Assembly: GCF_005116675.2 (NCBI RefSeq)
Contig: NZ_CP050699.1
Span: 1,821,001-1,885,000 of the forward strand
Length of the DNA stretch: 64,000 bases
Source: Desulfosediminicola ganghwensis
GTDB taxonomy: Bacteria > Desulfobacterota > Desulfobulbia > Desulfobulbales > Desulfocapsaceae
Reading direction: 5' to 3'
The notes beneath the pieces are model-generated. The model was not told where the DNA came from. It did no database searches and was given only the letters and a program-made list of their open reading frames with translations. The position numbers and the translations under genes were made by a program. This document shows, in pieces, positions 1 to 64,000 of this stretch. Every line of letters starts with the position of its first letter. The first letter of the stretch is position 1.

Positions 1-1198
1 CCTGGTGTGTCCTGTAGGAGCGTTGGCGGAGAAAAACGATATCGAGCAGGTAATAGACTATCTGTATGACCCAGAAATTGTCACGGTATTTCAGGTCGCA
101 CCGGCCGTTCGTACCGCCCTTGGCGAAGATTTCGGCTTTGCGGCGGGCGAGAATGTGCAGGGGCAGCTGGTGGGCGCGTTGCAGAAGCTGGGTGCTGACA
201 TCATTCAGGATACCAATTTCACCGCTGATCTGGTGATAATGGAAGAGGGCAGTGAGCTGCTGCAGCGGGTGCAGAATGGCGGCACAATGCCGATGTTTAC
301 CTCCTGCTGCCCCGGCTGGGTGAACTTTGCGGAGAAGAATCACCCCGAGCTGCTGCCGAACATTTCTTCCGCCAGGTCTTCCCAGCAATGTTTCGGCGTG
401 CTGGCCAAAACCTACATGGCGGAGCAGATGGAAAAAGATCCGGCGAAAATGCGGGTAATATCCATTATGCCCTGTACCGCCAAAAAGGGAGAAGCACAAC
501 GGGCTGAATTCAAGGGCGAATATGGGCGAGATGTGGATGTGGTCCTGACCACCAGAGAGTTCAGTCTGCTGCTGAAGAGGGAAGGGATTCATCTGCGGGA
601 CGTGACCCCGTCTGAGTTTGACGCCCCGTTGATGTCGTCCTACAGTGGAGCTGCCGCCATTTTTGGTACCACCGGCGGGGTGATGGAGGCCGCGGTGCGC
701 ACCGTCTATTATGTGTTGAATCAGCAGGAGTTACCGCAGATTGTCTTCACTCCGTTGCGTGGTATGGAAAACATCCGCGTGGCGACGGTGCAGGTTACGC
801 CGGACCGGGAGCTTACCCTGGCGGTTGCACATAGTTTGAAGGCTGCAGAAACACTGGTTCAGTCGATACAATCCGGAGAGTTGCACTGCGATTTCGTGGA
901 GATCATGGCCTGTCCCGGCGGCTGTATGTGCGGAGGCGGCCAGCCGAGAACCAAGCATTCCTATAACGCCTCAGGGTTGGCCCGACGCAAAGGCTTGTTT
1001 GCCATTGACGAGAAAGCGACAGTGCGACAGTCACACAAAAACCAGATGGTGCAATATCTCTATGAACAGTTTATGGGGGAACCGCTTAGCGAAAAATCCC
1101 ATCACCTGCTGCATACCACCTACAGCGACCGAAAGCTGCAGGGTACGCAGACAATGACCATGGAAGATATCTGGCAGGAGGTGGAAGAGCGCATCTGA
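1..1198 (+). CDS. [FeFe] hydrogenase catalytic subunit, 3' part (5' end outside window)
   Basis: Carries the H-cluster domain that interconverts protons and H2. All three binding signatures are visible: L1 TSCCPGW (about nt 299-319), L2 MPCTAKKGE (about 467-493) and L3 MACPGGCMCGGGQP (about 905-946). A C-terminal small-subunit-like domain with RRKGLFAIDE follows. The frame is open from base 2 and begins inside a Cys-Pro-Val-Gly segment typical of the last ferredoxin-type cluster, so the N-terminal Fe-S domains lie upstream and the GTG at base 5 is not the true start. No secretion signal can be judged. Group A hydrogenases of this build are either NAD(P)H-linked electron-bifurcating (HydABC) or ferredoxin-linked; the missing upstream genes would decide. 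The identity as [FeFe] hydrogenase is firm, the subgroup is not. Confidence 0.95.
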   Translation, partial: LVCPVGALAEKNDIEQVIDYLYDPEIVTVFQVAPAVRTALGEDFGFAAGENVQGQLVGALQKLGADIIQDTNFTADLVIMEEGSELLQRVQNGGTMPMFTSCCPGWVNFAEKNHPELLPNISSARSSQQCFGVLAKTYMAEQMEKDPAKMRVISIMPCTAKKGEAQRAEFKGEYGRDVDVVLTTREFSLLLKREGIHLRDVTPSEFDAPLMSSYSGAAAIFGTTGGVMEAAVRTVYYVLNQQELPQIVFTPLRGMENIRVATVQVTPDRELTLAVAHSLKAAETLVQSIQSGELHCDFVEIMACPGGCMCGGGQPRTKHSYNASGLARRKGLFAIDEKATVRQSHKNQMVQYLYEQFMGEPLSEKSHHLLHTTYSDRKLQGTQTMTMEDIWQEVEERI

Positions 1199-1222
1199 TG
1201 CGCGTTCTGAAAGGCTCGTCTT

Positions 1223-1256
1223 ATGACCATTCCCAACATTTCTTGGGAATGGTCAT
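1223..1256. terminator. Hairpin after the hydrogenase gene
   Basis: A perfect 14-bp inverted repeat (ATGACCATTCCCAA and its complement) with a 6-nt loop lies 25 bp after the hydrogenase stop. It sits between convergent genes and could stop transcription from both sides, but no T-tract follows on either strand. Confidence 0.55.
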
Positions 1257-1341
1257 CTCTGCGGCAATGTTGAATTTCATAATTCCGCCTGGTGGATAGA
1301 CTCTATTTCGAAAACCACAATGCCTATCCCGCTCATCCCGT

Positions 1342-2835
1342 CTATCTGGCCTGTTCGAACCTGACTCCACTGATTTTGTATCGTTTCCTGAGCGAGTTTG
1401 AGATTCGGTCGATTGCCATGGTCAACAGGGCGGTAACAACTATGATCAGGGCTGCAACATCCAGATGATCATTGCTTATGGCGTTATCCACATAGTAGCC
1501 CAGAGTTGTTACCCCAAGTATGCCCAGGATGGCCGATTCCCGCATAATGATCTCCCAACGGTAAAAGAGAAAAGCCAGAAACTGACCGTAGCATCTCGGC
1601 AGAACTTCATAGCAGAATCTATCAATCCTTGATATCGGTCCATCGAATGGAATCTCCATCTGGTTACTATTTCGAGCTGTAAGGTACGACAGAATTGCGC
1701 CGTTATGCAGAAAGAGGGCAACTATCGCCGGCAGCATGGATGGTCCCCATAAGGTGAGGAAGATGTAGGCGATTATATATTCCGGTGTCGTTCTGCAAAC
1801 GATGAGCAGGGTATGCATGAACCACGTGGTTCTTCGTCTATAGAAGGCTGTGCTTGCAAAAGGAAAGCTCAAGAGTGCGAACAGGCCGGTGCATACCAGA
1901 GCGATCTGTGTGAGTACCAGGGTGTTCCATGCACCTGGCAGAACCTGTGTTTTTAGCACATGCACCGCCCACTGGAATGTTTCGGCTATGGGGAAGGTTA
2001 TTGCCAGAGTTCCCGCATAATACCCATCCGCCTTCATTGGCCATGGCAGGATGTCATAGGTGAAGAAACGAATAATGTTCTGGCTGGAAAACGTCATGTC
2101 CCATGAGGTGTACCAGCAGGCAGCGACTATCAGCACAAAAATGAATCTGGCTCTGGCCCAAAGGTGGATGGAGGCGATCAGCAGGTAAAAGATGTACAGC
2201 AGGGCGGTTGCCTGGCTGTATAACCCTTCCCGAAAGGCTGTCTCGAGATGGTAGCCAAGGGTAGGCAAACCAATAAAACCAAGTATGGCACTTGACCGCA
2301 GGGCACACTCGAATCTGTACGAGGTGTAATTTTTCAGATCCCGGTAGATGACCGGCAGGGTCGCGAATAAGAAACTGCTCAGGCGTGAGCTATCCGGTGG
2401 CAGCGCCTCGTACGGTTGCCGGTCCGATTCCTGTCGTATTTCTGCATAGACTTTGGCAAAAATCCCTGAGTAGGGAATGGCGATGGCCAGAATGCCGCAT
2501 AGGCTGTTCAAGCCGACAAGCGGCATAAAGATGAAGGCCCAAAACAGTTCATGTATTGAGCGTATAAAAGAGCAGAACAGCCGCACGATCATGAGCTCGT
2601 ATACCAGGGACAGCAGGGAACCCAGTACTACCGCGATGCTGATGCCAAGCAAGGCAAAACTGATAGTGTTGAGTATTGCCGAGCCGAAATCTGGTAGAGA
2701 GAGGAGATCAGTGGTGAGCAGGCCAAGGCCGATCTTACCAAGCTCCCCCCATGGGTCGAGGGTGGTAATGGAGATATCCGCAGCAACCAGTGCCAGCAGC
2801 GCGATAAAAATAAACGACAGGCTGATTCGCGCCAT
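1342..2835 (-). CDS. PhnE-like ABC transporter permease, two fused permease modules
   Basis: Inner-membrane permease of a phosphonate-type (PhnCDE) importer. At 497 residues it is about twice the usual PhnE length and contains two homologous membrane modules. Each ends in the same coupling motif, SAILGFIGLPTLGYH near residue 182 and SAILGILGVTTLGYY near residue 434, which shows an internal duplication, so one chain could form the whole transmembrane pore. Its start is 2 nt after the stop of the ATPase gene, which implies translational coupling in a three-gene operon (binding protein, ATPase, permease). The family is clear. The transported ion is not shown by this protein; the binding protein suggests selenate or another oxyanion or phosphonate. 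Confidence 0.85.
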   Translation of the reverse strand: MARISLSFIFIALLALVAADISITTLDPWGELGKIGLGLLTTDLLSLPDFGSAILNTISFALLGISIAVVLGSLLSLVYELMIVRLFCSFIRSIHELFWAFIFMPLVGLNSLCGILAIAIPYSGIFAKVYAEIRQESDRQPYEALPPDSSRLSSFLFATLPVIYRDLKNYTSYRFECALRSSAILGFIGLPTLGYHLETAFREGLYSQATALLYIFYLLIASIHLWARARFIFVLIVAACWYTSWDMTFSSQNIIRFFTYDILPWPMKADGYYAGTLAITFPIAETFQWAVHVLKTQVLPGAWNTLVLTQIALVCTGLFALLSFPFASTAFYRRRTTWFMHTLLIVCRTTPEYIIAYIFLTLWGPSMLPAIVALFLHNGAILSYLTARNSNQMEIPFDGPISRIDRFCYEVLPRCYGQFLAFLFYRWEIIMRESAILGILGVTTLGYYVDNAISNDHLDVAALIIVVTALLTMAIDRISNSLRKRYKISGVRFEQAR

Positions 2836-2837
2836 TA

Positions 2838-3536
2838 TTAACTGTACAGCTCAGCCAGTTGTCTGTCGGTGAGTTGGCTTACAGTCATATCGAACAGGAT
2901 GGAGCTGTCTTTAATCCCAATCACACGCTGAAAATAGCGTTTGGCGATCTCCACCGAATGCAGGGTTGTAATGACCGTTTTTCCTGAGCCGGCAATGGCG
3001 GCCATGATTTCTTCCCGCTGAAGTTCGTCGAGTGATGAGACCGGTTCATCGGCCATAAGGATGGGACAGTTTCTATACAGTGCCCGGCCGATACCGACAC
3101 GCTGCTGCTGGCCGCCTGAGAGTTCACCTACCCTCGCGAACAGCTTTTCTTCCAGACCAAGTTTACGGGCTATCGGTTCAATGGCCGCTTTGTATTTCGT
3201 GGCAGGGAAGATCAGGTTGCAGATATTGTCCAGTACCGGGTGCTGATCTAGTTTTCCCATGTAAATGTTATGAAAAACAGATAACTGCGGTACCAATGCC
3301 TTGTGCTGATGGATAAAGGCGCACAGCCGGGGCTGGGTCAGATATAGTCGTTTCAGGAGCGTGGTTTTGCCAGCACCGCTTCTGCCTATTACGGCAACTT
3401 TCTCCCCTTCGTTAATAGCAAGAGTGATATTTTTAAGCGCCACGACATCACCATAGCTGATATCTTCGCCTTGCAGCTCAATGAGCGTCTGGTGAGGTGT
3501 TGAAGGGGAGCGGAACGAATCCATAAAAGCGGTCAT
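2838..3536 (-). CDS. PhnC-like ABC transporter ATP-binding protein
   Basis: Cytoplasmic ATPase that powers the importer encoded around it. Visible motifs: Walker A GRSGAGKTT (residues 51-59), signature LSGGQQQ (139-145) and Walker B ILMADEP (about 159-165), followed by the D-loop SSLD. Length (232) is slightly short for PhnC, and the region between Walker A and the Q-loop is compact (only LTQPRLCAFIHQHKALVP follows). It lies 59 bp after the binding-protein gene and 2 bp before the fused permease gene. Assignment to the phosphonate-type ABC family comes from the operon partners as much as from the ATPase itself. Confidence 0.88.
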   Translation of the reverse strand: MTAFMDSFRSPSTPHQTLIELQGEDISYGDVVALKNITLAINEGEKVAVIGRSGAGKTTLLKRLYLTQPRLCAFIHQHKALVPQLSVFHNIYMGKLDQHPVLDNICNLIFPATKYKAAIEPIARKLGLEEKLFARVGELSGGQQQRVGIGRALYRNCPILMADEPVSSLDELQREEIMAAIAGSGKTVITTLHSVEIAKRYFQRVIGIKDSSILFDMTVSQLTDRQLAELYS

Positions 3537-3595
3537 GAAAAACTCTATGAAGTTGTGTTACCTGGTCCTGTCGAGGACCAGGCTTTCCAGGTTTT

Positions 3596-4480
3596 TTAGC
3601 GGAAGATGCCAATTTCTTTGCCGGTTTCGAGTATTGGTTGATACATCCCGTTATCGGCAGGGATGAAGCTTTTGCGGGGAAAGGCATCAAGCAGTTCCTG
3701 ATCGGTGATTTCCACCAGCGCTTTCTGGATCTTTTCTATTGTTCCGGCCCCGTAGATGGAATCCACATCACCGCGCACGGTCCAGTTATAGTCGGGGTAT
3801 TCAGGGGTCTTCCAGATAACGGAAACCTTGCTGCTATCAATAGTGCCCGCCTCAAGCTCTCTCTCCCAGACTTTATAATTCACAGCCCCTAGTTGATAAC
3901 TGCCGGACTGAACAAGGGCTATGGTCTTGGAGTGGTCACCGCTGAAGCCAACTTTGCTGAAGAGAGCGTCAGGGGCCTGGTTGAACTCTTTACGGAGATA
4001 ATACTCGGGCATCAGCCTGCCGGAGGTGGAGCCTTTGGAACCGAAAGTGAAGGTCATTCCAGAAATTTCTTTAGGGAGCTTATCCCCACCGTTCAATCCA
4101 GTTGAGCTATGAGCGATGAAGTACGAGACGAAATGCTCGTCTTCTTCACCCTGGGCAATAGCCTTGGAGCCGGGTACAGCGAGCCGTGCCTGTACTCCCG
4201 AAAGCCCGCCAAACCAGGCCATCTGCACTTCATTGTTTTTAAAAGCCTGCACCGAAGATGAATAGGATTTGACCGGTACATAGGTAACGGTAAAGCCGAG
4301 TTGATCGCTCAAATATTGAGCTACCTTGCCAAAACGCTGTTCAAGACGGGTTGTATCCTGATCGGGGATGGCAGTGAACTTGAATTCTTTGGTGTTTTGG
4401 TTCGCATTGACCAGAGACGCTGTCACCAACGTGAGCGCTATAGTGGTGATGAGGGGTGCAAAAAATCTATAACCTGCCAT
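3596..4480 (-). CDS. PhnD-type periplasmic binding protein, putative selenate ABC transporter class
   Basis: Periplasmic receptor for the adjacent importer. Residues 1-26 form a signal peptide (hydrophobic APLITTIALTLVTASLV, then a VNA-type cleavage site). The mature protein has the phosphonate-binding-like fold, with the order AIPDQD, KNNEVQMAWFGG, FGSKGSTSGRLMP and YNWTVRGD. This pattern matches, from memory of the family, the class catalogued as putative selenate ABC transporter substrate-binding protein (TIGR04553) better than classical phosphonate PhnD. The start is supported by AGGAG 6 nt before the ATG. It is the first gene of the minus-strand operon. The selenate assignment is itself putative in the databases; phosphite or phosphonate remain possible. 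Confidence 0.8.
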   Translation of the reverse strand: MAGYRFFAPLITTIALTLVTASLVNANQNTKEFKFTAIPDQDTTRLEQRFGKVAQYLSDQLGFTVTYVPVKSYSSSVQAFKNNEVQMAWFGGLSGVQARLAVPGSKAIAQGEEDEHFVSYFIAHSSTGLNGGDKLPKEISGMTFTFGSKGSTSGRLMPEYYLRKEFNQAPDALFSKVGFSGDHSKTIALVQSGSYQLGAVNYKVWERELEAGTIDSSKVSVIWKTPEYPDYNWTVRGDVDSIYGAGTIEKIQKALVEITDQELLDAFPRKSFIPADNGMYQPILETGKEIGIFR

Positions 4481-4518
4481 GAGTTCTCCTGATTAAATTA
4501 ACGACAATTACTGGCGAC

Positions 4519-4698
4519 ATGATCAGCCAAAAGCTTCTAAGAGTGGAAAATACTATGGTCGTAAAAGCGGAGAGGGTCAAATTGTTACATCTGATAGACG
4601 GGAATTTAAAAATCGGAAAAAACTATAAAGATAATTTAAGAAGCGAATGGCAAAAACGGGGGAAGTTTGAGCATAAGCTTCTTGAATATGCTAATTAA
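4519..4698 (+). CDS. Possible small protein, 59 aa, unknown
   Basis: An ATG-initiated frame of 59 codons, rich in Lys, Leu and Asn, starts 38 bp upstream of the divergent binding-protein gene. No good ribosome binding site precedes it (only CTGGCGAC), and I recognise no family. The composition looks protein-like, but the surrounding DNA to 5.8 kb is decayed, so it may be chance or a relic. Confidence 0.25.
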   Translation: MISQKLLRVENTMVVKAERVKLLHLIDGNLKIGKNYKDNLRSEWQKRGKFEHKLLEYAN

Positions 4699-4771
4699 CT
4701 GATTTTGCTGGACACAGCCTGGCTTTGTGCTTGTGTACGAAAGAGGAGATGAACTTGACGTGGTATTTCAA

Positions 4772-5037
4772 GGCTGGTGTTTGTAGCATATTCTCTTGGC
4801 AAAAATTTTACAGATTCAGCTCATAGGCGATATGGTCGAGCCATTCTCCGTTCACGCATTCGGCATTGGCGAGAGTCTCTTGTTCATGCTAACCAAGGCC
4901 CTCAGGTGTGGCACGGCTTTTGACATTTTCTACGATACAATTGATGCCGCTGATTTTTTAATCATAATACTCTTTGCCGAGTTGTATAAGCTTTGTCACG
5001 GATCTACTCACTATGCCAAGGCGGGTGAACTCTTCTG
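4772..5037 (-). pseudogene. Truncated duplicate of the GNAT acetyltransferase gene at 8.8 kb
   Basis: About 230 bp here align almost gap-free with the 3' part of the intact acetyltransferase gene (8789-9026). Shared runs include CAGATTCAGCTCATAG and CATTCGGCATTGGCGAGAG. Weaker similarity continues about 30 bp past that gene's stop, so the copied unit was a DNA segment rather than an exact gene. Substitutions and small indels break the frame, and the N-terminal half is absent. The match stops abruptly near 5037, where unrelated sequence begins. This is a relic of a local duplication. Confidence 0.8.
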
Positions 5038-5039
5038 GG

Positions 5040-5231
5040 CTTAAACGGCAGCATAATGAGGGTACAGAAGAGGTATTGGATAAATACAATCTGTTCAACA
5101 GAGACAAACTCAGCAGTGTATTGAGTGGCTGCGGTGGCCAGGATGACCTCATGGCCATGGCAAGCGCCAGGAAGGCAGCGAGAAGTAAATGAGGAGTCGA
5201 TTGCTGCATACAGGGATCTATCCCAGGCCAA
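5040..5231 (-). pseudogene. Possible remnant of a membrane transporter N-terminus (DMT/EamA-like)
   Basis: Two overlapping minus-strand frames together resemble the first helices of a drug/metabolite transporter. One reads LLLAAFLALAMAM and, after a shift, the other reads VEQIVFIQYLFCTLIMLPF, like the helix 1 to helix 2 region of EamA proteins. The frame runs straight into the acetyltransferase relic at 5037. The resemblance is general (hydrophobic pattern), so the identity is tentative. Confidence 0.3.
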
Positions 5232-5831
5232 AAGTGTGGAGAATGTAGCAGAATACGGAATGAATATTTACTACGAAATCTTTTAGGTATCAGCCAGATT
5301 GTAGACTTTGCCCGAATCTTACTTTATGGCAGCTGCTCTGGCAGGGGACTCCTTCTTCGCAAAAATCCAGGGAAAGGTCACTGAAAGACATGGACGGATG
5401 AAGAAAATAGTAGTGTTGTGGCAGTCTCCAGCTCGCCTCTCTTGACCGGTCGTCAGCGCTTGGCATATACTAAAATTACTCAAAATCGATATGGGACAGA
5501 GCCTGAACCTTCATGAGAACTTACATATCCTGGGATGATTCCTGCTCGACAGAGGTTCACCTCGTAATGAACAATTGGTCAGACGGTGTTTACCCAGAAA
5601 GATATCTGAACCATAAATCCGGATCAGCATCCCAGAGCGCTTGGGAATATAGCAAGATCGAAAGAACCGCCGCCTTGCAACTATCTGAGTCAATAGAAGT
5701 CTTTGGCAAGTTTGGCCACCTGCATCGGGACGGTCGAGCCAGGCGGTGGGGCGGGTGTTATAAATGAGAGAGCTATAGAACTCTTGGAAGCAGCGATCAG
5801 CTCAACACAAGTCAATTGAAGAGGAGGTGCA
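5232..5831. other. Gap of 600 bp, decayed or non-coding
   Basis: No convincing gene. A short plus-strand frame ending at 5820 reads CIGTVEPGGGAGVINERAIE and looks like the tail of a lost protein, but it has no start and an upstream stop at about 5695. The ribosome binding site of the peroxidase gene (GAGGAGGTG) lies at the right edge. Confidence 0.3.
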
Positions 5832-7115
5832 ATGAAAATGAATAACAATATGAAAGGAATTGCGTGTTTGACTCTTTGTTCGTTATTTATCTGTTTTGGA
5901 ACGAGTGCTGCAAAGCCTGACAATCCAAAACTGTCGCCGACAGAGGAGCTTGGTCGTTTTCTGTATTTTGACACTAATCTTTCTGAGCCAGCTGGCCAGT
6001 CATGTGCAAGTTGCCATGATCCTGACTTTGGCTTTGTGGATCCTGATTCCAACCTTCCTGTTTCCGAAGGTGTTATACCCGGCTTGTTTGGCGGAAGGAA
6101 TTCTCCGAGCTCAGCCTATGCCATGTATGCACCAATGCTTTATTTTGACGAGGTTGAAGGGTTATGGATAGGCGGCCAGTTCTGGGATGCAAGGGCTACG
6201 GGTGAGGTGCTTGGTGATCCATTAGCGGATCAAGCCTTAGGACCGTTTTTAAATCCTGTTGAAATGGCTAACCCTTCAAAAAAGCATGTTATAGATGATA
6301 TAAAGATATCTGAATATGCATCACTTTTTGAAGAAGTGTGGGGAGAAGGCAGCTTGGATGACGTTGAAGCAGCTTATGATCAGGTAGCTCTTTCTATTGC
6401 GGCCTTTGAACGTACGGCACTCTTTGCCCCCTTTAGCTCGAAATACGATGCTTATTTACAGTCTTGCCTCAAAAAGGGTGGAGCTAAAGACGAGTGCGCA
6501 ATGGGGATTGGCCCCCAGGCGGCAAATGCTGCCGCGAAAATATTTACAACACAAGAGTGGGATGGGTTACAGCTCTTCATGGGTGATAATAACAATGACG
6601 GGATCCTGACCGAGGGGGAAGGAGCTATGTGCGCCGCCTGTCATATTGCAGAGTGGACTGACCCTATACTGCATCCAGAAACTGGCGAAATAAATGTCGT
6701 AATTCCGACATGGTCTCCAGACGGTACAGTACCTCCAGTATTCACTGATTTTACTTATGATAATCTGGGAGTGGCGAAGAACACGGAGTATCCTTTACCT
6801 CAGACAGGCCCGCCTGATTCAGGACTGGGGCCCATTGTCCATGATCCTAAAGAGAACGGAAAGTTCAAGGTGATGACCCTTCGCAATATAGAATTGACCG
6901 GGCCATATGCACACAACGGCCTGTTTAAAAGTTTGAAAGAGATAACCCATTTTTACAATACCCGTGGATTGCAGCCAGATGCCTCGGGAGAGTTTGGTAG
7001 CCCGGAATTTCCTGCCACAATGAACACTACAGAGCTTGGCAACCTTGGGTTGAGTGATGCTGATGAAAATGCCCTTGTCGAGTTTATGAAAACACTTACC
7101 GATGGTTATAAATAA
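5832..7115 (+). CDS. Dihaem cytochrome c peroxidase / MauG family protein
   Basis: Periplasmic dihaem protein of the bacterial cytochrome c peroxidase/MauG superfamily, expected to reduce H2O2 or carry out a related oxidation. It starts with a signal peptide (IACLTLCSLFICFGTSA). Haem sites are CASCH (residues 58-62) and CAACH (267-271). The C-terminal PYAHNGLFKSLKEITHFYN is the usual conserved block of the family. Just before the second haem, residues 252-263 (DNNNDGILTEGE) match a calcium-binding EF-hand loop. A strong GAGGAGGTG precedes the ATG. It is monocistronic: decayed DNA lies upstream and a clear terminator downstream. Family assignment is firm, substrate unknown. Confidence 0.92.
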   Translation: MKMNNNMKGIACLTLCSLFICFGTSAAKPDNPKLSPTEELGRFLYFDTNLSEPAGQSCASCHDPDFGFVDPDSNLPVSEGVIPGLFGGRNSPSSAYAMYAPMLYFDEVEGLWIGGQFWDARATGEVLGDPLADQALGPFLNPVEMANPSKKHVIDDIKISEYASLFEEVWGEGSLDDVEAAYDQVALSIAAFERTALFAPFSSKYDAYLQSCLKKGGAKDECAMGIGPQAANAAAKIFTTQEWDGLQLFMGDNNNDGILTEGEGAMCAACHIAEWTDPILHPETGEINVVIPTWSPDGTVPPVFTDFTYDNLGVAKNTEYPLPQTGPPDSGLGPIVHDPKENGKFKVMTLRNIELTGPYAHNGLFKSLKEITHFYNTRGLQPDASGEFGSPEFPATMNTTELGNLGLSDADENALVEFMKTLTDGYK

Positions 7116-7138
7116 TACGTGGTAATAATTGAGCATGG

Positions 7139-7178
7139 GCAGAATCGGATTATCGGTTCTGCCTCTTCTTTTTTTAAG
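7139..7178 (+). terminator. Rho-independent terminator of the peroxidase gene
   Basis: GCAGAATCG pairs with CGGTTCTGC (one G-U pair) around a 6-nt loop at 7139-7162, followed by CTCTTCTTTTTTT. It lies 24 bp after the stop codon. Confidence 0.85.
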
Positions 7179-7341
7179 TTCCGGTTAACGTATTAGAATC
7201 AGGACGTGAGTAAGCTTGAGATTTTCTACTTAACTTGCTACTGAATTACCCTTTGATAAGGCTTGCATGTAAAATATTTGCAGTATGTTGAGCTTTTCAG
7301 CTTGGCAATGGCATGAAAGTATTCATCCAGTTTCTGATCCT

Positions 7342-7842
7342 CTATTTCCTATCCCTCAAATTCTGCACCGGCAACCGTGAGGAGTTTTTTACCTCCCGGA
7401 GCGAGATACTTGTCTGGATTGACCTTACCCCGGGCAGTTTGCGCAGCACGGTCCGCAAAAACAGTTCATAGGAGGCCAGATCTCTCGCTACTACCTGCAG
7501 CAGGTAATCTGTTTCACCGGTAACGTTGTAGCAAGAGAGGATCTCTGGGATTTTCTGGATTTTCTCTTCAAACAGAACCGGCGCCTCATCTGTGGGGTCA
7601 GCAAAGCTTATCTGCACCAGCGCCATAACCCCAAAGCCGAGAAGTTCACGGTTCAGGTTGGCTTGGTAATTCACAATTATGCCTGCCTCTTCAAGACGCT
7701 TTCGACGTCTCCAGCATGGCGCTTCACTGAGTGACAACTTCTCCGCTACTTTGGTGTTGGATATCCTACCGTCCTGTTGGACTAGTTCAAGCAACGATAG
7801 ATCTGTCTCATCTAAATTGATATCTGAATTATTCTTTCTCAA
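7342..7842 (-). CDS. Lrp/AsnC family transcriptional regulator
   Basis: DNA-binding regulator of amino-acid metabolism or export. The N-terminal winged helix reads LDETDLSLLELVQQDGR, then VAEKLSLSEAPCWRRRKRLE. The C-terminal RAM domain, which binds the amino-acid effector and mediates oligomerisation, contains GETDYLLQVVARDL. I place the start at the TTG at 7842 because AAGGAGG lies 6 bp upstream and the protein then has the usual length (166 residues); a longer frame exists to 7902 without such a site. It is divergent from a LysE-type exporter gene with about 125 bp between them, an arrangement typical of Lrp-type regulators controlling an amino-acid exporter. Confidence 0.9.
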   Translation of the reverse strand: MRKNNSDINLDETDLSLLELVQQDGRISNTKVAEKLSLSEAPCWRRRKRLEEAGIIVNYQANLNRELLGFGVMALVQISFADPTDEAPVLFEEKIQKIPEILSCYNVTGETDYLLQVVARDLASYELFLRTVLRKLPGVRSIQTSISLREVKNSSRLPVQNLRDRK

Positions 7843-7853
7843 AAAACACCTCC

Positions 7854-7904
7854 TTTTGCTATTTCTTGCTCGATGATAGTCGATGTCGGCATGAGATAGC
7901 AAAA
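7854..7904. promoter_or_regulatory. Inverted repeat in the Lrp/LysE divergent spacer, possible operator
   Basis: TTTTGCTAT (7854-7862) and its exact complement ATAGCAAAA (7896-7904) flank 33 bp in the spacer between the Lrp-type regulator and the exporter. A -10-like TATAAT follows at 7925-7930 in the exporter direction, with no good -35. This would suit an Lrp-type operator that controls both genes. The left arm overlaps the ribosome binding site of the regulator gene. Confidence 0.4.
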
Positions 7905-7967
7905 ATATTTCGAGTTATCTGCTGTATAATTGTTGAAAATTCAGATGAAAGAAAAGAAGGGATGCTC

Positions 7968-8609
7968 ATGATCGAACTCACTCTGTTACCACTTTATTTA
8001 GGCGCCTTGATTGTGGCGTATGTGACTCCTGGGCCTGACATGGCGCTTGTTCTGGCCGTTTCTGCCAGTAGAGGCAAGATGGCTGGTTTCCGCACCGTTA
8101 AAGGATTTGCCGTTGGCCGGGCAATTCATGTACTTGGCTCGGGTGCAGGGCTTGCCGTACTGTTTACCAGTTATCCCGGCCTGCAAATGGTGGTTCGTAT
8201 ACTTGGTGCTGTCTATCTGCTGAATTGGGCCTGGAAAATTGCCCGGGCTCCTGTGGGACTTCGACAACCGGACTCGCCAGATTTCAGGCATGGCTCAGAT
8301 ATGTGGCGCGGCTTTCTAACCAGTCTGCTTAATCCCAAGGCGGTTTTGTTCTGCAGTATGCTGCTTCCCCAATTTGTTTCCCCTGCAACTGGTTCACTTT
8401 TTACACAGTTTATGGTGCTGGGACTACTCTTAGTCATTGTCGGATTCATATTTGATTGCAGCTACGTCGTGTTATCGGATTGGCTTACAAGGACTTTAAG
8501 CCGCAATATCTCTGACGGATCGCAGACAGGGCAATTGGTAGAAAGATGCCGTAATTATCTGATGGTGACTGTATTGGGAGGAGTTGCACTGCTTTTGTTG
8601 AAAGCCTGA
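7968..8609 (+). CDS. LysE/RhtB family amino-acid exporter
   Basis: Inner-membrane exporter of amino acids or derivatives, about six transmembrane helices and 213 residues, normal for the family. The N-terminal signature AYVTPGPDMALVLAVSASRG (residues 17-36) and the later LTSLLNPKAVLFC are characteristic. The ATG at 7968 is preferred because AAGAAGG lies 7 bp upstream; the ATG at 7962 is too close to it. The gene is divergent from an Lrp/AsnC regulator, which suggests effector-dependent export of one or a few amino acids. The specific substrate cannot be read from the sequence. Confidence 0.9.
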   Translation: MIELTLLPLYLGALIVAYVTPGPDMALVLAVSASRGKMAGFRTVKGFAVGRAIHVLGSGAGLAVLFTSYPGLQMVVRILGAVYLLNWAWKIARAPVGLRQPDSPDFRHGSDMWRGFLTSLLNPKAVLFCSMLLPQFVSPATGSLFTQFMVLGLLLVIVGFIFDCSYVVLSDWLTRTLSRNISDGSQTGQLVERCRNYLMVTVLGGVALLLLKA

Positions 8610-8717
8610 GATGATTGCGTGGTGGTTTATATGCACATCCCTGAAGATGCCGGTCTGGTCAATGTGGATCTCAAATTGATTATGAAGCAATGGGCTGAAA
8701 ATGGAGTGGAGCGGTGA
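8610..8717 (+). other. Open stretch directly after the exporter stop, possible gene tail
   Basis: Thirty-five codons in the same frame as the exporter follow its TGA and end at the TGA at 8715-8717, including HIPEDAGLVNVDLKLIMKQW. The composition is protein-like, but there is no start or family match. It may be a remnant of a lost gene. The remaining bases to the acetyltransferase gene hold nothing I recognise. Confidence 0.2.
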
Positions 8718-8791
8718 AGTGGGGTTGAGCTGGAATCGCCCGCGTACTATAAAGATCAGTGTTTGTTAAACATACTTTTCAGACACAGACC

Positions 8792-9322
8792 TTACAGATT
8801 CAGCTCATAGACGATATGGTCGAGCCATCGTCCGTTCACGCATTCGGCATTGGCGAGAGTCTCTTTTTCATGAAAACCAAGACGTTCAGGTATGGCACGG
8901 CTTTTGATATTTTCTACGGCACAACTGATGCGGCAGGTCTTTAAATCATAATACTCTTTGCCGAGTTGTATAATTTCAGTCACAGATTTACTCATTATGC
9001 CAAGGCCGGTGAACTCTTCTGCCAGCCAGTAACCAATAACAGCGGTTCCGGTCTGGCTGTCGATGGATTTAAAGGCTACAGTTCCTCCAATCCGCTCATG
9101 CACGAAAAGAAGAGTGTATAAGGCTTCACCCCGAGCAAACTTCATTAACTCAGCTGAGATAAAGGTTTTGGTGTCAGCGGGGCTCTGAGTTTCGTCGAGC
9201 CACGGCAACCATTGGCCAAGATGGTCCCGGTTCCTGTCTATGAGCCGATAGAGCTCGTCACCATATTGGGGGATTGCCAGGCACATTCGCAAGGTGTCGC
9301 CATTAATTTTCCGTGAAAACAT
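8792..9322 (-). CDS. GNAT family N-acetyltransferase (RimJ/RimL type)
   Basis: Acetyl-CoA-dependent acetyltransferase, 176 residues from the chosen start. The RimL-like order is present: SRKINGDTLRMCLAIPQYGD, a GYWLAEEFTGLGIMSKSV acetyl-CoA loop region, then CAVENIKSRAIPERLGF. The ATG at 9322 gives the standard family N-terminus; an in-frame ATG at 9367 would add 15 residues with no family support. A truncated, frame-broken copy of the 3' part lies at 4.8-5.0 kb. The gene is followed by the LysE exporter gene on the opposite strand. The acceptor (protein N-terminus, amino acid or drug) is not predictable. Confidence 0.88.
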   Translation of the reverse strand: MFSRKINGDTLRMCLAIPQYGDELYRLIDRNRDHLGQWLPWLDETQSPADTKTFISAELMKFARGEALYTLLFVHERIGGTVAFKSIDSQTGTAVIGYWLAEEFTGLGIMSKSVTEIIQLGKEYYDLKTCRISCAVENIKSRAIPERLGFHEKETLANAECVNGRWLDHIVYELNL

Positions 9323-9564
9323 CGATACTATCTCTTTTGAATTATAGTTTTGCCGTGTTTTGTTCAAGCGATGTAGTCCGGTTTCTGTTGAGCCGGCTAA
9401 GATACGGGATATTGCCTTTTGCCTGCATCGGTTCCCTTCAGTATTTCAAACTCGTATTCGAGTAATCTGTTAAAGTTGGTGGTTGATGATTGTTCCTGTG
9501 AACGTAATATAATCACGTCCGGTTACGATTATTTCAGCTTGTCGTTAGTATTGTGTACCTGTTT
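9323..9564. other. Intergenic, 242 bp
   Basis: Spacer between two minus-strand genes. No promoter, hairpin or short gene stands out. Confidence 0.3.
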
Positions 9565-10158
9565 TCAAGTTGTGGCAGCTATTCGATCACGGACTGTGAT
9601 TGCGGTAACAAAGCCATAAATAACAACACAGAGCGACACCCCTTGCTGTGCAGCGAGAATATACTTGGCGTTTACGAGCATTAAGGCGGCCATGCTGCTA
9701 TTCATAAGCATGAAAAAGATCCAGCCGGTGAGCTTGTTTTTAGCGAGCAGGTAACTCCCCAACAGAAACCCGGTGGCGGCAATTATTTCAAGGAACTGGG
9801 AGAGCGAGGTGAGCCCACCGTAGTCGTAAATGCTATAACAGGTACCAAAAATTAAGAAAAAATAGGTGGAAAAGGCTGCGAACCGATCAAAGAGAACCGG
9901 GGCATTCCGGCATTTACTCCAGACACAATACAGCCCGAGAAACATGGCGGGCACCCCACCCAGTTCAAGGGAGGCTGCGATCCAGTTCTGTTTTGCCAGC
10001 AGAATAATGATCCAGGCGGGAACTCCAAGGAGGTAGACCGACCAGCCGATAATTTTGAGTTGCCGCTTACGAGCCGGGTCTTTGCCTTCGGCGAGGGCAA
10101 AAAAGACTTTATTCGAGAGGTAAAATAGCCCTCCCCACATTTGCAAAGCAAAATCCAT
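9565..10158 (-). CDS. Integral membrane protein, PnuC-like
   Basis: Predicted inner-membrane protein of 197 residues with about six to seven hydrophobic segments. The second half (FLLGSYLLAKNKLTGWIFFM, then LMLVNAKYILAAQQGVSL and VIYGF) has the rhythm of the PnuC nicotinamide-riboside transporter family: a helix, a short Lys/Gly loop, Trp, then a YG-ending helix. It lacks the well-known PnuC Trp/Asn substrate motifs that I can identify with certainty, so I call it PnuC-like only. An AGAGGATT site precedes the ATG. Stands alone on the minus strand. Confidence 0.6.
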   Translation of the reverse strand: MDFALQMWGGLFYLSNKVFFALAEGKDPARKRQLKIIGWSVYLLGVPAWIIILLAKQNWIAASLELGGVPAMFLGLYCVWSKCRNAPVLFDRFAAFSTYFFLIFGTCYSIYDYGGLTSLSQFLEIIAATGFLLGSYLLAKNKLTGWIFFMLMNSSMAALMLVNAKYILAAQQGVSLCVVIYGFVTAITVRDRIAATT

Positions 10159-10422
10159 GGAATCCTCTGGGAGTGTCTGGGACTGTGGGTGAATGATGCG
10201 AGTATACTTCGGAATGACGACTGAATTTTCATTACTACTCTACATGGCCAAGCAAACTCAATAGAAAATATTGATATAATAAGCACTCGACAGGTTGGCG
10301 TATTTGTAATTTAAGCCCCTGGTAGATACGGCACCACGGCGGAAAACAGGCTATTGTGTTGGAGATGATGCACAGCAGCAGGAGTTGTTCATAACCTTGA
10401 AATAACATTGCGTGTCGGTGAG

Positions 10423-11034
10423 ATGACGGATATTGAGAGATTTTTGAGCCGCTTGCGAAGGGTTAAAAACAGTGACCGGGTATATAACCCCTATCGCAAA
10501 AAGGATCTGCTCAACAATTTGCGGATTTATCTGAATAGCATAATGGACTATTCGGTTGAACGAGTTTTGCTGGTTGGGGAGGCGCCAGGTTATAAAGGAT
10601 GCAGAATTACGGGTATTCCGTTTACCTCCAGTGAGCAGATCATCAACTCTGCCCACCCATTTTTTTTAGCAATCAGGTCTGAACTGGTATTTGAAAAACT
10701 TGAGTCGGAAAACAGCGCCACAATTGTCTGGGACTTCCTGCAGAGCAGGGAAACAGTTCCGCTTTGCTGGAATTCCTTTCCTTTTCACCCGTTCAAGGCG
10801 GGCGACCCAAATTCCAACCGCGCTCCAAGCAGGGAAGAGTTAACGATTGGTCTGGAATATCTTCAAGAGTTGATTACTCTTTTCAAGCCAGACAGAGTCG
10901 CGGGCATCGGCCGCAAGGGTGAGGGGGCGATACGAACTTTATCGCCAGAAGATGACCTTTTCTATATTCGGCATCCATCCCATGGCGGCAAAAATGATTT
11001 CATCCGTGGTATGGAGAGGCTGATTCCAAATTAA
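10423..11034 (+). CDS. Uracil-DNA glycosylase superfamily protein
   Basis: Predicted base-excision repair enzyme. The fold signature is complete in outline: LLVGEAPGYKGCRITGIPF (residues 49-67, the water-activating and Pro/Gly loop), WNSFPFHP in the middle (uracil-recognition strand), and RHPSHGG near the C-terminus (leucine-loop/His motif). The ATG at 10423 is preferred over the in-frame TTG at 10408. The 203-residue protein resembles the small uncharacterised UDG-like families rather than UNG. Its stop overlaps the stop of the convergent transglutaminase gene by 4 bp. Confidence 0.82.
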   Translation: MTDIERFLSRLRRVKNSDRVYNPYRKKDLLNNLRIYLNSIMDYSVERVLLVGEAPGYKGCRITGIPFTSSEQIINSAHPFFLAIRSELVFEKLESENSATIVWDFLQSRETVPLCWNSFPFHPFKAGDPNSNRAPSREELTIGLEYLQELITLFKPDRVAGIGRKGEGAIRTLSPEDDLFYIRHPSHGGKNDFIRGMERLIPN

Positions 11035-11669
11035 TGACTGTGACGTTCTGCCACACCTTGTGGACTCCATTCTGAAGGGGCAGAGTCGGGCAGGTTCCGG
11101 GCAAAATCCTTATAGGTTTGATATTTGTGCAGGCAATCGATCACACTCTTTACAGGCTCTGCAAATATGCCGGGCAAATCTGCTTCGCCTTCGGAAATTA
11201 TTGAGAAGGCAAGTTTCTCTCCAGGAGGGCAAAAATCAGCTGTAACACCCTCTTTATTCCCTCTGGGGTCTATCCTGTACCAGCCAAAATCATCAAGATA
11301 TACAGCTACCAATCCGTGGATACAGAATGGTGGCACGTCTCCCTCGATGGTAAGACGCTGGTAGCAGAGCCCGGCCGGGATCGAGTTTGCCCTGAGCAGG
11401 GCTACCAGCAGATGGCTCTTGGCATAGCACCACCCGTGGGATGACCGTAGCACCTCAGAGGCTTTACATGTGGTAGGGCTAAGTTGCCAATCGCCTGAAT
11501 GTTTGATCTCATCCCGCACAAAGAGATAACATCCATGGGCGATATCCCGGTTGCTGGAGTAACAGGAGGCAAGTCGAGCGGCCTTGCTCTTGATTTCCGG
11601 ATGTTGCCAGTCAATATATTCACTGGCAGCAAGGAACGGCTGTAGATCAGTTATCGCCGTGTGTGTCAT
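11031..11669 (-). CDS. Transglutaminase-like cysteine protease-fold protein
   Basis: Cytoplasmic protein of 212 residues with a transglutaminase-like core. The catalytic triad is visible as C81 (in SSHGWCYAKS), H118 (in CIHGLVAVYL) and D134 (in YRIDPRG). No signal peptide. It is the last gene of a coupled operon: its ATG overlaps the TGA of the M48 peptidase gene by 4 bp, and that gene overlaps a YbjQ-domain gene the same way. Bacterial proteins of this type act as peptidases or amidases more often than as crosslinking enzymes; the substrate is unknown. Confidence 0.85.
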   Translation of the reverse strand: MTHTAITDLQPFLAASEYIDWQHPEIKSKAARLASCYSSNRDIAHGCYLFVRDEIKHSGDWQLSPTTCKASEVLRSSHGWCYAKSHLLVALLRANSIPAGLCYQRLTIEGDVPPFCIHGLVAVYLDDFGWYRIDPRGNKEGVTADFCPPGEKLAFSIISEGEADLPGIFAEPVKSVIDCLHKYQTYKDFARNLPDSAPSEWSPQGVAERHSH

Positions 11670-12502
11670 TGAAAGTTTTCTTTTAAGAGGATGCCTTTGG
11701 CCAGTTGAGTCGTTGCTTCAACAGGATAACCGTTTTCTTTTATCAGATTGTTTATGGCATCTATCCTGTCCCGAGGATGCGGGTGCGAGGCGAGAAGGTA
11801 TTTAAGATGACTGGTTTTGTTGGAATTTTCTTTGGCTAGTCGGTCGAAAAAAACGGTTGCGCCGCCCACATGACCATAATGATTGGCCAGTTGTTCAAGG
11901 GCAAAGCCGTCGGCGGCGCTTTCCTGATCCTGGGTGTAGTTGGCCTGGAAGCTGAGCAGGGTTTTTGCCACCAGATCGGCGGCGCCGCTGTCATTGCCGA
12001 AGAGCAGGGCGGAGCCTACAGCCAGACCGAGTCCGCGTCCCAGGCCGCGAAGATGGTCACGATGTGCAAAGTGCCCAAGCTCGTGATAGAGCACCATAGC
12101 CAATTCGTTTTCAGATTCCACGCGGTCGACAAGCCCTCGATAAACAGCGATTTTGCCGCCGGGAATGGCAAAGGCGTTGACGATATCGCTGTCGACCAGA
12201 TCAATAGTGAATTCATATTCCCGTAACGGTGAATCTTCGGGCAAGGTGGTGAGCAAGTCATCGAACCTTCGTTGCAGAGCGGGATTAGCCTCGCCTTTCA
12301 TATCGAAGGACAGATGTGTACCAAGCCAGTTCTCAATTTTGGGTGAAGTACGGGACACGGCCAGGTCGGTGAGGAGGCCGAGGGTAAGGAAGACAATCCC
12401 CACCACAAGCAGCAGCCCGCCGGCCAGCCAGAAAAACTCAACCAGCGGGTGGGTTTTGGAAACGTTGACGTTTTCTTCTATTTCTTTTGGCGTGAATTTC
12501 AT
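11666..12502 (-). CDS. M48 family membrane-linked metallopeptidase
   Basis: Zinc endopeptidase of the Ste24/HtpX/BepA clan, 278 residues. One N-terminal transmembrane helix (residues about 24-46) anchors the protein. The zinc motif HELGH is at 140-144 and the third ligand is expected in DQESAADGFAL near 200. LRGLGRGLGLAVGSALLFG follows the zinc motif and may be a re-entrant segment. C-terminal ASHPHPRDRIDAI is a usual M48 signature. It overlaps the genes before and after it by 4 bp each, so it is translationally coupled to a YbjQ protein and to a transglutaminase-like protein. A role in envelope protein quality control is plausible. Confidence 0.92.
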   Translation of the reverse strand: MKFTPKEIEENVNVSKTHPLVEFFWLAGGLLLVVGIVFLTLGLLTDLAVSRTSPKIENWLGTHLSFDMKGEANPALQRRFDDLLTTLPEDSPLREYEFTIDLVDSDIVNAFAIPGGKIAVYRGLVDRVESENELAMVLYHELGHFAHRDHLRGLGRGLGLAVGSALLFGNDSGAADLVAKTLLSFQANYTQDQESAADGFALEQLANHYGHVGGATVFFDRLAKENSNKTSHLKYLLASHPHPRDRIDAINNLIKENGYPVEATTQLAKGILLKENFQ

Positions 12503-12975
12503 TGCTTGATTAACGAAACGGCAGTGCCATAGGCGACCGCCTCAACGCTGCCAACCTGTCGTTTTTTATTGGCACTCTGCCCGATGGCTGATGTCTCAAG
12601 GCGCAAGTTGATAATGATATCGGCGCCCTTTTCTTTCGCCTTTTCTTTCATGCGCAGGATTGCTTCTCTACGTGCCCGATCGATAAGGGACTCGTATGAT
12701 TTGACATTACCCCCGAATATATTACGCAGGATGGCCAGAAGTCTTTTGAAGTAGTCGATTGAGACCACAACCGATCCCGTTACCAACGTACTCTTTTCAG
12801 CTTCCCCTATAATATAACTTTCCCTGCCGGTTACCACAGGCAGATGTGCGAATTCTTTTTCACGTTTGGTGATAGATGTGTAGTGGCGTCTCTCGGCCCA
12901 ACTTCCCACACCGTAACCGAGGCACAGCAGAATGAAGAAAAGTACCAAATCAGCATGTTGTAACAGGATTTCCAT
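12499..12975 (-). CDS. YbjQ/UPF0145 domain protein with N-terminal membrane anchor
   Basis: A 158-residue protein with one N-terminal transmembrane helix (LVLFFILLCLGYGVGSWA) and a C-terminal YbjQ-type domain: VVTGRESYIIGEAEKSTLVT, LRNIFGGNVKSYESLI, ARREAILRMKEKAKEKGAD, then VEAVAYGTAV. The domain forms a pentameric barrel in known structures and has been suggested to bind metals or small molecules, but its function is unproven. Its stop overlaps the M48 peptidase start (ATGA). Together with the separate YbjQ gene at 13.0 kb, the operon encodes two members of the family, one anchored and one soluble. Confidence 0.88.
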   Translation of the reverse strand: MEILLQHADLVLFFILLCLGYGVGSWAERRHYTSITKREKEFAHLPVVTGRESYIIGEAEKSTLVTGSVVVSIDYFKRLLAILRNIFGGNVKSYESLIDRARREAILRMKEKAKEKGADIIINLRLETSAIGQSANKKRQVGSVEAVAYGTAVSLIKQ

Positions 12976-13011
12976 ACATGCACCATGTAGTTCAACGATT
13001 TATAAATGTGA

Positions 13012-13326
13012 TTACTCGACGCGTACAGCAGTGCCGTAAACAAAGAGTTCTGCGGCTCCCTGGGCTACTGATGAAGTGGCGAAGCGAATGTTGACCACAG
13101 CGTTGGCACCCATCTGGCGGGCTTGCTCACCCATGCGATGCGTAGCTTCTTCACGCGAATCCTGAAGCAGCTCGGTATAGCCTTTCAGTTCGCCGCCGAC
13201 AATGTTTTTCAGGCTGGCCATAAGGTCGCGGCCCAGATGTTTTGCTCTTACCGTAGAGCCCTGCACGATACCGAAATGCTCGACAATCCTCCTGCCGGGA
13301 ATGGTTTCGACGTTGGTGTAAATCAT
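13012..13326 (-). CDS. YbjQ/UPF0145 family protein
   Basis: Soluble 104-residue protein covering the whole YbjQ domain: MIYTNVETIPGRRIVEHFGI, GSTVRAKHLGRDLMASLKNI, GGELKGYTELLQDSREEAT, ANAVVNIRFATS and ELFVYGTAV. The ATG at 13326 is chosen because GGAG lies 6 bp upstream and the length then equals the family standard; an upstream in-frame Met at 13425 adds an Asn/Ser-rich stretch without support. It is the first gene of the operon leading into the anchored YbjQ protein, the M48 peptidase and the transglutaminase-like protein. Biochemical function is not known. Confidence 0.9.
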   Translation of the reverse strand: MIYTNVETIPGRRIVEHFGIVQGSTVRAKHLGRDLMASLKNIVGGELKGYTELLQDSREEATHRMGEQARQMGANAVVNIRFATSSVAQGAAELFVYGTAVRVE

Positions 13327-13602
13327 GAGATTCTCCGGAGTAAAGTGTTGTGAAATTGATATGTTATGGGGCAAATTTTGATTTGAGGAACTGTTATCTT
13401 TAGCACTGTGGATAGAAGGTGTCAATTTGAAAATCTGCCAGGGTTTTTTATAGGTTTTTGGAGGGGTAAGCTAAATTTTGTGCGAAGGGAGTGAGGATTG
13501 ATTCTGAGCTCTTAGTGGTAATCAGCGTCCCACCTGGCTCGCCTTGTTAAATTGGATGGTTATCAGAATTGTTATGAAAAGAGAGAAGTACAACGTTGTT
13601 AT

Positions 13603-14160
13603 TCAGAAGAATTTATTAGTTGCGTATATTTTATGAACCAGGCTTTCATCAATTGTATCAAAGTCGTCTTCATAATAGTCCCTGGCCCATTTTATATACT
13701 CTTCCGGGGTAACCGGGATTTCATCCAACAGCCATTTCGAGCCATCATTTATGCCATTAGCGAAGATGACAGGGCCTTGCTGCCAGGACTGGTCAGCTTC
13801 AGTTTTCCAGAAGCAGAAGGTTACATCCTGGTAGGTTGGATCTGCTTTTTTGAGTTGCTGAAAGAGAGTATCGGGAAGGTTATCATAGATGCCGGGCCAG
13901 ATAGCATGATCGTCTCTTGCATAAGGGTTTACCTGGGACTCGTGGTCGAAACCTTTTATAACTGCTGAGTTACCTGCGAAAACGACTACAAAATTATCGC
14001 CGGAACCGTTGTCGTAAAAACCAACAGCAGTATCATTTCCCTCATTTTCACTGAAGGCGAAGCATCTCAGCCATTCTTCGTCGGAAAGGATTTCATCAAG
14101 TTCGGCCGATGATTGTAAAGCTACCTTAATATCTTTGATGCTGAGACTTTTTATCTTCAA
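13603..14160 (-). CDS. Uncharacterised acidic soluble protein
   Basis: A 185-residue protein without signal peptide or membrane segment, starting with TTG at 14160. It is acidic and rich in Trp and aromatic residues (GFDHESQVNPYARDDHAIWP, TPEEYIKWARDYYEDDFD). I recognise no named domain. In size, acidity and pairing with another small soluble protein upstream it resembles immunity proteins of contact-toxin systems, but no toxin gene is in the window, so this is only a suggestion. The neighbouring gene at 14.25 kb is on the same strand, 88 bp away. Confidence 0.65.
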   Translation of the reverse strand: MKIKSLSIKDIKVALQSSAELDEILSDEEWLRCFAFSENEGNDTAVGFYDNGSGDNFVVVFAGNSAVIKGFDHESQVNPYARDDHAIWPGIYDNLPDTLFQQLKKADPTYQDVTFCFWKTEADQSWQQGPVIFANGINDGSKWLLDEIPVTPEEYIKWARDYYEDDFDTIDESLVHKIYATNKFF

Positions 14161-14248
14161 ATCGATTTTTGATGTATAGATGACTGCTCACTTGCTGGTA
14201 TGTGGGGAAGAGTGAATAGCTCTGTTTAAAATTCAATTTTGCCCCCAG

Positions 14249-14827
14249 TTACTTACCAAATAACCTGGTCAAAAAGCTTTTGTGCATGGTGGGGTGTGTT
14301 AAAACAGTGAATTGTCCGTTGGAAATATGCGGGCATTCTTCATCATGCCTGAAGTCTACGAATACTTGAGCTACCTTGAGCGGAACTTCGAAAAGATAAT
14401 CGACCACGGCAGAATCGCCCCCCTCTGCCTGTTGCAATTTCTCCATTTCGAGCTTTATTGCCGTGAAACACTCCGGTATCTCTCCGGCAGTATAGATCCC
14501 CATCGGGCCATTTTCGCCTTGATGGGAGATCAGCCATTTACGCTCACCTCCCGACCAGAATTGGGCTGAGCTGGCCATTACATGCTCTTCGATAAGACAG
14601 AGATAAACATCGTGGTCATGGGAGATATCAGCCAATATTTTTTCAGTGATTAACGGGCTATTGTATCGATTGCACCAGATAACCTGCCAGCCAGTATCAA
14701 GTTGTGCCATTGATACTGCGGACTCGGGAAATTCTTCTGTTTTGCCTGTTGGTGATAATTCGAAGGTCTCCAGTATCTTTTGCTCATTTGCTGTGCGAAC
14801 TGCACACCATGTTATAGAAAATCCCAT
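14249..14827 (-). CDS. Uncharacterised soluble protein
   Basis: A 192-residue cytoplasmic protein. AAGGAG lies 11 bp before the ATG. The N-terminus (MGFSITWCAVRT, then FELSPTGKTEEFPES and GWQVIWCNRY) belongs to a widespread uncharacterised family in my memory, with no proven function. The middle holds SAQFWSGGERKWLISHQGEN. The gene precedes the unknown 13.6-kb gene on the same strand, and the two may form a small operon. No catalytic motif is apparent. Confidence 0.65.
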   Translation of the reverse strand: MGFSITWCAVRTANEQKILETFELSPTGKTEEFPESAVSMAQLDTGWQVIWCNRYNSPLITEKILADISHDHDVYLCLIEEHVMASSAQFWSGGERKWLISHQGENGPMGIYTAGEIPECFTAIKLEMEKLQQAEGGDSAVVDYLFEVPLKVAQVFVDFRHDEECPHISNGQFTVLTHPTMHKSFLTRLFGK

Positions 14828-15100
14828 TTATTATTCATCTCCTTAAGGACGGTTGTCAATGGCAGACACCGAAGGATTTTGACAATGTGAGTTGGCGCGA
14901 CGTTTCGTAAACAGAATCGCCTTATCCAGCAGCAAGTTTTAAGGGCCCATTACGAAACCCTTTCGAGTATCGGCTATTTATTTGGTTGCTCATCCGGACA
15001 GCTTCATTTCATGGGATAATTAACATTGGAGGCCCCTTTATTCAACTTGGATCAGTCTCTAACTCTTTAATGTGTAGTGGTTTGTTTTGGCTAAAAAAAT
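14828..15100. other. Intergenic, nothing recognised
   Basis: About 270 bp upstream of the 14.25-kb gene. The ribosome binding site and presumed promoter of that gene must lie here, but no clear -35/-10 pair was found. Confidence 0.3.
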
Positions 15101-15332
15101 TATGCGTTAGGCCTTGACTGTCCTTCATCCTTTACACACAGACTGATCTTTATCCAGGGGATGCCTGGGCAGGGGATAGTGTTTGGGGGTGGAACAACTT
15201 CTGGAAACTATCAGATTACCTTATTTACGGGGATAAGCTATTCGGAAGGAGCCCGTACCTGAACCGGCAACTCTGATACTTTTTGCTTCCGGTTTGGCAG
15301 CACTAGCAGCATATAGAAAAGCTAAAAAGTAA
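15101..15332 (+). pseudogene. Relic of a PEP-CTERM (exosortase-sorted) protein
   Basis: Three successive plus-strand frames spell the end of an exported protein: LYPGDAWAGDSVW, then GGGTTSGNYQITLFTGISYS, then VPEPATLILFASGLAALAAY (15255-15314) followed by RKAKK and a stop at 15330-15332. The last part is a textbook PEP-CTERM sorting signal: Pro-Glu-Pro, hydrophobic helix, basic tail. The frames do not join, and a stop lies just before the PEP segment in its own frame, so the gene is broken by at least two shifts. No start was found. Confidence 0.7.
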
Positions 15333-15401
15333 TCTGCAGTTTTACCAGTCTTACTGCGAGGCTATGAATTATGGTCTCGCTTTTTTTGTAGAGACGATCA
15401 A

Positions 15402-16046
15402 TTATATCAATTGCGCAGCTCCTCGGCTGGAAAGGTAGTAATGCCAGAGCAGTGTTGCGGCGACGGAACGGTATGGCTTCCAGGGCTCACTGAACTTCTC
15501 CATCTCATCGTTGCCGGGTCGGCCATCAATAGCTGTGAGTTGCTGGTACGCCGTAGCCAGGGCGATATCGCCTTTTGGCCAGACGTCGGGGCGCTGCATG
15601 GCCATCAACAGGTAGATGTTTGCAGTCCAGATACCTATTCCCTTGATTTTGGTCAATTCTCCTCTAACCTGGTCGTCATCGAGCCTGGTTAATCCCTCAA
15701 GGTCGAGATCATTGTCATTTATAGCCTGGGCAAGATAGCGACCATAGCTGGTTTTTTGCCTGCTGAAACCGATGGTGTTCAGTTCTTCGTCGGAAAATTC
15801 CAGAAAACGGGGTGGCGTTAGTTCACCGCTGGCAGCAAGCAGCTTGTCGAATGCGGCTTTGGCTGAAGCAAGACTGACCTGTTGTTCTAAGATGATGCGG
15901 ATGAGGGAGGGAAAGCCCTCAGGACGTTGCCAAAGCGGAGGTGGCCCGTAGAGATCGACAATCTTGCCAAAGACCGGCTCAGCCTTGATAAGCTGGTCAA
16001 TGGCCTGTTGCTGGCTTTCTTGAATTGCTGAGTGGGAAGCGTTCAT
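15402..16046 (-). CDS. DNA-3-methyladenine glycosylase II-like (HhH-GPD) protein
   Basis: Base-excision repair glycosylase, 214 residues. The helix-hairpin-helix LTKIKGIGIWTANIYLL lies at 131-147 and the catalytic Asp at 160 (WPKGDIAL), the AlkA arrangement. The early block FPSLIRIILEQQVSLASAKA is also typical. It lacks the four Cys of an Fe-S cluster, which agrees with AlkA-type rather than endonuclease III. Predicted to excise alkylated purines. Followed 8 bp upstream by the hydrolase gene on the same strand (the hydrolase stop is at 16055), so the two are probably co-transcribed. Confidence 0.9.
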   Translation of the reverse strand: MNASHSAIQESQQQAIDQLIKAEPVFGKIVDLYGPPPLWQRPEGFPSLIRIILEQQVSLASAKAAFDKLLAASGELTPPRFLEFSDEELNTIGFSRQKTSYGRYLAQAINDNDLDLEGLTRLDDDQVRGELTKIKGIGIWTANIYLLMAMQRPDVWPKGDIALATAYQQLTAIDGRPGNDEMEKFSEPWKPYRSVAATLLWHYYLSSRGAAQLI

Positions 16047-16054
16047 GTAAGCAA

Positions 16055-16852
16055 TCAGCTATCAACTGGTTCGGGCTTTTCACCTGTGGTGAAAAAGGTG
16101 AACAACTCCCTGTCGTAACTTGGGGATTCGCAGATAGAGTTATGATCGACTCCGTCAATAGTAATTACCCTGGTGTGGTCCGGGTTGAGCGCTTCGGCCA
16201 GTTTCTCGCTGTGTCCGGTAGGGATGAGTTCATCATTGGCGGCGATCAACAGTAAGGTGTTCGCTGAAAGCAGACCAGCGCGGGCATGGGAGTCGAAGCG
16301 ATCTTTCAGCAATCGCCTGACCGGCAGGTAGGGATACTGGCCCGCTGCCACATTGGTAATTGAGTCGTACGGAGTAACCAGGGCGAGGTTCTCCACCTTT
16401 CTCTCACTGGCAAGATAGACGGCCACGCCGGTGCCGAGGCTTCTGCCGATCACATTGATGAAGCCGTGCCTTTCGGCGATATGATCGTAAAGCGCCAGGG
16501 CGTCTGCAAACAAACCTTCTTCAGTCGGCTTGCCTTCACTGCCGCCGTAACCCCTGTAGTTATGCAGATAAACGGTGTGATTCGGGAAAAGATCTCTGTA
16601 TTTCGAGATGTTGGTGCTCACGTCTTCGTTGTTTCCACCGAAATAAATAAGTGCCTTGTCGCTCGTCTTGGCAGTTGCCCAGACTTTCAGTGACAGGCCC
16701 TCATTGAACAGGCGAAAGGCTTGGGCTTCATCGGTTTGTACTTCCGGGGTAGGGAAATAGATCAAGGATCTCTGCAGAGCGTACATCATGCTGCAGACCA
16801 CGGCATATGCGCCGCTGGTAAAAAGGAGTATGGTTAATGTCAGTTTTAGCAT
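16055..16852 (-). CDS. Alpha/beta hydrolase with N-terminal membrane anchor (BEM46/YfhR-like)
   Basis: A 265-residue hydrolase. The first 25 residues form a signal anchor (LTILLFTSGAYAVVCSMMYA). The nucleophile elbow is GRSLG, preceded by HNYRGYGGSEG; the acid is in AANDELIP and the His in VDHNSI. The LQRSLIYFPTPEV start and the oxyanion region YFGGNNED fit the BEM46/YfhR group of membrane-linked serine hydrolases, whose physiological substrates are unknown. It lies immediately upstream of the DNA glycosylase gene on the same strand. Confidence 0.85.
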   Translation of the reverse strand: MLKLTLTILLFTSGAYAVVCSMMYALQRSLIYFPTPEVQTDEAQAFRLFNEGLSLKVWATAKTSDKALIYFGGNNEDVSTNISKYRDLFPNHTVYLHNYRGYGGSEGKPTEEGLFADALALYDHIAERHGFINVIGRSLGTGVAVYLASERKVENLALVTPYDSITNVAAGQYPYLPVRRLLKDRFDSHARAGLLSANTLLLIAANDELIPTGHSEKLAEALNPDHTRVITIDGVDHNSICESPSYDRELFTFFTTGEKPEPVDS

Positions 16853-16997
16853 ATCTTGGTATCGGTAGTGGTATTACCAGTAAAAACAAATTCTCTGGTA
16901 AAAAAAGTATACACTGATTAGTGGTGGGCAAGGAAGAAATAACGAGTCTGGAGACAAGGGTAATGTGTAATTACATGCAGACTTTAGGGAGTTACAT

Positions 16998-17099
16998 ATG
17001 AAAAAAGATGAATGTTGCCCGAGATCGGTTTGTGGTCTGCTTTGTTCCACAAACTTACAAGGCCTGACGAAGTTTTTTGCTTCGTTTACCGGAGGATAA
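16998..17099 (+). CDS. Possible Cys-rich small protein, 33 aa
   Basis: ATG at 16998 with AGGGAG 7 bp upstream opens a 33-codon frame that begins MKKDECCPRSVCGLLC and ends at TAA 17097-17099. Four Cys in the first 16 residues suggest a small metal-binding protein or the intact start of a lost longer gene. No family match is known to me. Confidence 0.3.
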   Translation: MKKDECCPRSVCGLLCSTNLQGLTKFFASFTGG

Positions 17100-17139
17100 A
17101 AAACAGGTCATGGCAAACATGTGGAGCCGGAATAAAATT

Positions 17140-17964
17140 TCAACTCAGATATGCCTGGCGGTACTGGCCGGGGGTGATGCCATAGGTGGCTTTGAAGCGG
17201 CGGCTCATATGACTTTGATCGGAAAAGCCCGCATCCAGTGCGGCATCTGTGAGAGATGTTCCGAGACGAATACTTGTGCGTGCCAGTTGCAGCCTTTTAT
17301 GCAGTAGATACGACCAGGGTGATATTCCCTTTTCATCACGGAAGAGTCTGAGAAAATGGTAACGGGAGAGCCCTGCTGCGGCTGCGATATCGTCGAGACT
17401 AATCTCTTCTTTCACCATATCATCGATGAAGGTGCATGCCTTTTGTATCGGAGTGTGGATGGCGTTGCCTGTGATCAGCGTCCTGCGCTCGGTGCCATGC
17501 CGCTCAAGCATCAAGGCCAGCAGACCAAAGAGCAGTGTCTGCATTTCCAGAAGGTCCGTGCTCTCTCCCTCCAGTAATGCAAAGAGTGAGGTCAGGCCTG
17601 CTGCGACTTCCGGGTCATTGGTTACCGGATTTTTAAAGGTGTGAAAACTGCGCGGTGCAACCATTTCGTTACCGATATTCTGCAGCAGCTCAACCGGCAA
17701 ATAAATAACTTTATAATGAAACTCACTCTGGTCTGCTGACATGCCATCATGAATTTCATCCGGGTTGACGGAGATCAGGCTGCCCGGGGTGGCAAACCGT
17801 GCTTCGCCACGACAGTAAAATTTCTGTACACCATGTTCCATTATGCCGAGCGCAAAGTCCTCGTGGGTATGGCGTCCAAATTTGAACCGTTGATACCTGG
17901 CCTGAAAAACCAGAAGGTTTTCAAGTTTTTCTGCCCGGTATATGGTTGCCTGTTCTTTGTCCAT
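17140..17964 (-). CDS. AraC family transcriptional regulator
   Basis: Transcription factor of 274 residues. The N-terminal half is a cupin-like ligand domain (RYQRFKFGRHTHEDFALGIM, PDEIHDG). The C-terminal half has two helix-turn-helix motifs: LDDIAAAAGLSRYHFLRLF and LTDAALDAGFSDQSHMSRRF, followed by the conserved TYGITPGQYR. This AraC/cupin subclass often controls LysE-type exporters, but none is adjacent here, so the target is unknown. A perfect hairpin separates it from the next minus-strand gene. Confidence 0.92.
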   Translation of the reverse strand: MDKEQATIYRAEKLENLLVFQARYQRFKFGRHTHEDFALGIMEHGVQKFYCRGEARFATPGSLISVNPDEIHDGMSADQSEFHYKVIYLPVELLQNIGNEMVAPRSFHTFKNPVTNDPEVAAGLTSLFALLEGESTDLLEMQTLLFGLLALMLERHGTERRTLITGNAIHTPIQKACTFIDDMVKEEISLDDIAAAAGLSRYHFLRLFRDEKGISPWSYLLHKRLQLARTSIRLGTSLTDAALDAGFSDQSHMSRRFKATYGITPGQYRQAYLS

Positions 17965-18014
17965 CAGCGGTAGAGTTCAGTAAACAGAATGTTTCGGGAA
18001 TATGTGACGAATTT

Positions 18015-18043
18015 ATACGGTCTTCTCATTGAGAAGACCGTAT
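18015..18043. terminator. Perfect 13-bp hairpin between the 18.1-kb gene and the AraC gene
   Basis: ATACGGTCTTCTC and its exact complement with a 3-nt loop. It lies 24 bp after the stop of the minus-strand gene at 18067, so it probably terminates that gene. There is no long T-tract. Confidence 0.55.
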
Positions 18044-18066
18044 TGTCTCACCCCTTTCAAGCCGAT

Positions 18067-18438
18067 CTAAATGGAGAAAGACTGGGCTTGTATAACCTCA
18101 ATGGCCATCTGCGAGCGTGCCTCGCTATTCAAGGGCAGATTCTTTTCCTTGCACCACTGTGGAAAGGTTTCTGGATCGATATGAACTTTCACCACGGTAT
18201 CTCCGGTACCTTCCACCTGGGATTTCATGGCTTCGGCCCGTTGCAACCAATCTTCATATTGTACTGGCAACAGGTGGCTGTCCACAAACAGCTCTCTTAA
18301 AGTATCCCAATGCTCTTTTTTATACCAGACCAGCGCCTGTATTGACGGTTGGTGGTTCGGGTCCGGCTGAGGGGCTGCTGTGGGCTGATTTGTTTTGTTC
18401 GTTTTTTGTTGGGCACGTTGAAACTTTCTTTGTGACAT
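18067..18438 (-). CDS. Conserved hypothetical protein, unknown function
   Basis: A 123-residue soluble protein. The N-terminal 40 residues are Gln/Pro/Lys-rich and probably disordered. The rest (VWYKKEHWDTLRELFVDSHL, YEDWLQRAEAM, VKVHIDPETFPQWCKEKNLP) looks like a compact alpha/beta domain. The start at 18438 is supported by GGAG 6 bp upstream; a longer frame reaches 18465. I do not recognise the family; the WCKEKNLPLNSEAR end suggests a conserved domain of unknown function. Monocistronic, with a hairpin downstream. Confidence 0.7.
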   Translation of the reverse strand: MSQRKFQRAQQKTNKTNQPTAAPQPDPNHQPSIQALVWYKKEHWDTLRELFVDSHLLPVQYEDWLQRAEAMKSQVEGTGDTVVKVHIDPETFPQWCKEKNLPLNSEARSQMAIEVIQAQSFSI

Positions 18439-18678
18439 GAATTTCTCCAATCTCTGAAACTGCAAAAAATAAATACTATTTAGAAGCTGAAAACGCGAAT
18501 TTTCATTAATGTGATATCAAGAGAACCACTATACATGAAGTAGCTTGAACCTTCAAAGGCTTGTTTCACCGGTATTTCGGCTGCCAACGCCCGGCTGGTA
18601 ATAGGAACCGCTGTGCTTATACTATAACCAGTTCAGCGAATTTGCCATTTTCAATTTATTCAATAATTCAGAATAGAC

Positions 18679-19236
18679 ATGAGAGATTATCCGAAACGTT
18701 TGGCTTTTGGTTCCGAGCGGCAGATCAGGCAAGTAAGTGATGATTATTGCCCGGAATGTGGTTGTGCTGTGGGGACCATGCATCATGGGGGGTGCGCCGG
18801 TGAGGAGTGCCCGGTCTGTGGCAAGGCTGTTATAGGGTGTTGTTGCGAAAAGCTTTCACCATATGATGGTGAAAAGATTATACAGGGGTTGTATAACCAG
18901 TTTCGCGATTTGGAAAGTGCCATAAAAGCTGCAGGGGAAGAACGTTGTCCGCTTGGATCCGGCTCATCGTATCTCCAGCATGCCGTAATGCGATTCATTT
19001 TCGACAACGTGCCCGAAGAGGCGCGGGCAGAGGTTGCCAGGGCATTTCATCTGCGCTTCCCCGGCCTGGTTCCGCAAATGCAGGATGAGGACGGCCGCAA
19101 CTACTACACCGCCGAGCAACTTTCAGAGGCGCTGGATATCCCGGTAAGCGAAGTGAATGAGCGTATCGAGGCCATGGTCAAGGCCGGCAAGACTATCCAT
19201 TTTGGCAATGGCAGGAAACTGCGGAAGGTCCACTAG
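18679..19236 (+). CDS. Zinc-ribbon protein of unknown function
   Basis: A 185-residue protein whose N-terminus carries paired Cys motifs: CPECGC, then CAGEECPVCGKAVIGCCCEK, which fit one or two zinc ribbons, with MHHGG between them. The middle is helical, and the C-terminal 50 residues (YYTAEQLSEALDIPVSEVNE, then RIEAMVKAGKTIHFGNGRKL) resemble a winged helix-turn-helix. A DNA- or RNA-binding role is possible. The stop codon TAG lies on the first bases of a MITE-like repeat, so the repeat inserted at or formed the gene end. Confidence 0.7.
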   Translation: MRDYPKRLAFGSERQIRQVSDDYCPECGCAVGTMHHGGCAGEECPVCGKAVIGCCCEKLSPYDGEKIIQGLYNQFRDLESAIKAAGEERCPLGSGSSYLQHAVMRFIFDNVPEEARAEVARAFHLRFPGLVPQMQDEDGRNYYTAEQLSEALDIPVSEVNERIEAMVKAGKTIHFGNGRKLRKVH

Positions 19237-19401
19237 GGTTCTGTCCGACAATGGCTTTTTCCCAAACTCTTCGGAATTGCCCAAAAAAAATACTCGCAGA
19301 TAAGTGAACGAAGTGAGACTTCGATATCAGATGCATGACTGTGCTTATTTTTTGAAAATGTCTCGATTTTGACCAAAAGCCCTATTTTCGGACAGCCTCC
19401 T
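19235..19401 (+). repeat. MITE-like repeat, copy 1
   Basis: A 167-bp element whose ends are imperfect inverted repeats (AGGGTTCTGTCCGAC and TTCGGACAGCCTCCT). The core contains GCAGATAAGTGAACGAAGTG and CTTATTTTTTGAAAAT, shared with the copies at 25.4 and 49.2 kb. It begins on the TAG stop of the preceding gene. The 13-mer CTAGGGTTCTGTC at the left end recurs directly after the right end (19400-19412), and both ends are flanked by TA, as expected for a TA-targeting element. No coding capacity. Confidence 0.8.
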
Positions 19402-19459
19402 AGGGTTCTGTCAGAGTAGGGGCAGTGTCGATTTTATTTATAGAAAGGAAGAACGAAGT

Positions 19460-20722
19460 TTGAACTCCGTCAGCGTTATTAAGGGCCATATTGTCTTCAC
19501 CGATTCGGCGAGTGAATTTACCATAATTGAGAACGGATACATCGTTTCAGAGAACGGCAGCATTATCGATGTGTGTGACTCCTTACCCGAAAAGTATCAT
19601 GGTATAGACGTTACCGATTACGGTGACAGCCTGATCATTCCTGGGTTTTACGATCTGCACAACCATGCCGGGCAGTATCTGCAATGCGGCACCGGCATGA
19701 ATAAAGAGTTGCTGGACTGGCTGCAGGATTACACTTACAAGCTGGAGAAGGACCTGGCCGACCCCGAATATGCACATCGGGTATACAGCAGGTACGTTGA
19801 AGATCTCTGCAAATACGGAACACTGGGGGCCTGTGCTTTTGCCACCTCCTCGACGGTCGGCACCGAATGCCTGTTCGAAGAGTTCAAAAAAGTTGGGATT
19901 CGCGGTTTTGTGGGGAAGGTCAACATGGACTGCAACGCGCCTGATTTTATTATTGAAGAGGCGCAGAAGTCGCTTGAGGGAACCCGTTATCTGGTCGAGA
20001 AATATAAGGATGAGCCGCTGGTTAGGCCGATAATCACACCTCGGTTTGCCCCCACCAGCACAAGAGAAGCTCTCAAGATGCTTGGTGAGATGGCTGTAGC
20101 CAACGGATTGCCGGTTCAATCTCACTTGAGTGAGAATCGGGCCGAGATCGAATGGGTAAGAGAGCTGTTCCCTGAATATGCCAATTATGCTTCGGTATAT
20201 GCAGGCTACCAACTTTTTGGCGAGACCCCGACGCTCATGGCGCACGGCGTGTATCTCACGGAAGAAGAGGTCGAGATGTGCCGGAATGGGAATGTCTACC
20301 TGGTGCATTGCCCCGATTCGAACATCAACGTACGTAGCGGCATTGCCCCGGTTAAAGAATTTCTGAACCGTGGCCTGAAAGTTGGTCTGGGCAGTGATAT
20401 TGCCGGTGGACACAAGATTCAGATGAACGAGGCGATCGTCCGGGCTGTACAGTCTTCCAAAATCCTGGCCGTGGACAAACCAGATGCACAACTGAGCCTT
20501 TCGGAAGCTTTTTATATGGCGACCGTGACCGGCGGCGGTTTTTTCGGCAGGATGGGGAAACTAAAGAGAGATTACCAACTTGATGCTCTGGTGATAGATG
20601 ATGATCCCCTCTACAAGGAACGGTATTCGCTGGAGGACAGGCTGGAGAAGTTTCTCTATATTGGTGACGACAGGTGGATTGCAGCCCGTTATGTAGGTGG
20701 AAGGCTACTTAAACCAGAGTAA
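19460..20722 (+). CDS. Guanine deaminase / amidohydrolase
   Basis: Metal-dependent deaminase of the TRZ/ATZ/guanine deaminase group, 420 residues. The metal and catalytic signature is complete: PGFYDLHNHAGQY (H67, H69), QSHLSEN, MAHGVYL, HCPDSN and GLGSDIAGG. The closest recollection is GuaD, which converts guanine to xanthine and ammonia in purine salvage or breakdown. The start is TTG at 19460, with AAGGAAG about 10 bp upstream. It stands alone between a repeat element and a terminator. The guanine assignment is likely, but other purine-like substrates cannot be excluded. Confidence 0.85.
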   Translation: MNSVSVIKGHIVFTDSASEFTIIENGYIVSENGSIIDVCDSLPEKYHGIDVTDYGDSLIIPGFYDLHNHAGQYLQCGTGMNKELLDWLQDYTYKLEKDLADPEYAHRVYSRYVEDLCKYGTLGACAFATSSTVGTECLFEEFKKVGIRGFVGKVNMDCNAPDFIIEEAQKSLEGTRYLVEKYKDEPLVRPIITPRFAPTSTREALKMLGEMAVANGLPVQSHLSENRAEIEWVRELFPEYANYASVYAGYQLFGETPTLMAHGVYLTEEEVEMCRNGNVYLVHCPDSNINVRSGIAPVKEFLNRGLKVGLGSDIAGGHKIQMNEAIVRAVQSSKILAVDKPDAQLSLSEAFYMATVTGGGFFGRMGKLKRDYQLDALVIDDDPLYKERYSLEDRLEKFLYIGDDRWIAARYVGGRLLKPE

Positions 20723-20846
20723 TATCAGCATCGGAGAGGCATGGAATGCCGGGTTGGTTGAACAGGAAAAGCATACTGTGTCTCTGCTGCTCTCTGACAT
20801 ATTTGCTGATGATTTTCTTCTACCAGTGAGCAGGAATATTGAAAAG
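20723..20846. other. 3' spacer, nothing recognised
   Basis: Short non-coding stretch between the guanine deaminase stop and the bidirectional terminator. Confidence 0.3.
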
Positions 20847-20887
20847 AAAAGGCCCCGTCGGTTTTCACCAGCGGGGCCTTTTTTTCG
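20847..20887. terminator. Bidirectional rho-independent terminator
   Basis: AAAAGGCCCCG pairs with CGGGGCCTTTT around a 14-nt loop, followed by T-rich sequence on the plus strand and by TTTTC on the minus strand. It lies between the convergent guanine deaminase and outer-membrane protein genes and serves both. Confidence 0.9.
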
Positions 20888-20894
20888 ACCACAC

Positions 20895-21614
20895 TTAGAA
20901 CTGGTACCTCAGCCCCATAAACAACTCCTTTGAGTTGAGGCGCGGGTTGAAGCTGCCTGCGTCTGTCCCACCGTTGAGAGCACTTTTGAGCGCTATATCT
21001 ACCTTGCCGAGGTCGACGAAGCGTAGGCCTCCATAAAGCGAGAAGTTGTCGGTGAGCAGGTACTCGACGCCCGTCTCAATCTTCCAGGCGAAGTTGGTAG
21101 TGGAGTCAGAGCCATCAAGCCAAGTGGTACTATCACCATTTATGTCCGTTTCTTGAACTGTTGCGTCGAGTAAAGCAATACCGATACCGCCACCAATGAA
21201 AAAACTGGTTTTCTCGAACTGCAGATAATCGTAATTCATGGAGAGAAAGACGGCTTCTGTTTCGAAGTCTGTATGGATAAAATAAGGCGAACTGTCAGCA
21301 GTTGGTGTTACAAAACTGCTATCACCATATTTGGTATATCCCAGGTCCACTCGCAGGTTGTCATTTACCTCGGCACCAATTTTTATGGTGCCAAAATTTA
21401 CTCCGTCTGAATCGTGGCCGTCAAAAGGAAGGTAGATGGTGGCGCCACCATAGTTTGTAGTTCCACCAGCCTTCAGCTTGGTGTCACTCCAGCCGCCCTC
21501 GGTTGCCATATAAACCCTGAAACTACGGCTACTCTTGGCGTTTGCCGTCTGAACACCTGCAGAGCCGCTACAGCTGCCAGAGTTAAAAGTATTACTGCTT
21601 TTTTCATTCCTCAA
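20895..21614 (-). CDS. Outer-membrane beta-barrel protein with an apparent N-terminal frameshift
   Basis: A small OmpW/OmpA-like barrel of about 200 residues. It ends in Tyr-Gln-Phe, the usual terminal signal for outer-membrane assembly, and has alternating strands such as VYMATEGGWSDTK and LYGGLRFVDLGKVDI. The paralogue at 44.6 kb has the same design. The frame that encodes the barrel begins with TTG at 21614 and lacks a signal peptide. A good signal peptide (MKKAVILLTLAAVAALQ) starts at the ATG at 21607 but in another frame. Inserting one base about 50-70 nt after that ATG would join it to QTANAKSSRSFRVYMATEGG and give an ANA cleavage site. So the gene carries a frameshift, or the sequence has an error. 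Confidence 0.8.
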   Translation of the reverse strand: MRNEKSSNTFNSGSCSGSAGVQTANAKSSRSFRVYMATEGGWSDTKLKAGGTTNYGGATIYLPFDGHDSDGVNFGTIKIGAEVNDNLRVDLGYTKYGDSSFVTPTADSSPYFIHTDFETEAVFLSMNYDYLQFEKTSFFIGGGIGIALLDATVQETDINGDSTTWLDGSDSTTNFAWKIETGVEYLLTDNFSLYGGLRFVDLGKVDIALKSALNGGTDAGSFNPRLNSKELFMGLRYQF

Positions 21615-21920
21615 ATCCCCTTTCTGAAATTAACACCACAACGTAGTAGGTCGTCGTTGGATGGTAATGTGTAATACTATGAAAATAAACAGTAAAATGA
21701 CATTCTCTTTGGCGGGTGTTTGTCAGTGCGGAAGTGATTTTGCGAAAGTGGTTGAGTTCTTAGCCTCTTCATTGAATTTGACTCCTTCCATGCGCTATAA
21801 TTTTGAAAGTCATTTGTTGTGCGATTTTTTCCGGAAGAACAGATTTCCAGGCAATTACGGCATAAGTAACCTTTTATCTTATGCCATCTCTGAAACTACG
21901 GCAGTTGAGAGGAAAGGTTG
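21615..21920. other. Spacer between the barrel gene and the molybdoenzyme operon
   Basis: About 300 bp that must contain divergent promoters. A short open frame from 21661 is not supported: it has no ribosome binding site and overlaps the operon start. The site GAGGAAAGG just before 21921 sets the start of the first operon gene. Confidence 0.3.
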
Positions 21921-24728
21921 ATGGAAAAGGGAAATACCACCACAAAGTCCTTGGAGCCGAATGTCTCAAGAAGAACAGTCCTGAAAGGTATGGGTGCGGC
22001 AACGTTGGCAACTGCCATGAATCTGGGTGGTGAAAAAGCCGGAGCGGCAAAGGCGCAATTCGAGGCAAGTCAACAGACCAATGGTCCTCCACCGATAAAA
22101 GGCGAAGTGGTCATGGGCGCAACTCCACATAATTGTGGTGGGCGTTGTGTAAGTAAATATTACATAGAAGAAGGTGTCGTGAAGCGGATCGTCACCGATG
22201 AGCGCCCGGATAAGGGGTTGAAAGACGGCAACGATCCCCAGTTACGCTCATGTGTGCGCTGCCGTTCCAGGCGTGAGTGGTTTTACCGCGCAGACCGGCT
22301 TCAGCACCCATTGAAGCAGACCGGTAAGCGGGGTGATATGAACGGTTTCGTCAGAATTTCCTGGGAACAGGCCTTTAAGGAGATTGGTACCGGGTTGCAG
22401 GGGATATATGACAAATATGGCGGTGAACGGGTTTTTGCTTCATACAGTTCCGGGGATTCAACCGGTTGGGCCAGGGATTCTGCCAAACATCTCCTCAATA
22501 CTGTCTATTCCGGCTTTGCGGGATATCGGGATGATTACAGTTGGGGGGCCATAGATCATATGGCTTCTTTTTTTGAGGGTGCCGGTTACACCCCTGCCTG
22601 TAACTATCGGGACGATGCGATCAACGCAGAGCAACTGGTGGTCTGGAGCCTGAATAACCTGGAGTCGATCTGGGGAACCCAGAGCGGTTGGCTGCTCACC
22701 CAGATTCGGGAAGCAGGCGTGCCGATAACTGCGGTGGATGGACGGGTCTCCATGACCGTTGACACCGTGGCTGATGATTTTATTGCCGTTATGCCCGGCA
22801 CCGACGCAGCTCTCATTACTGGTATGCTGCACCATCTGCTTACCAAACGGTTGAAGGACCTGGATATTGGTTTCATCAAATCGCATGTGCATGGTTTTTT
22901 TGATGATCCGGAGGCTGCATCGTACCATGGTGATGTAGATGGGTATACCGTGCCGGTCGGCGCTTCGCTGAGTGCATTCATTATGGGGAATGATGATTCC
23001 CTGGTAAAGGCGGGTCTCAACAAGGCGACGTCGGTTTATCCTGAGACTATCGGTTATTGCGTCAATAAGGAAGATGAACTCTTCGGTAAACGGGCGCCGA
23101 TTTACGGTCAGCTGCCGAAAACCCCGGAATGGGCCTCCGAGATATGCGGTGTGCCTGCAGAGAAAATACGCAAATTTGCCGACCTCTATCTCGACAGCAA
23201 GGTCACCACCTGGATGGGCACCGGCCTGCAGCGAAACTCCGAGGCGGAGCAGGGCGTCTGGTTGGGCAGGATTCTTTCGACTATAACCGGGAATATCGGT
23301 CACCCCGGCGCAGCCTGGGGCATGCCGAGCTGGAGTTATGTGAAAGCGCCTGGTCATGGTATGAACACCGGGGATTTAAAACTCTCTTTTTACGATTACG
23401 ACGAACTGTCTGTGCCAAAAGAGTATCTTAAGAATGGCACGGATAAGGATCTCGCCGCTTTTGTCTGGCTGGACAATGTTGAAAATGATGTAGGTGCCTC
23501 CCGCTGGAACGATGGCCAGGTCAGGAAGATGGCATCATATAAAGCATTGTTGAACTTCGGCGGTAATGTCCTGTTGAACCAGAATGGTGACGTCAATTTG
23601 GGGATTGAGATCATTGAAGACCGCAGCAAGGCCGAGCTGATTGTTACCTGCGATCACTTCATGACCACCAGCGCTAAATACTCAGATTATGTTCTGCCCG
23701 GTGCCATGCAGATGGAAAAGCCGGGCGCTACCACAGGCTGGTTCGGCAATGAAGTTGTTGGGGTGAATCAGGCCATTGCTCCCCCGGGGGAGGCGATGAC
23801 CGAGTATGATATCTGTGCCGGAATAGCTGAAGCCATGGGTAAAAAGGAGGTTTTTACCGAAGGCAAAACCATGGAAGAGCGCCTCAGCGAAGGCTGGCAA
23901 AAACTGCAGGCTGAGGGGTACTACGATATTTCCTGGGAGGAGTTCAAGAAGGAAGGTGTCTGGAAGGCTCCGACCCCGCCGCTTGTGGTTTATGGCGAGT
24001 TTTTTACCAACCCCGTTGCCAACCCGCTGGCCACACCATCGGGTAAGATAGAAGCCTACTCTAAACTGTTGATGGAGGATTTTCAGGCACGCTTCCACGA
24101 CAACTACGATCCTGATGACAGATTAGTCGGCGGGCTGATCATGGATGCCAAAAATCCCCAGGGCTCAGACTCCGCCAGATTTGTTTATCCTATCCCGATG
24201 TATATTCCGCTTGTGGAGGGCAGACATCCGGATGGCAGTAAATATCCGCATCCGGATCTGACCGAATCGACCCCAAAAGGATATACCTACAACTTGCACA
24301 CCTGGCACCTGATGCAGCGCTCCCACTCCACCCTGAACAAGGTTGCCTGGCTTAATCAGCAGTATAAGAAAGATGCTGACGGCAACCCGGCGTTTATCAG
24401 CAACAAATCGACCAGCCTCAATGTCTGGGAAGAGGGGGTGTATGAATCGGTGATCGTCAACTCAGATCATGAAAAAGAGCTGGGAATGAAGACAGGCGAC
24501 AAGGTCAAGATCAGTAATGACCGTGGCGCGATTTATGCCTCTGTCATCTTCAGTCAGCTGGTACCAAAAGGCTATATCATGATCGGCCAGGGGAGTTGGA
24601 CCGAGCTCGATGCAGACGGAGTGGACATAGGAGGCAACGCTAACTGCCTGATCAGTCTGCGACCGTCGAGGATTGCCAAGGCTATGACCCTGGCAAACGA
24701 CTGTCGGGTGGCAATAGTCAAAGCTTAG
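21921..24728 (+). CDS. Molybdopterin oxidoreductase, DMSO reductase family (DmsA-like)
   Basis: Catalytic subunit of 935 residues, exported by the Tat pathway (SRRTVLKGMG, residues about 17-26). The bis-MGD enzyme fold is evident. The molybdenum ligand is probably S207 (RDDYSWGA aligns with GDYS of DmsA), which places it with DmsA-type enzymes rather than nitrate (Asp) or arsenate/thiosulfate (Cys) reductases. Fe-S ligands C72, C76 and C111 are present, but the first Cys of the usual C-x3-C-x3-C motif is replaced by T68 (ATPHNCGGRC). The downstream genes supply a DmsB-like subunit, a radical SAM protein, a TorD-like chaperone and a polyferredoxin; no DmsC anchor is seen. Substrate unknown: DMSO, other S- or N-oxides, or another oxidised compound. 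Confidence 0.9.
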   Translation: MEKGNTTTKSLEPNVSRRTVLKGMGAATLATAMNLGGEKAGAAKAQFEASQQTNGPPPIKGEVVMGATPHNCGGRCVSKYYIEEGVVKRIVTDERPDKGLKDGNDPQLRSCVRCRSRREWFYRADRLQHPLKQTGKRGDMNGFVRISWEQAFKEIGTGLQGIYDKYGGERVFASYSSGDSTGWARDSAKHLLNTVYSGFAGYRDDYSWGAIDHMASFFEGAGYTPACNYRDDAINAEQLVVWSLNNLESIWGTQSGWLLTQIREAGVPITAVDGRVSMTVDTVADDFIAVMPGTDAALITGMLHHLLTKRLKDLDIGFIKSHVHGFFDDPEAASYHGDVDGYTVPVGASLSAFIMGNDDSLVKAGLNKATSVYPETIGYCVNKEDELFGKRAPIYGQLPKTPEWASEICGVPAEKIRKFADLYLDSKVTTWMGTGLQRNSEAEQGVWLGRILSTITGNIGHPGAAWGMPSWSYVKAPGHGMNTGDLKLSFYDYDELSVPKEYLKNGTDKDLAAFVWLDNVENDVGASRWNDGQVRKMASYKALLNFGGNVLLNQNGDVNLGIEIIEDRSKAELIVTCDHFMTTSAKYSDYVLPGAMQMEKPGATTGWFGNEVVGVNQAIAPPGEAMTEYDICAGIAEAMGKKEVFTEGKTMEERLSEGWQKLQAEGYYDISWEEFKKEGVWKAPTPPLVVYGEFFTNPVANPLATPSGKIEAYSKLLMEDFQARFHDNYDPDDRLVGGLIMDAKNPQGSDSARFVYPIPMYIPLVEGRHPDGSKYPHPDLTESTPKGYTYNLHTWHLMQRSHSTLNKVAWLNQQYKKDADGNPAFISNKSTSLNVWEEGVYESVIVNSDHEKELGMKTGDKVKISNDRGAIYASVIFSQLVPKGYIMIGQGSWTELDADGVDIGGNANCLISLRPSRIAKAMTLANDCRVAIVKA

Positions 24729-24743
24729 GGATAGGAGGTCGAT

Positions 24744-25355
24744 GTGAGCCCACAACATGGATTTTATTACGATCAGACCAGATGTTCCGGCTGCAAGGCC
24801 TGTATAGTTGCCTGCCAGGACTGGAACAGTGTTGCCCCCGGCCCTGCCGTGTGGCGTAAGGTCACCCATATAGAGCAGGGGAAATTTCCGGACGCCCGAA
24901 GTTTTAACCTCTCCATGGCCTGCAATCATTGCGCGGACCCGGCCTGTTTGCCGGTGTGCCCGGTGGATGCCATATATAAACGAGATGAAGACGGGGTGGT
25001 GCTTGTCGATCGGACGATCTGTATCGAGTGTCACGAATGTGAACGGGCCTGTCCCTTTGGTGCACCGCAATTCGGGAATGATGACAGCGAACCGGTATCA
25101 GGTGAAGACTGGGAAGAGGCGCACCCCATGCAGAAGTGTACCAGCTGCTGGGATAGGAGGGAGGTGGGGCTGGCCCCTGCCTGTGTCGGTGCCTGTCTCC
25201 AGCGCGCCCTTGATTTCGGGCCGCTGGAGGAACTGGAGAAAAAGTATGAAAAGACAGTGAAAACGGTTCTGGGGCTGCCCGCCGATAATGTTTCTATGGA
25301 AGGGGAAAAAATCGACCCCACGGTGCCGTCGTTTATTTTTAGGCAAAAGACCTGA
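24744..25355 (+). CDS. DmsB-like [4Fe-4S] electron-transfer subunit
   Basis: Partner of the preceding molybdoenzyme, 203 residues with four Cys groups for four [4Fe-4S] clusters: CSGCKACIVAC (about residues 14-24), CNHCADPACLPVC, CIECHECERAC and CTSCWDRR...CVGAC. The C-terminal LQRALDFGPLEELEKKY is the DmsB hallmark. The start is GTG at 24744 with GGAGG 6-7 bp upstream, 15 bp after the catalytic gene. It passes electrons between the molybdoenzyme and an unknown quinol or ferredoxin-type partner. A MITE-like repeat begins 3 bp after its stop. Confidence 0.93.
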   Translation: MSPQHGFYYDQTRCSGCKACIVACQDWNSVAPGPAVWRKVTHIEQGKFPDARSFNLSMACNHCADPACLPVCPVDAIYKRDEDGVVLVDRTICIECHECERACPFGAPQFGNDDSEPVSGEDWEEAHPMQKCTSCWDRREVGLAPACVGACLQRALDFGPLEELEKKYEKTVKTVLGLPADNVSMEGEKIDPTVPSFIFRQKT

Positions 25356-25357
25356 CC

Positions 25358-25523
25358 AGGAGCCTGTCGGACAATAGGGGCTTTGGTCAAAATCGAGATA
25401 TTTTCAAAAAATAAGCACAGCCATATGCCTGATATCGACATCTCATTTCGTTCGCTTATCTGCGAGCATTGTTTTTTGAAAATTCCGAAGAGTTTGGGGG
25501 AAGCCATTGTCCGACAGACTCCT
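25358..25523 (-). repeat. MITE-like repeat, copy 2 (reverse orientation)
   Basis: A 166-bp element with 18-bp terminal inverted repeats differing at one position (AGGAGCCTGTCGGACAAT left; complement of ATTGTCCGACAGACTCCT right). Its core is the reverse complement of copies 1 and 3, and an internal inverted repeat (ATTTTCAAAAAA against TTTTTTGAAAAT) lets the whole element fold back. It lies between the dmsB-like gene and the radical SAM gene, starting 3 bp after the stop of the former. Confidence 0.9.
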
Positions 25524-25539
25524 GGACGGTGGGCAGACA

Positions 25540-26898
25540 ATGCTCTGCCCACCAGTATATCAACTCAGCACTATTCATGAGGGGGCGATTATCGACTCAC
25601 ATAGTTTTGTCGACCCACGTTATCAAGCGTATTGTCAGCCAATTGAGAACAAGTTAAGACGATTGCGCGAAGCGGTGCACCGGCTAGGACTTGAGTTCGG
25701 CCCGAATAGATTTGAAGAGATCTCGGCGCTGAAACGGCAGTTTACCGCTTTCGATCTCAAACAAAGAAATAATGCGCATAGCCTGTTTTTAAACCGTCTC
25801 TCGCCAGCCTGTAAATATTGTAATAGAGCAGAGGGTTCCACGACTTTTATCCTTACCCTTGCCTGTAACAGGGACTGTTTTTTCTGTACCAATCGTAATC
25901 AGCATAACTATGAACAGTTGAGCAGGACAACCAATGATGTAATCAGCCAATTCGACAATTTTGCCCAAAGGCAAAAGACAGTCCAGGCAGTGGCGTTGAC
26001 TGGTGGAGAGCCATTGCTCCATCCTGATATGTGCAGGGATTTCTTTCATCATGTGAAAGCACACGATGCCAGAATTCATACCCGTCTGTACAGCAATGGA
26101 GACCTGGTAACAGACGATATGCTGTCGAGTCTGTCGCCCTGGCTAAACGAGATTCGGCTGGGTCTCAAGCCCGATATGTATGGTGAGTTTTTGCTACAGC
26201 CAATCGGGGATGTGCTCAGTTGCTGTGCAAGACATATCTCCCAAGTCACTGTTGAAGTACCGGTTATGCCGAACAGTTTCGCCAATATGGTGGCGCTTCT
26301 CGAGCTTTGTAATACGCTTGATATTTTCAGTGTTAACCTGCTGGAATTTCTTTTTCCCTGGCACCATGCCGATTGGTACCAAAAGCAGGGCTACCGCATC
26401 AAAAAGAGGCCGTACAAGGTCCTTTACAATTACGATTATGCAGGGGGCCTGCCTATCGACGGCAGTGAAACGGAAGCTTTGCGTTGCCTGTTGCATGCGA
26501 GCAGGCATGAATTTCGGGTCGGTGTACACTACTGCAGCCTTGAGAATAAGCTAACATCTCAGATTTACCAGCAAAACAAGGCAGTTCATCCCGCCCCTAC
26601 CGAGCTGGCCTCGCAAGAGGATCATTTTCTGAAATCGGTGCGTTTTCTGGGAACGGATGCTGACAAAGCGTATCGAATTTTGCGTAATTGCGGGGTTCGA
26701 CGACTTATCAGGGATATTGAACAGAGGACTCTTGAATGTCATCCTGAAGACCTGCTTCATCTCAAAACCAGCGATATACGTGAAGCCGTGTTGACATACG
26801 CTGTTGCTGAAAATGAAAAAGCGGAGGGACTCACTGTTGTCCGTGAGGTGCATATGGAACAGATAGATCCACAGACATTTGATCCATTCGGCCTGTAG
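25540..26898 (+). CDS. Radical SAM protein in a molybdoenzyme operon
   Basis: A 452-residue radical SAM enzyme from the chosen ATG. The cluster motif is CNRDCFFC (C109, C113, C116), followed by VALTGGEPLLHPD, the SAM-binding GGE region. Two more Cys (C91, C94 in SPACKYCNRAEG) precede it, and a conserved-looking VHYCSLENK lies in the C-terminal half, so extra clusters are possible. The ATG at 25540 has only a weak GGTGGG upstream; the frame continues back into the right end of repeat copy 2, where an in-frame TTG lies at 25507. It is not MoaA: no C-terminal GG. Its place between the electron-transfer subunit and the chaperone suggests a role in maturation or modification of this molybdoenzyme. 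Function unknown. Confidence 0.8.
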   Translation: MLCPPVYQLSTIHEGAIIDSHSFVDPRYQAYCQPIENKLRRLREAVHRLGLEFGPNRFEEISALKRQFTAFDLKQRNNAHSLFLNRLSPACKYCNRAEGSTTFILTLACNRDCFFCTNRNQHNYEQLSRTTNDVISQFDNFAQRQKTVQAVALTGGEPLLHPDMCRDFFHHVKAHDARIHTRLYSNGDLVTDDMLSSLSPWLNEIRLGLKPDMYGEFLLQPIGDVLSCCARHISQVTVEVPVMPNSFANMVALLELCNTLDIFSVNLLEFLFPWHHADWYQKQGYRIKKRPYKVLYNYDYAGGLPIDGSETEALRCLLHASRHEFRVGVHYCSLENKLTSQIYQQNKAVHPAPTELASQEDHFLKSVRFLGTDADKAYRILRNCGVRRLIRDIEQRTLECHPEDLLHLKTSDIREAVLTYAVAENEKAEGLTVVREVHMEQIDPQTFDPFGL

Positions 26899-26940
26899 TG
26901 AGGGCGATAACCAAGTGTTACCAGACGAGAGGAGATCGAT

Positions 26941-27615
26941 ATGAGCGAGATGATAAACGGTAAAATCCTGCATCGGATAAGATCTCAGTTGGCGAGCCTG
27001 TTCTCGGATATATTTTTTAATTATCCCAAGTCAGTGCAGTTTGAGTCTCTGCTCTATTTGCTGGATCGGTATTACGAACATGAGCTGGATGCAAATGGCT
27101 TATACGCCAGAGGGCTGGTCGAGTTTGAAGAGTGGCAGGCCGGGGTGGGAAATCTCACCGAAGCAGAACAGCAACTCATGATGGAGAAAAACTACACCGG
27201 CCTGTTTTGTCTGGGACGAGGTGTTGTTACCACAGCCTCAGCTGTTTTGTCATCTCAAAGGGTGCATAAGAGGGAACCGTGGCGCAAAGTCCGGCGCTTC
27301 TATTACGAACATGGTTTGCGACTCGTTGAAGGCTCACCGCTTTATGAAGACAGTATCGTCACTGAGATGGCCTTCTATTCGCTGCTGATAGACCAGCTTG
27401 ATGATTTTGCCGGTGAGAAACGAAGAGAGGCGTTTAACGCTCAGCAGCGCTTTCTGCAGAAGCATCTGTTGATCTGGCTACCGCAATTTTGTGAAGAGTT
27501 GCATGAAGTTGCAGGCAGGGGAAGTGTTTACAGTTCCATCGCCAGCTTGCTGAGTGGCTACATCCAGGCTGAACCGCGATTGCTGGATCGATTTCTTCAG
27601 GTCGAGATGGCTTGA
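26941..27615 (+). CDS. TorD/DmsD-like molybdoenzyme chaperone
   Basis: Cytoplasmic all-helical protein of 224 residues of the TorD/NarJ/DmsD family, which binds the Tat signal of a molybdoenzyme and assists cofactor insertion. Supporting segments: LASLFSDIFFNYP (helix 1), NYTGLFCLGRG (the conserved E-x-x-Y-x-x-LF region), WRKVRRFYYEHGLRL, and MAFYSLLIDQLDDF. A GAGAGGAGATC site precedes the ATG. It fits a chaperone for the DmsA-like enzyme three genes upstream. Its TGA overlaps the frame of the next gene. Confidence 0.85.
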   Translation: MSEMINGKILHRIRSQLASLFSDIFFNYPKSVQFESLLYLLDRYYEHELDANGLYARGLVEFEEWQAGVGNLTEAEQQLMMEKNYTGLFCLGRGVVTTASAVLSSQRVHKREPWRKVRRFYYEHGLRLVEGSPLYEDSIVTEMAFYSLLIDQLDDFAGEKRREAFNAQQRFLQKHLLIWLPQFCEELHEVAGRGSVYSSIASLLSGYIQAEPRLLDRFLQVEMA

Positions 27616-27620
27616 ATGGT

Positions 27621-28640
27621 ATGTGGTCAGTACCTTCGTTCCTGGCAAAGCTTTGTGAGTTACGGACAGGGCAACCTGCTATTCATCCTCGGCGTTGCAT
27701 ACGCCTCTACCACAAAAGGGCAGGGTGCCGCAACTGCCTTGATGTTTGCCCCACCAGTGCTGTTTGTATCGGTAAACCAGGCACATCCGTAATGATTGGT
27801 GATAAATGCGTGCAGTGTGAGAGGTGTGTCGCGGCCTGCCCGGTTGATGTGTTTCAACGCGAATCCGGAACAGAAGAACAGTGGCTGGAAACATTGCTCA
27901 CGGTTGTCGTGCATGGAGAGCTTACTCTCTATTGCGGCAATCTTAACGAAAAGAGCAGAAAGGAAAGTGGTGTCCTGCTGCCATGTCTTGCCAGTCTCCA
28001 TGCCGGAGCGATTGTGTTTTTAGGTACCCATGGCGTATGCCGGCTGGAGCTGAGCTTCGGGAACTGTAACTCCTGCCTTTATGGTGGTGGCTGGGAGCAT
28101 GTGGAAATTTGTCTGAACAGCCTGCAGAGAACACTGTATTTAAACGGGCTCCCTCTTGTCGATATCCGGAAACAGGAGTCCGTTATTACCTGTTCGATGC
28201 ATCATGATTCAGGTGATCCAGGTAATGTGAATAATGCATTGGGGAATAACATCCGTGAGCCGGATCGCAGAACCCTCCTGAAACAGGTAGCAGCACTGAG
28301 CGGACGGATTGTTGAAACGACGATCCGTGGCGGTTCGGCGGAAAGAGACGCCCCACGACCCTTTGACCCTGAACAGGCCAAGCACAGGTTATACCTCCGG
28401 GAGCTCAGGAGGTATCGTGATCTGACCGGCGGAAAAGGTGAAGTCAGGATCTCCCCCCATAGTCGTATCATTGATCACGAACTGTGCAACGGCTGCGGTC
28501 TTTGTTCAAAGATGTGCCGTAATTCAGCCCTGGTTTGTTCAACTGAAGGCGATGTCCCAATATTTGATGTATCCCGCTGCAGTGATTGCGGGCTTTGTGA
28601 GACTGCTTGCCGGAGAGCGGCGATCAGGAGTGAAATTTAG
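27621..28640 (+). CDS. Polyferredoxin-type 4Fe-4S protein of the molybdoenzyme operon
   Basis: A 339-residue iron-sulfur protein from the ATG at 27621 (an in-frame TTG at 27612 overlaps the chaperone stop by 4 bp). It has two ferredoxin-like modules. The N-terminal one contains CRNCLDVCPTSAVC and CVQCERCVAACPVDVF; the C-terminal one contains CNGCGLCSKMCRNSALVC and CSDCGLCETACRRAAI. Between them lies a 180-residue linker with further Cys (GNCNSCLYGGG). No signal or membrane helix is seen. It could be a cytoplasmic electron donor, or serve the radical SAM partner. No described family exactly like this comes to mind. Confidence 0.82.
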   Translation: MWSVPSFLAKLCELRTGQPAIHPRRCIRLYHKRAGCRNCLDVCPTSAVCIGKPGTSVMIGDKCVQCERCVAACPVDVFQRESGTEEQWLETLLTVVVHGELTLYCGNLNEKSRKESGVLLPCLASLHAGAIVFLGTHGVCRLELSFGNCNSCLYGGGWEHVEICLNSLQRTLYLNGLPLVDIRKQESVITCSMHHDSGDPGNVNNALGNNIREPDRRTLLKQVAALSGRIVETTIRGGSAERDAPRPFDPEQAKHRLYLRELRRYRDLTGGKGEVRISPHSRIIDHELCNGCGLCSKMCRNSALVCSTEGDVPIFDVSRCSDCGLCETACRRAAIRSEI

Positions 28641-29152
28641 AACAGATTAAAGATTATTACACCTCGATTTTTTGACATCGCAAGCTCGCTAAGTATAACT
28701 ATAGAAAGAGTATTTGTTTGTCATGACAATGATCATTTCGTTCGTGCTTTAAAGAGAGTTAATCCCTGCATGAGAGGTGGTAAACCTTCCGGAATTCAGT
28801 TGAAACCTATCCAGATAATACTCTCTGTGAATACAAAGGCAGCGTTTGGCAGGAGTAAACGTCAGGGACACGGTCTCCTTTCAAACGAGTGCAGGTTGTG
28901 TTCATGAAAACCCTGTAATTGTCCTGGGGCGACAGTCGTCAGGACGATTGCAGATATTGGCAAAGTCGCCAGTCCCGTTTGGTATCGAACGTAACAATAT
29001 ACGAGAAATGTCAGCACGAAGTTTTACGAGGACCAGTGGATAGAGAGCAGTTGCTTGAGTGACACCATGCAGTACCGCATGGTTGGGAGAGAAACCGGCT
29101 TAATGCTCACTCTAATCTGGGTGTACGAGAATTCTAATGTGTGGAGGAAACC
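28641..29152. other. Spacer between the molybdoenzyme operon and nrfA, 512 bp
   Basis: No gene found. A hairpin lies at 28918-28948: ATTGTCCTG pairs with CAGGACGAT, and a CGAC/GTCG helix lies inside. It could be a structured leader or a weak terminator. No sigma-54 promoter, riboswitch or FNR-type site was found with confidence. The nrfA ribosome binding site GGAGG lies at the right edge. Confidence 0.35.
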
Positions 29153-30628
29153 GTGAAAAAATATGCGCTGTTACTTGGAGTTTCACTGATTGCTTTGATG
29201 GCATTGGGGATGTTCTCTTCTGCCATTGGCGACAGTCATGGGGGGACGAAAGGGAAATCGGCTGTCAAAGCCAAGAACGAAGACTGGAAAGCGGAGTTTC
29301 CAGACTATTACGAGTCCTGGAGGGGAACAAGCAAAAGTGATGAAATCGTAGATATGCTCAAGAAAAACCCGCAGATGGTCATTCTTTGGGCTGGCTATGG
29401 TTTTGCTAAAGACTATAACAAGGCTCGTGGGCATATGTATGGTCTGGTCAGCAATGTCAATTCGCTACGTACCGGAGCACCGACAGGCCCCACAGACGGC
29501 CCGATGCCAACGGCCTGCTGGACCTGTAAGTCACCTGATGTTCAGCGCGTAATTGACGAAGATGGTGAAAATGAATATTTCACCGGCAAGTGGGCCCGAC
29601 TGGGGGATCAGATCGTTAATACAATTGGTTGTGCCGATTGTCATGACAGCGAGTCCTACGAATTGACAATATCCAGAGATTATCTGGCGCGCGGATTGGA
29701 GGCAAGCCCGGTAGATTATAGCAAAGTTGATGATACCCAGATGCACTCTCTGGTCTGTGCCGGATGCCATGTCGAATACTACTTTAAGGCAACTGAGTAT
29801 AAAGACACGGCGGGAGCGGATCAGAAAGCGATGGTTGTTACCTTGCCGTGGTCAGAAGGATTCCTCGCCGAAGAGGCGGAGGCGTACTACGATGGCATTG
29901 ACTTTGCCGACTGGACCCACAGTATCAGCAAGGCCCCGATGCTGAAAGCACAACATCCCGATTATGAGCTCTATACCACCGGCCTTCATTTTAAGCGCGG
30001 GGTGTCCTGTGCTGATTGTCATATGCCTGAGACGGCTGATGGCGAAGCTGATCATGCGGTGAGTAACCCCATGACAAATATTAAAAACAGCTGCCTGAAT
30101 TGCCACGATGCGACCGAAGAAGAGCTCAAGGCGACACTTGAGATAAAGTACAATCGCAGAGAGCAGTTGAATCAGATGGCAATGAACACCCTGGCTACGG
30201 CTCATCTGGAAGCAGGAAAAGCCTGGGAAGCCGGGGCAACCGAGGCCGAGATGGCAGAGGTGCTGCAACTGCTCCGCTCCGGTCAGTGGTTCTGGGATTA
30301 CGCCATCGCCAGTCATGGCGGGTATATCCATGCCCCGGAAGAGTCATTGAGGGTCCTTGGGGTGGCTATTAATAAAGGTTCAGATGCGCGAATCAAGCTT
30401 GCCGGAATCCTGGCCAAGCATGGTGTCATGAACTACGAGGCCCCGGATTACTCAACCAAGGAGAAAGCACAGGCCCTTGCCGGTGTTGATCTGGAAAAAG
30501 AGATCAAAGCGAAAATCCAGTTCCGTAATACGCTTTTTAAAGAGTGGACTGAATCGGCAATCAAGAACGGATATCTCGATCCTGATGCAAGAAAAGGCAT
30601 GACGGATAATACTTCATATCCGAAGTAA
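29153..30628 (+). CDS. nrfA: Ammonia-forming cytochrome c nitrite reductase
   Basis: Periplasmic pentahaem enzyme that reduces nitrite to ammonia with six electrons (it also acts on sulfite and NO). The N-terminal signal is KKYALLLGVSLIALMALG. The catalytic haem site is CWTCK (C122-K126), the diagnostic Lys-ligated motif of NrfA, followed by four CXXCH sites: CADCH, CAGCH, CADCH and CLNCH. The length of 491 residues is standard. I choose the GTG at 29153, with GGAGG 6 bp upstream, over the GTG at 29141. No nrfH (membrane tetrahaem quinol oxidase) is adjacent: a terminator follows and unrelated DNA precedes. Electrons must come from elsewhere. Confidence 0.96.
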   Translation: MKKYALLLGVSLIALMALGMFSSAIGDSHGGTKGKSAVKAKNEDWKAEFPDYYESWRGTSKSDEIVDMLKKNPQMVILWAGYGFAKDYNKARGHMYGLVSNVNSLRTGAPTGPTDGPMPTACWTCKSPDVQRVIDEDGENEYFTGKWARLGDQIVNTIGCADCHDSESYELTISRDYLARGLEASPVDYSKVDDTQMHSLVCAGCHVEYYFKATEYKDTAGADQKAMVVTLPWSEGFLAEEAEAYYDGIDFADWTHSISKAPMLKAQHPDYELYTTGLHFKRGVSCADCHMPETADGEADHAVSNPMTNIKNSCLNCHDATEEELKATLEIKYNRREQLNQMAMNTLATAHLEAGKAWEAGATEAEMAEVLQLLRSGQWFWDYAIASHGGYIHAPEESLRVLGVAINKGSDARIKLAGILAKHGVMNYEAPDYSTKEKAQALAGVDLEKEIKAKIQFRNTLFKEWTESAIKNGYLDPDARKGMTDNTSYPK

Positions 30629-30660
30629 TACTTTTTAAAGGCTATACAATCTGGATAAAA

Positions 30661-30715
30661 AAGAATCCCCCTGCCGATCTATACAATAACAGATCGGTCA
30701 GGGGGATTCTTTTGT
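30661..30715. terminator. Long bidirectional terminator after nrfA
   Basis: AAGAATCCCCCTGCCGATCT and its complement (one bulged base) with a 10-nt loop, then TTTT on the plus strand. It separates nrfA from the convergent sigma-54 activator gene and has AAAAAAG ahead of it, so it can serve both. Confidence 0.9.
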
Positions 30716-30740
30716 TTGCAAGCACAGTAACAAATGCGAG

Positions 30741-32192
30741 CTATTGATGACTGTCCTCCGCCACTTTATGCGCTTTGTTCTTGAATAATTCTTTCTTGAT
30801 ATTGTGCTTTGTCAGAAGTTTGTGAATTTGCCGGCGACTTACACCAGCAGTTTTAGCAGTGGCCTCGATTTTACCATTATGCATTGAGAGTAGGGTGCAG
30901 AGGTACTCTTTTTCTGACTTTCTGACTGCTTCATCCCGTATTTCGGCCAGTCTCTTAATTGATGTGTGTGATGTGTTGTTTTTGCAGGTCAGCGGATTAA
31001 TTTGAGAGGGTCTCAATTTGAACAGGTCTGTCGGGAAGAGAGTGGCGTCCAGATAGGAATTCTGTGCAAGAATGTATGCTCGTTCGAGCAGATTTTCCAG
31101 CTCTCGAATGTTTCCAGGCCACTCATACTGCTGAAAACATTCGAGAACCTCATCGGTCAGGTCAAAAATCATTTTTCCGTGCTTTGCATTGAACTGACAG
31201 AGGAAATAGTCGATGAACAGGCTGATATCTTCTTTTCTCATCCGAAGCGGTGGGACTTCTACCGGGAAAATATTTAAGCGATAGAAAAGATCGGTTCTGA
31301 ACTCCCCTTGCTGTGCCATTTTACCGAGATCATTATTTGAGGCAGCAATGATCCTCACATCGGTGGATTGGGTTCGGTTGCTGCCGATAGGCTGGAATGT
31401 CCTGTCCTGAATAACTTGCAGGAGTTTGATCTGGGTTGCGGCAGTGATTGTGCCGATTTCGTCGAGGAAGATGGTTCCCTTTGATGCTTGTTCGAATTTG
31501 CCTTTTTTGGTTTTGATTGCCCCAGTGAAAGAACCTTTTGCATGGCCAAACAGTTCACTCTCGATAAGCGATTCGGGAATTGCCCCGCAATGAACGCTCA
31601 TCATCGATTCTCCGCTCCTTTGGGAGCTGTCATGGATCAATCGGGCAATGACTCCTTTACCAGTTCCTGTTTCCCCAGTAAGTAGCACTGTTGTTTCAGT
31701 CTTGCTTACGAGAGCAACTTTTTCCAGCATTTGGTGCATCACTCTCGATTTGGTCTTGATCATTGTCGGATACCCTGTTCCGACATCGGGTGCGAGAAAT
31801 GATATTGGATTGAATGCCGGGTCTGGCTGGTTGATAACCGAATGGACAGCCGTGATAATCTGGTCGTGGGTTGTTGGCAAGGTAAGGCATGGGGTGCCAT
31901 TGTTGCTCAGTCTTACTGCTTTGCTGCTGGTCGCTGTGGAAGTAAGAATAACGATTTTTGCTTCAGGGGCAACTTTCCGAAGTGTGGCATAAAATTCCAT
32001 ATACCCATTTTTTCCGGTTTCCGGGATGGTATCTATATCAAAAATCAATGCATCCGGCTGTTGTTCTATCAGGATATTTGTTGCCTTTTGCATGATGCCG
32101 GTTTGATGTTTGCTCAAAAGGTTACGTAGTGAGCTTGGGAACAAAGAATCCTGGGCTGGCCTATCAGTTATAATGAGTATGCTGGCTACCAT
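30741..32192 (-). CDS. Sigma-54 dependent transcriptional activator (NtrC family)
   Basis: Activator of 483 residues. Order: receiver-like domain (1-120), AAA+ domain (about 145-370), and a Fis-type helix-turn-helix at the end ([20 protein letters not shown]). Walker A is GETGTGKG (173-180); the sigma-54 contact loop is GSFTGA (220-225), a variant of GAFTGA. The receiver keeps D52 (FDIDTIP) but lacks the conserved Lys (CLTLPTT at that place) and has a weak acidic pocket, so it may not be phosphorylated normally; no histidine kinase gene is near. It follows a gamma-glutamyltransferase gene by 37 bp on the same strand. The spacer upstream holds -24/-12 promoters and palindromes, so it probably controls both divergent units and itself. 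Confidence 0.93.
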
Positions 32193-32229
32193 GGCAGTGT
32201 TGTCTCTTTATCGCTCGTGATTGTTAGAA

Positions 32230-33858
32230 TTAATTCGGGCCCAGGACTTTACCTTCCCTTCTTACCTCGGCAATCCCCTGAAATTCGTTTTTTGTCTGGC
32301 AACGCATGGCGGCATAGATTGCGCCTAGATAAAAGGAATATGGTTCCCGCTTAACGAGCTGATAGCCTGTCTTTTTTAACGAGCGGATAACTTTTTTGTC
32401 AAATCTGTCGAGTTCCAGGCTTAGTTCCCCCCCGGGGCTGCAGTGCAATCTTGGTTGTTCCATAGCCTCGTATAACGTTTTGTTGCCGTCAATGAGGTTG
32501 ATGATGAATTGGGCCATGGTTGAAAAAATTCGGTCGCTACCTGGGCTGCCAAGGGTTAACCAGGGTTTTTCGTTCATAAACATGATAGTTGGCGCAAGTG
32601 AAGACCAGGGCGTTGCGTTTGGCCTGAGGTAATATGGGTGGCTCGGGTCTTTGACTTCAAGAGTGTTGATGTAGTTATTATATAGAAATCCGAGGCCTTC
32701 GGCTGCTGCTCTGCAACCATATAATGATTCGATAGACTGACTTATGCCAACAGCATTACCTTCTTTGTCCATCACTGAGAGATGTGTGGTGTCGTTCCCG
32801 GTATTGAGGTAATTGCGCATAGTGGTCTCAGGCCCGGTCTTCGAGAGGATGGAGTTGTAAAGATCGGCAGCGAAAGAGGGGGAGGCCATGGTGTGGTCGT
32901 TTTCCTGTCTGTACATCTCTGGACGAATAGGATGCTGCTGCCGTTGGAGTAAAGCATGGCGTAGGGTCTCGGCAAGAATGCGGGCACTTTGCGGCGTCAT
33001 TGTGCTGATGAAGTCGGGCTCCGCATTATTGAGCATCTGCAGGACGAGAAGAAGATCTCTCCCTGCAGCCGGCGGGGGGACAGTGAAGATTTTCACATTT
33101 CGATAATGGCCCAGGATTGGCTTACGTACCACCGGCCACGGTATGAAGGCAAGATCGTCCCGACGGATGAGTCCGCCATGGGCTCGCATGTCTTCCTCAA
33201 TCTGTTGAGCAATCTTGCCGAGGTAAAAGGATCGTGGTCCTTCCTTGGCCAGAATAGAGAGAACGCCTGCAAGATCCTTTTGCACAAATAGATCGCCGAC
33301 ATTATATGGTTCGATACCATTTTTCAGGAAATACTTAGCACCGGAAAGGGTTTCACTGCGGAGGAATGAATCAAGCAGATTAACCTGATGAGTGTGTTGC
33401 AATTCAGAAATAGCATATCCGGTTGATGCCAGTTCTATGGCAGGCTGAAGCATCTCATCCCAATCAAGTTTTCCATATTCCAGATGTAAGTAGCCGATCA
33501 GTGCCGGAATAGAGGGAATAGTGGCGGATTTATAACCGAAAGAGCGTTCACCTTTTTGAATGCGTTGGTTGTGGGCCAGTGATGGTACCCTGCTTGAGCC
33601 GTCCAGAGCGAAGGTTTGTCCGTTGATATGGATCATACCGATACCCTGACCGCCTAGTCCGCTTGATTGAGGTTCGCAGACGCATAAAGCCATTGAGGCA
33701 GCACAGGCAGCATCAACTGCATTCCCACCTTTTTCAAGCATGCTCACGCCCGCCTTAGTGGCTTCATGAAATGCGGTCACGACTATCCCATGTTGGGAAC
33801 GGCCGAAATGTCCTCCGCAGTCATCTCTTTCATGCTTTTCGATTTTTTGAAAATCCAT
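32230..33858 (-). CDS. Gamma-glutamyltransferase, no signal peptide (copy 1)
   Basis: Ntn-hydrolase of 542 residues that should cleave gamma-glutamyl bonds after autoprocessing. The nucleophile is T357 (in NDTTHLSVMDKEGNAVG), the first residue of the small subunit after cleavage; the oxyanion region GSPGSDRI follows, and the large-subunit block GVSMLEKGGNAVDAACAASM is standard. The N-terminus is hydrophilic (MDFQKIEKHERDDCGGHFG), so the enzyme is expected to be cytoplasmic, unlike most bacterial GGTs. It is divergent from a second GGT and followed by the sigma-54 activator. Whether it hydrolyses glutathione, gamma-glutamyl peptides or another amide is not known. Confidence 0.93.
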   Translation of the reverse strand: MDFQKIEKHERDDCGGHFGRSQHGIVVTAFHEATKAGVSMLEKGGNAVDAACAASMALCVCEPQSSGLGGQGIGMIHINGQTFALDGSSRVPSLAHNQRIQKGERSFGYKSATIPSIPALIGYLHLEYGKLDWDEMLQPAIELASTGYAISELQHTHQVNLLDSFLRSETLSGAKYFLKNGIEPYNVGDLFVQKDLAGVLSILAKEGPRSFYLGKIAQQIEEDMRAHGGLIRRDDLAFIPWPVVRKPILGHYRNVKIFTVPPPAAGRDLLLVLQMLNNAEPDFISTMTPQSARILAETLRHALLQRQQHPIRPEMYRQENDHTMASPSFAADLYNSILSKTGPETTMRNYLNTGNDTTHLSVMDKEGNAVGISQSIESLYGCRAAAEGLGFLYNNYINTLEVKDPSHPYYLRPNATPWSSLAPTIMFMNEKPWLTLGSPGSDRIFSTMAQFIINLIDGNKTLYEAMEQPRLHCSPGGELSLELDRFDKKVIRSLKKTGYQLVKREPYSFYLGAIYAAMRCQTKNEFQGIAEVRREGKVLGPN

Positions 33859-33962
33859 TCTGGCCCTCGGCCTTAGCGCATATATCCCACTTTTGTGGGA
33901 ATAGTTGGAAGGATGGTAACGGGATTAACCATGCAACCATTGCTTCCTGCATTGTGTAAAAT

Positions 33963-33979
33963 GGGAACTTGAGGTTCCC
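33963..33979. promoter_or_regulatory. Palindrome in the GGT spacer, candidate activator site 1
   Basis: GGGAAC-TTGAG-GTTCCC, a perfect inverted repeat (6-bp arms, 5-nt centre). It shares its form with the sites at 34130 and 34379. It lies about 290 bp upstream of the plus-strand -24/-12 promoter and downstream of the minus-strand one, in the untranslated leader of GGT copy 1. Confidence 0.5.
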
Positions 33980-34109
33980 GGTTGATGGCTTTTTGATGTG
34001 ATGCGTGATGCCCTGTCTGGCATAACTACGAATTTGTGACGCAACTGTCAAGGGAGAGGTGGCTGAAATTGTCTTTATATAGATGAAAGTATAACAAAAA
34101 AGGTGTTTT

Positions 34110-34125
34110 CGCATTCCAGGCGCCA
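34110..34125 (-). promoter_or_regulatory. Possible sigma-54 promoter for GGT copy 1 and the activator gene
   Basis: On the minus strand the sequence reads TGGCGCCTGGAATGCG: GG and GC are 10 nt apart as required for -24/-12 elements, but TTGC is ATGC. It faces the GGT copy 1 gene, 252 bp away. A weaker match than the plus-strand promoter. Confidence 0.4.
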
Positions 34126-34129
34126 GCAT

Positions 34130-34146
34130 GGGAACTGAGGGTTCTC
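34130..34146. promoter_or_regulatory. Palindrome in the GGT spacer, candidate activator site 2
   Basis: GGGAAC-TGAGG-GTTCTC, same form as site 1 with one mismatch between arms. It lies about 106-122 bp upstream of the plus-strand -24 element, a normal distance for an NtrC-family enhancer. A weaker relative (GAGAAC-TGTTT-AGTCCC) follows at 34160-34176. Confidence 0.55.
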
Positions 34147-34251
34147 GTTTGCTTGAATTGAGAACTGTTTAGTCCCAAATATGGAGTCTGGAGATTGTCG
34201 ATTTGAGTAGTTGTTTAAGTTGAATGACCTAATAACAGTCAGATAGTGTTT

Positions 34252-34267
34252 TGGCGCGTTATTTGCA
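34252..34267 (+). promoter_or_regulatory. Sigma-54 (-24/-12) promoter of the GGT2/peptide transporter operon
   Basis: TGGCGCGTTATTTGCA matches the consensus TGGCACG-N4-TTGCW with one mismatch. GG (34253-34254) and GC (34265-34266) are exactly 10 nt apart. The predicted transcription start is near 34279, leaving about 177 nt before the GGT copy 2 start. Confidence 0.75.
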
Positions 34268-34378
34268 ACAAGTGTCAGTGGTGGATGTTTAACTTTGAGA
34301 AAATACAGGGTAATCCGCCAGTGAGAATGACAGAATCAATAAAAAAATATTGTGTAGTCCAGTTCTGCTAGTGTGCCG

Positions 34379-34396
34379 TAGAACCTGCCGGTTCTC
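34379..34396. promoter_or_regulatory. Palindrome in the GGT spacer, candidate activator site 3
   Basis: TAGAAC-CTGCCG-GTTCTC contains the perfect inverted repeat AGAACC-TGCC-GGTTCT (34380-34395). It resembles sites 1 and 2 but with a 6-nt centre. It lies in the leader of GGT copy 2 and about 255 bp upstream of the minus-strand promoter, where it could act as that promoter's enhancer or as a roadblock for the plus-strand unit. Confidence 0.45.
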
Positions 34397-34455
34397 GGTT
34401 TTGACTTGAATGGAGCCGATACCGGTGGGCTGGTCGATCCAAAGAAGAATTAATT

Positions 34456-36084
34456 ATGAACAAACGAAGTCAAATCGAAAAACTCTTTCAGTCGACAGAC
34501 GATAATGTCTGCTCTGAGGGTGCTGGAGGTATGGTGGCAGCAGCCCACCCTGCTGCTACCCAGGCTGGCGTGTCGATGCTGGAAAAAGGAGGCAATGCTG
34601 CCGATGCAGCAGTAGCTACTGCTCTTGCCCTTTGTGTTTGTGAACCACAAGCATGTAGTCTTGGCGGGCAATCGTATGGGTTGCTGAATATGTGCGGGCG
34701 CTCAATTTTTCTTGATGGGTCAGGGCGGATTCCCCAGCATCTTAATGCCTCAACTCTTACAAGATCCGATGTCCTGTATGGGTACAAGGGGACATCTGTA
34801 CCAACGACTCCAGTGGTATTGGCTTGCATGCAAAAAAGATTTGGCAGATTGACCTGGGAAGAGGTTATTGAACCTGCCATCGAGTTAGCCGAGGATGGGT
34901 ATGAAATCACACAACTTCAGCATGACCTGCAAAAGCGGGAGTTGGAATTTTTTCTGTCAATACCGGGAAGAAGCGGTTCCCGATATTTCCTCAAAGATGG
35001 TGCTGAACCCTTCGACGTAGGAGATACATTTGTGCAGCCCGATCTGGCACGGTTGCTCAAGCGTCTTGCAGAAAATGGTGTGGAAGAATTCTATATAGGA
35101 AAAACTGGCCGTAGGATTGCGGAAGATATCGCAGGAAATGGCGGATTTTTGTCTAGAGAAGACCTTGCAGTGATTCCGTGGCCACATCAGCGACCAGCAA
35201 TCGAGCAGCAGGTCTTTGGCTGTAAAATGCTCACTACTCCGCCTCCAACGCAGGGTAGACTGCTGGCATATATTCTGTTGGTGGCAGAAAACATGGCCAC
35301 CCGTGGAATTGACATTCTTTCTGAGGAAGCGCTAGATTTCTTCGCCGACCTTTTTTACAGCGCCTATCGCATACGGATGGAGCAAACACCTCATCCAGAC
35401 CTTTATAACTATCTAAATGACGACATCTTATCGCAGGAATCAATTGATAAGACTGTAGAACAAATCCTTAACTCATTGGTACAGGATGTCAATCATCCAG
35501 GGCTTGAAGGGGGTGAAACAACGCATCTTTCGGTTATGGACGGAGAGGGGAATTGTGTTGGTATTACCCAGTCGGTAAATATGGTCTATGGTTCAAAGGC
35601 GGCTGCGGATGGTCTTGGATTCATGTACAATAATTATCTTATCGATTCCTTTGCTTTGCCCAATTATCATCCTCATGCACTGATTCCTGGAAGGACTGCT
35701 CCGTGTTCTGTTGCCCCGTTTATCATGATGGCCAATGATGGAACTCCATGGTTGACAGGTGGCAGTCCCGGCTCGCAGAGAATTGTTACTGCCCTGTCCC
35801 TTTTCCTGATCCGCGTTCTTCATGCAGGAATGCCAATGGATCAGGCAATGAGGCTACCTCGATTTCATTGTCAGGAGTACAAGAAGGTACTTGTGGAATT
35901 GGATAGATTCCCACAAGAATATTCCAAATTGTTAGAGCAGAGAGGGTATCTGGTGGATCACTATCCACCTTTCTATTTCGGCGCAGTTCATGCCACATTG
36001 AGAATGCAGGATACCTCTAAATATCAAGGCGTTGCAGAAATTCGTAGAGATGGGAGTGCATCAGGAGTTCGTTTGTCAAACTAG
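34456..36084 (+). CDS. Gamma-glutamyltransferase, no signal peptide (copy 2)
   Basis: Paralogue of the divergent GGT, also 542 residues. Nucleophile T355 (GGETTHLSVMDGEGNCVG), oxyanion loop GGSPGSQRI, and large-subunit block GVSMLEKGGNAADAAVATAL are all present. The N-terminus (MNKRSQIEKLFQSTDDNVCS) lacks a signal peptide, so it should be cytoplasmic. It is the first gene of an operon with the peptide importer (next gene 25 bp downstream) and is preceded by a sigma-54 promoter. The two paralogues differ along their length, which suggests different substrate ranges rather than a recent duplication. Expected to release glutamate from imported gamma-glutamyl compounds. Confidence 0.94.
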   Translation: MNKRSQIEKLFQSTDDNVCSEGAGGMVAAAHPAATQAGVSMLEKGGNAADAAVATALALCVCEPQACSLGGQSYGLLNMCGRSIFLDGSGRIPQHLNASTLTRSDVLYGYKGTSVPTTPVVLACMQKRFGRLTWEEVIEPAIELAEDGYEITQLQHDLQKRELEFFLSIPGRSGSRYFLKDGAEPFDVGDTFVQPDLARLLKRLAENGVEEFYIGKTGRRIAEDIAGNGGFLSREDLAVIPWPHQRPAIEQQVFGCKMLTTPPPTQGRLLAYILLVAENMATRGIDILSEEALDFFADLFYSAYRIRMEQTPHPDLYNYLNDDILSQESIDKTVEQILNSLVQDVNHPGLEGGETTHLSVMDGEGNCVGITQSVNMVYGSKAAADGLGFMYNNYLIDSFALPNYHPHALIPGRTAPCSVAPFIMMANDGTPWLTGGSPGSQRIVTALSLFLIRVLHAGMPMDQAMRLPRFHCQEYKKVLVELDRFPQEYSKLLEQRGYLVDHYPPFYFGAVHATLRMQDTSKYQGVAEIRRDGSASGVRLSN

Positions 36085-36108
36085 AACTACAAAAAAGGAG
36101 GAGCATTT

Positions 36109-37650
36109 ATGAAAGGTAAAATGAGGTCGATAATTGCGATGGTTTTTATGATGCTGGTGGCGGTAATGCCCCTGCATGCGTCACAAGAACCAGTCAGCGG
36201 TGGTGTCTTGAAGGTTGCTATCGATTCCGACCCGCCGACTCTCGATATTCATGCAACCAGAGCCACCCTTTCAGTATTTGTTGGTGGGAACGTGTATGAA
36301 GGCTTGTATGCGTTTACAAAGAAAGGTGAGATCAAGCCAATGCTGGCACTAGACATGCCAACGGTAACTGATGATAAGCTCACCTATACCATCTCCTTAC
36401 GGCAGGATATAACGTTCCACAATAATAAGCCGATGACGTCTGCTGATGTCGTGGCCTCGTTAAACCGCTGGGGAACAATTGCATCCTATGGCAAGCAGCT
36501 CTTTAAACATGTTGAGTCGGTGACAGCCAAGGACCAGTTTACTGTTGTTATTCAACTCAAGGAGCAGTGGGGAACTTTAATGAACTCCCTGGCAATGCTG
36601 CTCGGCGGACCGGTCATTATACCCGAAGAGATTGCTCTCAAGTATCCGAGCAAACCTGCTGCGGAGTATGTCGGTACCGGGCCATATATGTTTGTTGAGT
36701 GGCGTCCAAACGACCATATCACCCTGAAACGTTTTGACGGTTATAAAGCCCTCACAACCCCAAGCGATGGATATACCGGTGAGAAGAATGCGTATCTGGA
36801 TGAGATTGTTTTCTATGGAATATCGGAAGAACCAGTACGTGTAAATGGTGTTGAAGGTGGTGAATATGATTTCGCTGACTTCGTGCCAACCGATGAATAT
36901 GATCGACTCAAAGACGCTAAAAATCTTACAACATATATCTCCCCAGCCAGAGCATGGTTTGTTTTTGTTTTGAACACCAAGTTCGGTCCTACGAAGAACA
37001 AGAAAGTTCGCCAGGCAATGTTAGCTACCATGGATGTCAATGGTGATATGGCGGCAGGTTACGGCGACAGTGTCTTCTGGCGTGTTGACCCTAGTCTGGC
37101 ATTACAAGAACAGGTCTGGCATTCCACTGCAGGTGAAGAGTCATATAACCAGAATAATATTGAAAAAGCGAAAAAACTGCTGAAAGAGGCCGGTTATAAC
37201 GGTGAGAAAATATCCTGGATGGCCGGGCCGTTAGAGTATAACCTTTCTGCTGCCGCTAAGGTTAACATGATTAAAGCCGGGCTGAATATCGACCTGGAAA
37301 GTATGGAGTGGGCAACGTTACTGTCCAGAAGAAAGAATCCTGAATTATGGAGCATGTTCAGTTCGGGTTTTACCGGCAAGGCCGATCCTTCCCTTACCAC
37401 AGCAATGAACCTCAAATATGGTGCGGGTTGGGACAATATTGAAGCTGAAAAACTCTTCGCAAGCTTTTGTCAGGAAACAGCATTCGACAAGCGCTATGAA
37501 CTGTTGGAGCAGTTTCAGGACCTGGTTTATGATGAGGTGCCGTACATCAAGGTTGGTGATTACAAAAATCTTCGTATAAGCAACAATAAGGTCCATGGGT
37601 TTGCCAATGAGCTTTACTTGTATTTCTTTAACGTCTGGAAGGAAAAATAA
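36109..37650 (+). CDS. Peptide ABC transporter substrate-binding protein (DppA/OppA family)
   Basis: Periplasmic receptor of 513 residues in the SBP_bac_5 family (dipeptides, oligopeptides, glutathione, nickel). Signal peptide: MRSIIAMVFMMLVAVMPLHA. Family blocks: GGVLKVAIDSDPPTLDIHAT at the mature N-terminus, LRQDITFHNNKPMTSADVVA, and EYVGTGPYMFVEWRPNDHI. A strong AAGGAGGAG precedes the ATG. It is the first of five transporter genes and follows a cytoplasmic gamma-glutamyltransferase gene by 25 bp, which makes gamma-glutamyl peptides or glutathione-like compounds the leading guess for its ligand. The sequence itself does not prove this. Confidence 0.93.
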   Translation: MKGKMRSIIAMVFMMLVAVMPLHASQEPVSGGVLKVAIDSDPPTLDIHATRATLSVFVGGNVYEGLYAFTKKGEIKPMLALDMPTVTDDKLTYTISLRQDITFHNNKPMTSADVVASLNRWGTIASYGKQLFKHVESVTAKDQFTVVIQLKEQWGTLMNSLAMLLGGPVIIPEEIALKYPSKPAAEYVGTGPYMFVEWRPNDHITLKRFDGYKALTTPSDGYTGEKNAYLDEIVFYGISEEPVRVNGVEGGEYDFADFVPTDEYDRLKDAKNLTTYISPARAWFVFVLNTKFGPTKNKKVRQAMLATMDVNGDMAAGYGDSVFWRVDPSLALQEQVWHSTAGEESYNQNNIEKAKKLLKEAGYNGEKISWMAGPLEYNLSAAAKVNMIKAGLNIDLESMEWATLLSRRKNPELWSMFSSGFTGKADPSLTTAMNLKYGAGWDNIEAEKLFASFCQETAFDKRYELLEQFQDLVYDEVPYIKVGDYKNLRISNNKVHGFANELYLYFFNVWKEK

Positions 37651-37652
37651 GA

Positions 37653-38597
37653 ATGCGTAATTTTTTAATTAAACGCATTTTCTCTATGGTCCTGGTGTTG
37701 CTGGTTGTCAGTGTGATGGTATTTGTCATTATGCACATGTTACCTGGCAACCCAGCGGCCATAATCCTGGGGCCCGAGGCGACCAATGAGGAAGTTGCGG
37801 CTCTTGCTGCAGAAATGGGGCTCGACCAGCCGGTGTGGGTCCAGTTCGTTGAGTGGGTTGGGCGCCTTGTGCAGGGCGATATGGGGGAATCGATCTTTTT
37901 CCAGAACAAACCTGTACCCGAGGTGATTGCTGATCATCTGGAAGCAACGATCCTTCTGACTATCCTCTCGCTCGGAATGGCGGTTGTGGTTGGCATTGTA
38001 AGCGGAGTATTGGCAGCAGCTGTCCATGAGACATTCTGGGACAGAGGATTTATGTTTATAACCTCGTTAGCGGTCGCGATACCGAACTTCTGGCTCGGTT
38101 TGATGCTGGCGCTGGTGTTTTCCATCATGATTCCTCTTTTCCCTCCCGCCGGGTATTCGCCTTTAAGCGACGGTTTTTGGAAGTGTCTCTCCTATCTGAT
38201 CCTGCCGTCAATCACTTTGGCGGCAGGGGCAGTGGCCCTTATTGCCCGGATGACGCGCGCCTGCATGCTCGATGTATTACGAAACGAATATATCAGAACT
38301 GCGAAAGCTAAGGGAGTGCGTCAGAGCATGGTCATTTTCAAGCATGGCCTGAGAAATGCGATAATTCCCGTGGTGACGGTTATAGGTATGACGTTCGCTA
38401 ATCTGATGGGCGGCGCGGTTGTAACCGAATCAATCTTCAACATCCCCGGGGTGGGAAGGCTCTTGATAAAGTCGGTGTTTACAAGGGATTATCCTGTTAT
38501 TGAAGGTGTCGTTATTTATATTGCTATTGCCTGGACTGTTATCAATCTCCTGGTTGATATCATTTATACGTTTATTGATCCTCGGCTTGAGTATTGA
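37653..38597 (+). CDS. Peptide ABC transporter permease (DppB-like)
   Basis: Inner-membrane permease of 314 residues with about six helices. It has the N-terminal FLIKRIFSMVLVLLVVSVMV helix and the conserved FVIMHMLPGNPA loop of DppB/OppB proteins, and an EAA loop RNEYIRTAKAKGVRQSMVIF near residue 209 followed by HGLRNAIIPVVTVIG. It starts 2 bp after the binding-protein stop and ends 1 bp before the DppC-like start. It forms a heterodimeric pore with the next gene product. Confidence 0.93.
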   Translation: MRNFLIKRIFSMVLVLLVVSVMVFVIMHMLPGNPAAIILGPEATNEEVAALAAEMGLDQPVWVQFVEWVGRLVQGDMGESIFFQNKPVPEVIADHLEATILLTILSLGMAVVVGIVSGVLAAAVHETFWDRGFMFITSLAVAIPNFWLGLMLALVFSIMIPLFPPAGYSPLSDGFWKCLSYLILPSITLAAGAVALIARMTRACMLDVLRNEYIRTAKAKGVRQSMVIFKHGLRNAIIPVVTVIGMTFANLMGGAVVTESIFNIPGVGRLLIKSVFTRDYPVIEGVVIYIAIAWTVINLLVDIIYTFIDPRLEY

Positions 38598-38598
38598 C

Positions 38599-39456
38599 AT
38601 GAGTGAAAAAGAGATATCGAGTGGAAAACGCCTTCTGAGGAAGTTCTTGAAAAATCCGACTGCGGTTTTCGGAGTGATAGTACTTGTTCTAATGATTTTC
38701 ATGGCAATCTTCGCCAATCAGATTGCACCTTATGATCCGCTGGAGATAAAGCCGGGAGATCGATTACTTGCTCCCAGTGCTGATCATCTGTTTGGTACCG
38801 ACAGGATGGGAAGGGATGTCTTTTCCCGTGTTGTTTTCGGGTCCCATATCTCCCTTGTAGTGGGCCTTGGTGTTGTTGCGTTGACTACTGTTTTTGGAAC
38901 AATGTTAGGGTTGCTTGCTGGCTATTACAAGCGTCTTGACGATGTACTTATGCGAATATTAGACGGTATGATGGCATTTCCCGGCCTTATTCTGATGATC
39001 ATGATTATGGCGGTAATGGGAAGAAGCCTGACGAACGTTGTGATTGCTCTCACCATAGTCTATGTGCCGAGGATGGCCCGTGTAGTCAGAGGTGCGGTGA
39101 TGGTTCAGAAAGAGCAGACATATGTCGAAGCAGCACGAGCCACCGGTGCAAGTGATATGCGCATACTATTGTTACATATTCCCCGCAACTGTATTGCACC
39201 GATCATTATTCAAGGCACGATGATATTTGCCTATGCGGTGCTTGCAGAGTCTGCACTCAGCTTTCTTGGTGTCGGGGTTCCGCCAGAAATACCAAGTTGG
39301 GGTAATGTGATCAGTTCCGGTAAAGTGTTTTTACGTCGTGCACCCTGGATCTGTTTCTTTTCAGGAGTTTCCGTTTCACTTTGTGTATTGGCGTTGAACT
39401 CTATAGGGGATGGTCTCCGTGATGTTTTGGACCCTCGACTGAACAACAAAGGTTAA
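38599..39456 (+). CDS. Peptide ABC transporter permease (DppC-like)
   Basis: Second permease of the importer, 285 residues. The N-terminal OppC/DppC block KRLLRKFLKNPTAVFGVIVL leads into helix 1; then HLFGTDRMGRDVFSRVVFGS, a DppC hallmark, and the EAA loop TYVEAARATGASDMRILLLH. The ATG at 38599 follows the DppB stop by 1 bp and gives a full-length family protein; an upstream in-frame Met at 38500 lies inside the DppB gene. The next gene starts 2 bp after its stop. Confidence 0.93.
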   Translation: MSEKEISSGKRLLRKFLKNPTAVFGVIVLVLMIFMAIFANQIAPYDPLEIKPGDRLLAPSADHLFGTDRMGRDVFSRVVFGSHISLVVGLGVVALTTVFGTMLGLLAGYYKRLDDVLMRILDGMMAFPGLILMIMIMAVMGRSLTNVVIALTIVYVPRMARVVRGAVMVQKEQTYVEAARATGASDMRILLLHIPRNCIAPIIIQGTMIFAYAVLAESALSFLGVGVPPEIPSWGNVISSGKVFLRRAPWICFFSGVSVSLCVLALNSIGDGLRDVLDPRLNNKG

Positions 39457-39458
39457 TA

Positions 39459-40460
39459 ATGGAAACACCTCTACTTAATATCCAGGAACTCTGTCTTGAT
39501 GTCCAGCTTGATGATGGCATCGGTAGAGCCCTCGACAGAGTTACCTTGCAGGTAAAACAGGGCGAAAGTCTGGGGATTGTCGGAGAGTCCGGTTGCGGTA
39601 AAAGCCTGACAGCCCTTTCCGTGATGAGCCTTCTTGAGAGCAATCTGCAAATCGCTTCGGGTTCCATCACCTTCGAAGGTCGGGATATGTCGAAACTCAA
39701 GCGTGATGCCATTCGGAAGATGCGTGGTGATGAAATAGCCATGATATTTCAGGAGCCGATGACATCTCTCAATCCTGTATTTACTATCGGTCATCAACTT
39801 ATTGAAGCAATTACCCTCCACCGTGACATTAACAGCAAGGAGGCACGCAAACTTGCCATCCAGGTTCTGGATGAGGTGGGAATCCCCTCTCCCGAAAGCA
39901 GGTTAAAGCAATATCCGCATAACCTGTCTGGAGGTATGAGGCAGAGGGTGATGATAGCCATGGCTTTGTCCTGCAGGCCCAAACTGCTGATTGCCGATGA
40001 ACCTACTACAGCGTTGGACGTCACTATCCAGGCGCAGATCTTGCGTTTGATGCGAAATCTTCAACAAAAAAGAAAGATGGGGATGATGTTTATTACCCAT
40101 GATCTTGGTGTGGTCGCTGCAATGTGTGAACGGGTTGTCGTGATGTATGGTGGCCAGGTGGTTGAAAATGCTCAGGTTCGAACGATTTTCAAGGAGCCTC
40201 TGCATCCTTATACCAAGGGATTGATTGCGTCGATTCCGCTGGTAGACGGAACGATCCCTGAGAATCTTCCTACTATCCGGGGTCGTGTCCCGTCTCTTTT
40301 AAATATGCAGAAAGGATGCCGGTTTGAACCTCGATGTGACCGGGCAATGGAGATCTGCAAAACGAAGAAACCACCCGTTTTCCCGGGAGGTTCGAAAGAG
40401 CATGAGGTTGCCTGCTGGTTATACGGAAATAAGGGTGGGGTTGCAAATGACGACGAGTAA
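39459..40460 (+). CDS. Peptide ABC transporter ATPase (DppD-like)
   Basis: ATPase of 333 residues. Walker A GESGCGKS (42-49), signature LSGGMRQRVMIA and Walker B LLIADEPTTALD are intact. The C-terminal extension ends with the oligopeptide/dipeptide transporter Cys motif (GCRFEPRCDRAMEICKTKKP), which in related transporters binds an Fe-S cluster. It overlaps the following DppF-like gene by 14 bp. It probably forms a heterodimer with that gene product. Confidence 0.94.
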   Translation: METPLLNIQELCLDVQLDDGIGRALDRVTLQVKQGESLGIVGESGCGKSLTALSVMSLLESNLQIASGSITFEGRDMSKLKRDAIRKMRGDEIAMIFQEPMTSLNPVFTIGHQLIEAITLHRDINSKEARKLAIQVLDEVGIPSPESRLKQYPHNLSGGMRQRVMIAMALSCRPKLLIADEPTTALDVTIQAQILRLMRNLQQKRKMGMMFITHDLGVVAAMCERVVVMYGGQVVENAQVRTIFKEPLHPYTKGLIASIPLVDGTIPENLPTIRGRVPSLLNMQKGCRFEPRCDRAMEICKTKKPPVFPGGSKEHEVACWLYGNKGGVANDDE

Positions 40461-41457
40461 GACACTGCTTGAAGTACGGGACTTAAGAAAGTGGTTTAAA
40501 ATTGGCAAGGGACTGTTTACCCAACCGAAGTATGTCAAGGCAGTCGATGGTGTGAGCTTTTCCCTTGAAAAGGGTGAAACCTTAGGGATAGTCGGTGAAT
40601 CTGGTTGCGGGAAAAGTACCCTGGCCAGGCTCATCATGCGCTTGATAGAGGCAGATTCTGGAAAAGTTCTCAGTAAAGGCAAAGATGTCACCCATGTAAA
40701 GGGGAAAGAACTCAAGAATGTGCGAAAAAACATGCAGATGATTTTCCAGGATTCCTATGCTTCTCTTAATCCAAGAATGCGTATCGGGAAAATCATTGGG
40801 GAACCGCTGATTATTCATGGCGAAGGTACGGCCAGGGAGAGGCGCAGCCGGGTTGAGGAGGTGCTGGAACTGGTGGGACTTTCCCGGAAAAGTTATGACA
40901 AATTTCCACATCAGTTTTCCGGTGGGCAGCGTCAACGTCTTGATATCGCTCGCGCTTTGGTTTGTAATCCGGAGATTATCATCTGTGATGAGGCTGTCTC
41001 CGCACTTGATGTATCAGTGCAGTCGCAGATTTTGAATCTGTTAAAAGATCTGCAGAAAAAACTCAACCTTTCGTACCTCTTTATTAGTCACGACCTGAGT
41101 GTAGTTCGGCATATCAGCGATACCGTCCTCGTCATGTACCTGGGGCAAACAGTGGAAGTCGCAGGGAAGTACGATTTTTTTGAACAGCCTCTACACCCCT
41201 ATTCACAGGCACTTATCAGCGCTGCTCCGCGTCCTGATCCCGATGCAGTCTCCCAGCAAATTGTTCTTTCAGGAGAAGTTCCCAATCCAATGAATCCTCC
41301 TTATGGCTGTTTTTTTCATCCTCGCTGTCCACTTGCCGATGAGAAATGCAGAACTGAAGCACAGAAATTGATAGAGGTGTCTCCCGACAGGTTTGCTGCC
41401 TGCTGGAAACTCAATGATGGAAGCAGGCCTCGGTTGAGCCCTCCGGATTCAGCGTAA
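40447..41457 (+). CDS. Peptide ABC transporter ATPase (DppF-like)
   Basis: Second ATPase, 336 residues from the ATG at 40447. Walker A GESGCGKST (50-58), signature FSGGQRQRLDIARAL and Walker B IIICDEAVSALD. C-terminal Cys motif CFFHPRCPLADEKC is present. The ATG overlaps the DppD-like gene by 14 bp; an in-frame open stretch to 40324 lies inside that gene and is rejected. Last gene of the transporter; the aminomutase-like gene begins 124 bp downstream with no terminator in between. Confidence 0.93.
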   Translation: MTTSKTLLEVRDLRKWFKIGKGLFTQPKYVKAVDGVSFSLEKGETLGIVGESGCGKSTLARLIMRLIEADSGKVLSKGKDVTHVKGKELKNVRKNMQMIFQDSYASLNPRMRIGKIIGEPLIIHGEGTARERRSRVEEVLELVGLSRKSYDKFPHQFSGGQRQRLDIARALVCNPEIIICDEAVSALDVSVQSQILNLLKDLQKKLNLSYLFISHDLSVVRHISDTVLVMYLGQTVEVAGKYDFFEQPLHPYSQALISAAPRPDPDAVSQQIVLSGEVPNPMNPPYGCFFHPRCPLADEKCRTEAQKLIEVSPDRFAACWKLNDGSRPRLSPPDSA

Positions 41458-41524
41458 CACAACCGGTTGATTGATCTGTCAAGAAGGTCTGCATCCGGGG
41501 AATTTTGTAAATATTGAGGAAGAA

Positions 41525-41572
41525 ATGCGTCAGGATGTTGGCTTTATCGAACAAACAATAGAAAAGGCGTAA
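41525..41572 (+). CDS. Possible 15-codon leader ORF ahead of the aminomutase gene
   Basis: ATG at 41525 with GAGGAAG a few bases upstream reads MRQDVGFIEQTIEKA and stops at 41570-41572, 9 bp before the aminomutase ATG. The site is better than that of the aminomutase gene itself (AACAGAAAGCT). It may be a leader that couples translation, or the debris of an earlier start. Confidence 0.25.
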   Translation: MRQDVGFIEQTIEKA

Positions 41573-41581
41573 CAGAAAGCT

Positions 41582-43162
41582 ATGAAAGTAACCAGCGAAA
41601 ATAGCACGGAAACGAAACCGGTACTCGACAATTATACTAATGAACTGCTCGACGAGATTTGTGCTCCTGTGCAGAATCCAAGATCTCCAGCAGATGAGAT
41701 AAAAAGCGAGATCAACCAGCTCTTAGTAGAAGCCAAACAGGGTGAACTGACTAACTCAATTGTCATGCTTTTTTCCCGTCTCCTTGAGTTGCGAAAGATG
41801 TCAATATGTCACGAAAATCTCGATATCTCAAGGGAGGATCTCGAGAAGCTTGCACTCAAACATCAGCAGATTGATGAACATATGGTGACGGTGGGAGGTC
41901 GTGTCTCACAGGCCCTGCCCATAGCAAATACCGCTAACAGCAGAGTTGAAGAATATTTGCAGAAAAAGGATAAAGAGGCGTCCAGTGGTATCGAGTTGTG
42001 GGACCAGGTCCAGGAAAATATAGCCAGGATCAAGAGGACACTGAAGATGAGTGACGACGATTGGAACTCTTTTTCGGGACAGATCCGTCACGCGGTTGAT
42101 TCCGTGGAGACTCTCGGCAAGCTGATAGATCTCCCGGCAGACGTGTTACAGAAAGTGGCCAATGTTACCAAATCGTACCGGATACGACTTACCCCCTATT
42201 ATACGAGCCTGATCATGCCCGGGCAGTTGAACGACCCAATTATGCTTCAGTCGGTTCCTACGGGAGAGATGATTGAAAACGCAGGGATCGAGATACCACC
42301 TGTCGCCGCAGACCACTCGCCTGCCAGGCTGGTTGACCAGTTTTACCCCCGGGTAGTGACGATCAAAGCTACCAATATGTGTGCAATGTACTGTACCCAC
42401 TGCCTGCGGTTGGCTCATATTGGCAGAAAGGACAAGGTGTATTCCAAAGAGGCATACGGAGAGGCCTTGCACTATATCCGTAACAATAAACAGGTTCGTG
42501 ATGTTTTAATCACTGGCGGTGATGCTTTTGTATTACCGAATTCATTACTGGAATGGTTACTCGGTGAATTAGATCAAATTGAACATCTCAAGACGAAGCG
42601 TTTGGGTACACGAATCCCGGTTACTGCGCCAATGCGGGTCGACAATGAATTGCTTGATATTTTAGAAGCAAGTAACGACAAAAAACCAGTGCGGGTTGTA
42701 ACCCAGATTAATACACCTCAAGAGATTACTCCGGTTTCAATGGATACCTTCAGGCAGATATCCAAGCGGACATTTACAGTCCTGAACCAGGCTGTATTGC
42801 TGAAAGGCATCAACGACACCAGAGTAAAGATGTGGAAGCTTTGTGAGACGGTTCAGGAGGCCTATGTCCGACCGTATTACCTGTTCAATTGCAGCTACAG
42901 GAATCCGCAGTTCAAACACTTTCGGGTACCGATCGATGTCGGTCAGGACCTGGTGGAATCTATGTACGGCAACATTTCCGGTGATGCAATTCCACGTTAT
43001 ATTGCCACAGCCGGAGGCAAAATCCCCCTGCATCGTTCCAACGTGGTGAAGATTGAAAATGGTGACATTACACTCCGAAAGCCATGGAGCGGGGAAGAGG
43101 TAACCTATCCAGACGCAGATCAGGCTATCTATGAAAATGAAAGTTATGCTTTCAAGGGCTGA
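41582..43162 (+). CDS. Lysine-2,3-aminomutase-like radical SAM/PLP enzyme (KamA family)
   Basis: A 526-residue protein: about 190 residues of helical N-terminal extension, then the KamA core. The cluster motif is CAMYCTHC (C267, C271, C274); LITGGDAFVLP is the SAM region. PLP lysine: K480 (ATAGGKIPL). KamA-family enzymes move an amino group from carbon 2 to 3 by radical chemistry. The two Asp that bind the lysine side chain in lysine 2,3-aminomutase (D293, D330 in the clostridial enzyme) align with S438 and T476; glutamate 2,3-aminomutase has Lys and Asn there. The loop before K480 is three residues shorter. Hence neither substrate is supported. It is co-directional with the GGT2/transporter operon, 124 bp downstream. 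Confidence 0.9.
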   Translation: MKVTSENSTETKPVLDNYTNELLDEICAPVQNPRSPADEIKSEINQLLVEAKQGELTNSIVMLFSRLLELRKMSICHENLDISREDLEKLALKHQQIDEHMVTVGGRVSQALPIANTANSRVEEYLQKKDKEASSGIELWDQVQENIARIKRTLKMSDDDWNSFSGQIRHAVDSVETLGKLIDLPADVLQKVANVTKSYRIRLTPYYTSLIMPGQLNDPIMLQSVPTGEMIENAGIEIPPVAADHSPARLVDQFYPRVVTIKATNMCAMYCTHCLRLAHIGRKDKVYSKEAYGEALHYIRNNKQVRDVLITGGDAFVLPNSLLEWLLGELDQIEHLKTKRLGTRIPVTAPMRVDNELLDILEASNDKKPVRVVTQINTPQEITPVSMDTFRQISKRTFTVLNQAVLLKGINDTRVKMWKLCETVQEAYVRPYYLFNCSYRNPQFKHFRVPIDVGQDLVESMYGNISGDAIPRYIATAGGKIPLHRSNVVKIENGDITLRKPWSGEEVTYPDADQAIYENESYAFKG

Positions 43163-43329
43163 TTTTCACAATTATTAAAAGAGTCAGAGCCTATTACGCT
43201 GAAAATGAATGGGACCAGTTCCGCTCTAAGCTGGAGCTGGTTTTGCCCTCAATATACTCCTATACCAGGAGGGATGTTGATATGGCGGGTGTGATGTATG
43301 TTAATGCCGTGTCAATATTTCTTCGGTGA
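43159..43329 (+). CDS. Possible small ORF overlapping the aminomutase stop
   Basis: A frame of 56 codons shifted relative to the aminomutase stays open from within its last codons to TGA at 43327-43329 (IIKRVRAYYAENEWDQFRSK, then LELVLPSIYSYTRRDVDMAG). It looks like coding sequence but starts only with CTG or ATT. It may be a coupled small protein or the tail of a lost gene. Confidence 0.25.
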   Translation: MIFTIIKRVRAYYAENEWDQFRSKLELVLPSIYSYTRRDVDMAGVMYVNAVSIFLR

Positions 43330-43350
43330 AATGTTGCCGGTTTTGTTCTA

Positions 43351-43399
43351 TTTGTTCTTTCATTGTTTGAGCTATCAACTCAAACAATGAAAGAACAAA
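43351..43399. terminator. Perfect 21-bp inverted repeat between convergent genes
   Basis: TTTGTTCTTTCATTGTTTGAG and its exact complement with a 7-nt loop, between the aminomutase gene and a convergent methyltransferase gene. AT-rich, no T-tract. A bidirectional terminator is the simplest reading. Confidence 0.6.
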
Positions 43400-43417
43400 G
43401 CTGTCAGAAAACGTCTG

Positions 43418-44050
43418 TTATGACTTTGCCGCATAAACAAATACATCCGTAGTAACTGAGCCGTCCGGCTCCGGATAGTCCTCAGTTTGTAATTCCATCA
43501 AGTTCAGGCCATTTGTTTTCAACAGATGCTCAATGTCGATTCGGTTGTAATAATTAAAGAATATCTCTTCATCAGAAAAGCTGGTGGTCTCAAAGCCGGA
43601 GCCAGCTCCCTCCATAAAGCTCAGATACAGTGTGCCGTTGGCAACCAGGCTGTCGGCGATGAACTTGATGAGGTTTTCAGTCTCTTCATTGTTTAGGTGG
43701 ACTATGCAGAAAGAGGCGAGAATGACGTCGTATTTTCGCTCTGCCTCCAGCTCGCAGATGTTGGCCTGGACAAAGGTCGCAGTCGGGTTGTACTGCCTGG
43801 CAATTTTTACGAACTCCTCCGACAGATCGATACCGGTGGCGCGGATTGATTGATCACGCGCTGTGATGGCTTTGATATTTTGTCCCGGCCCGCAGCCCAG
43901 ATCAAGAAGGGTTGCACTTTGATGAATATGCTTTTTCTGAAAATCGAGAATCGTATTTTTATAGACTGAGTAGTCTGTAAATTTTGCGTCATACTTTTTC
44001 GCATTCAGGTTATACGCTTTGATTGTTTGTTCGGTTCTGGAGTTGTTCAT
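43418..44050 (-). CDS. Class I SAM-dependent methyltransferase
   Basis: A 210-residue cytoplasmic methyltransferase. Motif I TLLDLGCGPGQNIKAI (residues about 43-58) and motif II ATGIDLSEEFVKIARQY are clear; motif IV is YDVILASFCIVHL. The N-terminal YNLNAKKYDAKFTDY is typical of UbiE/type 11 relatives. No neighbour hints at the substrate: it lies alone on the minus strand after a palindromic terminator. It is not close to the methyltransferase at 45.7 kb. Confidence 0.9.
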   Translation of the reverse strand: MNNSRTEQTIKAYNLNAKKYDAKFTDYSVYKNTILDFQKKHIHQSATLLDLGCGPGQNIKAITARDQSIRATGIDLSEEFVKIARQYNPTATFVQANICELEAERKYDVILASFCIVHLNNEETENLIKFIADSLVANGTLYLSFMEGAGSGFETTSFSDEEIFFNYYNRIDIEHLLKTNGLNLMELQTEDYPEPDGSVTTDVFVYAAKS

Positions 44051-44190
44051 GATGGTTTGTTGTCGGTTTAAGGTATTTCAGGGCAGACAATGACACCACA
44101 TTATGTGGTCTGAAGGTGTCGATTGTAGACGTGATATTGAGGTTGATAGAAATTGTTGTAACATGAAAATACTGTATTTTCGAGTTTATA
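44051..44190. other. Upstream region of the methyltransferase
   Basis: Non-coding; no clear promoter seen. Confidence 0.3.
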
Positions 44191-44350
44191 TCATTGATCT
44201 GGCAGCCTTTTGTCTATTGCAGTTTCTGCCTCTTTCACCAGTGAGGCAATGTCGTCGAGTATGTGTAGCCCTTTGTTACGCTCTATAAATTTACTTATGG
44301 TGGTCGTCGGCCTGCTGCGGACTATTCCTGCATAAGGAATGATTGTACAG
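44191..44350 (-). pseudogene. Gene remnant, minus strand
   Basis: A minus-strand frame without Met start ends at TGA 44191-44193 and reads IIPYAGIVRSRPTTTISKFI, then ERNKGLHILDDIASLVKEAE. It looks like the C-terminus of a lost helical protein. I do not recognise the family. The remaining bases to 44566 hold nothing I can name. Confidence 0.3.
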
Positions 44351-44566
44351 AAGTGAAATTAATTCCTCGGAATAACAACGAAATAAGTTAAGAGGAATGC
44401 ACTGTGTTGTATTACAGGGTCTTTAGCAGGCAGCCTAGCAATATAGTAGAGTTTGTTGGGATATGTATCATGGTATCAATGGTTTACAAAGAAGTCGTAA
44501 CGATTTAGTATCCCTGAAATGTTAGAGGACGAAGTGTGTTGAAATACTATGCAAGGATAGGGGACT

Positions 44567-45271
44567 ATGAGAACTTTTATGTTAGCGGCAGGGATAGTAG
44601 CATTTACGGCAATCGGCAGTCAGGCGGCGGGGTTGGAAAAGAGTAACGGACGATTTTATGTCGCTGCCGAGGGGGGCTACGGAAAGGTTGAGAACTCAAC
44701 AGGTGGATATGCCGGAGAGATAGTATACGATGGTGCGCCTTGGCTAAATACAGGCAGTGACGATGACAATGGAGGCTCTATAGGGGTGAAGGTGGGTATG
44801 CACCTTGGTGAGCGCTTCAGGATGGATCTGGGCTATGCGTATTACGGCGAGAATGATTTTACGACCAAGAGTGACCCTCTAGAAGGTGGGTATCTCTGGC
44901 AAAGTGAGGCTGAGATACATACGGTAATGCTTGCAGCATATTATGATTATGCTCAATTCAAAAAGGTTAATTTATATATTGGGGCCGGGATTGGAGCCTC
45001 ATTCGTTGATTTTGATGCTTTGGAATATTGGACAGGTTCTGGTGAACCCTCTGGCTGGTATAGTTCTGAATCTGATACTCTTTTTTCTTGGCAGGTCGAA
45101 ACCGGAATTGAGTATCTGCTGGCACAAAACATAACACTGTATGGCGGCTTTCGGTATATTGACCTTGGCGAGATAGATTCTGTTGTTGTTAATGTAAGAG
45201 GCCCAGACGGCAACCTCACGGCAGATCTCGATGTTCAGGAGATATTTGTTGGTTTGAGATATCGATTTTAA
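44567..45271 (+). CDS. Outer-membrane beta-barrel protein
   Basis: A 234-residue barrel, paralogue of the protein at 20.9-21.6 kb. Here the signal peptide is intact (MLAAGIVAFTAIGSQAAG). Alternating strands include RFYVAAEGGYGKVENSTGG, RMDLGYAYYGENDF, VNLYIGAGIGASFVDF and ITLYGGFRYIDLGEIDSV, ending in YRF, the outer-membrane assembly signal. About eight strands are expected (OmpW/OmpX-like). Function unknown; small barrels of this type include porins, adhesins and structural proteins. A hairpin and a decayed MITE-like repeat follow. Confidence 0.85.
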   Translation: MRTFMLAAGIVAFTAIGSQAAGLEKSNGRFYVAAEGGYGKVENSTGGYAGEIVYDGAPWLNTGSDDDNGGSIGVKVGMHLGERFRMDLGYAYYGENDFTTKSDPLEGGYLWQSEAEIHTVMLAAYYDYAQFKKVNLYIGAGIGASFVDFDALEYWTGSGEPSGWYSSESDTLFSWQVETGIEYLLAQNITLYGGFRYIDLGEIDSVVVNVRGPDGNLTADLDVQEIFVGLRYRF

Positions 45272-45279
45272 GCTCTACT

Positions 45280-45318
45280 GCCACCGGCACACTGGTAGGT
45301 ATTCCTTGTGCCGGTAGC
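45280..45318. terminator. Hairpin after the barrel gene
   Basis: GCCACCGGCACA pairs with TGTGCCGGTAGC (one mismatch) around a 15-nt loop, 9 bp after the stop codon. No strong T-tract. Confidence 0.55.
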
Positions 45319-45346
45319 CTCTGTTACGCTCATTGATTGAATCCAA

Positions 45347-45490
45347 AGGACTGTCGGGCTAGACCCTTCCCCTCCCATATCTTCGCTGTTGGCAGGAAAT
45401 TGATGCTCGCAATATTAACGATATGGCTCCGCTTGCTTTCCTGGCAATCCCTCGATTTGACCTAAAATGTCTCAACCCCGACAGCCTCCT
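45347..45490 (+). repeat. MITE-like repeat, copy 4 (decayed, about 144 bp)
   Basis: The ends AGGACTGTCGGGC and CCCGACAGCCTCCT correspond to the element ends, and the core keeps GATGCTCGCA, TAACGATAT and CCTCGATTTGA in the order of copy 3, with internal loss. TA follows the right end. Confidence 0.65.
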
Positions 45491-45734
45491 AGTCATTTTT
45501 GTGTTATGAGTATTTTCAAAACATAATTATTCTGAATGATTATAGATTTTAATCTATCTTTCGTTTTCTACGATCCGATATTCAGGCTTTCACCTTTTAG
45601 TTAATATTTTGATGTGATTGCAGAGTATAGAGTAGCTTGTACGAGCGAAGTGGAAAATGTACCGATTTTCTTTGCTGAGATCGCACATGTTGATGATGTG
45701 TAATGCTGGTGAAGATTAATAGAGAAAAAATATT
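45491..45734. other. Upstream region of the methyltransferase gene
   Basis: About 240 bp, AT-rich; no gene or firm promoter identified. Confidence 0.3.
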
Positions 45735-46424
45735 ATGTCCGTCCAATCTGTTTTTAACAAGTACGCCGGCCAGTATGACCAGTCCCGGAAGAAGCTTATC
45801 CCCTGTTTTGACGACTACTATCAGACCATGCTCGAAGTGATTCCGTTTGGGCAGGACAGTGCTCTGGAGGTGCTCGATCTAGGTGCGGGCACCGGGCTTG
45901 TCGCAGGGCTGGTGGCAGATAATTACCCTGTAGCAAGGATTACCCTTGTCGATATTGCCGGTGAGATGTTGGCCAAGGCAAGAAATGCGTTGGCCGGCTA
46001 TGATAATGATTTTGAATTTGTAACTGCAGATTATGTTGCCGGTGAGAGCTTTGGGCCTGTAGAGAGAGAGTTTGATCTGATTATCTCCTCACTTTCCATC
46101 CATCACCTGGAAGATGAGCCCAAACGCAACCTGTTCAGAAAGATTTTTGCCAACCTGAAGCCGGGCGGAGTTTTTGTCAACGCCGATCAGGCCCTGGGTG
46201 AGACAGAAGCCATCGAGAAGGTGAACCACAACAAATGGCTGGAGCAGGCCAGGGCGCTCGGCGCGACCGAACAGGAGCTGGCAGCATCGCTGGAGCGTAT
46301 GCGAGAGGACAGGATGGCACCCCTTGATGACCAATTACAATGGCTCAGGGAGGCTGGATTCGCAGAGGTTACCTGCTGGTACAAGAATTATAGCTTTATA
46401 GTGTACAGCGGTATGAAACGGTAG
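45735..46424 (+). CDS. Class I SAM-dependent methyltransferase
   Basis: A 229-residue methyltransferase. Motif I LEVLDLGAGTGLVAGLVA (near residues 44-61), then ITLVDIAGEMLAKARNAL and FDLIISSLSIHHLEDE (motif IV). The C-terminus has WLREAGFAEVTCWYKNYSF, usual for this subgroup of type 11/12 methyltransferases. A frame-broken copy of its last 85 residues lies at 52.64-52.89 kb. Monocistronic; the substrate is unknown. Confidence 0.9.
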   Translation: MSVQSVFNKYAGQYDQSRKKLIPCFDDYYQTMLEVIPFGQDSALEVLDLGAGTGLVAGLVADNYPVARITLVDIAGEMLAKARNALAGYDNDFEFVTADYVAGESFGPVEREFDLIISSLSIHHLEDEPKRNLFRKIFANLKPGGVFVNADQALGETEAIEKVNHNKWLEQARALGATEQELAASLERMREDRMAPLDDQLQWLREAGFAEVTCWYKNYSFIVYSGMKR

Positions 46425-46555
46425 GTGTGGTTACGTGTTTGTTGTTTTTTTTGTAATTGGCGTATTGAGACCGGGTCCTGATCAGCAATGATATGTTTCT
46501 GCTCCCGAGAGTGGATATTACCCGGAAGCAGTGGTGAGGATGTGTTTATATTGAA

Positions 46556-47461
46556 TTACATGCCGCTTACCGCGCCAAATGAACCGGTATATTGTGCTTC
46601 ACCTGGGCCAGAGAGGGCGAACACTCCACCCAACTCCTCGGCGTTTGGCCCATAAAAAGTGCCGGAGGCTGTTCCTGACATTTCATTAGCGGTGGATACA
46701 TCTCCTGTGAACGCATTGTTACCGGAGTCGTAGCTCAGGGTTCCCTTCATATCCAGCTCGGGGGCCAGACCATTTTCAGTGAGAGACAGCATGTTGAACT
46801 TCTCTGTGTCGTAGCTGGCAAACCATAAAGATCTGTCGCTGAAGTCTGCTTCAACGTAGAGGCCACTTATTGTCAGGTAGAGGCGTGAACCGTCTTCATC
46901 GACATAGGTACCTGCAGTTAAACCATAGAACTCAGCGAGACCGGTTGTGGGTACGGCGCTGTCTGGGGTCTGTTTCCCGAAAGAGATTGCGCCGCCGGGT
47001 CCTTGATAGGGGTCCAGCCCGGTTTGCCATACGCCAAACGTTTGATATCCGAAGTCTATATCCACATTTAGCGGATCGATAAAAATGCAGAAGTCTGAAT
47101 CACTATTTCCTATAGCTACCAGCGAATCATGATAAATCTCACCGTTACCGGCAGACCATGAGGCACTGGAATATGGAGTTGTAACTGCAATGGATGTTAT
47201 CTTTCCCTGGGAATCATAATTGAGAGTTGCGGATGAGTTGGTGGAGTTTTGCGCGATGATATCCGTAGTGTGGCCGTATTCATCTAAACTCCAGTCGGTA
47301 TTTATTGATTGACCGCTAGCGGTGATTGTCGTTCCGTTGGCCTCCATTTGAAAGGGAGCTAAAGCATTGACCGTGCCACTGCTCGAGCCTCCCCCGCAAC
47401 CGGAAATTGAAACCAAAGTCATACAACATAGCAACACAGAACCTGATCTTGCAAAGCTCAT
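46556..47461 (-). CDS. TbpB-like outer-membrane lipoprotein
   Basis: A 301-residue lipoprotein. The signal peptide ends in the lipobox SISGC with C22 as the lipidated residue, followed by a Gly/Ser linker. The C-terminal FYGPNAEELGGVFALSGP is the signature of the transferrin-binding protein B beta-barrel domain, found in many surface lipoproteins that bind haem, metal proteins or host proteins. The start at 47461 has CGGAG upstream; a longer frame to 47569 has no such site. No TonB receptor or Slam translocon is adjacent, so the ligand is open. Confidence 0.75.
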   Translation of the reverse strand: MSFARSGSVLLCCMTLVSISGCGGGSSSGTVNALAPFQMEANGTTITASGQSINTDWSLDEYGHTTDIIAQNSTNSSATLNYDSQGKITSIAVTTPYSSASWSAGNGEIYHDSLVAIGNSDSDFCIFIDPLNVDIDFGYQTFGVWQTGLDPYQGPGGAISFGKQTPDSAVPTTGLAEFYGLTAGTYVDEDGSRLYLTISGLYVEADFSDRSLWFASYDTEKFNMLSLTENGLAPELDMKGTLSYDSGNNAFTGDVSTANEMSGTASGTFYGPNAEELGGVFALSGPGEAQYTGSFGAVSGM

Positions 47462-48105
47462 AGTATTCTCCGTTGGTTTGACGTGTCGGTGTTTTAAACT
47501 CTGAGACGGTAATGATGAGTTCGTACTGGATTTGCTGAACGTCGGTATGTTCTGGAGCGTGTATATCATTTAATGAAGCATAGACACACCACAACAGACG
47601 CAAATGATTGATATACAGTACTGGATATTGGGTAGGTGGTCGAATAAAAAATGTGCGATCATAGCAAAGTCAAAAACGTTATTACTCCCCTGTTAAGCGA
47701 AAACGCTAAGGGTTCAATGGAGTGTTAGGGTGATGATTGTAGGTTTTCGAAATCTATTGTGGAAGTCGCAGCTCGGTTTAGACAGATTATGATGATCTTT
47801 TCTCTGTGTACCTTTGTTGTCCTGATGAGTCTGTAAATCAATTTTCTTTTAGTTAAATATTTGTATATCTGATATATTCCTTTTGAAGCGCAAGCCGTTG
47901 TCGTTGAAGTTTAGGGGTGGCATGGTTTGCGTGAACTACCGTTATCTCTTTCTTCAATCACAATCGTCCCGGTTGTAGAGTGTCTGTAACCCGGGAGACG
48001 TGTACCTGGAACACATCATTTATGTTTTTTTACCTCTTGCAGTTGTTGGCTGTTTTGTAATGAAAGTGCACCAGAAAACCTGGTAATCATCTGGAGGGAA
48101 ACATT
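47462..48105. other. Divergent spacer, 644 bp
   Basis: Upstream region of both the TbpB-like lipoprotein and the lipase. A hairpin TCCCGGTT / AACCCGGGA lies at 47967-47996. GGAGG precedes the lipase ATG. I see no further gene or a well-formed promoter. Confidence 0.3.
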
Positions 48106-49191
48106 ATGAAGAGCTGCAGGCTGGGAATACTTTTTATTGGCATATCGTTGTTTGCGGTTACCGCTGCATATGCTGTTGAGTCGGATCATCCGGTAATTTT
48201 TGCCCATGGCATGGCGGGATTCGATGACATTCTCGGCTATGATTACTGGGGCAACGATTACGGGGCTTTTGTCGGCAGCGGCTATACCAATGGTGGTCTC
48301 AGTATCTGGCAACAGTCATATGCAGCACAGGTCACCCCTTTTGCGAGCTCAGAAGTGCGCGGTTATCAGTTGGCCAATGAAATAGAGACGTATATGGCGT
48401 CGGTCGGGGCAACCTACGTCAATATCATCGGTCACTCCCAGGGCGGCCTCGATGCACGTAAAGCCGCAAAACTGTTACGGGAGAGAAAAGGATACCGGGT
48501 CGTCAAGGTACTCTGTTCAATATCCTCACCGCACCGGGGATCGCCTATCGCACAACATGTGCTGGAAATGGGGGCAGGGGTGCAAAGCATCGCCTCTGCC
48601 TTGGCTGAGATGTTTGGCAATGTTGTGTATGGCAGCGGCAACGACCTTGAGGCCTCTCTCAAGCAACTGGTGTACGACGATTATGATGCCGCAGATGGGA
48701 TTGTCACTGGGATGAAAGCCTTTAACATAACGTACCCGGTGAGCAGCAGTTATGCTGAACGATATGTGTCCTTTTTAACGGCACAGGAAGGGATAAGTGT
48801 AAACCCGGCGTTGTGGATAGCCCGGGAGCTGTTTTATGACATCGATGGCGATGGGTATTGTGTCGATGACGGTGATGGCGATGGTGCCGGTGGTTGCGGC
48901 GATGGCTATTCGGGCGACACCGATGACGATGGTCTGGTCGGCATCAATTCCCAGCAAATGGGCTATCGGCTCGACTATGATGACAATTACCTGCTCTTTT
49001 TTGAAGAAGTCTGGACCGATTATGATCGGGGCTATGTTGGGGACCTGAACTCACCATCTTCAATCCAGATGACGTCACACAGTAACGTGATAAACCAGGA
49101 CCACCTGGATGTCATTGGGGTAGGCCCCGACACCTTCGATGAAATGGATTTTTATGCGGCGCTGATCGATTACATTGATTACTGGGACTAG
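48106..49191 (+). CDS. Secreted triacylglycerol lipase
   Basis: Exported lipase of 361 residues, of the foldase-dependent type I class. Signal peptide: LGILFIGISLFAVTAAYA. Nucleophile S111 in IIGHSQGG; catalytic Asp in DDDGLVGINSQQMG; catalytic His in NQDHLDVIG, both in the order seen in Pseudomonas lipase. Between the nucleophile and the Asp lies an Asp/Gly-rich insertion (DIDGDGYCVDDGDGDGAGG, then CGDGYSGDTDDDG) that resembles calcium-binding repeats. SPHRGSPIA is a further family block. The next gene encodes its foldase. The TAG stop coincides with the first bases of a MITE-like repeat. Confidence 0.93.
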   Translation: MKSCRLGILFIGISLFAVTAAYAVESDHPVIFAHGMAGFDDILGYDYWGNDYGAFVGSGYTNGGLSIWQQSYAAQVTPFASSEVRGYQLANEIETYMASVGATYVNIIGHSQGGLDARKAAKLLRERKGYRVVKVLCSISSPHRGSPIAQHVLEMGAGVQSIASALAEMFGNVVYGSGNDLEASLKQLVYDDYDAADGIVTGMKAFNITYPVSSSYAERYVSFLTAQEGISVNPALWIARELFYDIDGDGYCVDDGDGDGAGGCGDGYSGDTDDDGLVGINSQQMGYRLDYDDNYLLFFEEVWTDYDRGYVGDLNSPSSIQMTSHSNVINQDHLDVIGVGPDTFDEMDFYAALIDYIDYWD

Positions 49192-49359
49192 GAGCCTGTC
49201 GGACTAAGCCCTTTTCTGCCAACTCATCGTTATCGAGAGAAAATTAATGCTCGCAGATAAGCGAACGAAGTGAGACTTCGATATTATGTATATAGCTCTG
49301 CTTAATTTTCTTTCGATGCCTCGATTTGAGTGAAAATCGCGATAGTCAGACAGCCTCCT
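49190..49359 (+). repeat. MITE-like repeat, copy 3
   Basis: A 170-bp element from AGGAGCCTGTCGGAC to GTCAGACAGCCTCCT. Its core holds GCAGATAAGCGAACGAAGTG and AGACTTCGATAT, in the same orientation as copy 1. It overlaps the TAG stop of the lipase gene and separates lipase from foldase gene. Confidence 0.88.
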
Positions 49360-49421
49360 GAATCAGACTCCTTACATAAACGATTTTCAGGTGCGTGAAC
49401 ACGTGAGCGAGGGGAGTGTCT

Positions 49422-50540
49422 ATGGATATATTGAAAAATCTCCGCCGGTTTTTTTTCTCACCTGCAACTCTGGGGGCAATGGCATCGTTGCTGATACTGC
49501 TGCCTGTCTTGTATATGGTGCTGAAAGGTCCCCAGGAGGGGTGGGATGTGTCTGACTGGTTGATTGTTGGAAATGAAAAACAGTCCGATTCAGGTACCAC
49601 CGAAGAGATACAGGCCGAAGCCCGGGAGGGTGAGCCGGCAGAAGCTGAAACCGTTGCAATAATAGGCAGGCAGGTTTCTTTCTCAAAACAGATTCCAGAT
49701 CAGGACGTCCAGCTTATCAGCACACTGCATGATTATTTCGGCGTGGATATTGTCGAATTGGGCAGGCAGGTGGAGATGCTCGATAAGCTGTTCGCCTACC
49801 TCAAGCACCAATATCCTGGCGAGAGTTGGGACGCGCTGGAAGCGATAATCCGCTCTGCGTATCCAGCGCAGGCGAAAGAATTGCTGGATCTTGCCAAAAA
49901 ACTCGGGGAGTACAGGCAGTGGTTTGAAGACCAGCAGGATTTTTCCGGATATACAGGGGCGGAGCGTCGGGAGATTATCTGGCAGATGAGAATGGAGATA
50001 TTTGGCGTTCAAGCCGCAGAAGAGATCTGGAACCATGAATTGAGAAATGAGACAATAACCGATGCAATGAAGAGGATTGGTCAGTTGGAGGGGACTTCCC
50101 TACAGGAAAAAATGGATTATCTACTGGAGTCTATCGATTCGGTCTATGACGAGGGTGTAGATCTGATTGGGGAAGATCTCAGGCTCAGCTTGCTGAATGT
50201 GTTTCTAGGCCTTGACGGCGTGCAGGTGGATTTACACGCAGCCAGTGCGGCGGAGCGTGCTGACAGCTTGCTGGAGCTTCGCAGAGCGATAGGGTACGAC
50301 GATGCGGCGATTTCGCGGTTGACCGAACTTGATGCGATTCGCGATGAGAGGTGGAGTGCAGGGCAGCAGTACCTGCAGGAGCGGCAGAGAATCGTCGCAG
50401 ATTATCAAGGCGCGGAGCAGACTCAGCAACTGAAACAGCTCGGCCGAGACTATTTTGGTGACGAGGCGGGCACCATTGAAGCCGAGCTGCAGGCAGGTTT
50501 TAATCGCTTTGAACAAAAGCGGATCTACGGCAAAAATTGA
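49422..50540 (+). CDS. lifO: Lipase foldase (lipase chaperone)
   Basis: Steric chaperone that folds the lipase in the periplasm. A 372-residue protein with an N-terminal membrane anchor (about residues 15-33, ATLGAMASLLILLPVLYMVL) and a long helical periplasmic part. Relevant segments: DVQLISTLHDYFGVDIVELG, the place of the foldase RxxFDY motif but divergent, and ISRLTELDAIRDERWSAGQQ, a usual C-terminal foldase block. The start is ATG 49422 with GGGGAG upstream, in preference to GTG 49416. Its position right after a lipase gene supports the role strongly. A MITE-like repeat separates the two. Confidence 0.85.
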   Translation: MDILKNLRRFFFSPATLGAMASLLILLPVLYMVLKGPQEGWDVSDWLIVGNEKQSDSGTTEEIQAEAREGEPAEAETVAIIGRQVSFSKQIPDQDVQLISTLHDYFGVDIVELGRQVEMLDKLFAYLKHQYPGESWDALEAIIRSAYPAQAKELLDLAKKLGEYRQWFEDQQDFSGYTGAERREIIWQMRMEIFGVQAAEEIWNHELRNETITDAMKRIGQLEGTSLQEKMDYLLESIDSVYDEGVDLIGEDLRLSLLNVFLGLDGVQVDLHAASAAERADSLLELRRAIGYDDAAISRLTELDAIRDERWSAGQQYLQERQRIVADYQGAEQTQQLKQLGRDYFGDEAGTIEAELQAGFNRFEQKRIYGKN

Positions 50541-50560
50541 CCCCTTAAATGAAAAGGGGT
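50540..50560. terminator. Hairpin after the foldase gene
   Basis: ACCCCTT pairs with AAGGGGT around a 7-nt loop, overlapping the foldase stop codon. A single right-hand end of the MITE-like repeat (TCGGACAGCCTACT) lies at about 50580. Weak terminator candidate. Confidence 0.4.
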
Positions 50561-50625
50561 TACCCAGAATGAGCCATTCTCGGACAGCCTACTCGCCCAT
50601 GCCGCAGAAGAAAGGCACTGATTAC

Positions 50626-52410
50626 TCAGTACATGGTCTCGATGGTATCTTTGTACGTTTTCAAAATGGAGTTCTTTCGTAGCTTGAAAGTGGGGGTCAT
50701 CAGCTCGTTGTTGATGGTAAATTCCGGCACTATAGTCACCTTTTTGATGGTCTCAAAAGAAGCCAGTCCCTCGTTCTTCACTGCCACTTCGGCCTCGATG
50801 AGCTCCTTGATGGCGGGATGATCTATGAGGTCATCCATGCTGTTGTGGGGGATGTTGTTCTTTTCGGCGTAGTTCCTGATATTGACCTCATCAAGAGTGA
50901 CCACGGCGGTGAGGTATTTTTTTCTATCACCTATGACGCAGACCTGATTGAGATACAAAGAGGTGGTGAGGAGCCCCTCGATGCGGGCCGGGGCAATGTT
51001 CTTGCCACCGGAGGTGATGATGATATTCTTCATCCTGTCGGTTACTTTCAGCACGTTGTTCTCATCGATAACGCCGATATCCCCGGTTTTCAGCCAGCCG
51101 TCCTCGGTGAAGGTGGCCGCTGTCTCCTCTGGCATCTTGTAATACTCCTTCATCACATTTCGTCCCTTGAAGAGCACCTCGCCGTTCTCACCTATTTTAT
51201 GAGTAATTCCAGATCCTGGCGGGCCAACAACGCCAAAGTTGTAGTTTTCATGCCGGTTGACGTTGGAGAATGAGGTGTTTTCGGTCATGCCAAGTCCCTC
51301 AAGAATGAGGATGCCCGCTCCATGGAAGAATTCTGCGATCTCGGGAGTTAGCGGTGCGGCCCCGTTGATGCACCACTTCACCCTGCCGCCGAACAGCCGG
51401 TGTATCTTGGCGAAGACCAGCTTGCTCGCCAGGGCGTATTTCCCTCTGAGCAACAGTGGGACAGGACGTTTCTGCAGTTTGCAGATGGAAACCTCTGCGC
51501 CGACGGTGCAAACCCAATGGAACAGTTTCTGCGCCGCTCCACCCTTGGCCTCGATCCCGGCAAAGATTTGGGTATGGATCTTTTCAAAAACCCTCGGCAC
51601 GGCGATGAACCAGTGGGGGGAGGCGAGGGCAAAGTCGTCGATGAGCGATTCTATGCTCCGGGCAAAGGATGTGCAATTGCCCACCTTGATGGCGGCATAG
51701 CTGCAGGTTCTGGCAAAGACATGTGCCAGGGGCAGAAAGATGAACATATCCTCGCCGCGCTGGAATGTTGCGGAGTTCTGAACCGACTGGCAGGTAAAAG
51801 TTATATTGTCGTGCGTCAGTACTGCTCCTTTTGGCAGCCCGGTGGTGCCTGAGGTGTAGACGATTCCTGCCGGGTCGTCCGCCTTGACCAGCGGCAGCCT
51901 CATGGAGAGCTCATTCTCGTCCACATTCTTGCCCAGGGCAAGGAACTGATCATAGCTCAACACCCATTCATCCTGAGGAGCCTCCCCCTCGAACAGAATG
52001 ACCTTCTTGATATGGGGGATTTCCTCTCTGATCTCGATCAGCTTTTCCAGTTGTTCCAGGTTTTGGGCAAAAATCAGTGTGGCATCGGAGTGGTTGATGA
52101 TGTACTCACAATCCTTCGGCGTGTTTGACTGGTAGATGCCAACTGTGGCGAGGCCCAGACACATGTTGGCGGCATCTGTGAGTACCCATCTGTAGCAGGT
52201 GTAGCTCAGGATATTGACCTTGTCGCCCCTGGCCAGGCCCAACTGTATCAGGCTCTTTGCCACGGCCTTCACCTGTTGGTAAAACTGTTGCCAGGAGATG
52301 GTGGTTGCCCTGTCTTCCTGGTCAAACCAGCGATAGGCCCGGTCCCCGCCATAGGTGTTGACAGAATCCAGAAGCATCTCGTGAAAATTAACGTAATCTT
52401 TGAAATTCAT
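50626..52410 (-). CDS. Long-chain fatty acid--CoA ligase (AMP-dependent synthetase)
   Basis: Acyl-CoA synthetase of 594 residues. The AMP-binding motif YTSGTTGLPKGAVLTH is near residue 190, followed by FLPLAHVFAR, GLGMTENTS and the hinge/C-terminal GWLKTGDIG and DRMKNIIITSGGKNIAP. The ATG at 52410 has GGGGG 6 bp upstream and gives the usual N-terminus (MNFKDYVNFHEMLLDS); an in-frame Met at 52494 has no site. It activates fatty acids for degradation or lipid synthesis. The lipase next door could release its substrate; the acyl-CoA genes at 61-64 kb are consistent. Confidence 0.93.
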   Translation of the reverse strand: MNFKDYVNFHEMLLDSVNTYGGDRAYRWFDQEDRATTISWQQFYQQVKAVAKSLIQLGLARGDKVNILSYTCYRWVLTDAANMCLGLATVGIYQSNTPKDCEYIINHSDATLIFAQNLEQLEKLIEIREEIPHIKKVILFEGEAPQDEWVLSYDQFLALGKNVDENELSMRLPLVKADDPAGIVYTSGTTGLPKGAVLTHDNITFTCQSVQNSATFQRGEDMFIFLPLAHVFARTCSYAAIKVGNCTSFARSIESLIDDFALASPHWFIAVPRVFEKIHTQIFAGIEAKGGAAQKLFHWVCTVGAEVSICKLQKRPVPLLLRGKYALASKLVFAKIHRLFGGRVKWCINGAAPLTPEIAEFFHGAGILILEGLGMTENTSFSNVNRHENYNFGVVGPPGSGITHKIGENGEVLFKGRNVMKEYYKMPEETAATFTEDGWLKTGDIGVIDENNVLKVTDRMKNIIITSGGKNIAPARIEGLLTTSLYLNQVCVIGDRKKYLTAVVTLDEVNIRNYAEKNNIPHNSMDDLIDHPAIKELIEAEVAVKNEGLASFETIKKVTIVPEFTINNELMTPTFKLRKNSILKTYKDTIETMY

Positions 52411-52637
52411 ACATCCCCCAGGTGACAAAAGATAGTGTTTGACAATTCCGGCTGTTGTCATTTTATCGATTTCTCGGCAAGACAGATGTGACATTTACGT
52501 AAACGTAATAAATACAATGCATCGCCCGTCTTTGCACTGAAAAAAAGGTCAGGTCGTATTTTGTTCTGCATTCGGGGCCTGCCCGCAGACAGGGTTGGTT
52601 GCGGCATCAGCAGGGAATCGGAGGCCGGGTCTGCACG

Positions 52638-52890
52638 AGGTGGTATTTTTATCAATGCCGATCAGGCCCTCCGTGAGACCGCAAACATCGAAAAAAACAA
52701 TCACAACAGGTGGCTGGAGGAGTCCAGGGCCTGGTGCCAGTGCAGAGGAGCTGGCTGCGTCTCTGGAGAGAATGTGAGAGAACCGGCTATCTTCTCTTGG
52801 TGACCAGCTGCAGTGGCTGCGAGAGGCAGGTTGTACGGAAGTGACCTGCTGGTACAAGAATTACAGCGTTGTGGTATTTATGAAGTGATA
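52638..52890 (+). pseudogene. Frame-broken copy of the methyltransferase C-terminus
   Basis: About 250 bp match the end of the methyltransferase gene at 46.17-46.42 kb. The translation starts as GGIFINADQALRETANIEKN (intact gene: GGVFVNADQALGETEAIEKV), then shifts frame and resumes as LQWLREAGCTEVTCWYKNYS before the stop. The N-terminal two thirds are missing. Relic of a duplication. Confidence 0.8.
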
Positions 52891-52949
52891 GGGAATCAAT
52901 AAAGATGAGCCGATTGAATACCTGTATGTTCACGTTAATCCGCGCATAA

Positions 52950-53969
52950 TTACGGCACCAGCTTGCGTACCACCGGTATTCGTGCAAGCAAAGCAGTACA
53001 GGCCCAGGCCAGCAGCAGGATTACGAAGGTAAGCATCGGAATTGCGAAGGCAGGGTGGCCGAAGGTAAACGGTGCTGTTTCAAGCCGGCTTCGGATCGGG
53101 ATCAAAAGAATAGGGTGCAGCAGGTAGATCCCGAGACTGTATTTTGACAAAGAGATGATGAGAGCTTTCAGTCTGCCGTGAATTTTCCCGCCGTAGTGTT
53201 GGGCCAGCACAAAAAGCATAGCTGCGATCAGCACCGTATTGAGCGTTTTGTATCCCATATATTTTGAGCTGTATGCACCTTTTGCTTCAGCAGCCCACCA
53301 GCTGCCGACAAGGTTTACGCAAACGGCTGCAACTCCAAGCCCGACCCACATCCAGAGCTGTTTTCTGTCTTTTTGCTGGAAGAGATACCAGCCCAGTACC
53401 AGATACCCGGAATAAAGAATGGTGGCCTGCCTCAGCGGCGTCGGGATCTTCAGCAGATGTGCCAGGGTGAGTGTCAACCAGGCAGCGATGAGGATGAGGA
53501 GCTGTCGCTCATTTAATTTTGCTATCACCGGTGTCAATAACAACACCACCAGGTAGAGCGGGATAAAGTCATAGAAGAACCACAAATGATACCATACCGG
53601 TTCAGTGGGTGATTCGATGAGTGCGGTACGGGCAGCCTCCGGGCCTGCCTGAATGCCGGTTATACCAATGTAGATGAGGCTCCAGGCTACAAAGGGCACA
53701 ACAACTTTAAGCAGTCGTTTGCTGAAAAACCGGGAGAGGTTGAGCGGCTGGTCTGGCCGAATTAACAGGGCACCGGTAATCATTATAAAGATCGGTACAG
53801 CCCAGCGGCTGAGGCTGTTGATGGCCACGGCCGAGTACCAGGCATCGAAAGGAATCTGTTGATACATCTCCCTGAATGGACCAAGTACATGGATCGCTAT
53901 AACAGCTGTGGCGGCGATGGCCCGCAGCAGGTGGATGTAGAAGATGTCAGGCTTGCTCTTTGTACTCAT
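52950..53969 (-). CDS. Acyltransferase 3 family membrane protein
   Basis: Integral membrane acyltransferase of 339 residues with about ten helices. It starts with FYIHLLRAIAATAVIAIHVL, in which the His of the family (R-x10-H) is visible, and continues with WAVPIFIMITGALLIRP. Members acetylate or succinylate surface polysaccharides or lipids; no sugar genes lie nearby to tell which. Its ATG overlaps the stop of the MerR regulator gene by 4 bp, so the two are translationally coupled. Confidence 0.88.
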   Translation of the reverse strand: MSTKSKPDIFYIHLLRAIAATAVIAIHVLGPFREMYQQIPFDAWYSAVAINSLSRWAVPIFIMITGALLIRPDQPLNLSRFFSKRLLKVVVPFVAWSLIYIGITGIQAGPEAARTALIESPTEPVWYHLWFFYDFIPLYLVVLLLTPVIAKLNERQLLILIAAWLTLTLAHLLKIPTPLRQATILYSGYLVLGWYLFQQKDRKQLWMWVGLGVAAVCVNLVGSWWAAEAKGAYSSKYMGYKTLNTVLIAAMLFVLAQHYGGKIHGRLKALIISLSKYSLGIYLLHPILLIPIRSRLETAPFTFGHPAFAIPMLTFVILLLAWACTALLARIPVVRKLVP

Positions 53970-54781
53970 TGTTTTTTCACCGCTATCTGAAGCTCGACCA
54001 GATAATCATCTGATTCCCGTACGGCCATGGCATCGAGATACCATTTTTCCAGTGGTTCACCGGCCACCACATACTCCGAACGCTCAATGTGGTTAAGAAG
54101 TTTCCGCCAGGAGTCGCCTATGGAAGGGTATGGTCCCTGATGATTGTAACAGGCGTACCAGCCCTTAGGTATGATTTCGCTGTTTTGGTGTTTATCTGCC
54201 CAGGTTTCGGGGAGCGGCAGAGAGACTCTCTCATAGGTAATGATGTTATCGTTGAGCCCGGTGGGAAAACCATACAGAAAAAAGTAGGAGTTTTCCTCGT
54301 CTGTGTTTTCCTCACCAAGAAGATGGCGTACTGAAATTTCCAACTGATAGTCGTCGTATGGTGCAGCAACCGCTTCAGTCAGGATGTATCGCTTTTCAAG
54401 CTGCTTTATAGACATCTCAAGCGGAAGAACTTCCATACGCTTTTGCAGGCTGGTGATGGTTGCGCTGATCCTGGTTTTATTCTTCTGCAGTTGATTGATT
54501 TTTTCCTCCATCATTTTCAGCTGTTGCTGCAGAAGTGAGATGCGATCCTCTGTCTTGGCTTTATCTAGAAATTCACGGATTTCCTTGAGCGGCATGCCAA
54601 ATTGTTTGAGGATCAGAATAACTTCCAGAATTTGTGTTTGTTCGAGCGCGTAATAACGGTAACCGGTTTCTTCGTCTGTGCTTTCGGGGCGGAAAAGTCC
54701 GATCTTGTCGTAGTAGATCAGGGTCTGTTTGTTTATATTATGCAACCTGGCCATTTCCCCGGCCATGATACGAATTTTCAT
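53966..54781 (-). CDS. MerR family regulator with effector-binding domain (BmrR-like)
   Basis: Regulator of 271 residues: MerR winged helix at the N-terminus (MAGEMARLHNINKQTLIYYD, GLFRPESTDEETGYRYYAL), a dimerisation coiled coil (about residues 78-120), and a C-terminal GyrI-like effector domain (GWYACYNHQGPYPSIGDSWR). This build binds hydrophobic or cationic drugs in BmrR. It is divergent from a MATE efflux pump, with a typical MerR operator between them, so it probably activates the pump on drug binding. It is coupled to an acyltransferase gene downstream. Confidence 0.9.
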   Translation of the reverse strand: MKIRIMAGEMARLHNINKQTLIYYDKIGLFRPESTDEETGYRYYALEQTQILEVILILKQFGMPLKEIREFLDKAKTEDRISLLQQQLKMMEEKINQLQKNKTRISATITSLQKRMEVLPLEMSIKQLEKRYILTEAVAAPYDDYQLEISVRHLLGEENTDEENSYFFLYGFPTGLNDNIITYERVSLPLPETWADKHQNSEIIPKGWYACYNHQGPYPSIGDSWRKLLNHIERSEYVVAGEPLEKWYLDAMAVRESDDYLVELQIAVKKQ

Positions 54782-54799
54782 TTTTCACTCCGTTTTTGC

Positions 54800-54830
54800 T
54801 TGACCATATAGCTGCTATATACCCTAGGGT
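54800..54830 (+). promoter_or_regulatory. MerR-type promoter/operator of the MATE gene
   Basis: A -35 TTGACC (54800-54805) and a -10-like TAGGGT (54825-54830) are 19 bp apart, and the spacer begins with the palindrome ATATAGCTGCTATAT (54806-54820). A 19-bp spacer with an inverted repeat between -35 and -10 is the hallmark of MerR-activated promoters. Confidence 0.6.
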
Positions 54831-54873
54831 CTTCTCCCGTAATAGCAAAATTTACGGCGCAGGAGGCCGGAGA

Positions 54874-56253
54874 ATGGAAAACGTATTTAATAGAAAGTGG
54901 TCGGTAAGTGATTTTGCCAGGTTTGTCACCCCATCAATCCTCAGTATTGTCTCGATTTCACTCTACTATGTAGTTGATTCGATATTTATATCCAGGTTCG
55001 CAGGCCATCTGGCCTTGGCGGCGGTCAATATTATTATGCCATTTTTCGGGCTGATGCTCGGGGTAGGGCTCATGGTGGCGGCGGGTGCCAGTGCGTTGAT
55101 CGGCATAGAACTTGGCGAAGGGAAAAATACGCAGGCGCAGCAGCATTTTACGCTGGTCTTCTTTACGCTGGTAGTTCTCATGCTGTTTATTCTGGCGTTC
55201 TGGCAGATATTTGGCATTGAAAAAGTTCCTGGTTTGCTGGGGGCGTCCGAGCTGTTGATCCCTTACTGCATCAGCTATCTTAATGTGCTCATTATCGGTC
55301 TTGCGATGATAGGCATGCAGCTGTTTTTTGAATTTTTCATACGTCTGGATGGTAAACCTCTATGGGCGCTGTATCTTGCCCTGCTTGGCGGATCGGTCAA
55401 TTTGCTGCTCGATTACCTGCTCATTGCCAAACTTGATATGGGGATCATGGGCGCGGGCATTGCGACCACAGCAGGCATCTTTGCCGCGGTAACTGTTGGT
55501 TTCTACTATTTTCAGGTAAAGGCGGAGCATCTGAAATTCAGGAAACCCAAACTGGATTGGAAGTTTTTAGGTCGCAGCATGACCAACGGCTCTTCAGAGA
55601 TGGTGACAGAGTTGTCGGCAGGGGCCAAAGCACTTGCTTTCAATATCGTGTTGCTCAGTTATGTGGGGGAGACCGGAGTGGCTGCGGTGTCGATTCTGCT
55701 CTACAGCTACTGGCTCCTCTCTTCTTTCCAGATCGGCCTTAGTATGGGTGTGGCTCCCGTGATCAGTTACTGTTTTGGTGCGCGTGACTTCGCCCGGATT
55801 CGTCGAATAGGCTTTTTGACCATCACCACGGCAGGGATTGCCGCATTAAGTTTTTTCAGCCTGGTTTGGTTTGCCGGGCATCATCTCATAGATATTTATG
55901 CCAAAGGGCAGGACGAGGTGGTGACGCTCGCCAATACGGGCCTGCAGATTTTTAAGTGGGGATTGCTTCTAAACTGTATCTCTATCCTGGCTTCTGCATT
56001 TTTTACAGCGGTAGGTAATGGCAAGATTTCGGCAATGATCTCGTTTCTCAACTCGTTCGTGCTGTCGATAACGTTCATCGTGTTTCTGCCGGAAATTTTC
56101 GGGGTCTCAGGTATATGGATGGCGGTACCATTGGCTGAATTAGGTGCATCGGCTGTGGCGATTGCTCTGATGTACAAATATCGCCGGCGCTATTTGTATG
56201 TTGAAGACAGCAGGAATGCTTCTTTGGGTAAAACATTGCTAACTGCGCGGTAG
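54874..56253 (+). CDS. MATE family multidrug efflux transporter
   Basis: Inner-membrane exporter of 459 residues with 12 expected helices, driven by Na+ or H+. The N-terminal FVTPSILSIVSISLYYVVDS and ALAAVNIIMPFFGLMLGVGL, and the second-half GGSVNLLLDYLLIAKLDMGI, fit the MATE fold. The ATG at 54874 has GGAGGCCGG upstream and gives the standard start; an in-frame frame to 54796 is not supported. It is under a MerR-type operator, so the pump is probably drug-inducible. Confidence 0.92.
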   Translation: MENVFNRKWSVSDFARFVTPSILSIVSISLYYVVDSIFISRFAGHLALAAVNIIMPFFGLMLGVGLMVAAGASALIGIELGEGKNTQAQQHFTLVFFTLVVLMLFILAFWQIFGIEKVPGLLGASELLIPYCISYLNVLIIGLAMIGMQLFFEFFIRLDGKPLWALYLALLGGSVNLLLDYLLIAKLDMGIMGAGIATTAGIFAAVTVGFYYFQVKAEHLKFRKPKLDWKFLGRSMTNGSSEMVTELSAGAKALAFNIVLLSYVGETGVAAVSILLYSYWLLSSFQIGLSMGVAPVISYCFGARDFARIRRIGFLTITTAGIAALSFFSLVWFAGHHLIDIYAKGQDEVVTLANTGLQIFKWGLLLNCISILASAFFTAVGNGKISAMISFLNSFVLSITFIVFLPEIFGVSGIWMAVPLAELGASAVAIALMYKYRRRYLYVEDSRNASLGKTLLTAR

Positions 56254-56339
56254 TGTGTCGGCGAAATTGTTTTTTTCACCCCATCGTCATCAAACTCAAA
56301 AAAAGTTTCCTGTAAGGTTGGCCGGCTGAATCAAGTAAA

Positions 56340-56359
56340 CAGGGGGGAGTTCCCCCCTG
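56340..56359. terminator. Palindromic hairpin between convergent genes
   Basis: CAGGGGGGA-GT-TCCCCCCTG, a perfect 9-bp stem with a 2-nt loop, between the MATE gene and the convergent decarboxylase-like gene. No T-tract. Confidence 0.5.
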
Positions 56360-56432
56360 AAAAGACGCATTGTATGCACGATCAGCTGTAACAGTACGCC
56401 ACTCCCCAAAAAAGATCTGTCTCTATTTCAAT

Positions 56433-57857
56433 TCAGTCCAGAGACCAGGGGGATTTGGGTGCTGTTCCGATATTGATTACCCCGATCTGGTTGCCCATCC
56501 TGGTTTGTACGGCTGGAGAAATCATTCCCTGTGAAAAAAGAAGGATATTGAGAGAGCCACCGAAATAGAAGTTGCCGAATTTCGTTTTGCCTTTTTGCAC
56601 CGTTCCGCCCACTTTGAAACAGTTCACATGGTCGGTTTGTTCGCTGTCGCAGGTATTGAGAACCACTGATCCGACGGAGTTCAGCCCGACCGGGATCGAG
56701 GCCACATAGCCGGTGAGTTTCTCCGGTGTCTGATTCGGGAGATTGTCATATTCCACCCTGATAATGATAACCCCGCGCTGGAATGCCTGAAACTGACTGT
56801 AATCCGTGCCTGGACGTCCCACATTGCCGTCAAGGGGCACCCAATTGGGAAAATCAGGATAGCCGAAAGTTCCGGGTGTCCCAGGAGTGCCTGTTTCGAC
56901 CACTTCCGCATGGAGGACAGTTCCGTCCACCGGCGAATGGAAATGATGGTAGGTATTCGGCATCAAGACGCAGGTGAGACCGCTTCCGTCAACGAATTCA
57001 GCCTTGATGTCGTCAGGAACCGTCCCGAGCAGATCATTTACTGAAATCGGAATGTTCTTGACGTCAAGCACCGTATCAAGTTGGAGCGGATTTTCAATGT
57101 AGCGGCGGTCGTAAACACCCGGAGACTGTTCAATCTGCTGCACTAAAGGGTTCATGATGCAGTCAGTGGGGGAGACGATCACATAGTCACGATCCGGCAT
57201 TGTGACTGGTCGGCTGGGATAGGAGCCGTCCTCGTTACTCTTGAGATTTCTGGCAAAGAAATCGTTCCAGCTTGTGTAGTCTTCTGCCTGAGTTTTTTTG
57301 TAGTCATTGATCTCAATGCGCGGATCAGCTACCCACTCCGAGACAAGCTTTGCAGAATTCTCGTGGTTCATATACCCGAGGTACTCTTCATTCCAGCTGG
57401 AGAGGAATGCGGTGCATGTCTCTAATGGGGTACCGGGTTGCAAAGGATTTCTTCCCTGAACAAAGTCCCGTCCTGCAGGATTCTTGTAGTATACCCAGGC
57501 AAAATACAAAATCGGGTCGAGGGCATTGTCGGAATTTCCGGTGATTTCGGGAAGGGCAGTACACCAGTTCCTGAACATCTCGATCATCATCTGGTACATT
57601 CCCTTACCGCTGCCGGCAGCCTTCCAGGGATTTTCTGTGGAACCGTTGTACGAATAACCCGCCGGGAGGTCTGTCAGACCGCCATAGACCGTATCGAAAG
57701 CCTCTCTGGTTGCCTGGTCTGAATAATATCGCGTTTGCAGGTAGAGCAGTGATGCCGCGCAGGGGGACTCTTCCGCCATGAGCTGACCAGAAAAGCAGAG
57801 CGAAAGGGTGAATGCCCAGCTGATTATGACTTGAAACGCTCCTTTTTTGATATTCAT
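56433..57857 (-). CDS. Exported phosphatidylserine decarboxylase-like protein
   Basis: A 474-residue protein with a signal peptide (VIISWAFTLSLCFSGQLMA). The PSD-type core is in the C-terminal two thirds: WNDFFARNLK, DYVIVSPTDC, MPNTYHHFHSPVDGTVL and FGNFYFGGSLNILLF. In PSD enzymes the Ser of the terminal G-[GS]-S motif becomes the pyruvoyl cofactor after self-cleavage; here the motif is GGS. PSD of bacterial membranes has no cleaved signal, so this belongs to the wider family that includes fungal tryptophan decarboxylase PsiD. Substrate unknown: an amino acid or lipid in the periplasm. An AAGGAG site lies 11 bp before the ATG. Confidence 0.82.
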   Translation of the reverse strand: MNIKKGAFQVIISWAFTLSLCFSGQLMAEESPCAASLLYLQTRYYSDQATREAFDTVYGGLTDLPAGYSYNGSTENPWKAAGSGKGMYQMMIEMFRNWCTALPEITGNSDNALDPILYFAWVYYKNPAGRDFVQGRNPLQPGTPLETCTAFLSSWNEEYLGYMNHENSAKLVSEWVADPRIEINDYKKTQAEDYTSWNDFFARNLKSNEDGSYPSRPVTMPDRDYVIVSPTDCIMNPLVQQIEQSPGVYDRRYIENPLQLDTVLDVKNIPISVNDLLGTVPDDIKAEFVDGSGLTCVLMPNTYHHFHSPVDGTVLHAEVVETGTPGTPGTFGYPDFPNWVPLDGNVGRPGTDYSQFQAFQRGVIIIRVEYDNLPNQTPEKLTGYVASIPVGLNSVGSVVLNTCDSEQTDHVNCFKVGGTVQKGKTKFGNFYFGGSLNILLFSQGMISPAVQTRMGNQIGVINIGTAPKSPWSLD

Positions 57858-58238
57858 GACGGCTTGCTCTCCTTTTTGATAGCATTGGGACCCAAATTAG
57901 GCCAAAACGAATCGACGCAACTGTCGAATATCACGATCGGTCAGTTGGAGATACTGAAGCATAGAAAGGAATGCCCCCGTAATAGAGGGTTCTTCACTGA
58001 TTGTGCTTCCAGAATCATGGCAAAGTCAATAGCCGCCACATGTTCTGACATTGATGCCGATAACACGATATGAATTGACAATTGCCGTGGTTTTGCCCAT
58101 GTTCGCTCTCGGTATAGAACATGCCAGAGTATCCAGTCGGTTAATTGGGGGCAGTGCGGGGGCTCTCCCTTCATTCTGTATAATCTCTATCTTTTAGAGT
58201 TATACGGTACTTTTTTCGATCTTGTTCCGAGTGTATCC
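57858..58238. other. Divergent spacer, 381 bp
   Basis: Upstream of both the PSD-like and the DMT transporter genes. An inverted repeat with one bulge (GTATAATCTC / GAGTTATAC, 58178-58205) contains a TATAAT and lies just upstream of the transporter gene: promoter or operator candidate. No gene seen. Confidence 0.3.
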
Positions 58239-59150
58239 ATGCCATTTTTTGGAGAGACGATTGCCATCGTCACCGTACTTTGCTGGACTATCAGCGTGCA
58301 ATGCTTCGGCATCGCCTCAAAAGAGGTGGGAGCCACAGCGGTCAATATCGTTCGCATTACAGTTGCGTTGCTGATCTTCTCGGTCTTTTTGACCATTCGT
58401 GACGGTTCTCCGATCCCTACCCACTTTCCACCCGAAGCGTGGAACTATCTTTTACTTTCCGGAGTGGTCGGTTTTTTCATAGGCGACTACTGCCTGTTTA
58501 AGGCCCTGGCCATGATGGGCCCCCGAATTGCCATGCTGCTGCAAAGCCTCAGTGCCCCGGCCGCAGCGATTATCGGCTGGATGTTTTTGAGCGAGAATTA
58601 CAATCTGCAGCAGTGGGCAGGTATTCTGGTGACGCTTGCCGGTGTAGCCATTGTCATATTAGAGCGGCAGCCTGCCCAGAGTCCGGCTACTGTGAAAGGC
58701 AACCAGGTAACGGCCAAGGCCCTGATGTTCAGCCTTGGCGGGTTGCTGGGGCAGGCGGGTGGATTTGTGCTCAGCAAGGCGGGGATGCAGACAGCGGACG
58801 GTTATCTCGATGCCTTTTCTGCAACCCAGATCCGGGCGATTGCGGCCTTCTTCTGCTTTATCCTGTTATTTACCATAAGAGGCAAATGGCGTGGCTTCGG
58901 TTCAGTACTGAAAAACAGGCGGGTGATGGCGATTATTGTCGGCGGTACCTTTGTCGGCCCGTTTCTGGGAGTGTCATTGTCACTGTTAACGTTGCATTAC
59001 CTGTCAACCGGTGTGGCGTCGACCCTGTTGTCACTGGTGCCGGTTACCATTATTCCTTTCGCAATTTTCCTGCATAAAGAAAAGGTTTCGTTCAGAGCTA
59101 TCGGGGGCGCTATGGTAGCAGTGGCCGGTGTTGGCCTGTTGATGTGGTGA
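58239..59150 (+). CDS. DMT/EamA family transporter
   Basis: Inner-membrane protein of 303 residues with ten expected helices in two EamA repeats. The first repeat reads ETIAIVTVLCWTISVQCFGI and SAPAAAIIGWMFLSENYNLQ; the second reads RVMAIIVGGTFVGPFLGVSL and SLVPVTIIPFAIFLHKEKVS. The Glu/Lys after each (SENYN, KEKVS) is the usual end of helix 4 in each half. Substrate may be an amino acid, nucleotide or drug. Stands alone. It is not related to the transporter relic at 5.1 kb closely enough to call it the parent. Confidence 0.9.
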   Translation: MPFFGETIAIVTVLCWTISVQCFGIASKEVGATAVNIVRITVALLIFSVFLTIRDGSPIPTHFPPEAWNYLLLSGVVGFFIGDYCLFKALAMMGPRIAMLLQSLSAPAAAIIGWMFLSENYNLQQWAGILVTLAGVAIVILERQPAQSPATVKGNQVTAKALMFSLGGLLGQAGGFVLSKAGMQTADGYLDAFSATQIRAIAAFFCFILLFTIRGKWRGFGSVLKNRRVMAIIVGGTFVGPFLGVSLSLLTLHYLSTGVASTLLSLVPVTIIPFAIFLHKEKVSFRAIGGAMVAVAGVGLLMW

Positions 59151-59170
59151 GTGCATTGAGTGATGGTTTA

Positions 59171-59200
59171 CGCAAGGGCATGGAATGTGCTGCCCTTGCG
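59171..59200. terminator. Perfect 10-bp hairpin between convergent genes
   Basis: CGCAAGGGCA and TGCCCTTGCG with a 10-nt loop, between the DMT transporter and the convergent hydrolase gene. Confidence 0.55.
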
Positions 59201-59272
59201 GTTATCGTTGAAGCATTTGGTACATGTTTTCGATTGGCATGAAGCCATGGGAGTTGGACGCCGGGCTACACC

Positions 59273-60061
59273 TTACTGAGAGTGCAGAAAATGCACCCAT
59301 ATTGGATTTACCAGATCAGCCCTGGCCAGCGGGGCCATATGCCCTCCTTCCACCCAGTGAAAGCTCGTCTGGGGTAGGGTGGAAAACAGGTCCTGGGCAA
59401 TCTTTTGAGTGGCGGTTCTGCTGGATTTCCCTGCGATAATACACAAAGGGAGGGCAATGGAACTGTAGTCCTTCAACCCCAGCGGCTCGTTCATTATGGC
59501 CTGAAAGTCGAGGCTCACCTTTTCGATGACACTGTCGAACGCGGCTTGCCTGTCCCCGTTCAGCTTGGCATAGGTGCCGTTGCCGCTCCAGAAGTCAACG
59601 AAATGCTCCGTGGCAGCTGAAAGATTTCCGTTTTTAAGTTCCCTGTCAACACATTCAGCAATGTCCCTGACCGGCCCATAGGATGGGTGGCTCGAATCCA
59701 GAAGGTGGAAAGCCACAGGCTCGTATACTGAGAGGCTTAGCAACCGCTCCTGCTCCGCGTAGGCGAATCGCAAAGCGGTTGCACCGCCATAGGAATGACC
59801 GATAAGGTGAAACTGTTGTTCCCCGATGAGTGAAGAGACAATGTGTGAAAAACGGTTGGCTTCATCTACAAGCGAGAAGGAGGCGGGGTTTGGTGGGTAT
59901 TCACTAGCCCCATATCCATACAGGTCAATGGCGATAACCTGAAAATCAGCTTTGAGAAGATTGAAAAGCTTGAGCCACTGTTCCTTGCTGCTCATGGAAC
60001 TGTGCAGCAAAACAACTGGTTTCCCTTGCCCGGCAATTATCGTTTTCAATTCTGGCCTCAA
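59273..60061 (-). CDS. Alpha/beta hydrolase
   Basis: Soluble 262-residue hydrolase. Nucleophile elbow GHSYGG, the oxyanion loop VVLLHSSMSSKEQW near the start, IDLYGYGASEYP, and the catalytic His in VEGGHMAPLARA near the end. The acid is not obvious because the usual Asp position is in AGKSSRTAT; the Ser-rich stretch there may mean a displaced acid. The start is TTG at 60061, with no better in-frame codon. No partner suggests a substrate. It precedes no operon; the QueG-like gene upstream ends 54 bp before its start. Confidence 0.85.
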   Translation of the reverse strand: MRPELKTIIAGQGKPVVLLHSSMSSKEQWLKLFNLLKADFQVIAIDLYGYGASEYPPNPASFSLVDEANRFSHIVSSLIGEQQFHLIGHSYGGATALRFAYAEQERLLSLSVYEPVAFHLLDSSHPSYGPVRDIAECVDRELKNGNLSAATEHFVDFWSGNGTYAKLNGDRQAAFDSVIEKVSLDFQAIMNEPLGLKDYSSIALPLCIIAGKSSRTATQKIAQDLFSTLPQTSFHWVEGGHMAPLARADLVNPIWVHFLHSQ

Positions 60062-60114
60062 CAGTGTGTAGAGTAATACAACATGATTACCTGCCCGGTA
60101 TCAGATTCTCTTTA

Positions 60115-60930
60115 CTATGCACCCACCGGACAGGAGAATTCGCATTCTCTGCAAAATCTTGCCATTTTACCAGGTTCTTCCTGTCCTTCAATCTCAATCG
60201 GTTCGAAATTTTCACAGGCTTCGTCCTGGACAACACTACACACCGGTCTGCTGTAGACTCCCGTACGGCCCGGTAGCTCGCTGAAGCCATATTCCTCGGG
60301 GCTGTAGAGTTGCTGGTCAAAGGCGCCCACAGGGCAGGCGGTGCGGCATGGAGCATCGCAGTCCGAACATGGATCGAATTCAGCAGATCCGGTGGAGGGC
60401 AACTCCCGGTCAATGATTATCGCCCGCAGTCGCTGACGGGGGCCGAACTCCGGGGTGACGAGGAGGTTATTCTTGCCGATGCAACCAAGGCCGCTGAGTA
60501 CCGCGGCATCTTTCATGTATATACCGCCGAGCTCGATGTGATACGGCACGGGGAAACATTTGACGTTCTGACTTTCCAGCCACAGCCTGAGTTCCTTCGT
60601 TATGGACATCAGCATTTTGTTGCCCGGGGTGTTGCCCGCCTTTGATTTTCCGCCGAGAATCCACCAGTCAAGCTCGGGCTTATCCTCCGGGTGGGAAAGG
60701 GCGATCAAGACCACTGATTTTCCACCTTCGGGCCAGTCCACCTGACCTTTTTCTCGCCCTTCTACATGTTTTGCCGCCACATTGTCAAAGTCGGGCATCT
60801 TGTCACTGATGAGATGGGAGGGAGAAGTTTGCAGTTCTCCGACGCTGGCAATGCCTGCCAGATCAGCTCCCAGTTCTTTTGCCTTGGCAATGATGATTTC
60901 TGCTATAGCAGAGGGGGTATAATCAGACAT
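60115..60930 (-). CDS. QueG-like iron-sulfur protein
   Basis: A 271-residue protein related to epoxyqueuosine reductase QueG and to corrinoid-activating reductases. N-terminal part: IIIAKAKELGADLAGIASVG. C-terminal cluster sites: CSDCDAPCRTACPVGAF and CRECEFSCPVGA, two [4Fe-4S] motifs. QueG normally also has a conserved region for cobalamin binding, which I cannot confirm. The start at 60930 has AAGG upstream; the ATG at 60969 overlaps the stop of the CoA-transferase gene (TAATG) and may be the coupled start. Lying directly after a CoA-transferase suggests a role in acyl-CoA metabolism rather than tRNA modification. Confidence 0.75.
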   Translation of the reverse strand: MSDYTPSAIAEIIIAKAKELGADLAGIASVGELQTSPSHLISDKMPDFDNVAAKHVEGREKGQVDWPEGGKSVVLIALSHPEDKPELDWWILGGKSKAGNTPGNKMLMSITKELRLWLESQNVKCFPVPYHIELGGIYMKDAAVLSGLGCIGKNNLLVTPEFGPRQRLRAIIIDRELPSTGSAEFDPCSDCDAPCRTACPVGAFDQQLYSPEEYGFSELPGRTGVYSRPVCSVVQDEACENFEPIEIEGQEEPGKMARFCRECEFSCPVGA

Positions 60931-60968
60931 CTTGTCGCCTTGAAATAGAGTAGTGCTATCACAATCCA

Positions 60969-62582
60969 TTACTGGTCCGTCTCCTCGGTGGTATCCTGTT
61001 TCAGCCCCATGGGAGGGGACTGAAAAATTCTGCTGTCCATAAGTCTGAGTTGTTCATCGACTATTGGTTTAAACTCCATCTGATCGATGATATCACGCTG
61101 TAAGTCAACGCCTGGGGCGATTTCAGTTAATACCAGTCCCTCTTTGGCCAGGCGGAAAACACATCGTTCGGTGATAAAGAGCACCTGCTGATTGTTTTCG
61201 ATGGCATATCGACCACTGAAAGTGACCTGCTCTACCTGGTCAACAAACTTCTGCACCTTTCCCTCTTGCACGATGGAAATTTTGCCATCTTCCACTTCGA
61301 CCTTAAGGCCGCCTGCGGTAAAGGTGCCGGCAAATACTACTTTTTGCGTATTCTGCGAGATGTCAATAAAACCACCAGGGCCAACAAGTTTGGGCCCGAA
61401 TTTGCTGACGTTGAGGTTGCCGTGCTTGTCTGCCTGAGCAAGGCCCAGAAAAGTGGCATCAAGGCCACCACCCTGGTAAAAATCGAACTGCGGGGGCTGA
61501 TCGATTATAGCCTGCGGATTGTAACTCGCTCCGAAACTGAGACCGCTTGCCGGCATACCTCCAATAATCCCAGGTTCAGCTGTCAGGGTGAGTTCTTCCA
61601 GGATGCCTTCTTCGTTGGCAATGTTGGCTATCCCTTCAGGTACCCCGATCCCGAGATTAATGAAATCGCCCGGGGTTAGCTCGAAGGCGGCTCGGCGGGC
61701 GACGATTTTCCTGGCACTCATTTTCAGGCGTGGTACCAGCGCCATCGGGATCCTGGCTTCACCGCTGAAGGAAGGATTGTAGCCTTGGTCATAGGTCTGG
61801 AGGTGGTTGGACATGTCCTTGGCAACCACCACCGCATCAACCATTACCCCTGGAATTTTAACATTTTTGGGATTGAGGCTGCCCCGCTGAACTATTCGTT
61901 CGACCTGGACGATGACCAGACCACCGGAATTCTTGGCGGCCATGGCCTGGGCCTGGGTGTCGAGGGTCAGGGCCTCACGTTCCATCGAGATATTACCGTC
62001 CTCGTCGGCAGTAGTACCACGTAAAATTGCAATATCTATAGGGAAAGTTTTGTAAGCGAGGTACTCCTCGTCATCAAACCTGATCACCTCGACAAGGGAT
62101 TCGTCACAGAGGTGATTGACCTTGCCTCCCTCCAGCCGCGGATCGACAAAGGTGTGCAGACCAACTTTGGTAATCGTTCGTGGCTTGTTGGCTGCGATAT
62201 CCCTGAAAAGGTGGGACATAACGCCTTGTGGCAGACTGTATGCAGGAATCTTTTTCTCATTAACGAACCGGGTTAGATTGGGGGAGGCTCCGAAGTGGGA
62301 TGCAACGATCTTGCCGATCAACCCCTCCACCCCCAGTACGCCCAGGCCTCTGGTATTGAAATCCCCTATGCCGGCGCCATACACCATGGTCAAATTGTTA
62401 GGCTTGCCAGTCTGGAGGTAGATGTCCCGCAGGTGTACTGCAATATCTTCGGCGAAGCATGAGCCGCAGAAGCCGCTGGCGGTAACCGTGGCCCCGTTCG
62501 GGATGAGGCTGATCGCCTCCTCGGCGGTCATGATTTTGGAGACCCTATCGGCAGGGGGTTTTCCTGATTCTGTTTTAGACAT
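60969..62582 (-). CDS. Acyl-CoA/ketoacid CoA-transferase (fused alpha and beta)
   Basis: A 537-residue enzyme of the YdiF/acetate CoA-transferase type, with the alpha half at the N-terminus and beta half at the C-terminus. The catalytic Glu lies in LTAEPGIIGG (beta half); other blocks are IMTAEEAISLIPNGATV, LGIGVPEGIAN and GGLDATFLGLAQAD. It moves CoA between carboxylates such as acetate and a 3-keto- or short-chain acyl-CoA. The start is ATG 62582 with AGGTAAG upstream. It is in an operon with thiolase, a short-chain reductase and a QueG-like protein. Confidence 0.92.
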   Translation of the reverse strand: MSKTESGKPPADRVSKIMTAEEAISLIPNGATVTASGFCGSCFAEDIAVHLRDIYLQTGKPNNLTMVYGAGIGDFNTRGLGVLGVEGLIGKIVASHFGASPNLTRFVNEKKIPAYSLPQGVMSHLFRDIAANKPRTITKVGLHTFVDPRLEGGKVNHLCDESLVEVIRFDDEEYLAYKTFPIDIAILRGTTADEDGNISMEREALTLDTQAQAMAAKNSGGLVIVQVERIVQRGSLNPKNVKIPGVMVDAVVVAKDMSNHLQTYDQGYNPSFSGEARIPMALVPRLKMSARKIVARRAAFELTPGDFINLGIGVPEGIANIANEEGILEELTLTAEPGIIGGMPASGLSFGASYNPQAIIDQPPQFDFYQGGGLDATFLGLAQADKHGNLNVSKFGPKLVGPGGFIDISQNTQKVVFAGTFTAGGLKVEVEDGKISIVQEGKVQKFVDQVEQVTFSGRYAIENNQQVLFITERCVFRLAKEGLVLTEIAPGVDLQRDIIDQMEFKPIVDEQLRLMDSRIFQSPPMGLKQDTTEETDQ

Positions 62583-62628
62583 AAACACTTACCTGTAACG
62601 TTACATGAAAACAGCTAACGGCTTCGGG

Positions 62629-63369
62629 TTACATATACATGCCGCCATTGGAGGCGACAACCTGGCCTGTTATATACGATGAAAGATCCGAAGCCAGGAA
62701 GAGGACCGCATGGGCGATATCTTCAGGTGAGCCGGCACGACCAAGCGGAATCTGTCTTTTCAGGTGGTCCTTGACTTTGTCCGGGACGGTCTCGGTCATA
62801 GGGGTCTCGATAAAACCTGGGGCTACCGCGTTAACATTGATGTTGTAGCGCGCCAGCTCTTTTGCCAGGGTCTTGGTGATGGAGATGACGCCACCCTTGC
62901 TGGCTGCGTAGTTCACCTGGCCTATATTGCCCATTTGCCCGGAAGCAGATGATATATTGATTATTTTGCCGTATCCCGTTTCAGACATCAGTGCTGCAGC
63001 GGAGCGGCAGCAGTTGAAGACGCCCTTCAGGTTAACGTCCATCACCAAGTCCCACTCCTGGTCCGTCATCTTCAGCAGGAAATTGTCCCGGGTGACCCCG
63101 GCATTATTGACGACAATGTCGACCTTGCCGAATTTCTCCTTCGCCAGCTCAAACATCTCCTGTACTTCTGTTCGGGAAGCAACGTTGGCACAGCACAGCA
63201 CTGCGGACCTGCCAAGATTCTCTATCTCTTCCACAGTGGCTTTGGCGTGCTCCTGGGACACATCATTGACCACGATATCAGCCCCTCGCGCTGCAAGCTG
63301 AAGGGCGATTGTTTTTCCAATTCCGCTGCCCGAGCCGGTGACTAAGGCTGTTTTGCCGGTAAAATCCAT
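62629..63369 (-). CDS. 3-oxoacyl-ACP / acetoacetyl-CoA reductase (FabG/PhaB-type SDR)
   Basis: Short-chain dehydrogenase/reductase of 246 residues. The NAD(P)H motif is TGSGSGIG (11-18); NNAG and the catalytic Tyr-x3-Lys (NYAASKGG) with upstream Ser (ISSAS) are present; the C-terminal SSYITGQVVASNGGMYM is the FabG pattern. The ATG at 63369 with AGGTGA upstream is the standard start. In an operon with a thiolase it is more likely a 3-hydroxyacyl-CoA dehydrogenase/acetoacetyl-CoA reductase than the fatty acid synthesis FabG. Cofactor preference is not decided. Confidence 0.9.
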   Translation of the reverse strand: MDFTGKTALVTGSGSGIGKTIALQLAARGADIVVNDVSQEHAKATVEEIENLGRSAVLCCANVASRTEVQEMFELAKEKFGKVDIVVNNAGVTRDNFLLKMTDQEWDLVMDVNLKGVFNCCRSAAALMSETGYGKIINISSASGQMGNIGQVNYAASKGGVISITKTLAKELARYNINVNAVAPGFIETPMTETVPDKVKDHLKRQIPLGRAGSPEDIAHAVLFLASDLSSYITGQVVASNGGMYM

Positions 63370-63397
63370 ATGTTCACCTACATCTTTTTGATATTGA

Positions 63398-64000
63398 TTA
63401 CAGTACTTCGATGGCACAGGCCATGGACACGCCGCCACCGCCGCAGAGGGTGGCCAAACCGAGCGTCTTGTTCTGCTTTTTCAACGCGTGCAAAAGGGAA
63501 ACCATGATACGGGCGCCGGTTGCGCCCACCGGATGCCCCAGGCCAATTCCTGAGCCGTTGACATTGGTCTTCTCCCCATCAAGGCCGAGCTCTTTCTCGC
63601 AGGCTATATATTGGCCGGCAAACGCTTCATTGACCTCGACCAGATCAAAATCATCAATCTGCAAGCCAGATGATTTTAAAAGTTTTTCGACAGCAGGCAC
63701 CGGGGAGAGGCCCATGATGGAGGGGTGGCATCCACCTGTGCCGGTGGCTCTGATCTTGGCCAGCGGCTTGAGCTGGAGTTCTCTGGCTTTTCTGCCGGAC
63801 ATAATGACAAGGGCCGCGGCGCCGTCATTGAGCCCGCTCGAGTTCCCGGCTGTTACTTTGCCGGTTTTCGGCACAAAGACCGGGGGCAGTTTTTCAAGCT
63901 GGTCTATTGTTAACCCAGGGCGGAAATGCTCGTCGGTAGCAAAGATTATGGGGGGCTTTTTTCTTTGGGGAATTTCCATCGGCACGATCTCGTCCTTGAA
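63398..64000 (-). CDS. Thiolase (acetyl-CoA acetyltransferase), 3' part, gene runs off the right edge
   Basis: C-terminal 200 residues of a thiolase. Catalytic His is in GIGLGHPVGATGARI and catalytic Cys in CGGGG near the end (ATLCGGGGVSMACAIE). The frame continues to base 64000, so the N-terminus with the nucleophilic Cys lies outside. The VTAGNSSGLNDGAAALVIMS and VEVNEAFAGQY blocks are family standard. First gene of the operon with the FabG-type reductase, CoA-transferase and QueG-like genes: thiolase, reductase and CoA-transferase together fit butyrate-type or polyester-type short-chain acyl-CoA conversion. Confidence 0.94.
   Translation of the reverse strand, partial: FKDEIVPMEIPQRKKPPIIFATDEHFRPGLTIDQLEKLPPVFVPKTGKVTAGNSSGLNDGAAALVIMSGRKARELQLKPLAKIRATGTGGCHPSIMGLSPVPAVEKLLKSSGLQIDDFDLVEVNEAFAGQYIACEKELGLDGEKTNVNGSGIGLGHPVGATGARIMVSLLHALKKQNKTLGLATLCGGGGVSMACAIEVL

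Follow-up and report, generated by a model that had tools for sequence, protein, structure and literature searches.

Organization of the KamA locus

The window, by which we mean the whole stretch of 64,000 nucleotides that was analyzed, carries at 41582..43162 on the plus strand an ORF of 526 residues that encodes a 2,3-aminomutase-like radical-SAM/PLP enzyme of the KamA type, with a helical N-terminal extension (~1-143) and a core (144-510). The gene closes an apparent operon, GGTb-oppABCDF-KamA, which starts with a gene for a GGT-type N-terminal-nucleophile hydrolase/transferase (GGTb, 34456..36084, plus strand) that has no signal peptide as judged by eye. It is followed on the same strand by genes for an OppA/GsiB-like solute-binding protein (36109..37650), an OppB/GsiC-like Opp-type permease (37653..38597), a second Opp-type permease that was assigned to OppC by its position (38500..39456, where the ORF start is probably too early) and the Opp-type ATPases OppD (39459..40460) and OppF (40447..41457, with the start set at an internal ATG of ORF 40324-41457). 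Counterparts of the gene at the OppC position occupy the same place in the related loci L051, L065 and L073. A second GGT-type gene, GGTa (32230..33858), whose product passes PF01019, and a gene for an NtrC-like regulator of the sigma-54 type (30741..32192) run in the opposite direction on the minus strand. The regulator was recognized by eye and has GSFTGA, a variant of the 'GAFTGA' sequence; regulator-like genes are found at the same place in L035, L051, L058 and L073.

The region between the divergent GGT genes contains an inverted repeat, GGGAAC-N5-GTTCCC (33963..33979), which is a possible regulator site, and a second sequence that resembles it at 34130-34147, although within the window the motif occurs near chance level when up to three mismatches are allowed (4 found, 2.6 expected). 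A tentative Sigma-54-like -24/-12 site with one mismatch lies at 34252..34266 on the plus strand; such sites barely exceed chance in the window at up to two mismatches (83 found, 69 expected). No M20 hydrolase gene follows the KamA gene in the window, and no remnant of one was seen by eye in the three frames downstream. Two further observations, both by eye, concern the surroundings. A radical-SAM-like ORF (25507-26898, with CNRDCFFC) is located after molybdopterin-oxidoreductase-like and ferredoxin-like ORFs, and two small proteins of outer-membrane type that are alike are encoded on either side of the operon (20895-21614, minus strand, and 44567-45271, plus strand).

A distinct subfamily within the KamA family

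The sole solved relative that was recovered with phmmer at E 0.001 is the lysine 2,3-aminomutase of C. subterminale (PDB 2a5h; E 1e-66). In the phmmer and MAFFT alignments C267, C271, C274, R276 and K480 of the window protein correspond to C125, C129, C132, R134 and K337 of 2a5h, where we take R276 to be the arginine that binds the carboxylate and K480 the PLP lysine. A scan of genome contigs of 84,980 species yielded 111 confirmed stretches, 80 loci of which were kept. Judged by record titles these are mostly from Desulfobacterota, with a few from Spirochaetales/Spirochaetaceae, Brocadiaceae and others. The alignment of the subfamily comprised 75 rows (74 loci and the window), to which four outgroup KamA rows were added to make 79; six partial homologs (L050, L077, L080, L081, L082 and L084) and one long paralog (L016, 6055-7851) were left out. 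R276 and K480 are invariant in all 75 subfamily rows, and C267, C271 and C274 in all 79. The original prediction, whose ORF, coordinates and named residues are all as we find them, had described the cysteine triad and the PLP lysine as intact, and both the alignment to 2a5h and the invariance within the subfamily bear this out.

The AlphaFold model of the window protein (mean pLDDT 89.1, built from the 79 rows) matches 2a5h with a Z-score of 41.5 and an rmsd of 2.3 A over 340 aligned residues. The aligned range begins at residue 144 of the model and residue 3 of 2a5h, so that the long N-terminal extension that had been predicted would amount to ~143 residues beyond the match. The structural match rows barely probe this domain, for which searches by sequence gave neither a PDB match (E up to 5) nor a Pfam match that reached the cut-off. 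It is nevertheless conserved among the subfamily rows, with H94 and D98 in 74/75 and E99, H100 and R107 in 75/75. This conserved but unmatched domain, together with a threonine (T272) that in all 75 subfamily rows replaces the Arg of the CxxxCRxC motif of the lysine enzyme (the R130 position), could be read as the mark of a KamA-fold enzyme with another PLP/radical reaction, such as a racemization, an elimination or the change of a peptide-bound residue. Considering that the KamA core residues, including the PLP lysine and the carboxylate arginine, are common to all 79 aligned rows, we regard such a reaction as quite improbable.

The non-synonymous divergence of the window gene from four relatives is only 0.16-0.20 while the silent sites are saturated, which indicates that the window copy is constrained. 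Given this modest divergence and the invariant catalytic residues (75/75), the sequences support the earlier expectation of a functional protein, and the product is very probably an active amino-shifting enzyme of a subfamily of its own.

The window protein passes the cut-off of the KamA family model TIGR00238 (227.5 versus 199.2 bits) and misses those of the models for specific enzymes: TIGR03820 for lysine (279.3 versus 525.4), TIGR04368 for glutamate (342.5 versus 650), TIGR04468 for arginine (227.8 versus 600), EpmB (177 versus 369) and AblA_like_2 (208 versus 396). The TIGR04368 cut-off was passed by none of 58 relatives and none of 14 controls, and no glutamate aminomutase was found among these or in one further record. 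Identification as a glutamate aminomutase by means of this profile was considered and rejected, since L087, a lysine-type protein with the Asp/Asp pair, scores 492 bits on the model and thereby outscores the window protein; the model thus provides no evidence for a glutamate substrate. A wider alignment was made in which 16 of the 75 subfamily rows were joined by 23 further KamA ORFs and by 7 reference rows, and the tree was derived from it after removal of three long or odd rows (L004, L016 and L122). In this tree the subfamily, represented by its 16 rows, forms a single clade (support 100/99) that has a long stem and does not include the lysine and arginine 2,3-aminomutases; as long branches meet there, the nearest neighbor of the clade is unsure. 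These comparisons of sequences support a distinct KamA subfamily with a substrate unlike lysine or arginine.

The substrate pocket

According to the original prediction, S438 and T476 stand in for D293 and D330 of the lysine enzyme, and the loop that precedes K480 is shortened by three residues. The replacements recur in the phmmer alignment to 2a5h and in the wider MAFFT alignment, and the loop reads TAGGK versus DAPGGGGK in 2a5h. The two residues are not peculiar to the window but are found throughout the subfamily, where they are invariant (75/75). The same holds for K262, T272, R440, N441 and R472, which are present in all 75 subfamily rows, whereas the four outgroup KamA rows have other residues or gaps there. 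R440 and N441 are located two and three residues after S438, and R472 four residues before T476. In the AlphaFold model R472 is part of the strand 472-475 and K262 ends the strand 258-262; the K262 position is occupied by Leu in 2a5h and in the lysine enzymes L117-L119. By alternation along the strand R472 should face the same side as T476, and on the same grounds K262, R440 and R472 should point into the pocket. We infer that two acids have given way to polar and basic groups, a change that would fit an acidic or amide side chain.

Not all of these changes are specific. Thr at the D330 position, combined with a loop shortened by two, is also found in the annotated arginine 2,3-aminomutases L120 and L121. 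In contrast, these two arginine enzymes, 2a5h and the annotated lysine enzyme L119 all retain the Asp at the D293 position (4/4), as do the unannotated lysine-type rows L087, L088, L117 and L118. The distinctive feature of the pocket is therefore the Ser at the D293 position followed by the invariant R440/N441, plus R472. In glutamate 2,3-aminomutase the side-chain pair is presumably Lys/Asn, where the window protein has Ser/Thr.

These data bear on two alternative substrates. If the protein were a conventional 2,3-aminomutase that contacts lysine or arginine via other residues, this would agree with its 34% identity to the lysine enzyme, with the fold match over the full core and with the threonine shared with the arginine enzymes, but the lack of an acid at the D293 position, the missed cut-offs for both (279 versus 525 and 228 versus 600) and the separate clade make this reading highly improbable. 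The claim of a new substrate stands to the extent that residues, curated cut-offs and tree all separate the protein from enzymes for lysine and arginine. That the substrate is wholly new is plausible, and so is one of glutamate or glutamine type that would be held by other residues, for which the invariant and basic K262, R440 and R472 are candidates. The small and uncharged residues at both clamp positions could also suit a small neutral or hydrophobic amino acid (e.g. alanine, leucine or methionine), with S438 and T476 being inert. Strict conservation of S438, R440, N441, R472 and K262 is more than a hydrophobic side chain would need, and a 2,3-aminomutase of this kind is fairly improbable.

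Conserved partners: an ATP-grasp ligase and an M20 hydrolase

In the relatives the KamA gene is the middle gene of a conserved operon. In 55 of the 68 loci that extend for at least 1500 bases upstream, a gene for an ATP-grasp ligase precedes it in the same orientation, within 2.5 kb. The 13 loci without it are the seven with GGT-type genes (see below), L052, where the ligase gene is present but reversed, L012, where a ligase-like piece is found in another ORF, and L061, L072, L076 and L078. Downstream, a gene for an M20 hydrolase resembling carboxypeptidase G2 is found within 1.5 kb in 51 of the 69 loci that have at least 1300 bases downstream, and is missing in the other 18. Ligase, KamA and M20 genes follow one another in L007 (Desulfopila aestuarii DSM 18488), for example, and L031 (Desulfofustis glycolicus DSM 9705) has the ligase and KamA genes, with no M20 gene found in its stretch. 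The association extends to the genome level: among 58 genomes, including the own genome, KamA was found in 15 (E 1e-120), the ligase in 15 (E 1e-40) and both in 14 (Fisher p 2e-11, uncorrected for kinship). As to the two exceptions, in one the KamA match starts at base 12 of the contig and in the other the ligase match is partial.

E340, N342 and R344 of the ligase, which we take to be functional residues of the ATP-grasp fold, are kept in 57 of 57 rows (L085 and 56 of the 57 full-length ligase loci). In the hydrolase H85, D87, D113, E147, E148, E172 and H355, presumably the metal residues, are kept in 31 of 31 rows (L085 and 30 of the 52 full-length M20 loci), and the same letters are found in 1cg2; the best PDB match is carboxypeptidase G2 (E 2e-36 and 5e-31). 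The best match of the ligase is the glutamate ligase BesA, restricted to some 90-100 residues of the ATP-binding core, and the score on the BesA model is 32 bits against a cut-off of 750. Assignment of the ligase specificity by fold was tried as well and proved uninformative, as the matches tie over many ATP-grasp families (Z 23.4-25.7 among the 50 matches listed), with purine enzymes and carboxylases on top among those listed. Ligase and hydrolase probably act in one pathway with the KamA enzyme.

The partners also bear on a reading in which the window protein is a variant glutamate 2,3-aminomutase that converts free glutamate into the osmolyte beta-glutamate, with other basic residues holding the carboxylate and with the ligase and hydrolase belonging to a side pathway. 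We consider this unlikely, given the missed glutamate cut-off, the absence of the presumed Lys/Asn pair and the ATP-grasp partner in 14 of 15 genomes, which speaks for an end product other than a free beta-amino acid. What it has in its favor are the invariant basic residues K262, R440 and R472, the genus names or record titles of several relatives (uncounted), which suggest marine or saline settings, and the fact that beta-glutamate is a known osmolyte, PMC1224877 describing beta-glutamate and beta-amino acids as osmolytes in methanogens. By analogy, an osmolyte role is possible for the product of the window enzyme.

A separate observation concerns another KamA clade (L096-L110), with an Asp/Asp pocket in the five members that were aligned (L096, L097, L101, L105 and L109). 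This clade seems to adjoin ATP-grasp genes similar to D-Ala-D-Ala ligase, which form clusters of 14 and 10 loci; the members shown are in L101 and L106, and the one in L101 matches Dala_Dala_lig_C. KamA enzymes may thus pair with ATP-grasp ligases more than once.

The GGT/Opp loci and the history of the window copy

GGT-type genes were found in seven of the 80 loci besides the window (L035, L039, L046, L051, L058, L065 and L073). ATP-grasp genes are absent from all seven of these stretches, as are GGT genes from all 58 ligase loci. Within the loci that have at least 2500 bases upstream, the ligase is present in 0/7 GGT loci versus 46/50 others (Fisher p 1e-6, uncorrected for kinship). Opp genes accompany the GGT genes in five of the seven (L035, L046, L051, L065 and L073) and the M20 gene in six (all but L035). 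A gene for a TAXI-type TRAP solute-binding protein is present in 21/58 ligase loci and 0/7 GGT loci, the stretches being unequal in length.

The GGT label changes at least four times on the tree. The window KamA gene is sister to the ligase-type gene of Desulfopila sp. IMCC35008 (99/97), and L073, which has the gene order of the window, has a KamA gene that branches elsewhere in the tree. L073 also has a second full set of Opp genes in opposite orientation (13153-18819), after its KamA-M20 pair. Directly before the window KamA gene, at 41528..41572 on the plus strand, the DNA encodes RQDVGFIEQTIEKA followed by a stop, a likely vestige of the C-terminus of an ATP-grasp ligase. When compared with the 3' ends of the ligase genes of four relatives, using the largest score of 500 shuffles as threshold, this DNA scored above the shuffles for L006 (34 versus 27) and L085 (33 versus 22) and not for L005 (23 versus 24) and L007 (18 versus 27). 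From its sequence the element is likely a scrap of a lost ligase gene. The simplest story would be that a ligase-type KamA gene was recruited into a GGT/Opp operon, after which the ligase was lost. The same genome has a ligase-KamA-M20 operon elsewhere, whose KamA protein is 77% identical to the window copy; the host, probably a sulfate reducer, has two copies of the KamA enzyme from this branch.

The GGT-type proteins themselves deviate from E. coli GGT, in which Arg114 and Gln430 bind the glutamyl group and Asn411 and Asp433 its amine. The Thr nucleophile is kept in all 13 aligned proteins, within TTH(L/I/F)S (T355 in the window GGTb). Arg114 and Gln430 are replaced by Ser and Tyr, respectively, in 13/13, which argues somewhat against plain gamma-glutamyl substrates, although an Arg two places after this Ser (11/13) might stand in for Arg114. 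The equivalents of Asn411 and Asp433 are kept in the eight proteins of the GGTb type, including the window GGTb, whereas the five proteins of the GGTa type have Glu and Thr. The two types thus differ in their possible hold on the amine of the acyl group. Neither corresponds to a classical gamma-glutamyltransferase, and GGTb misses the TIGR00066 cut-off (304.3 versus 357.85). Speculatively, proteins of the GGTa type could act on a beta-amino acyl group.

Proposed function

The reading that we prefer, with a rough probability of 0.45, is that the window protein acts as a 2,3-aminomutase on an amino acid that resembles glutamate or is of amide type, in a pathway that either produces beta-amino-acid peptides or amides or imports and opens them. 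From the catalytic machinery, the changed pocket, the subfamily and the gene partners as observed, we infer its reaction, the glutamate-like substrate and the direction of the pathway as follows. The [4Fe-4S] cluster and SAM would generate a 5'-deoxyadenosyl radical, which would take the C3 hydrogen from the substrate held as an imine on PLP (K480), after which the amino group would shift from C2 to C3. This radical chemistry is established for lysine 2,3-aminomutase, and the window enzyme would share it. R276 would hold the alpha-carboxylate of the substrate, and the end of the side chain would meet, in place of the anionic Asp/Asp clamp, a polar and basic site made up of S438, T476 and N436 together with K262, R440 and R472. 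Such a pocket makes a glutamate-like substrate the likeliest, i.e. glutamate, its amide or a gamma-glutamyl (pseudo)peptide. The product would then enter a pathway with the ATP-grasp ligase, which would make an amide or peptide bond, and the M20 hydrolase, which would break one. In the window, the GGT-type hydrolases and the Opp importer would replace the ligase, probably to import and open the same kind of compound.

Alternatively, the ligase could act first and make a gamma-glutamyl-type (pseudo)peptide, with the KamA enzyme shifting the amino group on the ligated substrate and thereby converting the glutamyl end into its beta-amino isomer. In the GGT loci, opening of the alpha form could then fall to the GGTb type, which keeps the amine-binding pair, and that of the beta form to the GGTa type, in which the pair is replaced. 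This order of events appears unlikely, but if true it would imply that sulfate reducers make beta-amino-acid peptides as a new class of metabolites. The occurrence of a coherent subfamily with a reshaped pocket mostly in lineages of sulfate reducers, with fixed ligase and hydrolase partners, would hint at a beta-amino-acid compound not yet described, which might serve as an osmolyte or a nitrogen store. In addition, an enzyme that makes beta-amino acids without the acidic clamp would be useful for grasping and engineering substrate choice within the KamA fold.

Comparison with known systems

To our knowledge, few specificities have been assigned for radical-SAM aminomutases, namely lysine, glutamate, arginine and the lysine of EF-P. 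A literature search that covered titles and the starts of abstracts, and in which enzyme names containing commas went unmatched, returned no account of the operon described here. The fold and the chemistry are known; what is new is the gene setting, with a ligase and hydrolase or with GGT and Opp, which the original prediction had left unmentioned and which tells more than the residues.

With lysine 2,3-aminomutase (AblA/KamA, 2a5h, TIGR03820) the window enzyme has the fold, the CxxxCxxC motif, the PLP lysine, the carboxylate arginine and the core in common. It differs in having Ser/Thr instead of Asp293/Asp330, a loop that is shorter by three residues, Thr instead of R130 and, unlike 2a5h, an N-terminal domain of ~143 residues. 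The gene context differs as well: the neighbors within the subfamily are ATP-grasp/M20 or GGT/Opp genes, whereas the annotated plasmid-borne lysine enzyme L119 adjoins an acetyltransferase gene. The glutamate 2,3-aminomutase of Clostridioides difficile (Eam, TIGR04368) is expected to employ the same KamA chemistry and, like the window enzyme, presumably lacks the Asp/Asp clamp, although we take its residues to be Lys/Asn versus Ser/Thr here. Arginine 2,3-aminomutase (BlsG, TIGR04468) resembles the window enzyme in its shortened loop and in the Thr that occupies the D330 position, but both BlsG rows keep the Asp at the D293 position, which is Ser in the window enzyme, and the clades are separate. 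For the ligase, the parallel with the BesA-type ATP-grasp glutamate ligase is confined to the ATP-binding core. In the beta-ethynylserine pathway to which BesA belongs, an ATP-grasp ligase likewise operates next to an amino-acid-modifying enzyme.
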